A stretch of DNA of 64,000 nucleotides from Mastigias papua (lineage: Eukaryota; Cnidaria; Scyphozoa; Rhizostomeae; Mastigiidae). Location of the stretch: positions 10,197,856-10,261,855 of the forward strand of contig OZ025272.1 of the NCBI GenBank assembly GCA_964019165.1. Direction: 5' to 3'. This document shows positions 1-64,000 of the stretch, piece after piece. Position 1 is the stretch's first letter, and each line of letters begins with the position of its first letter. A program made the translations under genes and the position numbers. The notes under the pieces were generated by a model. The model did not search any database, was not told the DNA's origin, and saw only the letters and a list, made by a program, of their open reading frames with translations.

Positions 1-3000
1 CATATTCACTGCCTTATATCCTATTTTTATCATGTTTTGCAACTATTACTCATTTATTGAACTACGTGAGTTGTAAGTAAATCAGTTACACTCTGCTCTA
101 ACAATTAACTACCTATTCAATGTCATTCATGGCTTAGAAATAGCTGCAACTATACGTTAGTTAATACCATATTGTAGCCCACTTTTCACACGGATAAAAC
201 CATTTCAAGTAGCTACATATTCTATGCAATTGAAGGCTTCGGTCTAGCTAAGAATCTACACTATTTATTGCGGTGATCCAGAACTATCACCCATGCATAC
301 AACTCCGTAAGCTCTACCTCAATCTCTCATCCTTAACTTTACCAAGTCACTGCCTATTCCAGATAAATCATGGCTTTTCAAAAGCTGCAAATTTGTGCAA
401 GTTAGCGAGTGCCGGATTCTGTGTCCATTATGCATACTTAGAACTCCATAACCTTCACTTGATCGCTCCTTTACTTTGCCAATTCCCTATCTATTCTTTT
501 AATTTATTACCTGCAAATGCCTACAAATCTAGCCAATTCAGTGTCATGGTCTTGATGTATCTCACATGAATACAACTACAAAGATTTTGCTTAACTCCTT
601 TGTGGCTTACTAAGTCATGTCATAACATATTCCATGTACCTCATGTCTTAGAGCTACCTAAGAATCTACCCTACTTAATGACAACTTTAACATCCATCAC
701 TTTTGCTTGGAACCCCCTATGTTTGACTTTAATTTCTATCTTTGCACTTGAGGAGCTCACTGCTTACTCTATGTAAACCATAACCTAGAACTAGCAAAGA
801 TTCTACACTAGCTGTTGCCAACTTATCGACCTATCACTCTCGTATGCAGCCCGTAAATTGCAGTTAAATCCCATTTCTTTTACTTAAGTAAGCCACTGTC
901 TCTGAAATAGCCACACGTCTACGCTAGTTAGTGCCATGTATTACGATTATGAATCATCCATATTATATCTCATCCATAGAACCCTGTAAATTGCACTTGC
1001 ACATGTTCTGTTGTTCACATATATTGAACAACGAAGTTTTAACTGTCTTTTCTTATACATTGCAGTTAACGCCTTCACTGTCCTTCCCTATACTTAGTCC
1101 AGTTACTGCTTATTGTACGTATTTGAAGCACTAGTTGCTACTTTATTCTATAATGATGACTCATACATGAAACCCCTTAAACTACACTTAAACCTCTCGC
1201 ATTTTGCTCGAGTACTTAACTGCCAATTCTGTTTAATTCATGGCTTGCAAGCTGCTACAAATGTACCTAAGTTAGCTTGATGCTTTTCGTTAGTACGGTA
1301 TGCATCAAATTCCATAACTCGTGCCTAATTCTCTGTTTCCTCATTTTACCAATTCCACGCGTATTTTATGTAATTAATGGCTTTGAAATTGGTCCACTTC
1401 TACACAAGCTACTTCCATGTTTTAGAATTATCATTCATCCATAGATTGGTTAACTCTCTGCTAGTTAGAGCCATGTTCTACATATAGTACATATGCACAG
1501 AACAGCAACGATTGCACATAGCAGTGTTTTCCTTGTACTAAGTCAAAGCACTCCTCATTGCATGTATTTCATGGGTTAGAACTACATAAGAATCTACATT
1601 GGTAAAAGCAGTGTGCAACATGTAAGGAATACTTCTATAACGCCATGGATCTTATTTTACTACTTCTGTTGCTCATGGCTTACACGCCATTAACACTATA
1701 TAGATTTCATTAAGATGGTATACATCACGGTTCACTCCATGTACTATATGGCTTATAGGTAGCTGAGAATCTATACATTTCATTGCAGTGATTTACACCT
1801 TTCGCACATGCATAGAGCACTATACTGTAGACTTATATCTCTTGCCGTCTACTAGACTTCTTCACGGCCTATTCCTTGTAATTAATTGCATTGAAGTAGC
1901 TAAGAATCTATAGATTTACGCGCATTTCATTATACCTATTGTACATGGATAGAGCACAATCCATTGAACTTATGTATCTCGCCTCCTACTAGATTACTAC
2001 ACGGTTCATTCCATTTACTACATGGCTTATTAGTAGCTAAGAACCTATACATATAACTGAATTAGTGTATACCTATCGTACATACCAAGAGCACTATACA
2101 GTGCACTTAGCTCTCTCACCTTCTACTCAACTACTTCACAATCCTTTCTATGTAGTTCATGGGATACAAGGAGCTAAGACTTCATAAACTTGAGTACAGT
2201 GATTTATGCCTATCGTACATGCATAGAGCACTATAAAGTGGACTTCAACCTCTTGCCTTCTACTAGAATATTTCACTGTCTATTTCAGGTAGTTCATGGC
2301 CTACAAGTAGGTAAGAATGGATGTATTTATGTTGCGTGGTTTACTCTTATGGTACAGTCATAAAGCACTATAAACCGTACTTAAGTCTCTCCCCTTCTAC
2401 TAAACTACTTCCTTAGTCCCTTCCATGTAATTCAGGGCTCATAAGTAGCTAATAATCTATACATTTAAGTACAGTGGTTTCCACTTGTCTTACATGCATA
2501 GACCACAACTTGGTTTCTCCCATTCTACTAGGCTACTTCACTGCCTATTCCTTGTACTTCATCGCGTATCAGTAGCTATGACTCTATACATGTAAGTTCT
2601 ATGGTTTACATCTATCATACATGCATAGAGCACTATAAACTCCATGTACTTCATGGCTTACATGTAGCCAAGACTATGCAGTTAATTGCAGTGGATTGCA
2701 CTTGTCTTGCATGCATAGAGAACTATACTGTCAATTTAGATCTGTCGCCTTCTACTAGACTACTTCACTGGCCATTTCTTCTATTTCGTGGCTTAGAAGT
2801 AGCTAGGAATCTATAGATTTTCTTGCAATGGTTTGCACCTATCTTCCGTGTATATAGCAGTACACCTTGCACTTAAGCCTCTTCCCATCTGCTATATTAC
2901 TTCGCTAGTCATTGCTTGTAATTCATGGCTTATATTAACTAAGAATCTATACATTCAGGTGCACTGGTTTACACTTATGGTACATGCATAGAGCACTAAC

Positions 3001-3050
3001 AGTTGTACGGAGATTTCTCACCTTCTACTGAATTACATCACGGTTCACTC
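1..3050. repeat. Degenerate ~135-bp satellite array, block 1
   Basis: A diverged tandem repeat. The phrase CTAAGAATCTATACATTT or close variants recurs near 1789, 1898, 2037, 2171, 2309, 2451, 2577, 2803 and 2938, mostly 126-142 bases apart. Each unit also carries variants of CATGCATAGAGCACTAT, of CTTCTACTAGACTACTTCAC and of TAGTTCATGGCTTACAAG, in a fixed order. Copies are best preserved between about 1700 and 3050 and more decayed at 1-1700. The array runs off the left edge of the window. The same unit forms a second block near 30.7-33.6 kb. Short open frames here are chance frames within the repeat. Confidence 0.85.
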
Positions 3051-3700
3051 CGTCACCACCTTACCGGGACTGACTCAAATGGCGATTCTGGTAATGTTAG
3101 CATATGCTAGGATGCAAACTAGATACTTACTCGTTTAAATAATCATGAAAACGTAAGCATTTTCAATTATAAAATTTCTATCAGGTCCCAATAATGTTGT
3201 GGTATTCGAACACTTTATCGGGACCTCAGTTTGTAACCCTTACCCGGGACCAAGTAAAATTCCCTACCATTATCTTTATCAAAATGAACCGTTCACCTTT
3301 TATTGGTGAAAAACTCAGACCTCTGGATCTATCAGGTAGGTCTATTGTTATCACACTAACCTAAAGCTCACTTTAGCTTTTCAATGGAATGTGTTGTCTC
3401 ATCTGCTAAATGAAATATCTAATAGCTATCTCTCAAAATTTTGGCTATTTACGTTTTTATTCTATTTAAGTTCAACCAGCATTCGTAAAGTTATTTGCAT
3501 CCTCATTCGTCAAAACCATCAATAAAGACGCCAAAACTCCTACAATATGCTACAAATCTAAGAAGAAACTTGTAAAGGGTAACCGCATGCTATTAAGAAA
3601 AATCTCAGTACTTGACCACGAAGCTTGAAATTAAAGTTGTTAGTTTGTTCATTAATGCTCTTTTTAGGAGCAAAGACGAAATACGACCAAGAAAGAAAGG
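3051..3700. other. Non-coding, nothing recognised
   Basis: The satellite stops near 3050. The next 650 bases contain two short stretches sharing GGGACC/GGGACT words (3060-3260) but no convincing gene, exon or element ends. Confidence 0.4.
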
Positions 3701-4165
3701 GACACTGAATTGATGGAACTGAATGGATGGAGTTGGAAAGGAAATAGCATACTGCAAGATTTCAAATGTGAAAGCTCAAAATACATCCAATTTTTCCATA
3801 TCAAAACAAGATACTGACAAAGCCTCATATGTAAAATTGTTCTTAAAGTAAACCAAATCAGATGACTGGCAAAAATTTACTTTGCAGTATCATCGCAATC
3901 GAAATTTACCAACCAATAGTATTACTGCTCCCTCTTTATCGTGCCGGGATTATTAAAAAATGTTTCTTGTGCAGTGACCAACATCACTTGAACTAATTTC
4001 TGAAACATGTAGTAACCACAATGGACGTACAAGGAGATGGACTTAAGAGCTAAAATCCCCCTGTATTGCAGACATTTATTTCGTTTGATTAATTCGTTTA
4101 GAAAAGATGTTAGCATTGTAGAACATATGCGAGTCAAAGTTCGATGCAGTTCGCAGAACACTGTA
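3700..4165. repeat. Old dispersed duplicate, copy 1 (pairs with 5690-6185)
   Basis: This stretch aligns by eye with 5690-6185. Shared landmarks in the same order are GGAAAGGAAAT, a TTACTG(C)xCCCTC segment, TTTCTTGTG..GTGAC, CAATGGA(C/T)GT(A/G)C, and TGCAGACATTTA followed by AATTC.TTTAGA. Both copies have an open minus-strand frame (3922-4161 here) with loosely similar peptides, but in-frame breaks differ between copies. It is either a diverged repeat family or a decayed duplicated exon; I cannot name a protein. Confidence 0.5.
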
Positions 4166-4169
4166 AATC

Positions 4170-5690
4170 ACCTTTTGCCTGAAAAGCATAAAAAATTGTA
4201 GGTATGGTAGACATTCGTCTCGTATATGTCATTTCATATACGTGCTTATGAAAAGCGTTAAAATGAATGACCAATAATGTAACATGACTTTCAATCATTT
4301 AATATTATTTAGTACGCTTATATACTACAAAAAGTGGCAATTTTACTGTTATTACTATCAATCAGCCATTTCCATCAATGTATTGCTGATTTAATTAACT
4401 TTCAAACACTCATGATACCACTATTTATGTGACAATCTGGAGATACAAAACAGAATGGCATTATTTGAGAGCAAAAAACCAGACACCAGAGTTAATAGTA
4501 TATTCAGTTTTCAGCTATTGCATATTCATTTTTCGTATGATATTACGATTTTATGCATATGGCATGAAAGTGTTACAATACTAGCAACAAACTGCAGCCA
4601 TTTTGCTGCCCATCTAACTGCATTTACATCTTTCGACGAAAACAAAGCACAGCTCACAAGATGTTAAAAGAGATATGAAAATAGCCTACCAGGTTAAAAT
4701 TGAAGTTGTAACAAGTGAATTTATTGTATCTAAGTAATGTATAAAAAATTCTTAACTTTTTGGTTACCCTTGTTAATGTCGGAGTTCATTTTATAATTTG
4801 CAAAAAAAAACATGAGAAAGGTATGTTTGTGTAAACTGGAGAAGTTCAGTAGAAAATCACGTCATATTCAGTTAAATGCTCAACAATAATGTATCCAAAA
4901 GAACATGACAGTACAAATTCGGGCGAAACAGTGTAGAGAATATTTCAAGCCTCGGTACTTGAGCTTAAAATAGCCAAGAAGCAAACGTAAGGATTTGTTC
5001 TGGTGATGAATGTGACATATTATAAAAATGATTACATGATTATCTTATGATAGACGATTATTGCATTCTTATTGCATTTTTTGTAGAACTGCCTGCTAAC
5101 GATAGTCTGAAATTTAATGTCAATCTAAATCAGCGTCACATCATTCTATGACAAAATAGAACAGAACTTATGTTTGATTTCAAATGAAGAACTTAACGAT
5201 CTCAATATGAAGCGACAGAAAAGGCCAACGGTCTGCAAACTTATTTTACGGCAGAAGAAGACTCTTTGATGTGGAAGGAACTGGCTACATTTATAATTTC
5301 CACAAAGACTTTAGAACAAAGACTTCTCTCAATGAGCATGAGCATATGTTGAAGATTAATTAATACATTCGATCAATTCATCACCACTTCATCACCTGTT
5401 AAATACATATTTTTCCTTTTGGTGTTAAATATCTATCCTTAATGGACCTCTGAGGTCTTTCAAAAGGTCTGCAAAAGTAAACCTGAAATTTACATTTGTT
5501 ATAGTGATGGTGTGATATTTTCAAATTTTCCAATAATTAATCCTGCCGATGCATTTACGTTTAACAAACATTTATTGGTAATGTTAAGATCTAGATAGGG
5601 ACTTTTAGAGAGTACTATCAAGGGAAACATCTGTAAATGATACCAAATCAGGATATTGAAGTGCTTTTACTAATGCTATTTCTAGCAATC
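4170..5690. other. AT-rich spacer without recognisable genes
   Basis: There are no long open frames, no exon with credible splice borders, and no terminal inverted repeats that I could pair. A 70-codon open frame at 4455-4667 resembles nothing and is probably chance. Confidence 0.4.
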
Positions 5691-6185
5691 ATCCTAGAAA
5701 AGAAGGGAAGCTGTGTAGAAAGGTGGAATTAGAAAGGAAATTGCAAATTGTAAGATTCCAAAGGCGACCAAGCAAAATGCACTCATTTTGTGTCCCTTTC
5801 GTAGCAAGATGAAATTTAAACCTAAAATATTAAATTCCTCTTAAATTAAAAAAAACTGTATGACTTAGCAATTTTTACTCTTCAATAAGATCAGAATCAA
5901 AATGTAGTAGCAAATACTATTACTGCACCCTCCTTATTGCTCCATATGCATTCAAAAATCTGCAATTGAGGCTTTCTTGTGTGGTGACGAATTTCCTTAA
6001 AGTAATGTTTGAAAGATGTATTTATCGCAATGGATGTGCGAAGAGAGGGACTTGGGGCTACAACTCCCTGTTGTGCAGACATTTAATTCTTTGGGCAATT
6101 CTTTTAGAGAAATAACCATAGCTATACAATGAATATACGAAGGTGCAATACGCAGTGCTGTAGCTAGGAGACAAGGGATCACGGG
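5690..6185. repeat. Old dispersed duplicate, copy 2 (pairs with 3700-4165)
   Basis: Second copy of the segment described at 3700-4165, about 2 kb away in the same orientation. The minus strand is open in two overlapping frames (5897-6082 and 5997-6182), as expected if a once continuous frame has shifted. Identity is modest, so the duplication is old. Confidence 0.5.
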
Positions 6186-6489
6186 CTTTTATAGTCGCAA
6201 CTTGAACTAGTGAAATAAATAATACATATCAACATTTTCTCTCACTTTCTAATTTACAAGATGAAGCCTATATGCAAACATATTTTATTTCTTTATTTAT
6301 TTTAATTTAAAATTCTTTACCCAGGGATACAATTCAGTTTGAATAACTGTTTTACAATGTACCCCGCAACTAAAAATAAAAATAACCTATTACAACAATG
6401 ATCTAAACCTATAAATATACAACATACCTATTGATAAAATCTTGAATATAAAAAAACAAAATATTAAAACCAGCTTTCCTTGAATATTT

Positions 6490-6830
6490 TCAATTATGAG
6501 CTTTAAGTTTGGCTTTAAATGACTGGATGGAAGGAGCTAACTTGATATCAGAATGGAGTTTGTTCCATGTATCAACTCCACAGAAAGCAAACGAGTTTTG
6601 ACCATATGCTGTTCTCATTCGAGGTATAACTAGATCGCATTTCGTATTTCGTAAGAGCCGATTGTGAACATCAGATAATCGGGAGAAGATCTGACAAAGG
6701 TTGTCGGGAGCAAGTCCATTAAGGGATTTATATACCATGGTAGATGTTTCCCTATGGACAAGCCTATCAACTGAGAGCCATCCTAATCTTTGCAACAATG
6801 GAGCAGCCATATTACTAAATAATTTTTTTA
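6490..6830 (-). mobile_element. LINE reverse-transcriptase C-terminal fragment
   Basis: A 106-codon open frame on the minus strand has the typical end of a CR1/L2-like non-LTR retrotransposon polyprotein. It shows LGWLSVDRL, then MVYKSLNGLAPDNL, then a conserved RN-x-K-x-D-L-x-x-P-R-x-R-T-x-x-G-x-x-SF stretch, WNKLHSDIK, and finally FKAKLKAHN just before the stop. The catalytic palm (YADD) is absent, so this is a 5'-truncated, inactive copy. The family resemblance is from motif recall. Confidence 0.8.
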
Positions 6831-7320
6831 TAAAAGCATTTAAAAAGCATGCATGCCATAAATTGGGACATTCTTTCTCCCAATTTTACTCTCCTCGCCT
6901 CCACGCTGGTTATCACCTACTTTTCATAGTGTTTCTGCTTCAGGCAAATGGTTCTCTAAACTACAAGAGAATATGACCTTCCTATTCTCTTGAGTTAAAG
7001 AAAGACGCTCTTACTCCATTTAAGTCTAAGGTGTGATGGCTTTAACCTAAATTCTACATATGTTATTTTTGCAGGGAGCCAATTAAGTTAACAAAGTTGT
7101 TTTCTTCAGTTTTAGACGTAGAGCCAATGGGAAATGGGGGCATTGGCCAGAGCAGTTTTGAAGACCAATGTTTCTTCTATATCTTCCTTTTCAATGTAGC
7201 TTGTCCTAGAAGCGTAATTGGCCAACAAATACATGTGCCAAGTCGTCTGAAAATGGGGGGAGGGGCTAAAATCGAGCGCGAACGGGGTACTGGGGGCTTG
7301 CCCAACTACTAATCAACTAT
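6830..7320. other. Non-coding, nothing recognised
   Basis: Possible continuation of the LINE fragment to its 5' side. No open frame or repeat structure that I can support. There is a short G-rich stretch near 7250-7265. Confidence 0.35.
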
Positions 7321-7329
7321 AGGAGGCTT

Positions 7330-7830
7330 TCTGGAACAAACAACCAAATTTGTAATAGAAGCAACGAAAAGAGATATCAAAGCCATTTGATAGGAGTTGA
7401 TAATTCTAGAAGCCAATTCGTAAGAATTCAACCCATAAGAAGCATGGCTGTTAAAACTGCGCTTTGGGAAAATGTCATTAAACACTTAGGTATCCCCAAA
7501 AAACAGAATGTTGGAACAAACTTTATATCACTAAGCTACATGACAGTCTTAAGAAGATAAGCTTTATGGAATACAGTGTAATAAAGGGACAAACTATAAT
7601 TAGACCAAGTAGCTGAAAAAATTGCACAGAAACAAAGTGATAAAGAACCAAATTTATAAGCTACAGCAATCAAATTACAAGAAACTAAATTATAATATAC
7701 GAACTGATAAGAAAGCAAATTATCTGAAAACAAACGATAAGAGACCAAGGTGTAAGCAGCCAATCATTAAGAGACCAAACAAGTATGCATCAGTCATCAG
7801 AAAAATGTTTAAAAGAAACCAAGTAAAATA
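7330..7830. repeat. Degenerate short-period repeat (~18-20 bp)
   Basis: Words of the form AAGAAACCAAATTATAAG and variants (AAGAACCAAATTTATAAGC, AAGAAACTAAATTATAA, AAGAGACCAAGGTGTAAGC, AAGAGACCAAACAAGT) follow one another roughly every 18-20 bases, most clearly at 7640-7800. This looks like an old minisatellite. The 83-codon lysine/asparagine-rich open frame across it is a by-product of the repeat. Confidence 0.6.
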
Positions 7831-8078
7831 CCAGCATAGAAAGGCTTTTGTTGTCGTTGAGATTCATTCTTAGGCACTAAAAACTGCTAACAATCAAAAT
7901 ATTTAGAAATAAACTTACAATACAGAATCTCTATGTTTTTGAAATTGCCCATAATACTAAGTTAACTGTAAATCACTTATAGTAGGCTTTGCTTAGCCAT
8001 ATTAGACATTTTTTTATTTTTTTAATAGTTGTTTAACTCAAAAAAATATGTTGGTGATAAAGTTCAAGACCATGATCA

Positions 8079-8100
8079 TGATCATGATCATCAGAGACAC
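8079..8100. repeat. Short ATGATC tandem repeat
   Basis: About three and a half copies of a 6-base ATGATC unit. Confidence 0.8.
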
Positions 8101-8254
8101 TACCCATAAGTTAATAGTGATTCATTTTGCAGAGAATCAGAATTGGAGTAGAAGTTGACGACCTGTTGAAAACTGTTCAACCAAACATTTTCAGTAAAAG
8201 TTAGGCTCAGTAGCTTCTGACCCCAGGGTCAGACCCTGTGCTGGACGTAATGAG

Positions 8255-8545
8255 AAGAAGATGATTATCAGGATGATTGTTATTGTTATGAACATGATGA
8301 TGATGATGACAATGATGATTGTGGTTTTCGATAAAGACGACTACCATGATGACAATAGCAATAACGACAATGATTATGATTATGATAACGACAATAATGA
8401 TGACGACAATTATGATGATGATGGTAATGGTGATAACGATGTTGATGATGAATACAACAATGATTATAATAATAATAATAATGATGACGATAATGATGAT
8501 GATAATTATTCTTCTGACCATGATGATGATGATGATGATGCGTTC
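8255..8545. repeat. Imperfect GAT/AAT trinucleotide tract
   Basis: About 290 bases of impure GAT, AAT and GAC triplets. It opens long frames on both strands (poly-Asp/Asn on one, poly-Ile/Val on the other), which argues for low-complexity DNA and not a gene. Confidence 0.85.
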
Positions 8546-8639
8546 AGTGGCATTTAAATTACCCAAAGCAAGGTTTCATTCGTACATACACCTTTTCCCA
8601 CAAACATACCAAGTACTCCCATGCATTATATCTGCATAA

Positions 8640-10380
8640 ACCAGACCTATGCTTGCACTGTGGTAGCAAAAATGAAACGATACCTTTGTAAATTAACACT
8701 TTCAGAACAGTTTGGCACAGAAACCTTATCTGAAATGCAGTTACAAATCATATACAGTAAAAGTTCAAATATTGTTGCATCACACACTATTCAACGATAC
8801 CATTCCTCTAGCAATTCAATTTATGCTGTTTACTAGGAAGTAGGAAGGAACACAATTTCAAGCTTACGTTAAACTTTTTAACTTTCCAGTGATGTGGATG
8901 CATAAAGCATTAGACATGAAGAATTTTTCTGCCATGAAATTAGTTCGGAGAACGTTGTCATGCTGGAAACGTGAAAACATTAAAAATTTTCAATACTGAG
9001 CACGGAAAACTCTTCAAACAGTGGAAATTGGGAAGGCTGTCATATCTGCTAGAGTACCAGAAAAATAATTCAACACAAATCAATGTAAAGAAGTCAAAAG
9101 CAGGAAAACGAAAGGTTGATTCCAACACTCGTTTATGTGGAGTTTGAAATGCAGGGGTACTGTCATGCAGACCAATAAATGAAGAGAAGGCTTTTTTCGT
9201 TTTCTTTTGTGATTACTGATCAAGTTTATTCTTCACTAGTGCATACCTATAAGTTGACTTGATTTAGTTGATTTATGCTACTTGTCAGGTAGGGTTGGAG
9301 TTGAAAGATTAGTGGATTATGTAGTCAAACATAGTTTGATAATATTTGATAGAAGTTGAAAAAGTATGGCAATACATATATTTTTTATATAAGAATATCG
9401 ACTTGCAATGAAACCTAATTTTGTTCTTAGCTTTTTTGTCTGAAAGCTTAAAATTTTCTTAGCATGTTCTTAAATCTTTTGCATATAAAATGTGCAATGA
9501 TTTTTCAGAAGAGCGATAATTGCTCTGGAGAGGAGAAACAGGTCAAATTTTAACACATAGGTCTGTAAATTCACCTTGCATCCAAGAGACTCTTTACTTT
9601 AATGTTTTCTGGGCTTGCTTAGCCTTTTGTTTTTTGAAAGAAAATTATGTAGCCTTGTCATGTTCTTAACATATTCTTAACTTTATGGCATTTGAAGCCT
9701 TATGTTCTTATATAGTTATTTCTTATTAAAAAAATAGAAGTACACTTTTTAATTCGAAATATGACTCGGATTAACTAAAATCTATCTTTACTTGCTTAAT
9801 TAAAACTAAGAATACAAGACAATAACGGTTCTTGTAAGCGCAACGAGCTACAAACTTCATACCCCCCAAAGAACAGCCTTGAAATTATTGAAATTGCGCT
9901 GAGCCATGAAAACAAAGTTGCTCAACTTCATAAACAGTTTAGAGGAACTTCAGAATTTTGGAAATAATTATGAAGAAAATATGAATAGGGGCAATTCAAA
10001 AAATGAAAGTGGTGCGCATCTGGCCCCCTTGGTTTCGACGCTCCTGTTGAGTATGTAAAAGAGATAAATGTGGGGTGGTTGCTATATTATCACCTAGGAG
10101 TTTCGCTTCACAGGGCCATTCAGACATTACGTAACAGTCAAATTCACCCATTTTGATCACGGTAACGCATCGTAACAAATGCAGCACTACCCACCCCCTT
10201 GTTACGTAACATTTCAAGTCTTAAAACCCCCTATCAATGCTTCTGTTACACACTTTTTTATAAGGAACTTTTGGTACTACAAAACACATATACCTTCCCT
10301 TGTTTCATAGTACACATTAACTTCATGCAACAAATAATTACTCAATCTTGTGCTCTAATGTGAAAAATGATATTTGGAAT
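8640..10380. other. Non-coding spacer
   Basis: No gene recognised. Between 9410 and 9780 the words CATGTTCTTAA, TTTTTTGTCTGAAAG and CTTAGC recur, suggesting a decayed interspersed repeat whose ends I could not define. Confidence 0.35.
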
Positions 10381-10387
10381 TTTGAAG

Positions 10388-10465
10388 CGCGGCCCTATAG
10401 CTCAGTTAGTAGAGCACTGACGTACACTTTCAGGGATCACGAGTTCGAATCCGGCTCGGGTCGGT
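10388..10465 (+). ncRNA. tRNA-like sequence, probably the head of a tRNA-derived SINE
   Basis: The stretch has a good RNA polymerase III A box (TAGCTCAGTTAG with GAGCA after it) and a B box (GAGTTCGAATCC) at tRNA spacing. GGCCC near the 5' end can pair with GGGTC at the 3' end, and CGAG pairs with CTCG around the TTCGAATC loop. The anticodon stem is poor and there is no clear anticodon context, so a working tRNA gene is unlikely. A tRNA pseudogene or the 5' end of a SINE (body about 10466-10560) fits better. Confidence 0.6.
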
Positions 10466-10559
10466 TATTTCCTCGCACTTTCACTTTTCATTTCTTCCAA
10501 ATCCTGTTGCCTTTACAAAAAAATGATATTGTTGGTACCTTTGCGTAAATCCAGAGAAA

Positions 10560-11160
10560 AGAAACAAATAATCAAGATGTAAATCATATACTTCGAGAAT
10601 TAAAAATATAAACAGTCTAATTTGTTGTAGACGTTTGAATATGATGATACTTATGGTAACCCGTAGGTGAGTACAGCCATGGATTGACGGAAGAACCGTG
10701 TAATCCTAAAAAAAATCTATGGCAAAAACAGAGAAAGCCATTAAGTTTCATCATAATTTTCTACAAACCATATGTTTGCTTCATAATTCATTTCATTTTC
10801 AAATATTTTGGTAGGGTAGCCCTTCAGCGGTGCTGTTTGGCAAAGGGAGTGTCAGAGCATTAGTTGGAAAATAAACATAAAAATATTTAAAATCAATTAA
10901 AGAAGGCCTAGAACGACCCTAAAACACTATATAAACATGGATATTACTTATACAAGACACTTCATAAGAAAAATTTCATTTGAAATAGCTGTTACAGCTA
11001 TAGAAAGGGATTATCTCTCTCAGTACACAGGCCATATGCTGGCTGGAGGGGGTTACTTAGGGCTTCAGTGCTTTGTCTAAATCTTAAGAGTGACTATGCT
11101 TTTGCTTGTAATGTTGAATATGCCTATTTAGCCAAAGCGCTGCACTTCACACGCATGTGT
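10560..11160. other. Non-coding, nothing recognised
   Basis: AT-rich sequence with no open frame, inverted ends or simple repeats of note. Confidence 0.35.
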
Positions 11161-11169
11161 GTTTATTCA

Positions 11170-11390
11170 ACTGTGGAAGTAGCATCCTTTGAAGATTGGA
11201 AATGTTGCGTAAGCAGCTTTAAACTTAAGTGCTACAATTCACACCCTTTTAAGTTCAATTCGTCGGGGATGTAGCATTCTTTTCAAAATTGGCAATGTTG
11301 CATAAGCGGATTTAATGCTCAATTCAGACCCATTTACATTGAAGTCATCGGATGTAGCATCTTTTCAAGGCTGGTAATATGTCAAGCGTT
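11170..11390. repeat. ~90-95-bp tandem repeat, about 2.5 units
   Basis: The block GTAGCATNCTTTxAA..TTGGCAATGTTGC(A/G)TAAGC recurs at about 11177, 11271 and 11355. Between repeats lies a TTCAATTCGTCGGGG-like stretch. The same units reappear at 13755-13900. Confidence 0.7.
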
Positions 11391-11399
11391 GAATCTGAA

Positions 11400-13750
11400 A
11401 GTTTCGGCACAAAGTTAAAGCGACCATATTGAGATTTTGCCTCTGGCATTTTGCTTACTAAAGTTTCATACACCCAGACATTCAAACCCATGAATACTAT
11501 AATAATGGGCCGTTATGGGTACTGAAGAGGCCTGTAGGTAGGCTGATCGAGTTAAACTCCATAGTGGTATTCACTATGTTTTCACGATTACTTATTATCT
11601 CACATCAAAATACAGCAAAGCAATAAGTAAGAAGCAACTGACTACACCACATGTGAGTAGGAACTGTATGCATTCCAGTCAATCGCAACATAGCCAATAA
11701 TATACATTAGACATGATGCAATATGTATGTGGAATAACAAGGAACAAGTACAAAGCTGGTGGTACCATAGGTGTTAATAGACGGGGAGTCAGAGTGAGCG
11801 CGGGAGGGGGGCTGGGATAAATACTTTGAAATCTAAGGTTATAATGCTTTGAAGCCCTTGCTGTTCATAAAGCACTGGAGGGGGTCACCTGTTACTTAGT
11901 CACCTAATAGTATAATTTGGCAGCTAACAGCCAAAAAGTTGCGATTTAGGAGTTCAATAGCAGCACCCTTTGCTATCTCAGGTCAGGTCACGAGTATGTC
12001 AATTAAGGTACTACAGTAACTACAGTCAAGTAAAGGTGCGGCAATGGGGTTTCAAAGTAGCAAACTATGACTGCAGTAGGAGTACATACTCTGTAATATT
12101 ATTAGCAAAAGAAATTATGAATTTTGGAATGAATTATGAATAAAGTAAAATCAAGATTGAGAATGAAGTCTCATATCAGCATAGGAATATTAATAACCAT
12201 AGCAGCTTATATGATTACATGTAGTACCAGTTGGGTTTGGTGAAGTTGAAGTTTTACATGACGGGCAATACCGATGCTATAACCAGTGGCGGCCTGAACC
12301 AATTTACACTAGAAGGGCCAGGTGAAACACTGCACCCCCAAATTCAAGTTCAACAGTTCAACAATTCAGCAGTTCAACAGTTGAGGCTGGTAGCAGTACT
12401 TTTCCACGTGGGGGATGATTCTCCCGATCAAAGACAGATAAACTGTTAGTCCCGACAGAGGGCTTTAGCCCCCAGCTCTCCTCTTGTACCCACCATGCTA
12501 CCAGTATTTGACGTAATCTAGGAAGTGGAATATGCAGGAGAAACAACTCGCCAACAATAAGAAAGAGACCCTTCTGCTTTACTGTGAGCCAGACCTAATG
12601 ATATGCAGCATACATGCTTTTTTATAAGAACAACTTTTATAAGAAACATCATACTGAGATTTGCCCCAAAAATAAGAGCAACACAAAGAAAAAGCAGGCT
12701 GAAATTCAAAAACACCTAAGAAATATGATATCAAAAGCAATTGAAACATAGCCAAACATCGGAAGAAAATAAAAATAACACATTAAAACGGTTTCTCTAA
12801 TACAAATAGTTGCAGTAACACACCCAAATTGAGGTTGATATAGCTTTGATTACTTTATTAAACAATTGTTATATCTGGATACTACTATGCACTGGAAATT
12901 GCAATACAGAAATAAGAAACAAGATAAGAAAATCCTGAGGTTGAAATTATAAAGAAAAATAAGAAACGCCAGGCTAAAACTGGAGCCCAATGTTCTTATA
13001 AAAAAGGCGTGCATCGTAAAAAAGAGAGGAGGGTACGGGATCTGGGGGGCAGCCCCAGAAAAATTGCTGTGACCATGTCCATTCTAAAGTTGAAGCGAGG
13101 ACTATTTTAATTCATAGTCTTCAAACTTGCATATTGAATTCTGCTAGGTAATGATTAAAAGTACACAGTACTTGCTGTAAGTATGGGGTATTTGTGGAAA
13201 GTTAGCAAAAAGAAAAAACAGCTTATAAGCAAAAGTCGATAATTGTTGAAGATGGTGAAGTGCAGTTTCTAAGCAAGATTTCAGGATCGGTAGTGCCTAC
13301 TAAGCTCCTACCATAATTCAATGCCAAATATAGAAGAACAAGTTTGCTTTCCACATATTGGCGCCCCCTTACTTGATGTGGTGCCTGCTAAAAATTTGTC
13401 TCTTGGGTTCCTTGCCCCCGTGGTCCCCCCTGTCATGCCGCCATTAGCTATAACCACTCCTATACCTGAATAGCCTTTTGGAAATTTACCGTTCAACAAT
13501 AAGACTTTACAATTGGCATCTCGATCGATCCTATTTGCTATTTACGCTGTAGCTGTGATGGTTGCTCACTATAAAGCATTATTTTTAGTTTCTTTTAGGT
13601 AAAAGGTATCCGGATTATTCCTCCAATCGGTTCTGAAAATAGACAAAATAATCCGAAATTGTCTCAACCAGTAAAGTTTCCGCTCGTGTAATTTCTTAGC
13701 ATGTCTCAAACTCAAGGAAGCCGAGGTTTTCGGTTGTAATGTGTGTAAAC
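11400..13750. other. Non-coding spacer
   Basis: No supported gene. There is a small local repeat of AGTTCAACA words at about 12345-12385. Several short minus-strand frames (12358-12715, 13308-13499) lack family resemblance or splice context. Confidence 0.35.
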
Positions 13751-13754
13751 TTGT

Positions 13755-13905
13755 GCCGGAAAGTAACATTCTTTGAAGAATGGCAATGTTGAATAAGCGC
13801 GTATTGACGTACGTGCTACATTTCATACCATTATATGTTCAATTCGTCGGGGAAGTAGCATTCTTTCAAAATTGGCAATGTTGCATAAGCGCAGTCAATG
13901 CAAGG
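13755..13905. repeat. Second copy of the ~95-bp repeat
   Basis: Two units of the repeat described at 11170-11390. AACATTCTTTGAAGAATGGC is at about 13767 and GTAGCATTCTTTCAAAATTG at 13855, followed by GGCAATGTTGCATAAGCGCA. The pair is about 2.5 kb from the first block and in the same orientation. Confidence 0.7.
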
Positions 13906-14564
13906 GTTAACATGTACGCATAACCGATCAATTCCAATCTTATAATCAGTAAGACAAAAGGATATTAATGTCCTGTTTTCTTTTTTTTTGAGTCATTTCC
14001 TGCAGTGTCCTATAAATCTTGATAATGCTATATAGGAATTTAGTTTCATGAATTTGCTAGAGCCAGTGGAAGTATACTTAGAAGACGATTCAGACCAGAA
14101 GGAAGATAACAGATGATAATAGGATTCTCAAAAGCAAAGATATAGAGGTAAGTTTTACTTAACATCTGTTATCAATAGCATTATAAATTTTACCAAAATC
14201 TATAGAAGTTTTAAATCCTAAGAGACAATTAATATTTCTGGAAAGCACATTTTTACATGAAGGCTCTTTAACTCAATATTTCAACCTTTTTAAGTACAAA
14301 CCATTGGCTAATTAACTGGATATATCACTCTTACAGAAACACAAGCAATTTTTCGCTTTTTGTCCAGGCAAACAATGCTTTAAAAATTTTTTGATCAATC
14401 AAAAAAACTTCTGTTAATCTTAAAGGAAAAGAATATGCAAGTTTTTAGGAAAACAACTTTTTAACCTTAAAGTTTATTTGCAAGCAACTATGTCTTGCCT
14501 TGTCGTGCGCAAACAATTTGCTGATAGTTACAGTTTGTTGACAGAATACTTTTTGATAAAGTCT

Positions 14565-14965
14565 GATTACATGGGAGTTTTCAACCCTGGGGTTGAATTT
14601 CAACCCATCTGACCGAGGTGAAATTTCATCCCACCTCACTACTCAATCCTTTGTTGATTTAAATTTTCAATTACATGGAAAAATTTAAACCTAGGGGATG
14701 AAATAACACCCAGGGTTGAAATTTTATCCCACCCTGAGGTACCCGAGTTGAAATCTTCAAGGCGATAATTGATATTATAGGGCGGCTATTCTTATTGCCA
14801 TGAAAACGGTTCACATGCTGGAGCGCTCTTTCATAACTGGGGCTGAAAAAGTGATGGCGCGTTCTGTGATACCCGGGGTTGTAATATACATGTAATAGTC
14901 AATTCATTTCACCTCAGTCAAGTGGATTAAAACTCAACCCAGGGATTCAAAATACCCATGTAATC
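14565..14965. mobile_element. MITE-like element with ~33-bp terminal inverted repeats
   Basis: The left end reads GATTACATGGGAGTTTTCAA then CCCTGGGGTTGA. The reverse complement of the right end reads GATTACATGGGTATTTTGAA then TCCCTGGGTTGA. The roughly 400-bp body is non-coding and contains further CAACCC/GGGTTG words, giving internal pairing. This is the structure of a non-autonomous DNA transposon. I cannot assign a superfamily, and no clean target duplication was seen. Confidence 0.8.
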
Positions 14966-15578
14966 ATGATGAAATAAGACATCAACAAAGATTGGGATAT
15001 ACATCTTTGGTTTCCAGGCAAAATTACACCTTTGGGACTTAAGAATAATTTGCAAGTCATGTTAGACTCAAGACCAACAACATTTAAGAATATCGAGGTT
15101 CAGGGAAAAATTAAGTATTCTTATAAGAATGAGTGTATGGTCTGATTAAATCGACAAATTATGGATGCGCTTTATCTTTATGCAAACTGTACGTCTCTAC
15201 TTCAATCATTACATCCATAATGCCTGCAATCGAGATATCTTTATCAGCAAAAATATATCAGTTTCTCCGTTTTCAAGCAGAAACAGACATCCATCAACTT
15301 GTGTTCACATTTATCCTCAAAAAACGCACCTGCTTGACGGCTTCTTTTATATTGGCTCTTTTGGTTGCGCTTTAAAGTCTTCCGTAATTGGTGTTCACAC
15401 CACAGAGGTACGTTTTTGTTCAGCTACAGTTTTACGCTTATTTTCATTTAACTCAGCTTCAAAGGTGGACAAATGTGAATGCAAAGCAAAAATCTGAACT
15501 AAGCAGACATGTTTTATTTAAAAAATGGTATAATATGAGCGAGGCCTCGGGTCATAAAAACTTGATATTTTTTCTATT

Positions 15579-16086
15579 TACCGTATTTCCTCGAAAGAAC
15601 GCCCAGGGCGGTTTGTAAAAGTGGACCTTCAATGGGAAGCGGTCACTCGAGGGGGGCGCTTTTTCGAGGTAGTGCTCACTTCAAATCTACTGTTTTGGGG
15701 CGTTCATTTAATTTGGTAGATACACGGACACAATCTTTCCCAATAGTTGTGAGTAACCGCAAAATATGCATATGAAGAATCAGAAAATACAAGGAAAGGG
15801 AATTAGTCAAAGGACCATATGAAAATGAAAAGGTTACAAAGCAATATAGAGGAAAGGCTTACAAAATATTACCAATTTCGTCCTCTTCGTTGATATCTAC
15901 TTGCTTGCATTCTGGTAAAGCCTCAGCAACATCTTGTTCTGAAAGCAACCTTTTAAATGGACTCATGTCAGGTTCATGCAAAATTGATAGCTGGTCAAGG
16001 AGTGCTCATTCGAGGGGAGCGCAAGGCGTTCATCCGAGGGGGCAATCTTTCGAGGGAGGGGGGCGCTCTTTCGAGGAAACACGGTA
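15579..16086. mobile_element. MITE / internally deleted pogo-like DNA transposon
   Basis: The ends are inverted repeats: TACCGTATTTCCTCGAAAGA on the left, and the reverse complement of the right end gives TTACCGTGTTTCCTCGAAAG. Both ends carry TA, consistent with a TA target site. On the minus strand, about 15880-15995, an open frame ending in a stop reads MSPFKRLLSEQDVAEALPEC with an acidic tail (residues DINEEDE). This resembles the C-terminus of pogo/Tigger-class transposases. The element therefore looks like a deletion derivative of an autonomous Tc1/mariner-superfamily transposon. Confidence 0.8.
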
Positions 16087-16089
16087 ACT

Positions 16090-18660
16090 GCAGATGGGAC
16101 AAGCTTGTCTCGAAACGTCATAATGGATTTCTTTGATTAGGTTCATCAGGTAACATAATGGATTTATCAGTAAAATAAAAAACACGATCTTGACTATTTT
16201 CTTCCCATTTCTTCAATGCTTTTTGCCAGACGGTATTGCTTTCATCATTTAACTTTGCCATTAGTGGGGAGATGGCATAGAGTGCGGAACAGAGAGAGGG
16301 TGGACGGGATTCCACAGCGTCATCAAATCTTTTAAAGCGAAAGAGGTGGACTAAAACATAATGTCATATTGTGAAGATTCAACACAGGGGAACTCTATTT
16401 GAAAGTAAACCGAGGCCAGGAAAGCTATCCCTGGTTCTTTTGTTAGGTTATATATATATTTAATAGTAAATTTGAAACCCCTTCTACTCTGGGTCTGTTT
16501 CATATCTGTTGAAAGTCTCGTAGCATGCAAATTGAAAAAAACCAAACTTTAAATTTTGAATACATAGGTTTTTTGTTTTCAGAATTTTAATTGTTTTGAA
16601 GATTCCATAGGAAGAATTAGCTATTTTCATTGATGGTCAGAATATAAATTAATGATTATGTCGTTGTGGAATTTACTAGCAGTTTATGTAGAGAACATCT
16701 TTCAATTGATTAAGGGGCTTCCAATTAAATATCTGACTTATATTTAAAGGTCAAAGTTAACTGCCGTTTGCTATTTCATACATTCGATTATTTATTGCCT
16801 TATTTATTACTGGAAAGACGATCTTATTTTGCAACTTCTTTTGTCTTCCCAGTGCAAGGAGTACCTTGCTACAAAACCAGTCCTCTTTGCTAGCATGATT
16901 CTGAATTGGCAAATTACATGAGAAACAAATGGTGCTGAATGTACTTTAATTTATTTCTAGATTATACTATCGACGGTGAAGAATGAACAGGGTCTTGGTA
17001 TGCTTCTAATTTTCATGTCTTTCATAGTAACCAGCAAAGGAATGATCAAATGCCAGCAAAAGTGAATATATATTCCGCAGAGTAAACATGTGACATGACC
17101 GTTTCGGAGCGCAGTTCCAATGCTTCATTTATTTATCATTAGATCATGTCGAACTAATAATACAATCAACTCAGGTTATATTCAAAGAGTATTTTGATGA
17201 AAAAATGTGACAATAAGTAGGGTGTCCCGTAAGTGGAGTTACCTAAAATAGGAAAATAGATAACAGCAGCTATTGTAATAACCTAATTAGACAAAGAAAT
17301 AGCTTCGAACCATATTTTCCCATCGTAAATTCTCCACTGGCCAATAAATGCAATGATTGCATTAAGAGCCTATGTGTGAGACTGAGAGAAAAGAAAAGAA
17401 CGATATAAATTGGAAAAGATAACAGGAATTCGATAGTACTCTTTGATGGGAATGTACTGTTACAAATATAGGGGAGCATACTATGCCTAGGTAGAGTGAA
17501 AAAGATATACAAGTAGTTAAGACAGGCCCATGATGGCATGATGCATAATTATTATTAGCGTTCAACTGTCAAAAGGTAGGCAAATGGGTTTGCACAAGTA
17601 GGGAGAACTGGAATAAATGCCCATCAGAAGACAACGATGATTCAATAACTGACTTCAATGAGTCCATATCAACTCTACTTACATTAATATAAACACAAAA
17701 AGAGTTAGATAAGGGAACAGTCATTATGTATGGCTGGGGTGCTGGACGAACAGAAAGTACAATTTTCCCTCATAAAGATACTATCAAAAGCTCAAGTCAT
17801 ATCTTATTTAGGGAACAAGTCGAATCCATGGAAGGGAACCAGGAAAACAATTTACCCCACTTTTAACCAATTTACTTTAAAATCTAGCCCTTTAATTTTG
17901 ACAGTAAGAAACATAGGCTTTCTAAAGGTTTCTCTTGTTACCATTCTAGGCATGAAGAGCTTGGTAATAGAAGCATGATAAAAACGCCCTAATATGCCCA
18001 CTTAGCTACTGTAACTGAAGAGGTTCCAGCTACCAGCATTCTGGCCATAATTCTTTTAGGGATGATATTGTACTGATACACTTTTGCTCTCTATTTCACA
18101 TTCTTGACTTACTATTCACACTCCAGAATGGATTGTTACCCTACCACTGCATTTCTTGATACCTCACCTAACACAACTAATTTCTTTTCAGCTACCTATC
18201 ATTTTCCCTTCAGCCTCTATTCCATCCATTAGTAATGACTGTCCCCTATGTAACATAATCCCTTTCCAAAGTTACTATATATAACACTTTAGGAAGGGAA
18301 AAGTAGTCACTATAACCAGAGCATAGCAGAGTGAGTGCATTTGTTGCGGATTGACCAGGACTAAATATGGGATAGCGGTGGCGTTAACAGGAGTCAGCTG
18401 CATTCTTTACCAACACTCTGTTCCTTGAAAGTAACTGGCACTGGTATCTCCAAATAATTAGTGTAAGCCGCAAAATTCCACTGCCTTGCTACATCATACC
18501 ATTGAAGAGACAACTCGTCCTTCACTTTTTCAGACCATATTTATCGTTTGAACTTGCTCAATGTTGCAGGGAGAATTTGAATTCCTACAGTTAGATATAG
18601 CATAATAGTTCCGCTCGCTATTTATAGGTATTTTGTATCTAAAAAAGTGTTCTTCTCTAC
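16090..18660. other. Non-coding; probable promoter-side region of the SET gene
   Basis: No exon that I can support. The 5' exon(s) of the plus-strand SET gene, whose first recognised exon enters in phase 0 at 18670, should lie somewhere here, but I could not single out a start codon. Confidence 0.35.
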
Positions 18661-18669
18661 CTTTCCTAG

Positions 18670-20430
18670 CGATCAAGAGCTCAGAAAAAAGATCCTCTAA
18701 CGGAGGCCGAAAAATGGCTGAAGAAAGATCAGCCTGGTCTGGAAGCAACGTTTATTGACAAATGTATTGGTAGGTTGTCGTATATATACTATATTTTCTA
18801 CATATTGTAATATATTGGCACTTGCTTGCTCTGCAATTCAATGCAAAACAATGATGGATTATATATCTCGTTGCAGGGATGGGCGTTTTTGCGACTAAAG
18901 TATTTGCAAAAAATGATTTTCTGCTTCACTATGTTGGTGAAATGATATCAAAAAAGGAAGGGGAAGACAGGGAAACTACGTATGGTGATGTACATCGGAG
19001 CTACATTTATTTCTTCTCACACAATGGCAAAGAACTATGGTGAGTACGCATTAATTGTTGAAAAGTGGAAAGACTCAGAAATATTGCCATAGTAGAGAAC
19101 ATATAGTAATCTTTATCTTGATTGAGTAGATGTTGTAGAGTGCCTTGACATAAAAGTAATAACACTTGCATATTTTTAGTGTCGATGCAACAAGTGATGA
19201 TGGAAGGCTTGGCAGGCTGGTGAATGATTCCCCCAGTGGAAACTGCACTATGAGGAGAGTACTTATCAACAAAGAACCTCGTCTCTGCCTATTTGCGAGC
19301 AAAAATATAAATGTTGGTGAAGAGCTGCGCTATGATTATGGTGTCAAAGATTTGCCTTGGAGAACAAAGGTAGGCTTAGAAAAAGCTTCTCATCTCTTGG
19401 ATAGTAAAACATTTTGCTCATGAGTATCAGAGTAAGAAGGCTATTCCCGGGAACTGAAAACTGTGAAAGATACTTCATATGTTCTAATACTTCAAAGCTG
19501 TTGCTTGTATAGAAACAGCCTCATATGCAATTTGATGCTGAGCACTGTTAGTTAGGGCAAGGGCTATAAGTAGAACCTATATTGGAAGATAAATCTGCCT
19601 TTGCTGAAGTTTATATAGCAAGTTCTATATCGTGTATTGTTGGGCTACTGTATATGCCAACATAGTAATAGCCTGGTTGTAAGAACCAGGGATTTAAGAG
19701 CCTGCTGGCTAAAATAATCATGTCAAACCCCCTGTACATAAGAACCAATTAAAGTTAAATTTTTGAGGTAAGCTTTGATTAGCGGGAATGCTGTAAAGGT
19801 GCATTGGTTAAGACCAGCATTGATAAAGCCTTTTTCCTTCAAGCTTAAGTATCCAGCTATATCCCTTGTATGCTTGTTATTCAAATAATTGCCAAGTGTT
19901 TGCAAGTGCATTATTATAAGAAGATAGTCTTAAATTTTGTTGACAATAAATTCCGTACCTACACTGAATTCCTTATAGGGGTTGTTCTATGGCACAAATA
20001 AGGAATTTATGCGGTACCATGAGATAATATTCATGCTATATATTATAACTAGATGAAACTGCTGTGAAGATATGAGAACCTATTTCAAGAACCATTGTAG
20101 CATAAACCAAAATTACGTACATTTGTATAAGAACCCCTCTAAACTAAATTGATAAGTTCAGGTTCTGATATGCGAACTTCTACTGTAGTTGTTGAGTAAT
20201 CTATGATTAACACAAAGATTAATAGAAACATATTACAATTTTTAATGATTCATGACAATAGGCAGTACAACTGACTTAAAATAAGTCAAAAATCAAGTCT
20301 TCAAAAATCTGTGATTCACAATATCAGAATCAAGCATTTGCAAAGAAAACGATTTTTCTGTTTCATGTACAGATAAGGAAAGGAAATGCAGAATCTCAGA
20401 GAGAATTTAAAAAGCCATCATCCAGCAAAG
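18670..20430 (+). CDS. SET-domain exons, KMT5A-like lysine methyltransferase (5' part of a fusion gene model)
   Basis: Four exons join in phase: 18670-18769, 18877-19039, 19180-19369 and 20373-20430, all with AG/GT borders. The product resembles the SET domain of KMT5A (SET8/PR-Set7), which methylates histone H4 lysine 20 using S-adenosylmethionine. Visible motifs are GMGVFATKVF at the start of the SET fold, FLLHYVGEMISKKEGE, YIYFF, CVDATSDDGRLGRLVNDSP (the pseudoknot motif), and GEELRYDYG, the C-terminal catalytic tyrosine segment. The canonical NHS triplet of the pseudoknot is NDS here, so activity is uncertain. The KMT5A-like DPLTEAEKWL lead-in precedes the domain. The first exon found enters in phase 0, so the N-terminus is missing. 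The last exon ends in phase 1, which fits the linker exons downstream. Confidence 0.85.
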
Positions 20431-21328
20431 GTAGGGGAGGTTTTCCATTTCTTTCACTCTATGAAATTTCCTATGTATATTTTTGACAGCATTAATCCTA
20501 AGTAGTGAAAAACTATTTTTATTTCGTGACAGTCATGTTGAATGAAAGTGAAATCATAGAATTATTCAAAAGAGTGCAGTCATACCGTTTAGTCTGTTTA
20601 TTGATGAAAGCTTCCACATTTGACTAACTTAAACTTCTTGTATTTTGAACATATCAAATGAAAGATATTATGCTTGAATTTTTATCATTATCTCATAGTA
20701 CACTGAAAGGAATGCATAGACTGCATAGCAGAGAATAGCACAATAGATGAGTCGATTGACATTGCGTAATCTATCATCCCTCCAACCACAGTCAGAACGT
20801 CTTTATCTCTATAATGCAAATGTGATATTTTCAGTGGTAAACTCAACAGTCTACTTTTAAAGACACAAAGAGAAACAGAACGATAAAATTTTTATTACAA
20901 AACATAGATGCCGAGCTTAACTACACAATCTTTTATCATCATGATAGCTCATTCCTCCCTCTCATACTACCGGAAAATATAATGATCAGTGGGTGGAAGA
21001 CAGACTTAGTTGCTAAACAATAGCATCGAACGTGGCTCAACTATTACACTTTAATTTTGGTTTCTAGACTTCAAGAAAAAGGGCAACAAGAGTTCACGAG
21101 TTGCAAGCAACAGTTACTATATAAATACCGAAAGCACAAGTAATGATTATCTCATACCATTAACTTCAGCATTGTACCTGCACTTAGAGTTCTAATGCCA
21201 TTCACATGCAATGTAATACTTGTAATACTCCTAATACACACATAACAATACACAGCAAATACAGACGTCTCTTACAGATATAGCGGATAATTATTATAAA
21301 ATCAAGGATGTCTCGTCTACATTATAAA

Positions 21329-23240
21329 ATTCTAAGGTATCTGTGGCTATTTGAAACATTCCAATGTAATCTTCTTTCACAGACGAAGAGCTAGAACCGA
21401 TCAAGGAACCACTCTTCACGGAAAGCAGTTCTCTAGCAATTGATAGCAGAGGTGCTGATAACCTGGGTAATTGTGATGAATTCAACGCCTTACGTAGTCT
21501 CAATATATACCAATAATAACATGAGATATGTTGCGTGTCTTACTATTCAGTCTCCTTTGTAGTGAGACCTTTCTCAGTTCCTGACTATACATCTCATGAG
21601 AGTTTAGGTTACTCACATCTTTACTCTTTGTCTGTAGATGTAGTCTACAGTTGACTGTAATGTTACCTCCTCCACACCATTCACTCCCATAGGACTTTGT
21701 GGTGGGTAATAGGTGTTCATCAGATGTTCAGTGCTAAAGAACAACAGGGTATTTTATTCACATATTACAAATGCAATGTTCTCTTCCAGAACGTGTAGGA
21801 AAAAGGGCGAAGAAGTCAAGATTTGCAGACGAAAGTTGTTGTGCAAAGGAAAGTGCAGGTACTGACAATCTCGTAGCATTTACTATTTGAGCTTCCATCT
21901 CAAATCCATGCCAGGGCCCTATTTTAGACATTTCTTGTAGGACACTGAATACACAGGTGATCATTCACCAAACGCTGTCGTCTCTAATTGATCTATAATA
22001 GGGAACTATTATTAGAGAAAACAAATATCTGCTCTTCTTTTCCAATTCTAAGGTAGCTGTGGCTATTTGAAACATTCCAATGTAATCTTCTTTCACAGAC
22101 GAAGAGCTAGAACCGATCAAGGAACCATTCTTCACGGAAAGCAGTTCTCTAACAATTGATAGCAGAGGTGCTGATAACCTGGGTAATTGTGATGAATTAA
22201 ACGCCTTACGTAGTATTCTGTCTCGCTTCTATGGCATGAGACTCCACCCTTACCTCAATATATACCAATAATAACATGAGATATGTTGCGTGTCTTACTA
22301 TTCACTCTCCTTTGTAGTGAGACCTTTCTCAGTTCCTGACTATACATCTCATGAGAGTTTAGGTTACTCACATCTTTACTCTTTGTCTGTAGATATAGTC
22401 TACAGTTGACTGTAATGTTACCTCCTCCATACCCTTCACTCCCATATGACTTTGTGGTGGGTAATAGGTGTTCATCAGATGTTCAGTGCTAAAGAACAAC
22501 AGGGTATTTTATTCACATATTACAAATGCAATGTTCTCTTCCAGAACGTGTAGGAAAAAGGGCGAAGAAGTCAAGATTTGCAGACGAAAGTTGTTGTGCA
22601 AAGGAAAGTGCAGGTACTGACAATCTCGTAGCATTTACTATTTGAGCTTCCATCTCAAATCCATGCCAGGGCCCTATTTTAGACATTTCTTGTAGGACAC
22701 TGAATACACAGGTGATCATTCACCAAACGCTGTCGTCTCTAATTGATCTATAATAGGTAAATATTATTAGAGAAAACAAATATCTGCTCTTCTTTTCCAA
22801 TTCTAAGGTAGCTGTGGCTATTTGAAACATTCCAATGTAATCTTCTTTCACAGACGAAGAGCTAGAACCGATCAAGGAACCACTCTTCACGGAAAGCAGT
22901 TCTCTAGCAATTGATAGCAGAGGTGCTGATAACCTGGGTAATTGTGATGAATTAAACGCCTTACGTAGTATTCTGTCTCGCTTCTATGGCATGAGACTCC
23001 ACCCTTACCTCAATATATACCAATAATAACATGAGATATGTTGCGTGTCTTACTATTCACTCTCCTTTGTAGTGAGACCTTTCTCAGTTCCTGACTATAC
23101 ATCTCATGAGAGTTTAGGTTACTCACATCTTTACTCTTTGTCTGTAGATGTAGTCTACAGTTGACTGTAATGTTACCTCCTCCACACCCTTCACTCCAAT
23201 AGGACTTTGGAGTGCGTAATAGGTGTTCATCAGATGTTTA
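21329..23240. repeat. Tandem triplication of a 716-755-bp unit
   Basis: Three head-to-tail copies begin at 21329, 22045 and 22800. Copy 1 is 716 bp and lacks 39 bases present in copies 2 and 3, within TATTCTGTCTCGCTTCTATG and the following 20 bases. Copy 2 is 755 bp. Copy 3 stops after about 440 bp near 23240. Copies differ by only a few substitutions, so the duplication is recent. Each full copy encodes the same 68-codon minus-strand frame (21758-21964, 22513-22719) whose TGA stop overlaps an AATAAA. A second minus-strand frame (21294-21503 and its equivalents) is also kept. The array lies in the large intron of the SET/recombinase gene model. Confidence 0.95.
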
Positions 23241-23837
23241 GGTATGCAGTTAGGAGCAATGGTGTGATATCACGACTAAGCCAGTACTTACAAATCAAGG
23301 CACTTTTAAAATGCTTGTGATCACTCTAATGTGCTTATGAGTAACTTGCTTTGAATACTTCCTAGCTTTCTTTGCCACAACATCGTATGCTCAAACATGT
23401 TGGGATTAATATTCTTATTTTCAATTGGTGATAGCCATTGCTTTAATGCGTTATTGTCTAACTTTCATGTCAAACTGAAAGAATCGTATCAATGTTCCCT
23501 GTAGGGTTTACATGCTCAATCAGAAAATCAGATTGCATTACGCAGGAGGGAGGAAAGGTCACGGCAGACTCTTTTAAACTTGGTAGGCAGCACCACCTAT
23601 ATAGTAATATGTCAAAATAAGCAAATAAATAATCAAGCCTCTTTCTTGTAAATGATAACTTTATCATTTCCGTTCACAGGTGCTTTTTGCAAGTGAATGA
23701 ATAATGATAACTTTATCAACAAATGCCAATAGCTAACTTTACTTTTGCTTTCATGTCTATGATGGTTTTTAACACTGTTATACCATAAACTTTCTGTAAA
23801 CTTTATGCAACTTAAAAAGTTAAATTTATTACTTTAG

Positions 23838-25007
23838 TTCAAAGAACTGAAGAATGTGATGACAAAGGTATGATTTATATGATTTCACACTACAATATCG
23901 TTATGTATAGAGCTTGAGAACTTTGGTCAATTGTAGAACTCTTTGATAAATACTGTCACTTTCCTTACACCATATATTACTTTGAACCGTTGACAAAGTA
24001 GATAATGTATTATATATGTTTGTTATGTACCTAGAGCATTATTGCATATAGCGTCGTGTACATATAAAGTTATCCGTATTGATATCTGTCCATAATTTAG
24101 TCGTGAAAGATGATTTGGTCTCACTAGCAACCATGCTAACATTCTAAATATTGGCTTGCACCTCTACAATTGTTCAAAAAACTGCCAAAAAAATAGAATA
24201 CCAAAAAGGAAATTCATCTGTTTGCATTCTCTGTGAATGCAACCCAAACAATTTTTAGAAAGTATCTTTTAATAACAATAAATTTTCCTGCAGGGATTAA
24301 CTTATGTAATTAATAGTATCTTTCAATCCTCTTTTAGTAAGCATCTTATTATTTGAAGACACCACTGACGAAATTAAGAATGATGCAGAAGGTAAAATTC
24401 GCCTCTAGTCATATAATGAGAACTGGCAAACTGGGAGGCGGTACCAGCTCTCAAAAAGTGTGGAGGACAAGAAATTTTTTTAGAACCACGCCTATTTTTT
24501 ATGAAAGCCACGCCCATTTAGAAAAAGAAGAGCCTTTAGAAGGTTTTTATCTATAAATCATGAAATAAGCACTTAAAGTAAACCTGGGTAAAATTGTAAT
24601 ATTTTTAACAGAAAGTCACTGACAAAAGTCTTTTTCATTTCCATGTTTATCTGTTGAAGAATTTTTCTCATGTGCCACCATCGTACCCCCCCCCCCTAAA
24701 TATTTCCCTCGGATTTCGACGAATTGAAAAATCGGTCCTGAAAAATATTGGGGAGGACATGTTCTCCCCGTGGTGCCGCCTCTGGGCAAACTATGCCATT
24801 ACATATGAACACTCACACAAATTTATTTTGCATAGATTCAAAATATCAAAGTTTCATCACGCTTCTCTTCTACATACTTATCAAGACTTCAGAGAAGATT
24901 TGTATTCATGTATTCTTTTCACACAATATTTTCTTCTTTCTCTTGTTTACAAAATGCAATTCTTATTCATCTTTTATCTCTTCTAGTTGCTATTTCATTA
25001 TTGGAAG
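23838..25007 (+). CDS. Three short linker exons joining SET to the recombinase part
   Basis: Three small candidate exons have AG/GT borders and are all phase 1 to phase 1: 23838-23867 (30 nt, VQRTEECDDK), 24338-24391 (54 nt, VSILLFEDTTDEIKNDAE) and 24987-25007 (21 nt, VAISLLE). They connect without frame change to the SET exon ending at 20430 (phase 1) and to the zinc-finger exon starting at 26008 (phase 1). No domain is visible; the peptides are acidic and hydrophilic. The 54-nt exon is the best supported. The 30- and 21-nt exons are short enough to arise by chance, though three consecutive phase-consistent exons make the set more believable. Confidence 0.5.
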
Positions 25008-25204
25008 GTAGAGATAAAGAAAAACAAATGGAAACAAAAGGTAAAAAAACTGATTAAATTTTGAACTATAAAAGTGACGCATGAGACCACACTGATTGGA
25101 AACTTAAGCAAATTATGTATCCTGACAGCTTAAGAAGCGCATTCTTTAAATCATTGCATTGATCTATGATACACAAAGAGATTAAAGTGAGTAGCATTGT
25201 GGTT

Positions 25205-25317
<113 letters not shown>

Positions 25318-26007
25318 ACGAATACAATGGGTGTCAAGAACAGATTAACTATGATAAGGAATTAGACTATGTAGTATCTACAAAACAGCTAGATTCTAGA
25401 AATCAGCAAGTTGAAATATGTTAATTTGAAACAACTTTGAGTGACTTTGGTTTCATGCGATAACCAGTTATTAGTTTGGGTACATTTTCTTAAGAGTTAT
25501 CTGCGCATATCAATAGGCAAAGTACAGGTAGCTCCCAACAAAATGCAGATCGACTACCATGCTAACCCGCTCAATGTTACTATTTATAATACGAAGACAC
25601 TGCAACATCACCTCCTCCAACAATGTTATGAAGAATAAATGTCAATAGACCTGTTAAGATAAGTGGCGCATATCAAAAAATATGTGTTTCAACTTGTGAA
25701 TCAATAGGGAATAATGGGAGGGGGGTTTGACTGACAATGCTGTAAAAGATGAAAGAGAGGCTTCGGAGAGTCATTTTGAGAGCCATGTCTTTGCACGGAT
25801 TGCAAATATTTCCATTAGAAGTTGTGGGCTCTGCGAAATATTTTAATGCCAGTATTACAAGCAAAAATACATCTGGCTTACAATGTACCATACGTGTTAT
25901 TTTTGGTTCAGAATGTACTCCAGCCAACACGTACAGCTATTGCCAAATTTTACCATTTCATGATAAAATTTGGTAACTAAGTATCAGTTAATTCATTTCA
26001 TTTGAAG

Positions 26008-28945
26008 GGGCTGCAAAGTGTACCAAAGGAAAGAACGCTCGCTGTAGAAAACGATGCCCTTTGAAAGAGTGTGGATACAGAGAAGTACACTCAGCAGGCT
26101 TTGCACGACATCTTCGTCTGTTTCACAAATTAGACAAGAGTCAATTAGAAAGAGTGAAAAGGATTTTTAATACGAGGGAGCCATACAAATGGCAAAAGGA
26201 GAGAAATGGCCCAAAAAAGAGAGATTACCATAATCCGAAGAAATGCCCTATATCAGGATGCAATGCCATCGTTATAAAGCTTAGGCGGCACCTAACCGGG
26301 AACTCTCATGGAATAAATGATACGGAAGAGCTGAATGTTTTATGTCAGAGAGCTAAAAGGGAGAAAACCAGCCTTGGCAAGCAAATTGCAAGCAAGATAC
26401 AGGTAAATTTTAAAGATGTCGAGAGTCTACATACTTCAGATTCTGATGCAACATATGTCGCAGAAGAGGAGCTGGAAGAAGGAGAAATATTTTGCGACAA
26501 AAGGGAGGAACACGATTTGGGTAATTCCTCATCTTCAAGCTATACGGAAAAGGAAACTACTTCCACATCTGACTCAACCGAATTGAAGAATGAGGTAGAG
26601 GATATAAAAGGCTTTCAGTTGACAAATAAATCTGGCACTGCAGCAATTTTAGAACAGTTCTTTAAATATTTGATTTCTGCAGATTGCGGCAATAAAGACC
26701 CACGATCCTCAAAACAACATAAAGTTCAAATTGAAACAATTTTGCACACAGTTGATAAAAACATGGATCTTGCATCTCTAACAGACTCAAAGGCGATTCG
26801 AGATACATTTTTGAAAAAATATTGTGTCGAAAGAAGGTTTGGGCCACGCACTGTGAAGGCGTATCTACAAAGTATGGACCATTTTTATAACTTTCTTCAA
26901 TCCGAGTTCAGTTCTGTATTCTCAAATGAACTGATGGCAAAACTAAAAATAAAGGTAAAAAATTGGATGAGGACATATCAGAGACAGTCCACTCAACACA
27001 AACATTTAAAAGATGATTATGAGGAGGAGACACAACTGACTCCCAACAAAATTACAGAATTTGAAAACAGCGAGGTATGTAAAACGGTGATAATGCTGCT
27101 TGGCCAAATTCAAAGAAGTGAACAGCCAGCAAAAGACCTCAGTCAGCAGACGTATACAAATATACGAGACTTTATAATGTGCGAAATACTTATCAACAAT
27201 GCTCACCGCTCTGGGGTACTAGCTAACTTAACAATGACAGAATTTCTGAAATGTCAAATGAAGGAAAATCTATACATCATCAAAGTGCATAAACATAAGA
27301 CTCTTGGCACCCATGGACCAGCTAGAATTATTCTACAAAGCAACGTCTTCAGTTGGTTAGAAACGTATATTCAGAAAGTACGTCCACTTGTTGAGCCATT
27401 GGCAAAGGCAGAGAATAAAGTTTTCCTTTCTTGGAATGGTAGTGCTCTTACTTCAGGTAAACTAGATTCACTCTTATCATTTCAATGTAAAATTTTTACA
27501 TAAGACATTTTAAGAAAGAAGACGAAAATACGTTAGGTGTAAAATAGATTATCATTATGTTTCTTTGCAGATAGCAGCTAGTAGCACGGTTAATATTAAT
27601 AATACTTTATTAATCTCCAAATAATTCGCAAGCTCGAGTGATGATGTTAGTAGTATTGTGCTGCTTAGTAGCTGCATAAACAGATTCAAGCGACCTTAAA
27701 TCTGCGTACTACCTATTTTTTCCAAGCATTATCAACTTTCATTAATAGCTTATACAACCAATTGGTAAAATCAAAGTCTTTCTTATAATAAATTCATTAT
27801 CTTAGGCATGGTCAGTGGTGCAATAAATGCCATATGGAAGAAATCTGGCATTGTAAATTATCGCGTCAATGCAACGAAGTTTCGCAGAGCAGCAGTAACT
27901 GCAATCAGAGAAGGAGGAAAAGACCTATCTTTTGAGGCAGCTGACCTTATGGGCCACATGAAATCAACTGCTGACAAAGTATACCATATCAGGCAAAAGG
28001 AGAAGAATTCACTGCAAGCAGCAGCACACATGGGGTCCCTCCTAAGAAAAGTAGAGACGAAAGCTACTGAGCAGTGCAATCTATATGACTACAAAAGCAA
28101 AGAACCTGAAGCTGCCACAAAAAGAAAGCGATGGACCAGTGAAGAAATAAATGCTATTTACGATACGTTTGCAGGTATGCAGTACTTTTTAAATGCGCAA
28201 ATAAATATATAAATATATATCCACCTATATATATGCATACATACATGTCGTTGATATTTACCTTGATATAAATGAATAACTCTGTAAGTATGGGTGTGTA
28301 TGTGCATCATCACATAAATTTGATAGCGCAGTAAAACACAAATATTGCAGAAGACACAGTTTATTGTTACAAAAAAGTGCCAATAGAAATGAAGAGTTAT
28401 CCAAATATTTTATTCATTGATAAAAGCCTATGATTTGAAGTTTATCAAATTAAATACTCATAAACTGCTTTCTACATATATCAGATGATATTCGAGCAAA
28501 AGACGTCACAATTGGTGATGTGCGTACGAAAATGAAAGATAATCCACTGCTGTGCACAATAGAGGAAAAGAAGATTATTGACAAAGTCAGGGATCTCTTT
28601 CCAAAAGCTGAAGACTCAGAAATGCTTGAGTTATTACCTCAAGAAACTGTTTCAGAGAAGATAGACCGTATGTTTCATGCAACTCGTCAGTCGGAGGTTA
28701 CCGAGGAGCAGTCTACTTTAGCTTCAGGGAAAACAGCGAAAGGAATATTTTCGAAAGAAGATGTTAATACTATAGCAAGCCTGTGCTGTCACATGATTCA
28801 CAGTGGAAGAATCCATACATTACATATAGAGCAGGCATTGAGTGTGAACAGCTCTGGAAGAAAAATACTCGAAGATTATACAATGGACCAGATTCGTAGT
28901 CGGGTAAAATATGAAAGACTAAAATATGTTAAAGCTAGGAAGTAA
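26008..28945 (+). CDS. C2H2 zinc fingers + Crypton-type tyrosine recombinase (3' part of the fusion gene model)
   Basis: Exons 26008-27456, 27806-28174 and 28485-28945 (TAA stop) join in phase 1. The first begins with two C2H2-like fingers: CPLKEC with H-x4-H, then CPISGC with H-x5-H, which are probable DNA-binding elements. An acidic, serine-rich linker follows. The recombinase has a helical N-terminal part and a catalytic part with the family arginine in AHRSGVL, a lysine in HKHKTLG, the second arginine in TKFRRAAVTAIREG, the GH of LMGHMKSTADKVY and the nucleophile tyrosine of that motif. These residues are what a tyrosine recombinase needs for strand cleavage and joining. The C-terminus carries two SANT/Myb-like stretches (RKRWTSEEINAI and FSKEDVNTIASL). 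Crypton transposons and their domesticated animal descendants share this layout. Key residues look intact, so it could be active or a domesticated host gene. Confidence 0.8.
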
Positions 28946-29039
28946 GCCTTATCTACTTCTAAACTTGCAGAGCTGTACTTATTACTTCAATTAGAAATAG
29001 AGAGGATTTTAAAACTTCCCATACCATATGTGGTTATAT

Positions 29040-29045
29040 AATAAA
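29040..29045 (+). terminator. Candidate polyadenylation signal of the recombinase gene
   Basis: AATAAA lies about 95 bases after the TAA stop at 28945, a normal distance for a short 3' UTR. Confidence 0.5.
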
Positions 29046-29049
29046 AAGA

Positions 29050-30060
29050 TCTCACAAAGTCCTTTACTCTAATCTATGATATCCATAGAAGTTTCAACTC
29101 ATAACTGAACAAACTAGAACTTTCTACTTCAACTAAACTTATAGTAACTGAAGGAACTATACTCTATATTTGTCCAAAAATGTCCCAACATCTATTAAAC
29201 TAGTCATACTAATATCATTTAAGTCATCTCCTGTTTCTATCTAGGGTGGGGGCATGTCAACTGCCACCTCATCTATGTTCCCTATAGCATCTATCACTCA
29301 CTGTAAAGAAAGCCTTTCCCCATCTACAGGCAACACATATTGTTTGCATTTAGGCTCGGAATAAGATACTACTGACTTTTTCGGCCATCTATTTTTAATT
29401 TTTCAGCACCAAACCATACTGTATATGTCAGCATTTCAAGTTATCGGTTCTAACACCACCCCTCAATAAGCACCGTTATTTTTCATCCGAGATGCTATGT
29501 TTGACTGTAAGCATTATTACTAGAATTGTAGCTAAATATTTTTCCTTGGCCTTAAAGAAGCATTTTATATACATCTTTGTGAGGAAGAGCAATGATCCTA
29601 TTCATCAATACTGCAATGAATTTTTAGTTCGATTCACTTTTAGCTGTATGATTTTTCATGTAACAGAATTGGCTTATATTCCATACATGCTATTGTGTAT
29701 TAAAAACAACAAAACTCTCATTCCTCTTGAAAGCTATGTTTTACTCAACCAATCAACTAGCAGTTCTATGCTATTTATGCAGCAGATATTAGAGTAGCAT
29801 TCTTTACATGGGAAAGTTGGCAATACTAGATTGATATTAAATGTTAGGTGTGGCCAGTATTTTTACAGTGAGAGACAAATGCAGAAAAATTAGTTATGCA
29901 CCTGGTCGCACAATAAAATTTGCATATCAACAGAGTAATACTGTGTGACTTTTTCACTCATCTAAATGATGTTAATAGCATTTATCCCTATGGTAGCAGT
30001 TATACTGTACCTTAGAGTAATCAGCATTTAAAACTTTTTAGCTTTGCAACAATGCAAAAA
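29050..30060. other. Non-coding spacer
   Basis: No gene recognised. A 101-codon frame at 29492-29797 has no family resemblance. Confidence 0.35.
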
Positions 30061-30065
30061 ATATG

Positions 30066-30582
30066 TACTCTCGAGTGCCAAATAACGGGGGAGGTTCTAA
30101 TAAACAACGGGGTCGGAAAAAACTCTGAATTTTGATAAATGGAGGAAGGGTCAGAACAAACAGGGGGTTGGAAATTGAAAAGAGCTTAAACTGATAATAA
30201 AGCGTGGGAAAAACAAAAGCAGATTGTCATTTTTGCAGGCTGTAATTGCAGCAGCAATTTTTCGCGACATTTCATAGAGGTAGTATGCCAGAAAATATAA
30301 TCACAAAAGTCGTTTTGACCAAAGTAAATTGACTATGTTGTGATATTAACTCAAACATGCTTGATACCTATCAATTGGCACTTGTTTTGATATAAAGTGA
30401 CACCTATTTTAAACGGAGAATTCGAATGCTTGAGTGTGAATGGTACTAACAAAGAAAGGAAATAAAATGAGGTACTTGTAAACAATTTAATTTTCTTTAA
30501 AAATAATAAACGGGGAGTTCTAACAAGTTCCAAAATTGAAAAAGTAATAAGCAGGGGGACGTTTATTTGGCACCTGAGAGTA
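30066..30582. mobile_element. MITE-like element with TA ends
   Basis: The left end reads TACTCTCGAGTGCCAAATAA. The reverse complement of the right end reads TACTCTCAGGTGCCAAATAA. Both continue into C/G-rich runs (CGGGGGAGG and CGTCCCCCTGC). The 517-bp body has no coding potential, but GGGGG.TT.TAA.AA words recur in it. Structure fits a non-autonomous DNA transposon that inserts at TA. Confidence 0.8.
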
Positions 30583-30699
30583 CATAGATATACGATACAC
30601 AACTAAATTTTAGAGTTTCATGCCAGCCGATAAAAATGGATGGTGGGCCACATTCAGGCTGCTGTTTGGAAACCCCTGTCCTTTGTTGTTCAACACATA

Positions 30700-33650
30700 G
30701 AAATGGTTGCAAGAGTCTACACAACTTAGCACAAAAATTCTAATTCCATCGAGCATGCATAGAACCCCATAGATTACGATAAATGCCCTCTCTATGCCAG
30801 ATCAAATCAGAGCCTATTCTCAATTATCCAAGGATTAAACGTAGAAAAATTCAGCATGAAATTCAGCAAAAAAGAATTTGAATTCATTGCCTATTGCGTG
30901 TATGCTGATATCTTATTAAGGACCAAGGATCTGTATAATTTACTGGGACTTCTTAAAGAACCGTATACATATTCAGAACAATAAATTGGAAGTTTCCAGC
31001 TTCATTTAATTCACTACCTATCCCAAGCACTTTATTTCATATTAGTAGCTGTGACTCCGCATGTTTTGCTGCGAAGCTACATTTATGTTGCACAAGGATA
31101 GAGCCATAGATGTTGCATCTAAATCTCGCCTTCTGTTAGGCAAATTCATTGCTTTGCACTTGTAGCTCATGGCTTACAAGTAGTAACAAATTGATGCGAT
31201 TTTCTACTTATAAAGTACTTGCACTTTACATTGCAACTAGCTCTCTATGCAAATATTTGACGCATCCGTTGCCTATTGTAAGTGATTAATTCATGGGTTA
31301 CAAATAGTCGGAATTCTATACAGCTTTATGTACTTGCTAAGATCTATTCCACTTGCATCAAGCCCCAGAAATCTAGCAAAAATAGTTTTAGCTCTATTAT
31401 GGTAAATCACTGCTCGTTTCATGTACTTCAAGGTGTACATATAGCTAAGAAGAATCAATTCACTTAGCTTGATGTTCTACACCAGGGACCGTTCAATCAG
31501 ACCCTAGTGATTGCGGAAATCTGAGCGTTCCTTTTGAAGCAATATGCTGTTTGGAAAAGATGTTTCTTTTACATTTACAGTTGTTGTAGTCCGCTCTTAT
31601 ATATAGGTGAGAGGTTTTGCATTAAACATTGATGTTCTACATCTATAATCTACTTAATAAACGTCATCAAGTAACCTAAACTTTATTGCTTTCACTAGAC
31701 AAATTCATTACTGATTGCGTGTTCCCATTAGCCCATAAGAAGCTAAGAATCCATAGAATCCATTACGATGGTGTACATATATCCTACTTAAATTCAACAC
31801 TAATTACTACTAACAACTCAATTGTCTTACGCTGGAAGAATTCAGTTGCTATCCCATAAATGAAATGAAAAAATAGTTGAGTATGTACCCAATCTATTCC
31901 AAAAATCTATCTTGCAGAAAATTGCAAGCAACTCTCCTACTTTCTGTTAGTCTAATTTGCGGCCTGTTGCATGTAGTTCATAGCAAAAAAGCTGAGAATT
32001 TGTACATTTCAGTTAGGAATTTTGCATCTTTCCACATGCATTGGAAAAGCAATTTCAAGCCCTTTTCGCTAGCTAAGAAGTTACATATTTTAGTGTGATT
32101 TTCTGTATCTTTCCTACTTGCAGTGAGCACAATATACTGTAATCAACTTTATTGCCTACTGCTTAAAGAATACACATAGGGGTCATAGTGGACAATCAGT
32201 TGAGAATCTGCATATTTCAGTGTGATGTTCATTATGCATGCATAGAGAACGTATTTTTCACCTGGATCTCTTGAATACTATTAGGAGAATTACATTCCTA
32301 GTAATTGAACTTAATTGCATAGAAACAGCTTAAAATCTAAACACTTTAGGACAATCTTTTTCTTCTGCCCTACTTGTATTTACCACCGTTCATTGCAACA
32401 GATCTTTGCTGTTCTATCATATAAATCACCCTCTGCCATTTCTAGTTTATTACTAGAAATTGTTAAGAATCTCGACATCCCTTTTCGATATTCTGCATCA
32501 GTCCCACATTCATTGACACAGTTTATTGCAGTTACCTATATTCCCTCCCAATGGATGAATTCACAGTCATTTGTTTTTCATTAATAGCTTTCAAATAAAT
32601 AATAGTCGATAGATCTCAAAGTGATATACTACATACACAAATGATGGGTAGGTAGACGTAGAAATTGCTCGAGTCTATTGTCACTTATTAGAAAAACGTA
32701 TTGTCAATACTATGTGATTCGAGATGTTGAAACACCATGTAGTCTATAAATGGGTATAAGAAATTCTTGATGTATCACAATACCATAGAGTCTTGTAGAC
32801 AATGTTTAAACCTATTGCCCTTTACTAGAGGAATTTAATATCAATTCAGATTTAGGTAAGAATCTCTCCTAGTCCTTTTTTTATTTAGATAAATTCTCCT
32901 CCAAGTCGTTTCAGTTCTCGCACTCAAGTGGTTTGAAATATACATATTTCATTGCGGCATTTATCATCTACGTATCCTACATGCATTGAATATCATATTT
33001 TGCAATTACATCTCTTGCCTTGTGCTAAGTGATTTAACTGTCTATTTAATGTAGCTCATGGCATACAAATAGCTAAAACTTCATTGATTGTATACTGCAA
33101 TAGCCTGTATCTATTGATTATGCACAGAGCCCCATAAATTACACTTAGTTCTCTTAGAATTTATCAGGTGATATTTTTGTTTATTGAATGTACTTCATTG
33201 CTAAGGATGTATATAGTTTTAATAAATCAGTCAATACAGTTTTAATCAATCATTATTTGATAAACGAATTCACTGCCTCTTTATGATAGTCATAGCTATT
33301 GAAACAGCAAGAGCTCTCGGTAAAATGGAACGACATTCTACATGTATCATAGAAGCATAAAGCCCTTCAAATTACTCGTAAACCAATCGCATCTTATTAG
33401 ACGAACTCAGTGCTATTATAGGAAGCTAAGAACCTATACATTTCAATACCGCAGATATAGCTTAAGTTTATTGTCGTTATTAGACGAACCTACAGTAACG
33501 TCTTTTCCATGCTAGAAGATACTCGAGGAATAATGGTATGAATTGCTTGCCTGTCAATACTAACTCTTATGCATGCAAATAGACATTAGGTTGCTGAGTA
33601 AATAGTCGGTACCTTCAAGCAATTTCTAATGTTGCACTGTTGTATATATG
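30700..33650. repeat. Degenerate ~135-bp satellite, block 2
   Basis: The same word order as block 1 returns: GCATAGAACCCCATAGATTA (about 30770), CTCATGGCTTACAAGTAGTA (31167), AGCTAAGAATCCATAGAATC (31742), GCATAGAGAAC (32240), AGCTCATGGCATACAAATAG (33053) and AGCTAAGAACCTATACATTT (33424). It is more diverged than 1700-3050 and interrupted by single-copy stretches. Open frames in this block are chance. Confidence 0.75.
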
Positions 33651-33755
33651 AGGGAATAGAAAATGGTTTTGTTGAAAATATTGCTTGGAGTATCAGAAAT
33701 GAGACCTAGAACATGGTTTATTCACCGAACTTTGAATGCAAAGCAGCCTACATGC

Positions 33756-34736
33756 TACAAGTGTTGCATATGTTCCCTAAATTTTAGAAATATTCATTTT
33801 GCGACAAAAATTTTTGATATAATTGAGCGAAAATTTACTCGAAGACTAATTATGGTCAAATTGTTTTACCTTGATGCAAAATTCCTCCGGGAATATCTTA
33901 AATACGGAAAAAATGCGTTTTTGAAATATCACAAAAATTTGTCTCTGCCGGTGTTGCAAATGTCCCATGACACGATTTCGTGCTCTTTTATTTACAAAAG
34001 TATGAAATATGTACAAACAGTATTGCACTGAAATATTTACATGTTACTTTTACCGTAAATCCCTGAATTATCCGAGCAATTACGTCTAATTTATGGCAAA
34101 TGTCTTGCCAGAACACAAGCATATAAATATCGCTGAAATGTCTCCAAATATCGCTAAAATGGGACATTTGCAACACGAGTGAGACCCCGAAAAAAGCACA
34201 AAATATACCCTAGCTCCCACCCCAGATAATAAGACAATAAAAAACTTCGTAGAAATCTTGGACACACGTCTAGAAAGATTTTCTGAAAGTTTCTCCGCAA
34301 TATTCAAGGTATTTTTTACAATTTTAAAGAATTTTGCTATAGTAGACTAAAATCGTCGAAATCGAGCCGCTTGTACAAGTCTACTGTATACTTGAGCATA
34401 GATCTTGCTGAAAATTTTCAAACGCCGATTTCTCTCTAGCGAAAGGCTGGGGATTGAAAGAGAACCGTATTGCAGCTATGGGGATATGTAAACTTTGTAC
34501 GAAAATCGAAAAAACTTGGAAAAAACGGTTTATTAAGTCAAATCCCTGATAGTGTGGGACATGTGCAACATCCGTGACTTTGAACTTGAATAAAATAAAG
34601 ACAAATGGCTTTAATGATTCCGAATAACCTGCATGAAGGATATCTTGTAGTGATTTAGTGAAAAAATAATGAATAGGTGACCTTGAAAACACCTACATAG
34701 CATATATCAAATTCAGATAGAAGTGTTGCGTTTGTC
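33756..34736. repeat. Cluster of a GTTGCANATGTCCC motif in both orientations
   Basis: The motif appears forward at 33760 (GTTGCATATGTTCCC), 33952 (GTTGCAAATGTCCC) and 34724 (GTTGCGTTTGTCCCC), and inverted at about 34160 (GGGACATTTGCAAC) and 34557 (GGGACATGTGCAAC). Forward/inverted pairs 33760-34173 or 33952-34173 have the geometry of short inverted-repeat transposons, possibly nested. A 122-codon frame at 33663-34031 overlaps it but shows no recognisable domain. Confidence 0.5.
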
Positions 34737-34749
34737 CCCGACTTTGAAT

Positions 34750-34957
<208 letters not shown>

Positions 34958-34999
34958 CAAATAATAATCAGCGTATCTGAGACTTGTGAGCACTATAAT

Positions 35000-35823
35000 G
35001 ACTGTTTCCAGCTTGTTTCCCTAGAAACGAGTTGGAAGCCATATGTTCATCAGTCAACTTCCTTCTGATGATGTGTGACATTCCGCGGTACTTCAGAACT
35101 TTAAACGCCAAGATCAAAACATTTTGTTCTGCGAGTTTAACTTTTTTTGAGCGCTCGTCCTCAGGAATTCAAACGCACTGCATGTACTCATTGGAGTTTA
35201 ACGTGAACTCTCGCAGGCGCGCGCACTTAAACTCGCAGTGAGTATGAGGCTTCAAGATGACCTTTGTAGGTTCTTGCGCCCAGCCATTACTTGGTATCAT
35301 TATATTAATGGGTTCACGTCCAGTTTCATCCTCCATTCAATATTGCCAAAGCAATAGCCAAAAAACTCTATACTGTTTGGAGAGCTTCTGAGGAACACAA
35401 GAAGAGAGTTTCTAAAGAACAGTCTCTTGTTGCTCTTCGACACTCGTCCATCCATAAAGATACATTGGAAAAAGCCAAGCCTTCACAGCTACAAACTGAG
35501 TAGGGGGTACTTTTAAGCAGTTAAACCTAAATATAATAACCACAAGTCCATTAGTAGGAGGTTTTCCAATGGAGAATCAACTATACAGGTAGTTCACCAC
35601 AGCAGTTCACCAAGGCAGTTCACCACTGGTGTTTGAATGATGTTAATGTGTAGATAATAGATAGGTTTCTTGGAAACTCGACGCAAAGCGAGGAGTGTTG
35701 GTAGGTTAAGTTAGATAGATTTAGTACAGACGTGCTCAATAATAGTACTCAATATCAAACTTGTAGAGACCTAGACTTCTGTTTTAATACTTTCTATTTG
35801 CCACATGGTATTGAAATTAACCT
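35000..35823. other. 3' flank of the minus-strand gene
   Basis: No exon recognised. A minus-strand ATTAAA at about 35783-35788, some 40 bases past the stop at 35824, could serve as a polyadenylation signal. A fragment near 35590-35640 repeats GCAGTTCACCA three times. Confidence 0.35.
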
Positions 35824-37410
35824 CTAACATTGCTTACCAGGCTCTCTATTTGGACTGCAATCATCCTCGTTAATCCAGTACCAGATTAGTCCAGGGTTTC
35901 CCATCTTTCCATAAATATAAGGTGCTGGATTATATTGCAAGTCATCAGAAACTATCGTTCCCCACCAGGACCAAGTTGAACTCTGCGATGTTGTCAAGAT
36001 GCCACTCCTTTCGCCCAGCCACGGCATTCGCTTATTAATAGTACCCCATGATGCATCATAACTCCATTCATTAAACTGGTGGATCAATTTCACATCCGTC
36101 TGACTCCATGATTTAGATAAGAATCTAAAAGATATCTAAATGTTAGAGAAATTGCATGGAGAGATTATATACGTCCATTTTCTTGTACGCAGATGAAACT
36201 TATAAATCATTTGCTTCAGCATTTTAGTCTCTTCTCCTGGCTGTTTTGAGGGGAGAGGAGGCAAGATTTGCCAACTGGAACATATTCAAACAGTACTTAA
36301 GATGTGGCTGTTGCAATTCTCGTATCTTTAAAAAACAGGAATCAATTCTACTTACGTAAAAACGCTAATTTGATGTGTCTTAATGCTTTTCCTAATGGGG
36401 GAGATATTTGCTATCTACATGTATTTTATGATTTACTTTAGCTATTTTTGGGATCACATACAAGTAGGAACAGTTTCTCATACAAAATTGAAAATCTGAA
36501 CATTGATCGGAAAATATGGAGGTGAACATCCAACATTTTGTAAATAAGAACAGTGTCACTTTGTTAAATGTGGCACACCATCTACTACTCAACTTTTAAG
36601 GTAGCCCTCCTTGAGAAAAGTTTGGACAACCCTGTACTACCTATCTGACTAAGGTTGCTTATCAAAGCACATATTGCTTCATATTGCTTGCTATTTACAA
36701 CATAGAAACACATCCCAAGATTTCATATAGCTTTTACCATGGTTTATGAATACAATTTTCGTATCTTTAAAACATGAAACAATTCTACTTACGTGTACTT
36801 CATTGGTGCTTCCCATATTCCACCCCAGTGGTTGAATTTGTGTGCATCCAATTTGTACCTGAATGAAGCATTATTTGAAATACTTTTGATGCTGTCAGCA
36901 ATATGCAGAATGGAATAATCATCAGTTATCGATGGCAGATCTTCGTTGCGAGAAAGAACCTACAATGTAATATAATACAGTTCTGTTAATTCCTGTCCTA
37001 ACCATAATGAAGTTCAACTTTACTCTGCTTTAATACCGCATTAAGTAGAAGAATTTATTTGACGACAAATTTAACAAAAATTTTATTTCACACCAACTAA
37101 AACCAACCTCATGTTGCGATTAAGGGAAAAACTCCTTGAAATAGCAACAGCATCCAGTGCGATAGACTGTGACAGAGTGATGCATCATTAGACAAAACTT
37201 TATAAATACTCAATTTACAAACCTACCTGATCTTTTGTCCACTTTCCATGAGCACTAGTCAGCAAAAGCGTCCACCCTCCCGCATCAGATGTCATATCAC
37301 AATAAAGAGTTACAGTTTCGAATTCTGATTTCTTTGCAATATAAAAACCATTTTGGAAAACCACACCTTTCCTTTGACCACTAATTTTGATTTCATTGCA
37401 TGATCTTTTA
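35824..37410 (-). CDS. Third fibrinogen-like domain and stop of the ADAM-TSP1-fibrinogen gene
   Basis: Three exons, read on the minus strand: 37410-37227, 36959-36793 and 36124-35824 (TAG stop). They form a complete fibrinogen C-terminal-like module of about 215 residues. Visible marks are RSCNEIK at the start, GFYIAKK, LYCDMTSDAGGWTLLLTS, DDYSILHIADSIKS, FRYKLDAHKFNHWGGIWEAP, FNEWSYDASWGTINKRMPWL, WSWWGTI, and NPAPYIYGKM followed by GLIWYWINEDDC. This variant family is common in cnidarian secreted and skeletal-matrix-type proteins. Such domains usually bind carbohydrate or other proteins outside the cell. The best preserved of the three copies, it keeps the WWGTI and IWYW motifs. It ends with a short Cys-containing tail, NREPGKQC. 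Exon phases (2 in, 0, 2, stop) match the second fibrinogen-like domain upstream. Confidence 0.85.
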
Positions 37411-37628
37411 CTGACAGGAATAAAGAAGAACAAACTAAACCTATGCGCTATGAAGGCATAATGAGATTCAATGATATAGAAAATCTATTAGGCAAAATCA
37501 TCAAGGTATTTAAATAATAAGAATAAAAAATGTGTTTTGCTTGGATGTAATTTGACTAACTCTCCACTTAGGTCATATTGTTACTGAAAATGACATGATC
37601 AGAGTTTCTTGTATCTCGCATTGCCTAC

Positions 37629-39306
37629 CTTGAAATCTCTCGCATCCACATTCTTATGAACTTTGGCTTTACCTTACTGCCTTTGATGTAAATTGATGAA
37701 TTAGATGACACAAGTACACCATCTTCACCACTCGAGGCCTATTGTATGAAAAGGAGATTAATCCTTGCAGCGATTCTCTCTTTCACTAAAAAAAGGAATG
37801 TTCAACCACAACTGCATTCAGTATTTCAGTATCTCTTATAAAATTTCAAGAAATCATATAAGGTAAACAGCGTATGTCTCATAATTATGGATTTTAATGA
37901 AAATTCAACGCAGGTATGGAGCTACTTAAATACAACTTGTGCTACAACCCACGGAATCTTTCCAAGTCATTGCCTGAATGCTCCAGTAACAGTAAATGTA
38001 CAACATTATTATTTAATATATTTTTTTCATTTAATATTAAGATATACAGACTTATTTTCTATTTGGGATTTATTGATACGTCAGCATCAAATCTTACTGT
38101 TTTTTCTGTAGTTAGATATGATGATGGGTTGTCGAGTATAAATGGAACTCTCTGAGCTAAATTGCTATCGGACTCATTCCAGTTGTCGAATTTCTTCAAC
38201 AGCTTCGGTTTCTCTGTGTTGATATTACATACAGCAACTGCATCTTCTATTCTTGCTTCAAAAATACCTCCCCACCTTTGTTGCCCATCAGCCTCAATCA
38301 TGTACTGAAATGTGCTCTCCTAAAGTAAATAATTCTCTATCAAATATCTACAAGGGAAATCAATATACCATAACGGGTAGGGAAACAATTACTTCAATTT
38401 CATGTGACAATGTCCAATCTTTTGATGGAGCATGGTGTTATGCAAAGAAAGGAGTTCAGTATAAGCATACAAAACTGAGGTCTCAGAGGAAAAGGTGCTG
38501 ACTGCTTCCATTTTCAACAGAATCCGCTTTCAAGTTTTGTAAAACTCCATAAACTAGCACAAGGCTATCTGCTTCAATAGCTAAGAAGAACCGGTCCCAA
38601 ACAAGTGTTTTGTCATCCATAGGTTCAAGTGAGGGTTCAATGCCTGCCAACAGTCTTGGAACACTTGCTATGATTTACGCTATAGATGAGCTATAGCATC
38701 CCCTCCCCCGTTAAACAATGTTGTATGAAGCAAATATGGGCAACTCGAAGGCCAAAAGTGATGCGTGTTTTTAAAGCTACTGGTCTCCGCTATCGAATCA
38801 GCATTGTTTCAGGGGGGGGAGGGGGTCTACATTTTAAGTGGAATCAAGGAGAAGCGGCAGGAGTCGGAAATCAGTACAATTGTGTGGGTTTTCCAACAAC
38901 TTTTGGCAGGCATTGTTGCCTTCTTAGGTGGGAGATCATACTCATTTTACTTCTCAAATACTTTGTGGTTCCCAAACTTCTTAACTACGTAAATACCTCT
39001 AGTTTCTTTAAGCTTGCTATTCCTTTGGCGTAAGATAAGATTGAATAATCCTCAGATTTTGATGCTTTGTCTATGTTTCTTGAAAGGGTCGTTGCTTTAG
39101 TCCAACCAGCATTAGATACTTTGTTCAACACCATCGTCCAACCGCCACCAAAACTATCCATATCGCAAAAAGTGCTTATTATTTGTCCTTTAGAAGTCTG
39201 TATCTGGTACAACCCTGATTTGGGTTTATGTCTTCGCTTCAGAGCCCTTAGTCTGATCTCTGTGCAGGAAAATGGCCTTCTATACTTTCCTTCTCTCACC
39301 CAATAC
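37629..39306 (-). CDS. Second, divergent fibrinogen-like domain (with a bridging exon)
   Basis: Exons 39306-38997, 38304-38098 and 37738-37629 on the minus strand. The first is a bridging exon. It opens with YWVREGK, the natural end of the preceding fibrinogen-like domain, and then continues into the start of the next one (FSCTEIRLRAL, SGLYQIQTSKG, TFCDMDSFGGGWTMVLNK, EDYSILSYAKGI). It enters in phase 2, completing the Trp codon left by the exon ending at 42187. The second exon gives YMIEADGQQRWGGIFEARI and KFDNWNESDSNLAQRVPFIL. The third, short exon (IYIKGSKVKPKFIRMWMREI) is poorly conserved: the usual W-W-G-T-I stretch is missing. This domain may be structurally weakened. Phases 2-0-0-2 agree throughout. 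Confidence 0.7.
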
Positions 39307-39817
39307 CTTGAGAAAACAATACGCTATAGCTTCAATATCAGAATGCCTAGTCATTTCTAACTTATAGTAATAATGACAACTTTTTCTTGCTTCAGTTCAT
39401 CGATATGATCTTAAAATCTACCAGTACAGATGTTACAACAACGTAATTTGTACTTGGTTGGCTTAGTGTGCTAAAAAAGGAAGTAATATATGGACCTGGA
39501 TGGTAAAGTTGAAGATAGTTGGAGTGCCTTAGACCAAATTGAATTGAGCTGTTGAAAGGAGTGCTCTAGGAGGAATGATATAATGAGCCCCTGCGACGTT
39601 AACTGAGTCTGAAGTCTATTGGTGTATTCAGCACGAATGGATTTCAAAACCAGTTCTGTGTTTGAGAAAATATCTTATTGAATATTTGCACCATAGTTCG
39701 TATTTCTCCATAACTCTATTATTGTTGTAATTACTGGATAACTTTAAAGAAGACCGTACTATTCCCTGATTTTGCATAATGTTTACAGAGGGTAACTGAA
39801 AAGCTTGGCCAAAATGA

Positions 39818-41134
39818 TCAATGAGTGTATGTTATCAATTCGGACGAAAACCTTACTAGGAGAGTTGCTGCAGCTGGGACGTCCTTCTTACAGAAAAGAT
39901 AGTATGTTGATCGAATACAACTATTGATAGATGATCTGATCAAACTTGTTGCAGGTACTTTTGGCACTCCTATACTTGTTAATGCAGTTAAATTACATTT
40001 TCCTGAATCGTTTTTACCGATATGTCCCTGAGCAATATTACTCATGCTCAGATTGACGAAAATATAAAAAGGTTTTACTGTAGTCATAGGACAGACCAAG
40101 CAAAAGAATCCTTGCAAAATCAACCGAAACAAGCCGTACACCAAGAGAATAAGACACTTTGAGGAAAACAGGACTTTTACATCAAACAAAAAGGAGTTTT
40201 ACCGGAATGCTAGTGGAGATTCCTATGCCAAAACTTTTCAGCACCGTGAAAAATGGTTCCCCATGAGCAGAATATATTCCGATGGGAGTCATTACAGGGT
40301 TGACGAAATTGATTTTATTATAGGCTCCTGTTATTTCCTCGTCCTTCAAAAGATGCTTGCATTTTGTGGCTTTTCTAGCAGCGTCTGATTTGGCGATAGA
40401 TTCATGACTCACAGTTAATGCTTCCATAAACATATCGTTCTTTCTTTCAATCAAAATAAGATCAGGTCTAATAGCAGTTCCAGTAAGTATTCCCACTGGG
40501 AGAAAAGATGACAAATCACAACAGAGTTTCTTTGCGATTGGTTGTAAAAAGTTGGCAAGATTAATAAGTACAGAGTCTTGCCTCCAAGTATAGCGGTTCA
40601 AACAAGAAAAACATCCACTTACGACATGCTTTGTAGTTTGGATTTCTCTGCAGAATGCATAATTGGCACTGATGTTAGTACCCCGTCTTGCTAAATTAGT
40701 TAAGCAGGCAAGAGAGCATTTCATGTATCTTATAGTGAAGCTATAGATGTTTTCGGGGAGCCTGTTCTGCACCTTGATACACGAATCTTTTGCCTTCAGG
40801 AGAGCTGTTTTCCATATTTTTAAATTACTGCGCCTGGGACATTAAATGACTCTATTTTAGCTGTTTGCTCTTCACGGATCCTTTTTAGTACAGCTTTTGT
40901 TGTCTGGAATGAGTCATATTGGTTTGACTTCTCAGATGTGCAGCTATGCAGTTTACGAATATCATCATTGATGGAGATGTTTAGACATTGTCGGAAGGAT
41001 AAATGGCAAAGTTTATGCTTGGAACTAATATCCACAATTTCTTGACCATAGCTACCTTTGTTCAAACGTGCTATCTCAACCTTTCCACAAACAGGTATAT
41101 TTAGCCACTGTCTAAGATAATTATGGCTAGCCAT
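39818..41134 (-). mobile_element. Non-LTR retrotransposon C-terminal fragment in an intron
   Basis: Two minus-strand frames (41134-40820 and 40772-40182) are pieces of one polyprotein separated by a frame break. The first has LRQWLNIPVCGKVEIARL and CHLSFRQCLNISINDDIRKL. The second has CREIQTTKHVVSGC, RYTWRQDSVLINL, TAIRPDLILIERKN and EALTVSHESIAKSDAARK. This resembles the end of R2/NeSL-like retrotransposon proteins: a CCHC-type finger followed by a restriction-like endonuclease (the RPD motif and a downstream E/K). It lies between the first and second fibrinogen-like domains' exons, in the same orientation as the host gene, and is inactive as it stands. The 3' limit is uncertain. Confidence 0.75.
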
Positions 41135-41817
41135 ATCTACATTTTGTTTTATCCAGGTCCCATTAGTATCTGATATTGTGAGGTCCTAGCTGATTTTACT
41201 GAGAAAGTACCTATCATATAGCTGTAGTTTGTTTTTGGGGTGCAAAGTTGGCAGATGAATAAGACTTAGGATTCGATTGGTGGCATCTAGTAACTAGTTG
41301 TTCTTTGTCTTAATAGTTCTGTTGTTATCATTTAATAATCATAACGATAATGATAATATAATCAGTGTGACAAAGAGATTCAAGCACACTAACCGGACAT
41401 TGTTGTAGTATACAAGTGCAAAACGGAAGCTAGAATTGTTAATATTGCAATACCTGATGGTGCCAGGATGTGTTAGAAGGAAATAGAAAAGATAGATAAG
41501 TAAAAATCATTAAAGGATGAAATTGCTAGATTATGGAATATGCGGAAAGTCACTGTAATTTGTATTGTTGTTCGAGCATTGGTAGTGATACCAAAGCGAT
41601 TTGAAAAGTTCGTGAAGGAAGTAGGGATACACATTCGTGTCGAGCATATGCAGAAAACTGCTTTGTAAGGGACAGAAAGAATATTAATATTGGTTCTTGG
41701 TTCTTAGTTACTTGGTTCAAGGACATGTGAGTTCTTTGGCATCTGGTTGATACCTGCATTCACAGAGACTATTCCAAAGTATCTTACATCTACTGCTTTG
41801 AGTTGATACTTAGCAAA

Positions 41818-41866
41818 CATAATAATAATAATAATAATAAATTAATAATAATAATAATAATAACAA
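41818..41866. repeat. (ATA)n microsatellite
   Basis: About 48 bases of ATA/AAT triplets with one interruption, inside the intron between fibrinogen-like domains one and two. Confidence 0.9.
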
Positions 41867-42186
41867 GGAAAAAATAAATGAGTTATTTACAGTTGGCAAT
41901 TAAAGGAAAGATAGCTAACTGGGCCAATTAAAGCCAACTATTTGAATACATTGTAACTTGATACTGAAAGCTAACTGACATTTGCTCTGATATTGAAGGG
42001 GCTCAAGATGCAAGAGCATGTGCATCTGCGAATGAACAGGGATTGCAAAAAATCAAGAAGAGCGATCATTGAACACTATGAATATAAAGGAAAGAAGGTT
42101 AATAAAAGAGCGTTTGATTTACGCTTAATGCCAAATATCTAGCCGCTTTTCAGATATGTGAATTGATATACAACAAAATATCTTAC

Positions 42187-44574
42187 CAAATATACTCAGG
42201 GTTTGGCTCTTTGAAGCCGCCCCTTATCCAAGGTGCTGTAAAATAGTCCGATTTGCTACCTGAAAAATAAAACCATGAGCGGAGGAAGTGAAGAAGGAGA
42301 GTTCGAGTATCACTGTGCATTGCTTAAATTCGAATGTATTTATGAAAGCGAAAGGCAAACCATGTATAAGCTCACATATTTGGAGTTTAACTTACATTCT
42401 GACTACTTTATTGGAAGGTATTACGTGCATAATCTGTGTCCCTCATTGTAATGTTAGATGAAAAATCTTTTCAAGATGCTGCTTAATATCATATTGGCTC
42501 AGCCATGAGAACAGCTCAGAGTTTGGCTTCGTGTTAATTAAAAGCTTTAGGGACATTTTGAGCAGCATTGAAGATTTAAGTTCTCTAGCATTTAATAAAT
42601 GCCACTCAATGATAGGGAAATACATCAAGTCGTCGGAGTAGCCCTCATGGGGGCTATTTATTCTTGACACTTTGGATGGGGCTTTATGCCAATTTACTAA
42701 CATCAATTAAAAGTAAATGGATAATTTACAAGAGAGATTTATCATCTGAAGTCTATGTGAATCAAGTTATATACCTTAAAAAGGTAGACAGAGAATCGAC
42801 AGATTATGCAATCTCACCTGTAATCGAGCCCCACTTAGTTTCACCTGTTTGAGTTGTTAGCCGACTTCCAACAATGTGAGGCATCCTATTTGCAATGGCA
42901 TCACTTCCTAGTGTCCAGTTATCAAACTTCTTAATAAGCTTCAATTTAGTTTGAGAAGATGAAGACGTGTCAAATTTGTAAGTAATTGGAGCAGCCCATA
43001 TGCCTCCCCAGCGTCCTAGAAAATCATGTGACACTTCTATCAGAATTCTATCCACTGATGTTGAATTTGCAGCATGCATTGCAATGTGACATTAAGATGG
43101 ACTAGTATGAATTTCAATTAGAAGATCGTGATATGTTGAAGAAGAAATTCCCAGGACGATTTACAAACAAGCCTGTTATAAGAAGGTGGTTTGCAAAAAT
43201 AAATGTCAAACTCCTCAAAACATTAAGAAAGTGTAATTCTGGAGTCTTGAGAACTAACAAAGTGTAGAACCTGATTATATACTTAAAATTCCAGTCTTCA
43301 AACAAGCCTATCGTCCCTTGTACTTATTTTATGTAGATTCCTTGTGTTACTCTATGAACTCCAGTGTTATGCTTAGGTAGTGTTGATCTGTTTAACGAAA
43401 GCTTTAGGAAGCCTTAAGTATTGAAATCGCCAAATGCTAGGAAAGTTTCAGCCCTGGGCCAAAAAAGCTGCATATGAGTTAGAGTGCACTGCGAGTAGAT
43501 CTAGTTAGCTTTCTTTTTATTAATTGCTGCACTATCTCTAATGTCCACTTTATCACCATTCACTTTTCACACAAATAATGAAGATCGCAGGCCTAAAAAT
43601 CTACAGAAGTTTGATTGACTAATTATCAAGCAACAGAGAACGAGATCCGTACTTCTAACCGAATGTGGCAAAATAAAGCCTCAGTTCTACATGATTAATA
43701 GGATATCTGGTGACGTAAGACTAGGTCAATTGTTTGATCTCTACTGCACAGCGATCCTTACGTAATGTAGCTCCCATATAATTGCAAGATTCGCACAACC
43801 CTATCACAAACATGACATGGCGGGTCTCTGATCATCTGGTTTTCATTGCCAGAGTCATCTCATAAAAATTTTGGCGTTGAAATGTATAAAATGGAGGAAA
43901 ACAATAATTCCTGCATTCCTAGTAACATTCTGTCGACTCTGGTCAGCACTACAACTAACTGAGACAAGTTTTGTAAATGAGGTGCTATAGGGACTTAAAT
44001 CTCTAATGTCAGGCCGACAGGTATGATGCCCCAACAGAAGACTCAGAATTTATAAGAGCTGTGATGGTTGAGATAGAACATTTTCTATCTTGATCGCTGG
44101 GATTGCTGGTGACGCAAGGAGTGCTGGGAAAAGTGAAGAGGCAGCTTCCATTAAGACGCAAGCATGAATGATTACAAATTTATGCGATGCTTTCTTCGCC
44201 AGTGATCCTAGCGATCACATGGAAACTAGGCTTAACAAAGAAATCACAAATACCTCTATTATGTGCTTCAAGGCGATACTCAAATGTGTCATCATCGATG
44301 TCATAGTTTTCCTTAATTGGGTCAACATACTTCAAAATGGAATAATCAGTCCATAATGATGGTTTGTCTTTATTTCGCTCTCTGACCATATCAGATGTTG
44401 TCCAGGTATTTGTACTAGCAGTGACAACAAGGGTCCAACCACCGCCATCGCGTATCATATCACAATACATTGGCATTACTGATCCGTCAGACATCGTAAT
44501 ATTGTACACACCATCGATCATGGGTCTGTTAGAGTCTTGCAGTTTCTTCATCAACAGTTTACAGGACTTGGCGT
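42187..44574 (-). CDS. First fibrinogen-like domain
   Basis: Exons 44574-44254, 43015-42818 and 42259-42187 on the minus strand. The first encodes AKSCKLLMKKL, DGVYNITMSDGSVMPMYCDM, RDGGGWTLVVTASTNTWTTS, DYSILKYVDPIKENYDIDDD and TFEYRLEAHNR. The second gives GRWGGIWAAPITYKF, KFDNWTLGSDAIANRMPHIV and KWGSIT. The third gives SDYFTAPWIRGGFKEPNPEY, ending in the phase-2 codon of a Trp that is completed by the exon starting at 39306. All borders are AG/GT and all internal phases are 1. If the last intron were retained, the frame would stop at once (TAA). Together with the completion in the next exon this is a full fibrinogen C-terminal-like module. Confidence 0.85.
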
Positions 44575-44901
44575 CTGAAGAATTAGGATTGTGGATTACA
44601 ATAAACTCAAGGTAAGAGGTTCTTTAGGGAGGAAGATGGAAGAAGGAATGGACTGATGAAATTGCTTCTGGATAGACGAACTGGTGAAGATGCGAATAAC
44701 AACTACCTGAACAGTAAGAAGCTTTAAGGGTACATTGTTGAGCAAATGCTTGAATGAATTACTGGACAAATGAAAAGACAGTAGTATGAAGGAAGATGGG
44801 CGGAACAAAAGTTATGAGGACCCTCTGAATGGGTGAAAGTATAAATAGACAAAAGTCTTGAATCAAATGAGGCTGAGGAATAAAACTATTGAGCGACATA
44901 C

Positions 44902-45084
44902 TTGGGCAAGCATCTGTATGACACTGCTCGTCTTGGTAACTATCTCCTACACAGTATTTTCCACCATGAGCTGGGAATGGAGCGTCACAAAAGCGGAATC
45001 TCTGCCTTGTACCACCATTGCATGGTAAGGAACAGGTTGACCACGATATCCACTGACCCCAGTCTCCATTAATTGCATTCAAAC
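44902..45084 (-). CDS. Thrombospondin type 1 repeat exon
   Basis: A single 183-nt phase 1-1 exon encodes one complete TSP1 repeat. The tryptophan ladder is in DWGQWISWSTCS, followed by CNGGTRQRFRFC, then CVGDSYQDEQC and DACP, giving six cysteines in the usual order. TSP1 repeats act outside the cell in matrix and glycosaminoglycan binding and are often C- and O-glycosylated at such motifs. It is linked in phase to the EGF-like exon on its 5' side (45427) and to the first fibrinogen-like exon on its 3' side (44574), which supports one transcript. Confidence 0.9.
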
Positions 45085-45426
45085 CTAAAGCAACGTTATC
45101 ACAAGATCATTATTGTAAACCATAATCACAAAATGTGAATGTTCCCGATAGATTTTAGACAGAAAAATTAAATTTTTAGTGCATACAAATGCATCCATCA
45201 TGAAGTCAAAGGAAGGTAAACTATAAATAAATTTGCCAGAACCTTTCCATTAACATTCTCTAAATGTTTTTCTGGTTCAGACGTATGGGAACATCTTTAA
45301 TATAGTTTTACTTATAATTCCTATCTTGTAAATAACTTAAAGTGAAATTTAATTATGACCGATGTGGCAAAAGATGAGAAAAATTATTTTAAGAAATGTT
45401 AACAATGTTGGAAATATTCAATGAAC

Positions 45427-48058
45427 CTGATGTGCAGTTTGTGTTCGGATCAAGCCCTCCAGAGCAATGACATTCGCCGTTATTATCACAGGTCTACAAT
45501 GACATAACAGGACAGAGGCTATGAACAAGATGTCGTATTGATTGAGGAAGTCATTCCTTTGTAGGGGAAAAATTAACAATGATAAGGAAATATATCAGTT
45601 ATAAACTAACAGAATATAATAGCTTGCGAGCTCCCTTGGACTTCAATATAGAAGGCAAACCTACTTAAACAAGGGAGCTTGTTTCGTGCGAAGAAACCCA
45701 AACACCTTAGCTGTTAGTATACGCAATTGAGATTAATGTACAACATATATCAAAGATAAAAATGAGATAAGCTTACCCCTTGACCAGCACATTCTTTTCC
45801 ATTTACTTCAGGACATGTTTTGATTTTCAGCTCAGATATTGACTTACAACTGTAGCCGGAACACATCTAGAAATATGAAGAAAGAGGATGCTTATATAAA
45901 ACTCTTTGTTTTGTTTAAATGAAAAATTCCACATATGTATAAATCGCGCTTTCAGTTACGTTCTATGTTTGGTTGTGTAAACATTCTGCAACATGGCATA
46001 TGTAGTTTTATAATTATATTGCATAGGTTTCAAGAGTTTGAGAGTATGAAGCTCTTCTTAAAGTTGAATTAGCCAACAACAATGTGAATAAAGAAGTCAA
46101 TACGACATTAAATGAGACATATTGTGGGGACCTTGCTTTGCCTCATCGATTTGAATATATTACAAATTCACACTTCTATTCGAGAGCTAAATGACATGAT
46201 AGTATTCTGACCACGATATATCGACAATGACAATTTATGACTCTAAGGAACCGATTATATAAGAGCTCTCTCGAAAATGTCAACTTCTCTCACATCCTTT
46301 GCAGTCCATTCAAATTATTCAAGAAACATTAACGTACTGAGTTTGCGATTCCATGAGAAAATCCCAGTCCGGGCTAGAATTTGAGTCCTCCTTCAGCTAG
46401 ACAGGCTGTGATTTCTAGTCAGGTGAAGTTGATGAGATATTTCATGTAATCACATTTTTCCAGCTCGGGCTGAGAATTTAGTTGGTGCACGTGCATTTAG
46501 TGCACAATCCTGGCAATAATAGACTAGCAGAAGTTATAGCTTTAAATGGCTCCTCTGTAATGGGAGTGATTTCTGGTGGTTTACAATTTCAGGTATTATC
46601 ACTGTAAATGATAGCCACGTCTGTATGAATGACCTCATGTTGTTCCTCCTTTTCTACGGTGAAATAGCTCCTACTGTTCCATTAGGCTCTAGCAGGTTGC
46701 TGAACGTTGAATGAAGTAAGCCTAGTTATCTCCAGTTTTCCATTAGACGATCGAGCGTTAACACGAATTCTTTTTAAGTCTAGCCAAGGCTGAAAACTCT
46801 TATGTAATAGCAAGAAAATTTCATCATGGCTAGCCGGGCTAAGATTGCAGCCCGTGCTGAGAATTCTTACACAATCGGCCTCTATTATGGTAAGTTTTTG
46901 AGTAATTTAATAGTACGACATCACACCTTGCCATCTCCACATTTTGTACCACCTGCAACCATACCCAATCCAGTTCCAATTTGATCATTTGATGATCCGG
47001 GTATCGTTATACTAGCAGCACTGCAACAAAATGAATTGTTTTTAGTGACAATCCATGTAGTGAGATGTATTGGTGCTAGCCATCTGTACAATTAGTGCCT
47101 TATCATGCCTTATGAGAGTGGGACTAAGATACCCCTCGAGTCATAATCAATATAATGTATATGAAGAGAGACTATTGCATCCTATGAAAGATCAGCCAAA
47201 GTTGAGAATGTCTAGTAAAATGCTTTGCAAACAAACCTGCATCTGGTTCCATTGATAAAAAATTCTTTATAAACACTGCCATATTCCTTTTTTGGCGTTT
47301 TTCTGCCTGAGTTACATTGCAGCTGGCCACAGAAAACATCCCTTCAGTGGAAAATGACGTAATGTGAAGTGAATGAGTGCAAAATGTTGTTGATACAGAC
47401 AATATCAGGTCTTAGTGGATCACATTTTCTAGCAGTTGCAAAAGCAATCATAAAGATTATAGCTGAAAAAATAAATATGCTTAATTATTAACATCCAATC
47501 AATCTTTCAATGGACAGTCAGAGTGAACCAAGGGTTATATGTGGCCCGGGAGCCGTGTAATACCCAGGTCTGCTCTTGAGTGTGATCCACCCATGGTTAC
47601 CCAGTTCTCTTGAAATGGCACAATTGTAATGATATCACTTACTTCTGATCACAAGATTTATTTTTTGCATGGTCGCATGTTCCAAATCCGTTTGCTTCTG
47701 TGTTCAGTTTGGTCCAACAAGAACGACCAGCTGGGCGTGTACCTTTGTGGCAAATCAAGGATAACGTCATGAATAACCTACCAGGCTTATGAAGTAATAG
47801 TGAGCACAGAAATCATTTGTAGGGCAATTCCGTCATTGACATTGTCAACTAGTCAAGCAATCAGTAAACGAACCATTCAATCAAAAAATCAATCAATCAA
47901 TGAATCAGCCAATCATTAAAACTATTCAATAAAGTCACCAGTTCATTAGTTTGCTATTCATGCAATCAAACATAATTCTCACCTGGATTCCAAAGGTCCA
48001 TGCATTGATTGCTAAGCGACTTCGAGCAGCTACCACTGTAGCAATAGGATGTAGAGCC
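45427..48058 (-). CDS. ADAM cysteine-rich region and EGF-like exons
   Basis: Five minus-strand exons: 48058-47983, 47742-47643, 47020-46927, 45866-45777 and 45493-45427. Phases run 0/1, 1/2, 2/0, 0/0 and 0/1 without conflict. The translated order matches the ADAM cysteine-rich domain: SYCYSGSCSKSLSNQCMDLW, then CWTKLNTEANGFGTCDHAKN, then GTKCGDGKMCSGYSC, and finally CAGQG..CDNNGECHCSGGL, which is the EGF-like tail. In ADAM proteins this region sits between the disintegrin domain and the membrane anchor and helps choose substrates or adhesion partners. Here no transmembrane segment follows; the frame passes into TSP1. The exon at 48058 joins in phase 0 with the disintegrin-side exon ending at 61434, giving the canonical text CPTDVYQKDGVTC..YCYSGSC. 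Confidence 0.85.
45500..47000. other. Intronic sequence, nothing recognised
   Basis: Apart from the exons at 45777-45866 and 46927-47020, this stretch holds no open frames or repeats I can name. Confidence 0.4.
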
Positions 48059-48304
48059 CTATAAGAAACCCTGAATTTATCGTAATTGTTGGGGACATCA
48101 GATTAGCCCTGCAGTATATTACTACCAGAAGTTGAGAAATAAGTTCATAGTTCTAAAAAATTGACATACGGGTGTTTGTTACTGACATTCAGTTCAAATT
48201 AAGAGCTTTGTAATAAAAAAGAGAGACCTGAAACACCTTTGTACTAGTTATATAACAACTACTACAACAGCAAGAACAAAATACGGAATCAAAATATAAA
48301 CAAC

Positions 48305-51300
48305 CTTTTCCAGATCGTTATGTGATGAGTATTCCTTCCAAATCTTGGCATCGTCAGAGTAGAACAGTTTGAATCCTGACACCCAATTCCAGTTTGTTCC
48401 ATCAAGTCTCATTGAAGACACTGTTTTCGTCTGCATTTCATACAAAAATATATGCAAAATACTGTATTATTGAACATACTTAAATGGAGTATGTCAAAAG
48501 ACGCAAGAGAAGATTGATATGTGAAGTTAGTTACTACCAAATTTATGTCTCTAGATCTGCAATTGAAAATCTCAATAATAGTATGCGTTGCAATATATGA
48601 TGTCATAAGAGGCAAAGAGGTTGGAGAACAGAAGGACTACATTCCCCAGGAGAAAGTCTGTCGGCATTTTGTCACTTTATTGGAACGTGTGTCATAATAA
48701 GTTTCTTTTGCTATGTTAAGTATTCTCATAAAATAAAAGGACATCACCTTAATACTATAGTATACTATTCATTCACATTGTGGTCTGGGAGATACATTTT
48801 TAACCATTCCACAGGATAAACGTGAAAACTTTTCTCTCACTTCGTACCAAACCATGGTACTCCTACTTTACTAACTGAGCTCAATAGCTGCCTACAAGCT
48901 TTTTCTATAAGGAAACTTTGCCGAAAATCTAGTGCCATAAAAAAGATAAAGACACAAGTAACTTTAAATCCTAAACTTTGCTTTTAATTTAGGCTAAACG
49001 TAAGACCAATAAACCATGGGAGACTTGACACAAGCATAGCAAACAGTCTAAGCGGGTTTTGACTATAAATGAATAGAGGCGGCTTCCTAGTTCTTGATTG
49101 TTTCCTGTTATAAACATTTGTCAAATTGAAAAGTTCCCTAGGAAATTTTCGTTTAGTAATAGAAGTTCTTTAACTATTTCAGCATTCTACATGTAGGCTC
49201 CTTACAATGTAGTTCCATTTAGAAAAGCGGGTAGTAGTATTTTGCAGTAACCAGTGGCGTTGGTAGCTGTAGGTATCAAAGGAAGGAGCGGCTGTTCCTC
49301 CACTTTGAGTGACACATATGGTTATCAGATTACTTTAAAGACAGAGAATTGTGTTTTCATATAAACATTCTACAAAGAGCCTAACATCCAAAATTAAAGA
49401 TTACCATTCCTAAGTCAATCTGGAGGTATTCATTCTTTTCTGGGTGTTTTGGAGGGCACCATGACTTGCCAACATTAAATCTTGCTTCCTTCGGGGGGTT
49501 ATCTCCATCATAAGAGGAAGCAGTAAAAGCCGAATCAGGTAGCTTTCCATTCTCCATTCCAGCAGGCATAAGACAATCTGAAACAGCGTGTAAAGAATGC
49601 TCACCTCTTGTGATGAATCATGATAAGTACTAAATAAAACTATATTTAAGTACAAAAAAGGCATTTTTTGCTAAGTTTTGAGTAAAGCCTGGTTTCCGTT
49701 TAAAAATGACCTTGCAATTATGCAGACGACACGACATATTATGCTCACAACACTAGAGCGGCAAAGGCTATTGTAAAGTTAGAGGAGGCTGTCTCTAATA
49801 GTCCCATATGGTTTAATAATAATTACATGAAATCAAATACCGATAAATGTCATCTGATGATCTTTGGCAAAAACGAAGATGAACTATCTCTTAAGATTGG
49901 GAGCGATATGATAACTGAGAGTAAGGATGAAAAACTTCTAGGGGTGATTATTGATAGAAAGCTTTCATTTAAATCACAAGTAAGCGCCCTATGCAAAAAG
50001 GCCAACCAGAAGTTGGATGCCTTATCTCGGATCTCTCGCTATATGGACAGTGGGAAGCAAAGACAAATCACGAGGACATTCTTACTATTTCAATTCAGTT
50101 ACTGTCCTCTACTCTGGATGATTTTCTGACAGACAATTGGATAACAGAATAACGTTCACGAATAGGCTCTGAGCATTGTATACAACGGTTACATTGTCTG
50201 ATTTCAATACTTTGCTACAAAAAGATAGCTCAGTGACAATCCACGAATGGCATTTACAACCGCTAATGACAGAAATCTACACGACAAATTCAGACCTTAA
50301 ACCATGTTTCCTGAGAGCTATTATTGTTCAGAAAAGCACATCTTACAATTTAAGAGTAAATAACCGGCCATTTCCAGGTAGGTTATTATGGCATACAGTG
50401 CCAAATGAAATTAAAAATTCTAGAAGCATATTTATATTCAAACACTTTATTATATACTCGAAAAAGCAGGAAAAATGTCCTTGTAGATTGTGCAAAGAAT
50501 ACTTGCCCTAAGTTGGCTTTTGTTTTAGCATTTCTTTTTTCACTTGGTGCTCTTAGGAAACGTTTAATTTATCATTTCTTATTAATGTTTTTTTACTAGG
50601 ATCATTGTAAGTAGGCTTTAATTAGCTTTTTTATGCTATTTCTCATGTAGTTCTATGTTATTTCTCATGCTTTTTAATGCTATTTCTCATCAAGAAATAA
50701 CTATATCAAGAATCCGCTCAACGTAAGGTTTGCATAATCTGCAGTTGCATTTGGTATCTTTCCAAGTTTTAATCTTTTTCTTAAACATTGGGAGATTCTA
50801 GAAGATCTTTTAATGTCGTTTGTAATCTCTTGCCAGAGCTTCGATCCCAAGTAGGTTGTACTTTCTATACCATAGCAATTTGTTTTTCGATACCACGTGT
50901 GGTCTAGACATATGGGTATTAAGTTTCAAAACAGCTAAAATTTAAGAATAATTTAAGACTATTCGTAAGCTCAAAATGAGAAAATTTCTAATATATTGAA
51001 GTTTAACGACAAATTAGGCATTCTTTAAAAATACGCCAGTATGCTACCTAAAGAGTCATACTTTACCTGATTCAAGGAAATAAAGTTTGGCTCCGTAATC
51101 AGGCCCATCACAATCCTCAGTCCATCTAAGTTTAACTCTCTTGTTGTTACTTGGCTTGCCATCTGTTGCTTCAACACAACCTCCTGTTTTAATGTTCTTC
51201 AAGCCAAAATTCTAAATTGAAATTTAGAAAACATCCAATTAAATAAACTGGTAATACATCTTTACATAATATCATATTGAAATTTTCCGACCTTGAGTGT

Positions 51301-52429
51301 TAAGGTAAGTAGGTGAAAACTTACTTCCAGAAATTTTGTGCTACTGAACAATTACATTACTTACCGATAGTCTTTTGTACTTTCCCTTGTCATCTGGACA
51401 CTGATTTTTCAATGAAAGATAATTCCCTGAACCTGGGCATACAACTTTACCACTGCAATTATGTCTAAGGGTGCCATCATTTTCCAAAGTAAATAGATAA
51501 TTTGGTTTATTGCAGTCACCAAATTTCTCTCTTTTGAATACCAAGGGTGAATCTCTGGTTTTGCTGTCGGCACAACTGGAGCTGTCCGGCACGAGACACA
51601 CTGAGCTTGTGTCACTATATTTTCGTGTGGCAATCGGTTGAGCTACAGGGCTTAACTCTATAGAATGGATGTAAACCTACATCAGAATTATAAACACCTG
51701 TACCTTACTATAGATTTTCGAATTTGCCCCCCCCCCCGTTCTGTGAGCCAGTACTTACAGCATATTCATATGTGATAGTTTTGGGCTGAGGGACTAGGAT
51801 CGTGGGGAAGGGGTAATAATAACATGTTCTGACACAAAATACATAAAAACTGATGTTAAAACTTCCCATCAGTATTATGCAAAAAGAGTTGTTTTAATAC
51901 AAGTACCTCTGTGATATGGGCTGATTCGACTGAAGCTTTTTGAAACTCTGGAGTTCTAGCATAAGGGCTAATGCGAGGAATGGCTTGTTCGAATGTTGGC
52001 CAAATCTACCGGCAGCTTGATGTGCAGAACCTCTTTTTAAGTACAAAATGCCAGAATAATGGTTAACCTGAATCTAACAATGCTTGTACACAATTGTTGA
52101 TTGTAGAGCTGCAGTCGTGAGAAGCAATGTCTAATGGTACTGAATAATGCACTGCCATCAGTCATTAAAGTTTGGGATTTACCATGTAAAAAGTTGACGG
52201 TAATGAATTAGTAAAAGTTGAAATGCAATTCTAGTGGCAAGTTGATTCATAAGTACAACACATTCTTAAGAAAAAGAGTACCTTTAGCAGTACTGCATGT
52301 CAGCAATTCCATTCGCATGCAAGCCCAGTCGTTAGGCCAGTAGACTGGATTGAATCGCAAGTGTCTTGCTTTGATATGAGGGTCAAATGCGATAAATGTT
52401 TCTGATTCATTTAGATTACCTGTTATGAC
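48305..52429 (-). CDS. Permuted discoidin/lectin-like cassette, copy 2
   Basis: Five exons on the minus strand, 885 nt in total. 52429-52282 (phase 0/1) is the C-terminal third of a discoidin (F5/8 type C) domain: KARHLRFNPVYWPNDWACMR, MELLTC. 51657-51365 (1/0) and 51211-51067 (0/1) form a cysteine-rich lectin-like module with CLVPDSSSC, TLENDGTLRHNCSGKVVC, GNYLSLKNQC and KTGGCVEATDGK; the LRH-SGK-C pattern suggests beta-trefoil-like repeats. 49577-49405 (1/0) and 48430-48305 (0/0) are discoidin exons 1 and 2: CLMPAGMENGKLPDSAFTAS, EYLQIDLG, SSMRLDGTNWNWVSGFKLFY. Discoidin exon 3 does not follow: the next exon downstream is the ADAM exon at 48058. A LINE lies between exons 51067 and 49577. 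The cassette may be alternative exons of the ADAM gene, part of a nested gene, or a relic. Confidence 0.7.
49690..50530 (+). mobile_element. 5'-truncated LINE with reverse-transcriptase remnant (YADD)
   Basis: On the plus strand, from about 49710, the frame reads YADDTTYYAH, the catalytic motif of reverse transcriptase. It continues with MKSNTDKCHLMIFG, KLLGVIIDRKLSFKSQV, CKKANQKLDALSRISRYM and FSYCPLLWMIF (stop near 50129). After a frame break it resumes with LYTTVTLSDFNTLLQKDSSV, NLRVNNRPFPG, PNEIKNSRSIFIFKHFI and CPCRLCKEYLP. This is the usual C-terminal half of a Jockey/CR1-class polyprotein. The host cassette exons are on the opposite strand, so the insertion is antisense to them. The copy is dead. 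Confidence 0.85.
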
Positions 52430-52758
52430 CTACAGCAGACAATAAAGAGTTGCAAGACATTGTGACTTGACAACATACCTGTATTAAAATACCTTTACAT
52501 AACAGAACATTGAGCTTTGAACTGGTTATGTGCTACCCGTAGTGTGCTATCCTTACCTAAGGTGCCCAGTAAAAAGTCATTCTTAAGTATGGGAAGTAGC
52601 AAAGAACTAAGAGTATACGCCTCGCTTGTAAAGATATAGTTAACCGTGAGTTATTGTACTTGTGTCGTAATTTGGGATACATTTGTTGTGACAGAGCATC
52701 TTAACAGGAAAATAGCAGATATCTCTTCTTATACATACAAACATACACACATACATAC

Positions 52759-52947
<189 letters not shown>

Positions 52948-53370
52948 AATTCGACAGAATTACAGGAAACCCGGATTACGTTAATAATCTTTTCGGTGAT
53001 ACCACACATTTACCCATGACCCTATTAAATGTCTGTTGTTGCTTGGAGGCCACTCCCAGGATGTTGGGGCTGTACAGTGTCCTCTTTGCCTTCAGTAGGA
53101 AGTCAGGTTAGTAGTTGGCTATAACTTGAGCATGTAAGGATAAGGTAACACAGTGATGAACACGACTGTATTTATTAGAATATTTGTAAAATTGATGATC
53201 CGGATTATGGTGAATAAATAGCATGTACTTGTACCACATGGAGTGAAATATATTGTTTATGCATATATTCGGACTAAGAGATCTCGATAATGAGAATTAT
53301 TTTAGTTAATTTCAAAAGGAAATTTATTGGAATTTTGTTTGAAATACATCAAGGATAAATCAGATCAGAA

Positions 53371-53800
53371 TTATGCGAGCTTGATTGTAAAATCTTTACA
53401 GAGGATGTTCTTCCCCAGCACGAAAACATTCTCATAATGAGGTGGGAATCGGAGTAAGGTACCTTTTAAAATTGCACTACTGGAAAATTTCTCCAGTGAG
53501 CCCTCTTCTGGCCCAATAAAAAGTAACATTGGATTGGGTGAAGCAGCTTGGAATTCTTTAAGAAAACCCCATGATTTCTCTTCAAAATTCAAATATTGCA
53601 AGCCAAGCCGTCTGTGAACTAAACACAAGAGCAAGGGCCAATTAGATAGCCTCTCTTCGAACAAACCGACCGCGCTTCGCTTAACGATGAATGTAGCAAC
53701 TAGCCGATACAGGCTGGGTCCACTAGTCACATTTCTTTGAAAGATGCTCTCACTCAGATCATTGAGGGAATATGGGCCAATGAGTAACTGGGCTCACTTG
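53371..53800 (-). pseudogene. Unrecognised open frame in an intron
   Basis: A 119-codon frame, open back to about 53800, reads SLNDLSESIFQRN, VTSGPSLYRLVATFIVKRSA, SNWPLLLCLVHRRLGLQYL, SPNPMLLFIGPEEGSLEKFS and PHYENVFVLGKNIL, then a stop. The composition looks like a real, folded protein: few low-complexity runs and a balanced residue mix. I recognise no family. It lies between cassette exons 54230 and 52429 with no splice site that would join it in frame. The best guesses are the 3' part of a retrocopied host gene or a transposon ORF. Confidence 0.35.
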
Positions 53801-54229
53801 GGGGATCGTGCACACTATTGCATAATTTAATGCAGTTGCAACACCCCGGTCACAATTTAGCCACAAGAAAGTACACGACTTCATGCAGAATACTGGCAAT
53901 TAGGATAGAATCAGGGTTCTCAGGATGTTTTCAAACATATTCCCTGACTTCACCAGGTCTTCTTGACCAAATTATTGAAACCTCCCTAGCCTTTTGATAC
54001 ATTATACAGTGCAGTTTTCAGTGGACAAAAGAAATGGCTTGACATATGTGCCGACAATGAAGGAGCGAAAACAATGGGGGTGTGAAACCTTCCTTGCTAT
54101 TCCAGATTTTCAAGAGTTTATCTGATCTCAAGTGTAATTCCTTGACTTTTCCAAGTTCTCCAGGATCCAGAAAACCCTGCGAATAAAGTCAGTACAAGGA
54201 CAGAATAACTTTCCAAAAGTATAAGCAAC

Positions 54230-57200
54230 CTTATCGAAGTCTTCATTTGAAGAGTATCCTTGCCAATCTCTACCAAGGTCAGAATACAATAGCTTGAATC
54301 CAGTAACCCAATTCCACCATGTTCCTTCCAGCCTCATTGAAGACACTGTCTTTATCTGGTTTTCATAGAAAAATTTAGTAAAAATTGTGTAAAGGCTAAA
54401 TACAATGCAATGGAATATATCAAGGGATATAACATACGCTTAATAGTTGAGGTTAACTACTGCCAGATGCATTTTTCTAGACCTGTGATTGAAAGTTGTG
54501 AGGAGATATTGCGCTACAAGTGGCTGATTCTGTCAGAGCAAACGTCAGCTCATAATGTGATTCAAAATAAGTGCTATCTCTCTCTGTTAACTTTAATCTA
54601 AGATTGATACAAATGGTGTATCTTCAAAGAGTTTCAGTTTCAGTTTTCAGTTTCAATTTCAGTGATTTATTAATCTATCCTTAATACAGTTATAAACAAA
54701 TTATGATGCAATTAACTACATTGCAACAACAAATCAAATTAACTACAAATTACAGTGCTATAAATGAAATTAGAAAAAAATAAAAAAGTACATCAGAAAA
54801 CTGTAAGAAGGATAGGTTAATTTAGGAGGAACTCTCCAAATAGGTGAACTAATTGAGGGAGAGCCCCCAATAAAAGCAAATAAAACAGAAAAAATAAAAA
54901 AAATAGATAATAAAGAAAAATATATATATATATATAAACCAGACAAACCTCATAATGATAAATTCTAAGAAAAGTAAGGGGGAAGTTATTGATTAAACAT
55001 GAAATCAATTAAATGAGCCTTCAGTTTAGACCGAAAAAGTTCAACAGAGCCTGTAGCACGAATGCAAATTGAAAGAGTATTTCACAAGTTTGAGTCGAGG
55101 TATTAGGACCGTTTGTAATCCGTAGAGCGTAGTATTTTTAACAGTATTAAACAGAACACCTCTGGCGCTTGACGCTTTCCAAACCTATGAATTGAAGAGC
55201 TACGAGATAATTTTGATTTCATTGAGGCACTCTACAAGGTCCGTGGCATTTACCAGGTAACGTTACCCTCCCTACGTAGAGAAACTGATGTCTTGAACAT
55301 GATATTTCTACCAAAGTCGATTTCCTAAACTAATGTCTCTTACCGTCCACTTATATCCAAAAGGAGTACAGGTCTTCGACAGAGATAATCTTCATCTTCA
55401 TTCAAAAATTATAGAAAACAACTTGCACTAATTGGTTAACGTTACCTTTCCTATGTCAACTTGAAGGTATTCATTCTTTCCCAAATACTCTGGAGGGCAC
55501 CAAGATTCGCCAACATTCAGTCTTGCTTCTTTTGGGGGGAATTGATCATCATAGGAAGAAGCTGTAAATGCTGAATCAGGTAGCTTTCCGTTCTCCATTC
55601 CAGCAGGCATAAGACAATCTGAAATATCGTTCCAAAGGATTTCTTACTTCTGGTACTAATAATGATTGCCAATTAGTACGAACAAAAACTATTATATAAA
55701 CATGTACCTATTTTTAACCAAGAGAACTCTAAATATAATTTAGGGAATTCACGCCTGGTCACGTAATTTTGACTTTATTAAATTTATTTCTAATTCAAAA
55801 TGCTACCTAAAGAGCCATACTTTACCTGTTTCAAGGAAATAAAGCTTGGTTCTGTAATCAGGCCCATCACAATTCTCTGTCCATCTAAGTTTAACTCTCT
55901 TGTTGTTACTTGGCTTGCCATCTGTTGCTTCAACACAACCTCCTGTTTTAATGTTCTTCAAGCCAAAATTCTAAATTGAAATTTAGAAAATATCCAGTTA
56001 AATAATCTGGTGATACATAGCTTTACATAATATCATATCTGACCTTGAGTGTTAAGGTAAGTAAGTGAGAGATTACTTTGAGAAATTTTGTGCTACTGAA
56101 CAATTACATTACTTACCGATAGTCTTTTGTACTTTCCCTTGTCATCTGGACACTGATTTTTCAATGAAAGATAATTCCCTGAACCTGGGCATACAACTTT
56201 ACCACTGCAATTATGTCTAAGGGTGCCATCATTTTCCAAAGTAAATAGATAATTTGGTTTATTGCAGTCACCAAATTTCTCTCTTTTGAATACCAAGGGT
56301 GAATCTCTGGTTTTGCTTTTGGCACAACTGGAGCTGTCCGGCACGAGACACAGCGAGTTTGTGTAAGTGAGTTTCCTTGTGGAAATTGGTTGAGGTACAT
56401 GTATTACATCTGTGGGATTGAAATAAATAGATATCAGAACCATTAGCACCTGATTGAAAATGGCTGTCACTGAGGTCAAAAAATCTAATTCTATGCTTAT
56501 CAAAACGCATTAAATCAAGACACCAACAGGTGAGCGGATTGCTTTATTGCTATATTTCTCCATCCTATCAAACTTATCAAAGTTATAACAAATAATGCTG
56601 TAAACAATTCTTGCAGTACAAAGAACATCTCTTGCCCTTTCGTAAGAGGAGCAAAGGAGTCGAGTCAGAAGTACTTTCTTTTGAATAAAAATAATCATTA
56701 TATTATCATCATGTTATAAAAGTAATATCATAAAACTTCCCCAGAGTTCAGACGAGAGTCCCAATATTTCTGTTCGTTTTGCTCACCTGTCGCCTAAAGT
56801 GCCCTTTTGTTCCTGTTAGTCTTCATGTCCTATTCCCTGGGGCTACTCATATATATTTAGGACAGGGTGCTCAGGCTGGTGTACAAACCATCAGCCCAAA
56901 AAATAATTTCTAATATAGAAATTGATCCAAAACATAATTTTTCCTGCCTTGTACACCCAGAAAATAACAGAGAAAATCCGCTCCATCCAGAAGACCTGTT
57001 ATGAAGTTTTCATCTGCAATTGGTGAAAAATAAATCATGCTTGCGTGTAAACCATATTTTTCTCTAATTCTTAAACTTTCTCAGATTCAAAACCCAAAAA
57101 GCAATTCGACATTTCATGAACCTAAAAAAGTAATTGTATAGTTTCCAGACCCCAAAAAATAACTTTCGCTCAAATTTTAAACCCAAAGAAGTAACCTAAG

Positions 57201-57558
57201 CACCCCTATCCCAAATATATATGAATCCCCCCTTGGGTCCTACTATTGCTCCGGTGTCCCTACACGTAGCAAGACTGTTAGATTCTTACCACTCCCTACC
57301 TCTCATCTATCTTTCTTCCCTTAGTGGGGGAGGGGTTGGGAGGACATTACTAAAGGCCTGAGTCATGATGTTTTCCCGACATCACATGCTGAAAAAGAAA
57401 ACAAACGTACCTTCATTTGCACTGCATGTGAGCAGTTCCATTCGCATGCAAGAATAAGTGCTGTGCCGATAAACTGGATTGAATCGAAAATATCTTGCTT
57501 TGACGGGAGGGTTAAATACAATCAACGATTGGCCTCTTCCAAGATTACCTGGTATGAC
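54230..57558 (-). CDS. Permuted discoidin/lectin-like cassette, copy 1
   Basis: Same five-exon order and exon lengths as copy 2. 57558-57411 (148 nt, discoidin exon 3: KARYFRFNPVYRHSTYSCMR), 56409-56117 (293 nt) and 55970-55826 (145 nt) form the lectin-like module. 55618-55446 (173 nt) and 54355-54230 (126 nt) are discoidin exons 1 and 2: CLMPAGMENGKLPDSAFTAS, SSMRLEGTWWNWVTGFKLLY. Exons 1 and 2 of this copy join in phase to exon 3 of copy 2 (52429), giving one complete discoidin domain. Exon 3 at 57558 has no partner exons upstream that I can find; that region is occupied by retroelement remnants. Discoidin domains bind lipids or carbohydrates at cell surfaces. The lectin-like exons are almost identical between copies, while the discoidin exons have drifted. 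The cassette sits within one ADAM intron. Confidence 0.75.
54600..55330. mobile_element. Probable retroposon tail
   Basis: A short (TTTCAG)n-like run at 54635-54665 borders an A/T-rich stretch. The minus strand then holds broken frames, including a VELFRSKLKAHLIDF-like phrase that resembles the C-terminal FKxxLKxHL of LINE or gene-derived retroposons. Ends are not defined. A small (TA)n run is at 54920-54937. Confidence 0.35.
56845..57226. mobile_element. MITE-like element with ~30-bp inverted ends
   Basis: The left end reads ACTCATATATATTTAGGACA and continues GGGTGCTCAG. The reverse complement of the right end reads ATTCATATATATTTGGGATA and continues GGGGTGCTTAG. The 382-bp body has no open frame. 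Its right half repeats an AACCCAAAAA-GTAA-like phrase several times. It lies in the intron between cassette exons 57411 and 56409. Confidence 0.8.
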
Positions 57559-57749
57559 CTAAAACAGACAGAGGAACGTTTCTTTATTATACTTAATAAT
57601 AAAATGACCTTTCAAGCAAGGCATTTGATAGCATACCAACTTCTGGGGAAAAGTCCACAGTAGGACCAATGCTTTCCCCTATAATGGTCAGCAAAATCAA
57701 ATAATTCCCCATATTTGCTTGGCCCCACTCAAAAGGCGATTCAAGGCGA

Positions 57750-60700
57750 GCCATTTACTCTTTGGGAGTAAGTGCTATATTCGTCTTCTTTAGGGCTTAT
57801 TGGGTTCTTGGTCCCGTATTTGTACTCCTTAGGAGAATGAATAAGATAAAAGACAATTTGCTTTTAAAGTTATTCTGTGTTTTCTTGAACAGTTTTGGAT
57901 CTTGTCATGTATTCTTTAAAAATCGAAATATTTCCAAGAAAGCAGAGTTTTCTAAGTACCACAACTTAAAGTGTCACCATTTGTAGACAAGAATAATCTT
58001 TATCGATGTTTCGATCCTCACTTGCGAGAAGTTTTGGAGCAACCCACTAATAGAGCTTTTTCCAAAGAGTAACAAACACGAATAATTGTCTTTTAACAAA
58101 ACGTTAACGACGTAGATTAAATAAAGTTTCCGTTTAATAGAAGTTTGATACAATCCAATATCCTGCCTGAGTAGTATACGGGTTATACAAAGGAACTTAT
58201 TGAAAGTATGGTGTACAGTAATAGGGTTGACCATGGAATGATGGAAACGCATGGGCAGGTCCTATCCCAACATTGTTTGCGTAATAGCCAGGAGCATAAT
58301 ACGCTAACCGAGTTGGTTCATTCCAAGCTCTGGTTGGTCGTTGATCACGATGTGCTAAACTATTGTCAGAAGTCGATTGGCTGTGAGTGCTTTCTTCACA
58401 CTGACTGTCAAAAATGGTTTCCAAAGGTACTTCTTCTGATACGCTATTATAAGTTCTCTCTGAGTTCAGGTACTCCAAAGTCATTTACATGCCTTGTGTC
58501 CTCTACATCGCTAGTACCGCTAGTACACGAGTGTTCCTTGTCTTGATTTCAAATGTCTAGTGACTTTTCTGCAATATCCTGTTCGCTTTCAAATATCGTT
58601 CGCTCTACGCATGGAGTAACATGTTGGTCAACACGTAGATCAGATGGCTGTTTGCTGATATGTTTCATGGCGTGAGCTCCATAGTCATTCACTGGTGGCA
58701 AGGAGTGGGCAAGGATAGTACATCCATCATTTGAGCTGTCCTGCTCATTGATCTGCCCTGTTCAGTCAGTCTGTCTTTTACAGGCTTTTCGATTTGCTCT
58801 GGAACTGGACTGTTTTAAGCTCACACATTCATGCTTAGATTTGGTGCTTGTGGTGCTGTTGCCTGTTAATGGCAGGAAACTACAAGGAAAGAGTTGGTTG
58901 CGGTGAAGCGTACGTGTGCGTCCTTGTCCTGTTTCAGTGGTAACTTTGTAAACATGTAGATCTATGTCTGCAAGTCAAAAAACAATATCAACCTTTATGT
59001 TTTGATAATATGAACTTTATCTTCCCAATGTGCTTGGGGCTACCCTTTTCCAGAATATGGCAAAACTAGAACACGATGGTTTATTTTAAAGTCTGAATAA
59101 TGAGCTTCCTTATCAACTTTTTGTTCCTTTGTGATTGTTTGCAACATGCTTGTTGTCCTACCGTTTTATAGGCTTGTTCCACCGGCGAGGCCAGTCTCAA
59201 ATGCGTTCAGAAAGGCACTCTGTATAAGTTGTTAACTGTATTGCCCTTCAGTTCCCTCTCCCTGGTTAGCAAACATTACTTTGTTTCTAGCATCCAAAAG
59301 ACGGGGAAGAAACTGCTGTGCTTTTTCTTTGGGATGCTGAACGGTAGTAAAGAGCTGTTGGTATAGCTCAGAAGCATTTGGTCTTGGCAAAATACGTAAA
59401 GAATTTTTTGTAACTTTGCTAAGGAACGGTCTTTGAGGGTTAAAATACAGTTTTGTAGACTGCTATGTGGTTATATTGCTTTAATAATAGGATCAACAAC
59501 CATGTAGTCTTGATCTTCTTCTTTAATAGCTTTTCCGTCTTCTTCAGGACATTAGCCTTGCCACTGTTTTCTTCCATTCCTTTCGCTCATAATCGTTTTC
59601 AGTTAATTCGTCTACTGTTTTGTTTATTGCCTTCAGATCTTTATTTATTTGTTTTATCCACGTATGTTTTGGTCTTCCTCGGTTACCTTTCGCTTTTTTA
59701 AAATGTTCTTTGAAAGCTAGTTTTGCTGGTGTTCCTTCTGGTAGCCTTAGCATGTGCCCAAGCCAGTTTAATCGGCGTTTCTTTATTTCGGTTGTGATGG
59801 GTATTTGATGTGATCTTTTATATATTTCTCTCGTAATCTTTTATATATTTCTCTTTATTTATATATTTCTATTTTATTTCGTAGTCTTGATAACCTCGCT
59901 TAATTCCGAATTGGTGACACAAAGCAACGTGCGTCAATTTATTAGGTTGGCTTGGTTCTCCAACTTCCCCTGCAATCTTAGATTGCGTTGAAAATATGTC
60001 GATGTATGTAATGGTTTAAGTGAGAGAACAGAATATGGGACAACAGTTGCTCTCTGATCCTGACACTCTCCAGGGCTATTCTGCAGCGAACTTTCGAGCT
60101 CTAGCAACTCATGGGCATGTTGTAACATTAATTTTGTGATTTTCCGGGAAACTTCCGCTTCAGCAGTATCCCTTTACGTAGATTCAGTTGGTACCAGGCC
60201 AGACAGCATTCCTTGAAATATCTTCCCCGCGCCACCTAAGTGCTTCCACCCGCATATGTGCCATTACTTGGTGAAAGCCCTACTCGCTCTATTTTAAGCA
60301 CTTGCGTCAGATGAAATATTTTATGTTCCACAACCTTTACGTGCGCCAAAAATTTATCTGACAATGAGCTTCCCTCGCCAAATGTAAAAAATTCAGTCTG
60401 GGTACCTGGTTTCTAACAGGAGCAGAGCATTGGTTGAGATGGCGATTATTTTGGATGAAATCACAAAAAGCAAGTTCAGAAGTTTAAGTTTGCAATTCCT
60501 CATAATCAAAAACTAATTGAAGGAGTCAGAATTTACGACCTGTTTCAACAAGTTGAGTTTGCTGCAATAGACGGATTTTGACTTTTACACGCAAGAGCCA
60601 AGCTTTCCTCCAGTTCAGACATACTTTAGTAAAGCAGTTGCAAGCTAAAAATAGCTTCTTGTTTCCTTTTATAAATACTGCGTGGAAATAACAAGAAAAT

Positions 60701-60950
60701 ACTAGGCCTACCTAAGATGAGGCAATTGTAAAGCAGCAGCAAAACTAAAAAATACGTAGTGACATTCCTCTGTCCTTCATTCCAACCGAAGTAAAAGTAG
60801 TACGGAAGACCGACTTGCTACAATTGTTATATTCGTGTCCTTAAGGGCTTGATGGGGTCTTGGTTCTTTATTTACACTCCGAAGGACAATGAATAAGAGA
60901 AAACATAGTTTCCTTTTTTAACGCAGTCATTAATTCATGTAAAAGTCGTT
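57750..60950 (-). mobile_element. Degraded Gypsy-class LTR retrotransposon remnant
   Basis: On the minus strand at about 59100-58760 the reading runs FKINHRVLVLPYSGKG, then HVYKVTTETGQGRTRTLHRN, LFPCSFLP. This is the C-terminal end of a Gypsy integrase, here with stops. Further on (58484-58197) comes RPTRAWNEPTRLAYYAPGYY, typical of the polyprotein tail. Similar stretches at about 57765-57875 and 60825-60925 (TATATTCGTCTTCTTTAGGGCTTATTGG against ATATTCGTGTCCTTAAGGGCTTGATGG, each followed by GTCTT/GTTCTTGGT..TTT.TACTCC) may be the two LTRs. The reverse transcriptase is gone. A separate LINE fragment is embedded at about 59544-59850. Confidence 0.65.
59544..59850 (-). mobile_element. LINE-type reverse-transcriptase C-terminal fragment
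   Basis: The minus-strand frame reads RRLNWLGHMLRLPEGTPAKL, then KGNRGRPKHTWIKQINKDLK, then DELTENDYERKEWKKTVARL and a stop. The WLGHxLRxP...RGRPxxTW...DRxxWRxxV order marks the end of many animal endonuclease/reverse-transcriptase polyproteins. No catalytic core remains. Confidence 0.85.
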
Positions 60951-61433
60951 CACTCTTTACTGCTATATGCAAAATTCTAAAATCTCAGGGGAATAGGCAC
61001 TACATTATTGCAGCATCATGTAATAGGATATTGTGATTTCATCACTGTGGATGAGAAATGTGTGCTGCTTACTTTCTACCAATCTGTCTAAATGGGGAGG
61101 TCGAAACGTTTTCTCCATCCTTTGTGGCCCTCTTTGAGAAACTGCTTCACTAATATAAATTCTTTGCAGCTGTGTGAAGTCAGATAGGTTTTGTGATGCA
61201 GATAGTGTCCATAAGGGAATGATTTCCCTATTAAACATGTAAGTCCTTGCAGAATAGGATTACACAAATTCATGCTTCCTTGTAACTTTGAAACCATATT
61301 AATTGAATAGTTCTTAAACATGTTTGGTGGAAATGCCTTAAAAGCAAGCTGCCCATCAGAAATGCATGTGACTTTCAATACGTTCAGAGCGCTAACTCTT
61401 AAAACATGAATTAAGATCACTTTTAAAACTCAC

Positions 61434-62658
61434 TGACGTCTGATAGCTGCAAGTTACCCCATCCTTCTGATATACATCAGTTGGGCACTACAAAACAACA
61501 AGTGTCGTTTGATATCATACAAATATGTTACTGATATTAAGAGCTCACTTGTTAAAAAACAAGGGTCTTAACTGTTGTCACTTGATAACCTTTAACTCAA
61601 AGCTAGAAGTAGATTCCTCAAAACTTCACAAATAAAGCAAAATTACTATAGAATTTTTGGCTACAATAAATGACGAGTAAAGCTATTTCACTGCTTCTCA
61701 ACCATAAGCATCAGTAAATTTCAAGAAGGCATTGTAAATATGCATTATTAGGTATATGTCATTGAGCTCAGGAATTACCGTAGCAGACTCTCCTGTGCAA
61801 TATTCTGCAATATCACAGTTATTTTTTGGTTTTCTGCACAAAGTACCTTGTCTCTTAAACTAAAATTTCAAAAGAAAACACTGATGAAATCATTAAGTCT
61901 GTACAAAACATTCTTAGAAAACGAGGAATGTCAACAAAGCGTCATTTGGTTTAAGTGGCTAAACTTGCTATGAATGCTAATGATACTTAAGGAAATTTTA
62001 AGTAAAATGTAACATTCTCCAATCAGTTTTCAATTCACAATAATGTTCACGAGAATTACCAATAGATCCTATGGCATGTTTATACAGGCAAAACCAACCA
62101 AACTAAGGATTGGGAGGTAAGATCCAATCTTCCTATAGAAAGCGTTGCAATTTCAACTTGTGCTTATATGGAAACTAGTTGTTCGGGTCGAATGAGATCC
62201 TTCACTCAGCCAGCATGATCTCACTTCAGCTGGATGAAGTTTCCCATATGAAAGATCAACTAACTGGAGGATTGGATATGGAATTAGGACATGTACACAG
62301 ATGCAAATTTGCCTCTTGCAAAGCAAAATACATGAAATGGTATATTGCGGTTTGAAGGACGGTTGGAAGGTGAGATGCTGAAACCATATGCTGAAGCCTC
62401 AAATGATAATTCCTTGTAAACATGCGGATATTTTATTCCGCTTGTCAGCCCACAGGGCTCGAAGGTGGATAACTTTTTTACTATAAGCAGGCCCTTGGAA
62501 ACCATTAGTAGGCGATGCATTCCAGTTATACTAATGAAAGCTGGTTTACTTACTAGACAATCCTTACAGCAATCTGGTGTATTCAAATCACTGCATTGTG
62601 CAGATCGCTTCAGTTTACAATTGTAAGGCTGACAGCAGTTGTCGTTCTTTTTACACGA
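61434..62658 (-). CDS. ADAM disintegrin-domain exons (5'-most visible part of the long gene)
   Basis: Three minus-strand exons, all phase 0: 62658-62554, 61859-61779 and 61487-61434. They encode the second half of a disintegrin domain and the link to the cysteine-rich region: SCKKNDNCCQPYNCKLKRSA, QCSDLNTPDCCKDCL, then FKRQGTLCRKPKNNCDIAEY, CTGESAT, then CPTDVYQKDGVTCSYQTS. Cysteine spacing follows ADAM proteins. The integrin-loop position reads NNCDIAEYC, so it is an xCD type and not RGD. The zinc-protease motif HExxH is not in the window; it would lie upstream of 64000 if present, so I cannot say whether this protein has a catalytic domain. The last exon (ending 61434) faces a 13.4 kb intron before the matching exon at 48058. 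Confidence 0.85.
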
Positions 62659-62669
62659 CTAACAAAGAA

Positions 62670-64000
62670 TAGTAAGGTCACATGAATGTCTTTAGTCTTT
62701 TCATACATATTATACCAAATTGTTTTTACCTTGAAGTTAGAGTAAATCATACCCTAGCAATTCACCTTTCTCAGGGACCCCTGAAGTATGATCACGTGCT
62801 TGTACAATATTCGAGTCTGATTAGCTGGACACTTATCGTATAAAGCTATTAATAGAGGAAAATACTAGGAAGTTGTGACCAATTTCCCTAGACCTTGTTT
62901 TGAAGGAGTTTTTTAGATCAGAACAATGTGCTAAGCAAAATGGACTTGGGGACCCTATCAAAAATCTGAGCATTTTTGGAATATGTCTGAAATGGAGCAA
63001 ATTTTCAAATGAAATCACCATAACAATTTATTTTACGCCGCAAAACAGATGACATTGATATCAATGAACCAGTCCACAGGTCAAAAACCGATAAGGTATC
63101 ATCCCCCAGTAAAAATACCCTCTATAAAAGATATTTGTGCCTACGGGTAAACACCCTTGCACACCTACTGGTAGGCTCTGATTCTTGGGAGAAAATGCAA
63201 AAATGAAACTCTAGAATAATCTTCAGGTTCTAGGTTCTATAATTCTGAGGACTGTATTTCTCTGTCAACAATATAACAAATAGTTCCTTCGAATATAATT
63301 AAGGTTAACTTACATGTACGTCAGGTTCGCTTCACAATAATCACACACTAAAACTAGAGGCGTGTCGCATGCCCCCCTGTACATGGTACATACCAAATAT
63401 GGCAAAATGATGTCCATATATGTATATAAGATTCAATTTCTTACACCCTCGAAATGACCTTTATCACACAAGTGACGGGGGCTTGTACCCTACCCCCTGG
63501 TTTTCAATAACAATCATCATATGGTCACGGATTCCTGGCATTTTCTTTTACTTTATACAATTTGGTGTGTCAAAGTTGCTTAAACTTATTTATGAGAAGC
63601 GTTCAAAATATTTCTAATGAGGAAACCATCGGATTATAACTATGACATATTTGTACTGTGCTTTATAAGCCTGTCTTGTATGAATATTTTTAGGAATGGC
63701 GCCAAAATCTTATATTTGATGCAAGGGGAAACTTTTTATCCTCAAGGATGGTTAAAAAGTATCTCTCAAACTAGATTTTTAAAAAAGTGGTACAGCGTTT
63801 GGATACAGGAAAAGTCTATTGTGAAACTAAACTAGAGGTTTACTGAAAGGTTCTTGGGCAAAATGTGTAGGGTTAAAGTCTTCCCAGTCTGTTAATCGTG
63901 CCATCTCTGTTCTTCCACATCATGTTACAAAATCACTTCATGTTATTACTTAAATGCTATAAGCATTCGATGTAAGTGTCGAACTAATAATACTAGTAGC
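62670..64000. other. Intronic or upstream sequence, no exon found
   Basis: I searched the minus strand for the disintegrin start (a CDCG-type motif) and a metalloprotease exon and found neither. Small plus-strand frames at 63420-63835 show no family resemblance. Confidence 0.4.

Follow-up and report, generated by a model that had tools for sequence, protein, structure and literature searches.

Natural circular permutation, in which the two parts of a domain exchange places in the chain, has usually been inferred from distant structures, and its origin is described by a duplication-and-trimming model in PMC2096629. Insertions of circular DNA copies have been described for human segmental duplications (PMC7188851). 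For permuted discoidin domains, a search by title and start of abstract, in a library without most subscription journals, found no paper on the subject. Here we describe a locus on a 64 000-nucleotide stretch of Mastigias papua DNA (the window), in which, with a probability that we put at roughly 0.8, the exons of a host ADAM gene would encode a circularly permuted discoidin domain whose natural ends are bridged by a lectin-like module, the new ends lying within a loop of the cysteine-rich region.

The host gene lies on the reverse (-) strand, as do all features given below, and resembles the ADAM and snake-venom-type metalloproteinases in its disintegrin and cysteine-rich regions and in an upstream exon carrying the HExxHxxGxxH zinc site (HEMGHGFGLTH, 2.6 kb upstream of the window on the same strand; read for the window gene only). 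Two exons of the disintegrin part at 62554..62658 (SCKKNDNCCQPYNC..CCKDCL) and 61779..61859 (FKRQGTLCRKPKNNCDIAEYCTGESAT), with ends placed by eye and homologues in all four other paralogs of the gene, are followed by exon H1 (61434..61487; CPTDVYQKDGVTCSYQTS), which ends in phase 0 with CSYQTS at 61434. Exon H2 (47983..48058; GSTSYCYSGSCSKSLSNQCMDLWNP) opens in phase 0 with GSTSYC at 48058 and starts the cysteine-rich region, and is followed by H3 (47643..47742; GTRPAGRSCWTKLN.., ends by eye, homologues in the paralogs). The host scores 40.8 bits against the ADAM_CR profile (cut-off 29.4) and, as a partial query, 35.0 bits against the disintegrin profile, just below the cut-off of 35.1; its best PDB match is 3k7l (9.9e-24). 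A thrombospondin type 1 domain (approximately 44900..45082; PF00090, 5.2e-12) and a fibrinogen-like stretch, with a Pfam match below the cut-off, come after the cysteine-rich region, which sets this gene apart from ADAM-type proteins. The H1|H2 site lies in a loop in which solved ADAM-type proteins are four residues shorter, and which in ADAM proteases is thought to help choose substrates. Unlike in those proteins, about 295 or 590 residues would stand between the disintegrin and cysteine-rich regions here if the block described below is spliced in. An ADAM gene on contig C12 of the same genome reads through the H1|H2 site, the insert being absent.

Between H1 and H2 lie ten exons on the same strand, ordered D3-La-Lb-D1-D2 twice over, where D1, D2 and D3 are the N-terminal, middle and C-terminal discoidin exons and La and Lb the two lectin-like exons. 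Unit 1 consists of D3 (57411..57558; the C-terminal third of the domain and one outer half), La (56117..56409), Lb (55826..55970), D1 (55446..55618) and D2 (54230..54355). In unit 2, D3 (52282..52429) joins onto D1-D2 of unit 1 to give a contiguous discoidin in natural order; La (51365..51657) and Lb (51067..51211) follow, and D1 (49405..49577) and D2 (48305..48430), the final exon of the block, form the other outer half. The exons D3, La, Lb, D1 and D2 measure 148, 293, 145, 173 and 126 nt, giving a block of 2 x 885 = 1770 nt or 590 stop-free codons, with AG before and GT after all ten exons. The start of La in unit 2 is uncertain between 51657 (293 nt, the length in all six other units; used here) and an in-frame AG at 51642 (278 nt). 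The earlier note had read this order, its permutation and the intact frames in the same way, had pointed to the phase match (the end of H1, the start of H2 and both ends of the block are all in phase 0) and had concluded that 590 whole codons in a phase-0 host site could be skipped without a frameshift, and these readings all hold. Frame-neutrality alone is weak evidence, because three of the five possible cut points of the unit are in phase 0 (La|Lb, D1|D2 and D2|D3) and whole units are always symmetric. Target-site repeats at the block edges were sought and nothing distinctive was found (the longest words in common being 9 nt in direct and 12 nt in inverted orientation), and homology between the outer-edge introns and the inner D2-D3 intron was not above that of shuffles, which is uninformative at such divergence.

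A search of the window's own genome identified the window gene as one of five tandem ADAM paralogs (the window gene, A, C, D and E; the last four were read around the block only), and in all five the block lies between homologous H1 and H2 exons with identical permuted order and exon lengths. The proposal that a cassette had been inserted in one intron of one gene is therefore not supported, and the introns of the block are best regarded as ordinary host introns, since the block is common to the homologous exon pairs of all five paralogs. The window gene and A contain two units and C, D and E one; in every paralog, each unit contains D1, D2 and D3 exactly once, and the 35 block exons are all open and flanked by AG and GT. 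These 35 exons (seven each of D3, La, Lb, D1 and D2) are among 56 genome matches to the unit, the remaining 21 of which cover the discoidin part only; the lectin-like exons had no match outside the five ADAM paralogs in this search. D1 and D2 upstream of the block or D3 downstream of it, which the earlier note had named as the arrangement that would speak against its reading, are absent from the array, and in the window no relic of D1 or D2 upstream or of D3 downstream was detected by blast, by profile or by DNA alignment against shuffles. Weak profile matches, such as a D2-like stretch at 57969-58046 (8.3 bits), were without support at the DNA level, and that stretch was rejected as a relic. 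On whether one unit or two came first, AU tests on a rooted tree rejected none of three orders (p values of 0.67, 0.09 and 0.44, and of 0.81, 0.06 and 0.28), from few replicates according to the program's own warning.

The discoidin domain is complete once its exons are placed in natural order. In the window, D1-D2-D3 matches PF00754 (7.9e-19), and the de-permuted exons of paralogs C, D and E score 78.8, 73.7 and 72.7 bits (cut-off 28.2 bits), each covering positions 2-127 of the 127 in the profile. The joined outer halves of the window gene score 80.5 bits, more than the contiguous inner discoidin (70.6 bits). Contiguous N-to-C order is found only in this inner copy of the two-unit genes, the single-unit genes reading D3-La-Lb-D1-D2. 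The first cysteine of D1 and the last of D3, which in a discoidin pair to link its two natural ends, are invariant in all seven units. Thus, compared with F5/8 type C domains (coagulation factor V/VIII C domains and neuropilin b domains, the best PDB matches), the profile is matched over its full length after reordering and the first and last cysteines are retained, whereas D3 here precedes D1-D2 with a lectin-like module between them. The cut between D2 and D3 is a phase-0 intron, found at the same place in all three of the other discoidin exon pairs read in the genome. As in a natural circular permutant, there is a single cut, and both parts are present once and are under selection.

The discoidin exons are under purifying selection, with w values of 0.25 for C versus E (p = 4.5e-6), 0.26 for D versus E (p = 1.3e-4) and, for the outer discoidin halves, 0.26 for A versus the window gene (p = 3.2e-5). 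Values were 0.46 for C versus D (p = 0.06, not significant), 0.46 for the D2 exons of the second units of A and the window gene (p = 0.19, not significant) and 0.51 for D3 of the two window units (p = 0.07). Among C, D and E, the exons differ by 40, 76 and 61 mismatches per 1015 bases with no indels, and the introns by 529 mismatches in 2710 bases, 450 in 2030 and 493 in 2040, with 44, 77 and 85 indel events; a neutral-decay simulation was superseded by this paralog comparison. Because selection keeps the order, a working, naturally circularly permuted domain, rather than a dead insertion, looks likely.

We infer that the block is spliced into the host mRNA, that the permuted domain folds and that it has a binding role. 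Each unit would hold one discoidin, cut at the phase-0 intron that separates exons two and three and rejoined with its two parts in exchanged order, with La-Lb bridging the natural C- and N-termini, as in H1-D3-[La-Lb]-D1-D2-H2 of the single-unit genes. Once spliced in, the block would form a closed loop suspended between the final cysteines of the disintegrin part and the first YC of the cysteine-rich region, and D1-D2 would fold back on D3; in the window gene and A, natural order is kept by the middle D1-D2-D3, and the outer halves are complementary. The predicted protein is a zinc metalloprotease whose lectin/discoidin head could serve to recruit matrix or substrates. If so, this young gene array would show permutation at the level of single exons, with genes of one and of two units next to each other and, in the same genome, an ADAM free of the insert for comparison. 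A binding head would have been placed in a protease loop, and there would be a way round the intron-phase rule, by which modules whose edges are in phase 1 could enter an intron of phase 0 via permutation at an internal phase-0 intron.

Two described routes bear on how the order may have arisen. The permutants of PMC2096629 are comparable in that there is one breakpoint and a complete domain, that the single-unit genes here show neither loss nor doubling, and that the two-unit genes combine permuted and natural order. The present case differs in that the cut lies at an intron and is rejoined by splicing, in that start and stop codons were not needed, and in that the new ends lie within another domain while a whole module spans the old ones. 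We give even odds to an account in which a rearrangement of exons at an ancient phase-0 intron permuted the discoidin, the two-unit genes preserving an intermediate with adjacent natural and permuted copies, and in which the permutation allowed a module whose edges are in phase 1 to be inserted in frame into a loop of an ADAM, as a closed ring with a lectin handle. Insertion of a circular copy cut between D2 and D3, as proposed in the earlier note, would also leave the observed order, just as the duplications by extrachromosomal circular DNA in PMC7188851 would give a permuted order. We nevertheless consider it improbable, as an identical order is left when a domain is permuted by duplication or when a tandem array is cut at the same intron, and the genome search, for which the earlier note had suggested an un-permuted source gene as the target, found no such lectin-discoidin gene and no source copy with lectin exons, although such a copy may have been lost.

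Other explanations concern what the block is. Since skipping from H1 to H2 gives a normal ADAM, the block may be a genuine coding cassette that only some transcripts include, yielding ADAMs with and without a lectin/discoidin head; the shared phase 0 of block and host intron, the fit of joined H1-H2 to solved ADAM-type chains and to ADAM_CR, and the C12 gene without the insert agree with this, but the conservation of the block across the five genes would suit constitutive use too, and we regard alternative use as possible though the less probable state. An independent nested gene, or its remnant with lost ends as proposed in the earlier note, is suggested by outer halves that seem orphaned if one gene is read alone, by an ATG stretch that resembles a signal peptide and precedes a phase-0 GT in two of the five H1-D3 introns (A and E), and by the last D2 of the window, which reads through into a hydrophobic tail of 18 residues (mean 3.06), a tail matched in quality at nine of the 6703 GT sites that the window contains. 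The signal-peptide-like start is, however, absent from the window gene, C and D (none in the window against about 1.5 by chance), the tail shrinks to nine residues in A, only 161-857 nt without any D3 separate the last D2 from H2, and the ends of the block are identical in all five genes. No first or last exon of such a gene was found, and since every paralog shares the position of the block a nested origin is very unlikely. The tail was also considered as a GPI- or membrane-like anchor; it is not kept in A, is of other kinds in C, D and E, and was treated as chance. An assembly artefact has a negligible chance of explaining an arrangement that occurs, with introns that have diverged, in five places across about 280 kb of a 17.6 Mb contig. 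The window itself has no N, and long pure dinucleotide runs in it are resolved.

The module that would bridge the permuted discoidin is termed lectin-like only, as Pfam and PDB give no clear answer on its identity. La-Lb of the window matches the ricin-B profile below threshold (14.1 bits against 29; 0.054), with a best value of 0.002 and matches, all below the cut-off, in five of the six sequences scanned; no significant PDB match was found. The protein searches applied a length rule that bars full-length ADAMs, so that the lack of relatives of the whole unit among 221 candidates means little; under the same rule, La-Lb retrieved five short proteins, four of them at 76-79% over the La exon only, and the single-unit protein retrieved one coral discoidin protein (35% over 30%). 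The fifth La-Lb match is nearly identical to the window, even in neighbouring residues that derive from the intron, and is thus probably from the same or a very close species.

The H1-D3 intron of the window gene contains an insertion at 57759..60998, present in this gene only and bounded by direct repeats (60822-60917 and 57770-57865, 78%), which we take from its motifs, judged by eye, to resemble a decayed LTR element; a Pfam search gave no confirmation of that label. This intron is 3875 nt long in the window gene; its length in the four paralogs is 674, 916, 810 and 536 nt.

The exon block described in the earlier note is present on the minus strand of the window, in an ADAM-type gene (W), between host exons H1 (61487–61434) and H2 (48058–47983). 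It consists of two units of five exons, each in the order D3-La-Lb-D1-D2 (D1, D2 and D3 being discoidin exons numbered in their natural order), with a total of 1770 nt that is open throughout and has AG/GT at all exons. D1-D2-D3 corresponds to an F5/8 type C (discoidin) domain (7.9e-19). La-Lb had been called a lectin; it gives only a weak match to ricin B, and we therefore refer to these exons as lectin-like. The boundaries D3|La and Lb|D1 are in phase 1 and the other three in phase 0, so that three of the five possible cuts would be compatible with the phase-0 host intron; the frame argument is weaker than was claimed. The H1-D3 intron is exceptionally long (3875 nt versus 536–916 nt in the other paralogs) owing to an insertion flanked by direct repeats, which is taken to be a decayed LTR element, a label that was not confirmed by Pfam.

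When the 347 Mb assembly (window, C8:10197856–10261855) was searched with the host exons that flank the site, 18 matches were obtained, of which 17 lie on C8 and one on C12. Those on C8 belong to five gene copies, each on the minus strand, within ∼280 kb. The four neighboring genes that were read (A, C, D and E) all have this block in the same position, flanked by H1 and H2, with two units in A and W and one in C, D and E. The exons measure 148, 293, 145, 173 and 126 nt in all seven units, without stop codons and with AG/GT at every exon. Among the best candidates scored, a genome search with the unit gave 56 matches, of which 35 fall in the five genes (exactly seven per exon) and the 21 outside them cover the discoidin part only. 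The block is thus not private to one ADAM intron, as had been proposed, since the homologous site is occupied in all five tandem paralogs; nor, by the exact exon counts, are pieces missing at its flanks. The C12 ADAM has a continuous long open frame across the site, without an insert.

The permuted block is conserved and under selection in all five genes found. C, D and E contain no natural-order D1-D2-D3, and any constraint on their D exons therefore acts on the permuted form; the w values are 0.25 for C–E (27 nonsynonymous and 25 synonymous differences; p = 4.5e-6), 0.26 for D–E (p = 1.3e-4) and a nonsignificant 0.46 for C–D (p = 0.06). The lectin-like exons of these genes give w values of 0.07–0.13. 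The five block exons together with the flanking H1 and H2 (1015 nt) show 40 (C–D), 76 (C–E) and 61 (D–E) mismatches and no indels; in the introns of the same pairs, 20–24% of aligned bases are mismatched and there are 44, 77 and 85 indel events, respectively. Between A and W, w is 0.26 (p = 3.2e-5) for the outer halves (D3 of unit 1 with D1-D2 of unit 2) and 0.14 for the inner copy (D1-D2 of unit 1 with D3 of unit 2).

Once placed in natural order, the discoidin exons of the single-unit genes C, D and E score 78.8, 73.7 and 72.7 bits against PF00754, each over positions 2–127 of 127, and in the native exon order of C the match is broken into two stretches. Two cysteines, the first in D1 and the last in D3, which form a pair in known discoidin domains, are invariant in all seven units. 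The cut between D2 and D3 coincides with a phase-0 intron in the three other discoidin exon pairs read in this genome, one with an unusual donor (GTTGGT) inferred from the frame. From W alone, the block could have been a dying array, its terminal D3 and D1-D2 appearing orphaned; these outer halves are not decayed, since when joined they score 80.5 bits against PF00754, above the contiguous inner copy (70.6 bits).

The D exons of the two units of W are strongly diverged (dN 0.21, dS 0.75, 76% identical), and the La-intron-Lb tracts (51041–51700 and 55800–56452) share ∼90% identity across ∼660 nt with sharp edges. In D-exon trees, the first units of A and W form one group, their second units another and the single units a third (E is not firmly placed with C and D in the D3 tree), which indicates that the two-unit form is older than the split between A and W. 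Lectin-tract copies cluster by gene, W1 with W2 and A1 with A2 (84; not in Lb alone), pointing to homogenization within each gene. With an outgroup, the tree is compatible with either the one-unit or the two-unit form having come first. The Lb-D1 intron of unit 2 contains a plus-strand reverse transcriptase-like fragment (49710–50508; PF00078, 15.5 bits, below the cutoff). Read-through of the last D2 (48251–48304) would add a very hydrophobic 18-residue tail, which is rare by chance (9 of 6703 GT sites) but is not conserved in A.

The block is likely to be spliced into the host mRNA. D1-D2 may then fold back onto D3, bridged by the lectin-like module, to give a putative lectin-like/discoidin head for binding. 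At the H1|H2 junction, the host sequence is four residues longer than solved ADAM-type chains. In the host gene, ADAM_CR is recognized (40.8 bits), the disintegrin part reaches 35.0 against a cutoff of 35.1 and an exon encoding HEMGHGFGLTH is located 2.6 kb upstream of the window, also on the host strand. TSP1 (5.2e-12) is located downstream, followed on the host strand (35827–44623) by several related fibrinogen-like open frames, of which one piece matched PF00147 at 0.023, below the cutoff. Elsewhere in the window, a direct repeat of ∼750 nt (21219–23241) is present in roughly three copies with 87–92% identity, and plus-strand open frames of 503 and then 147 residues (25992–28209) appear, by eye only, to be mobile element-like or recombinase-like.
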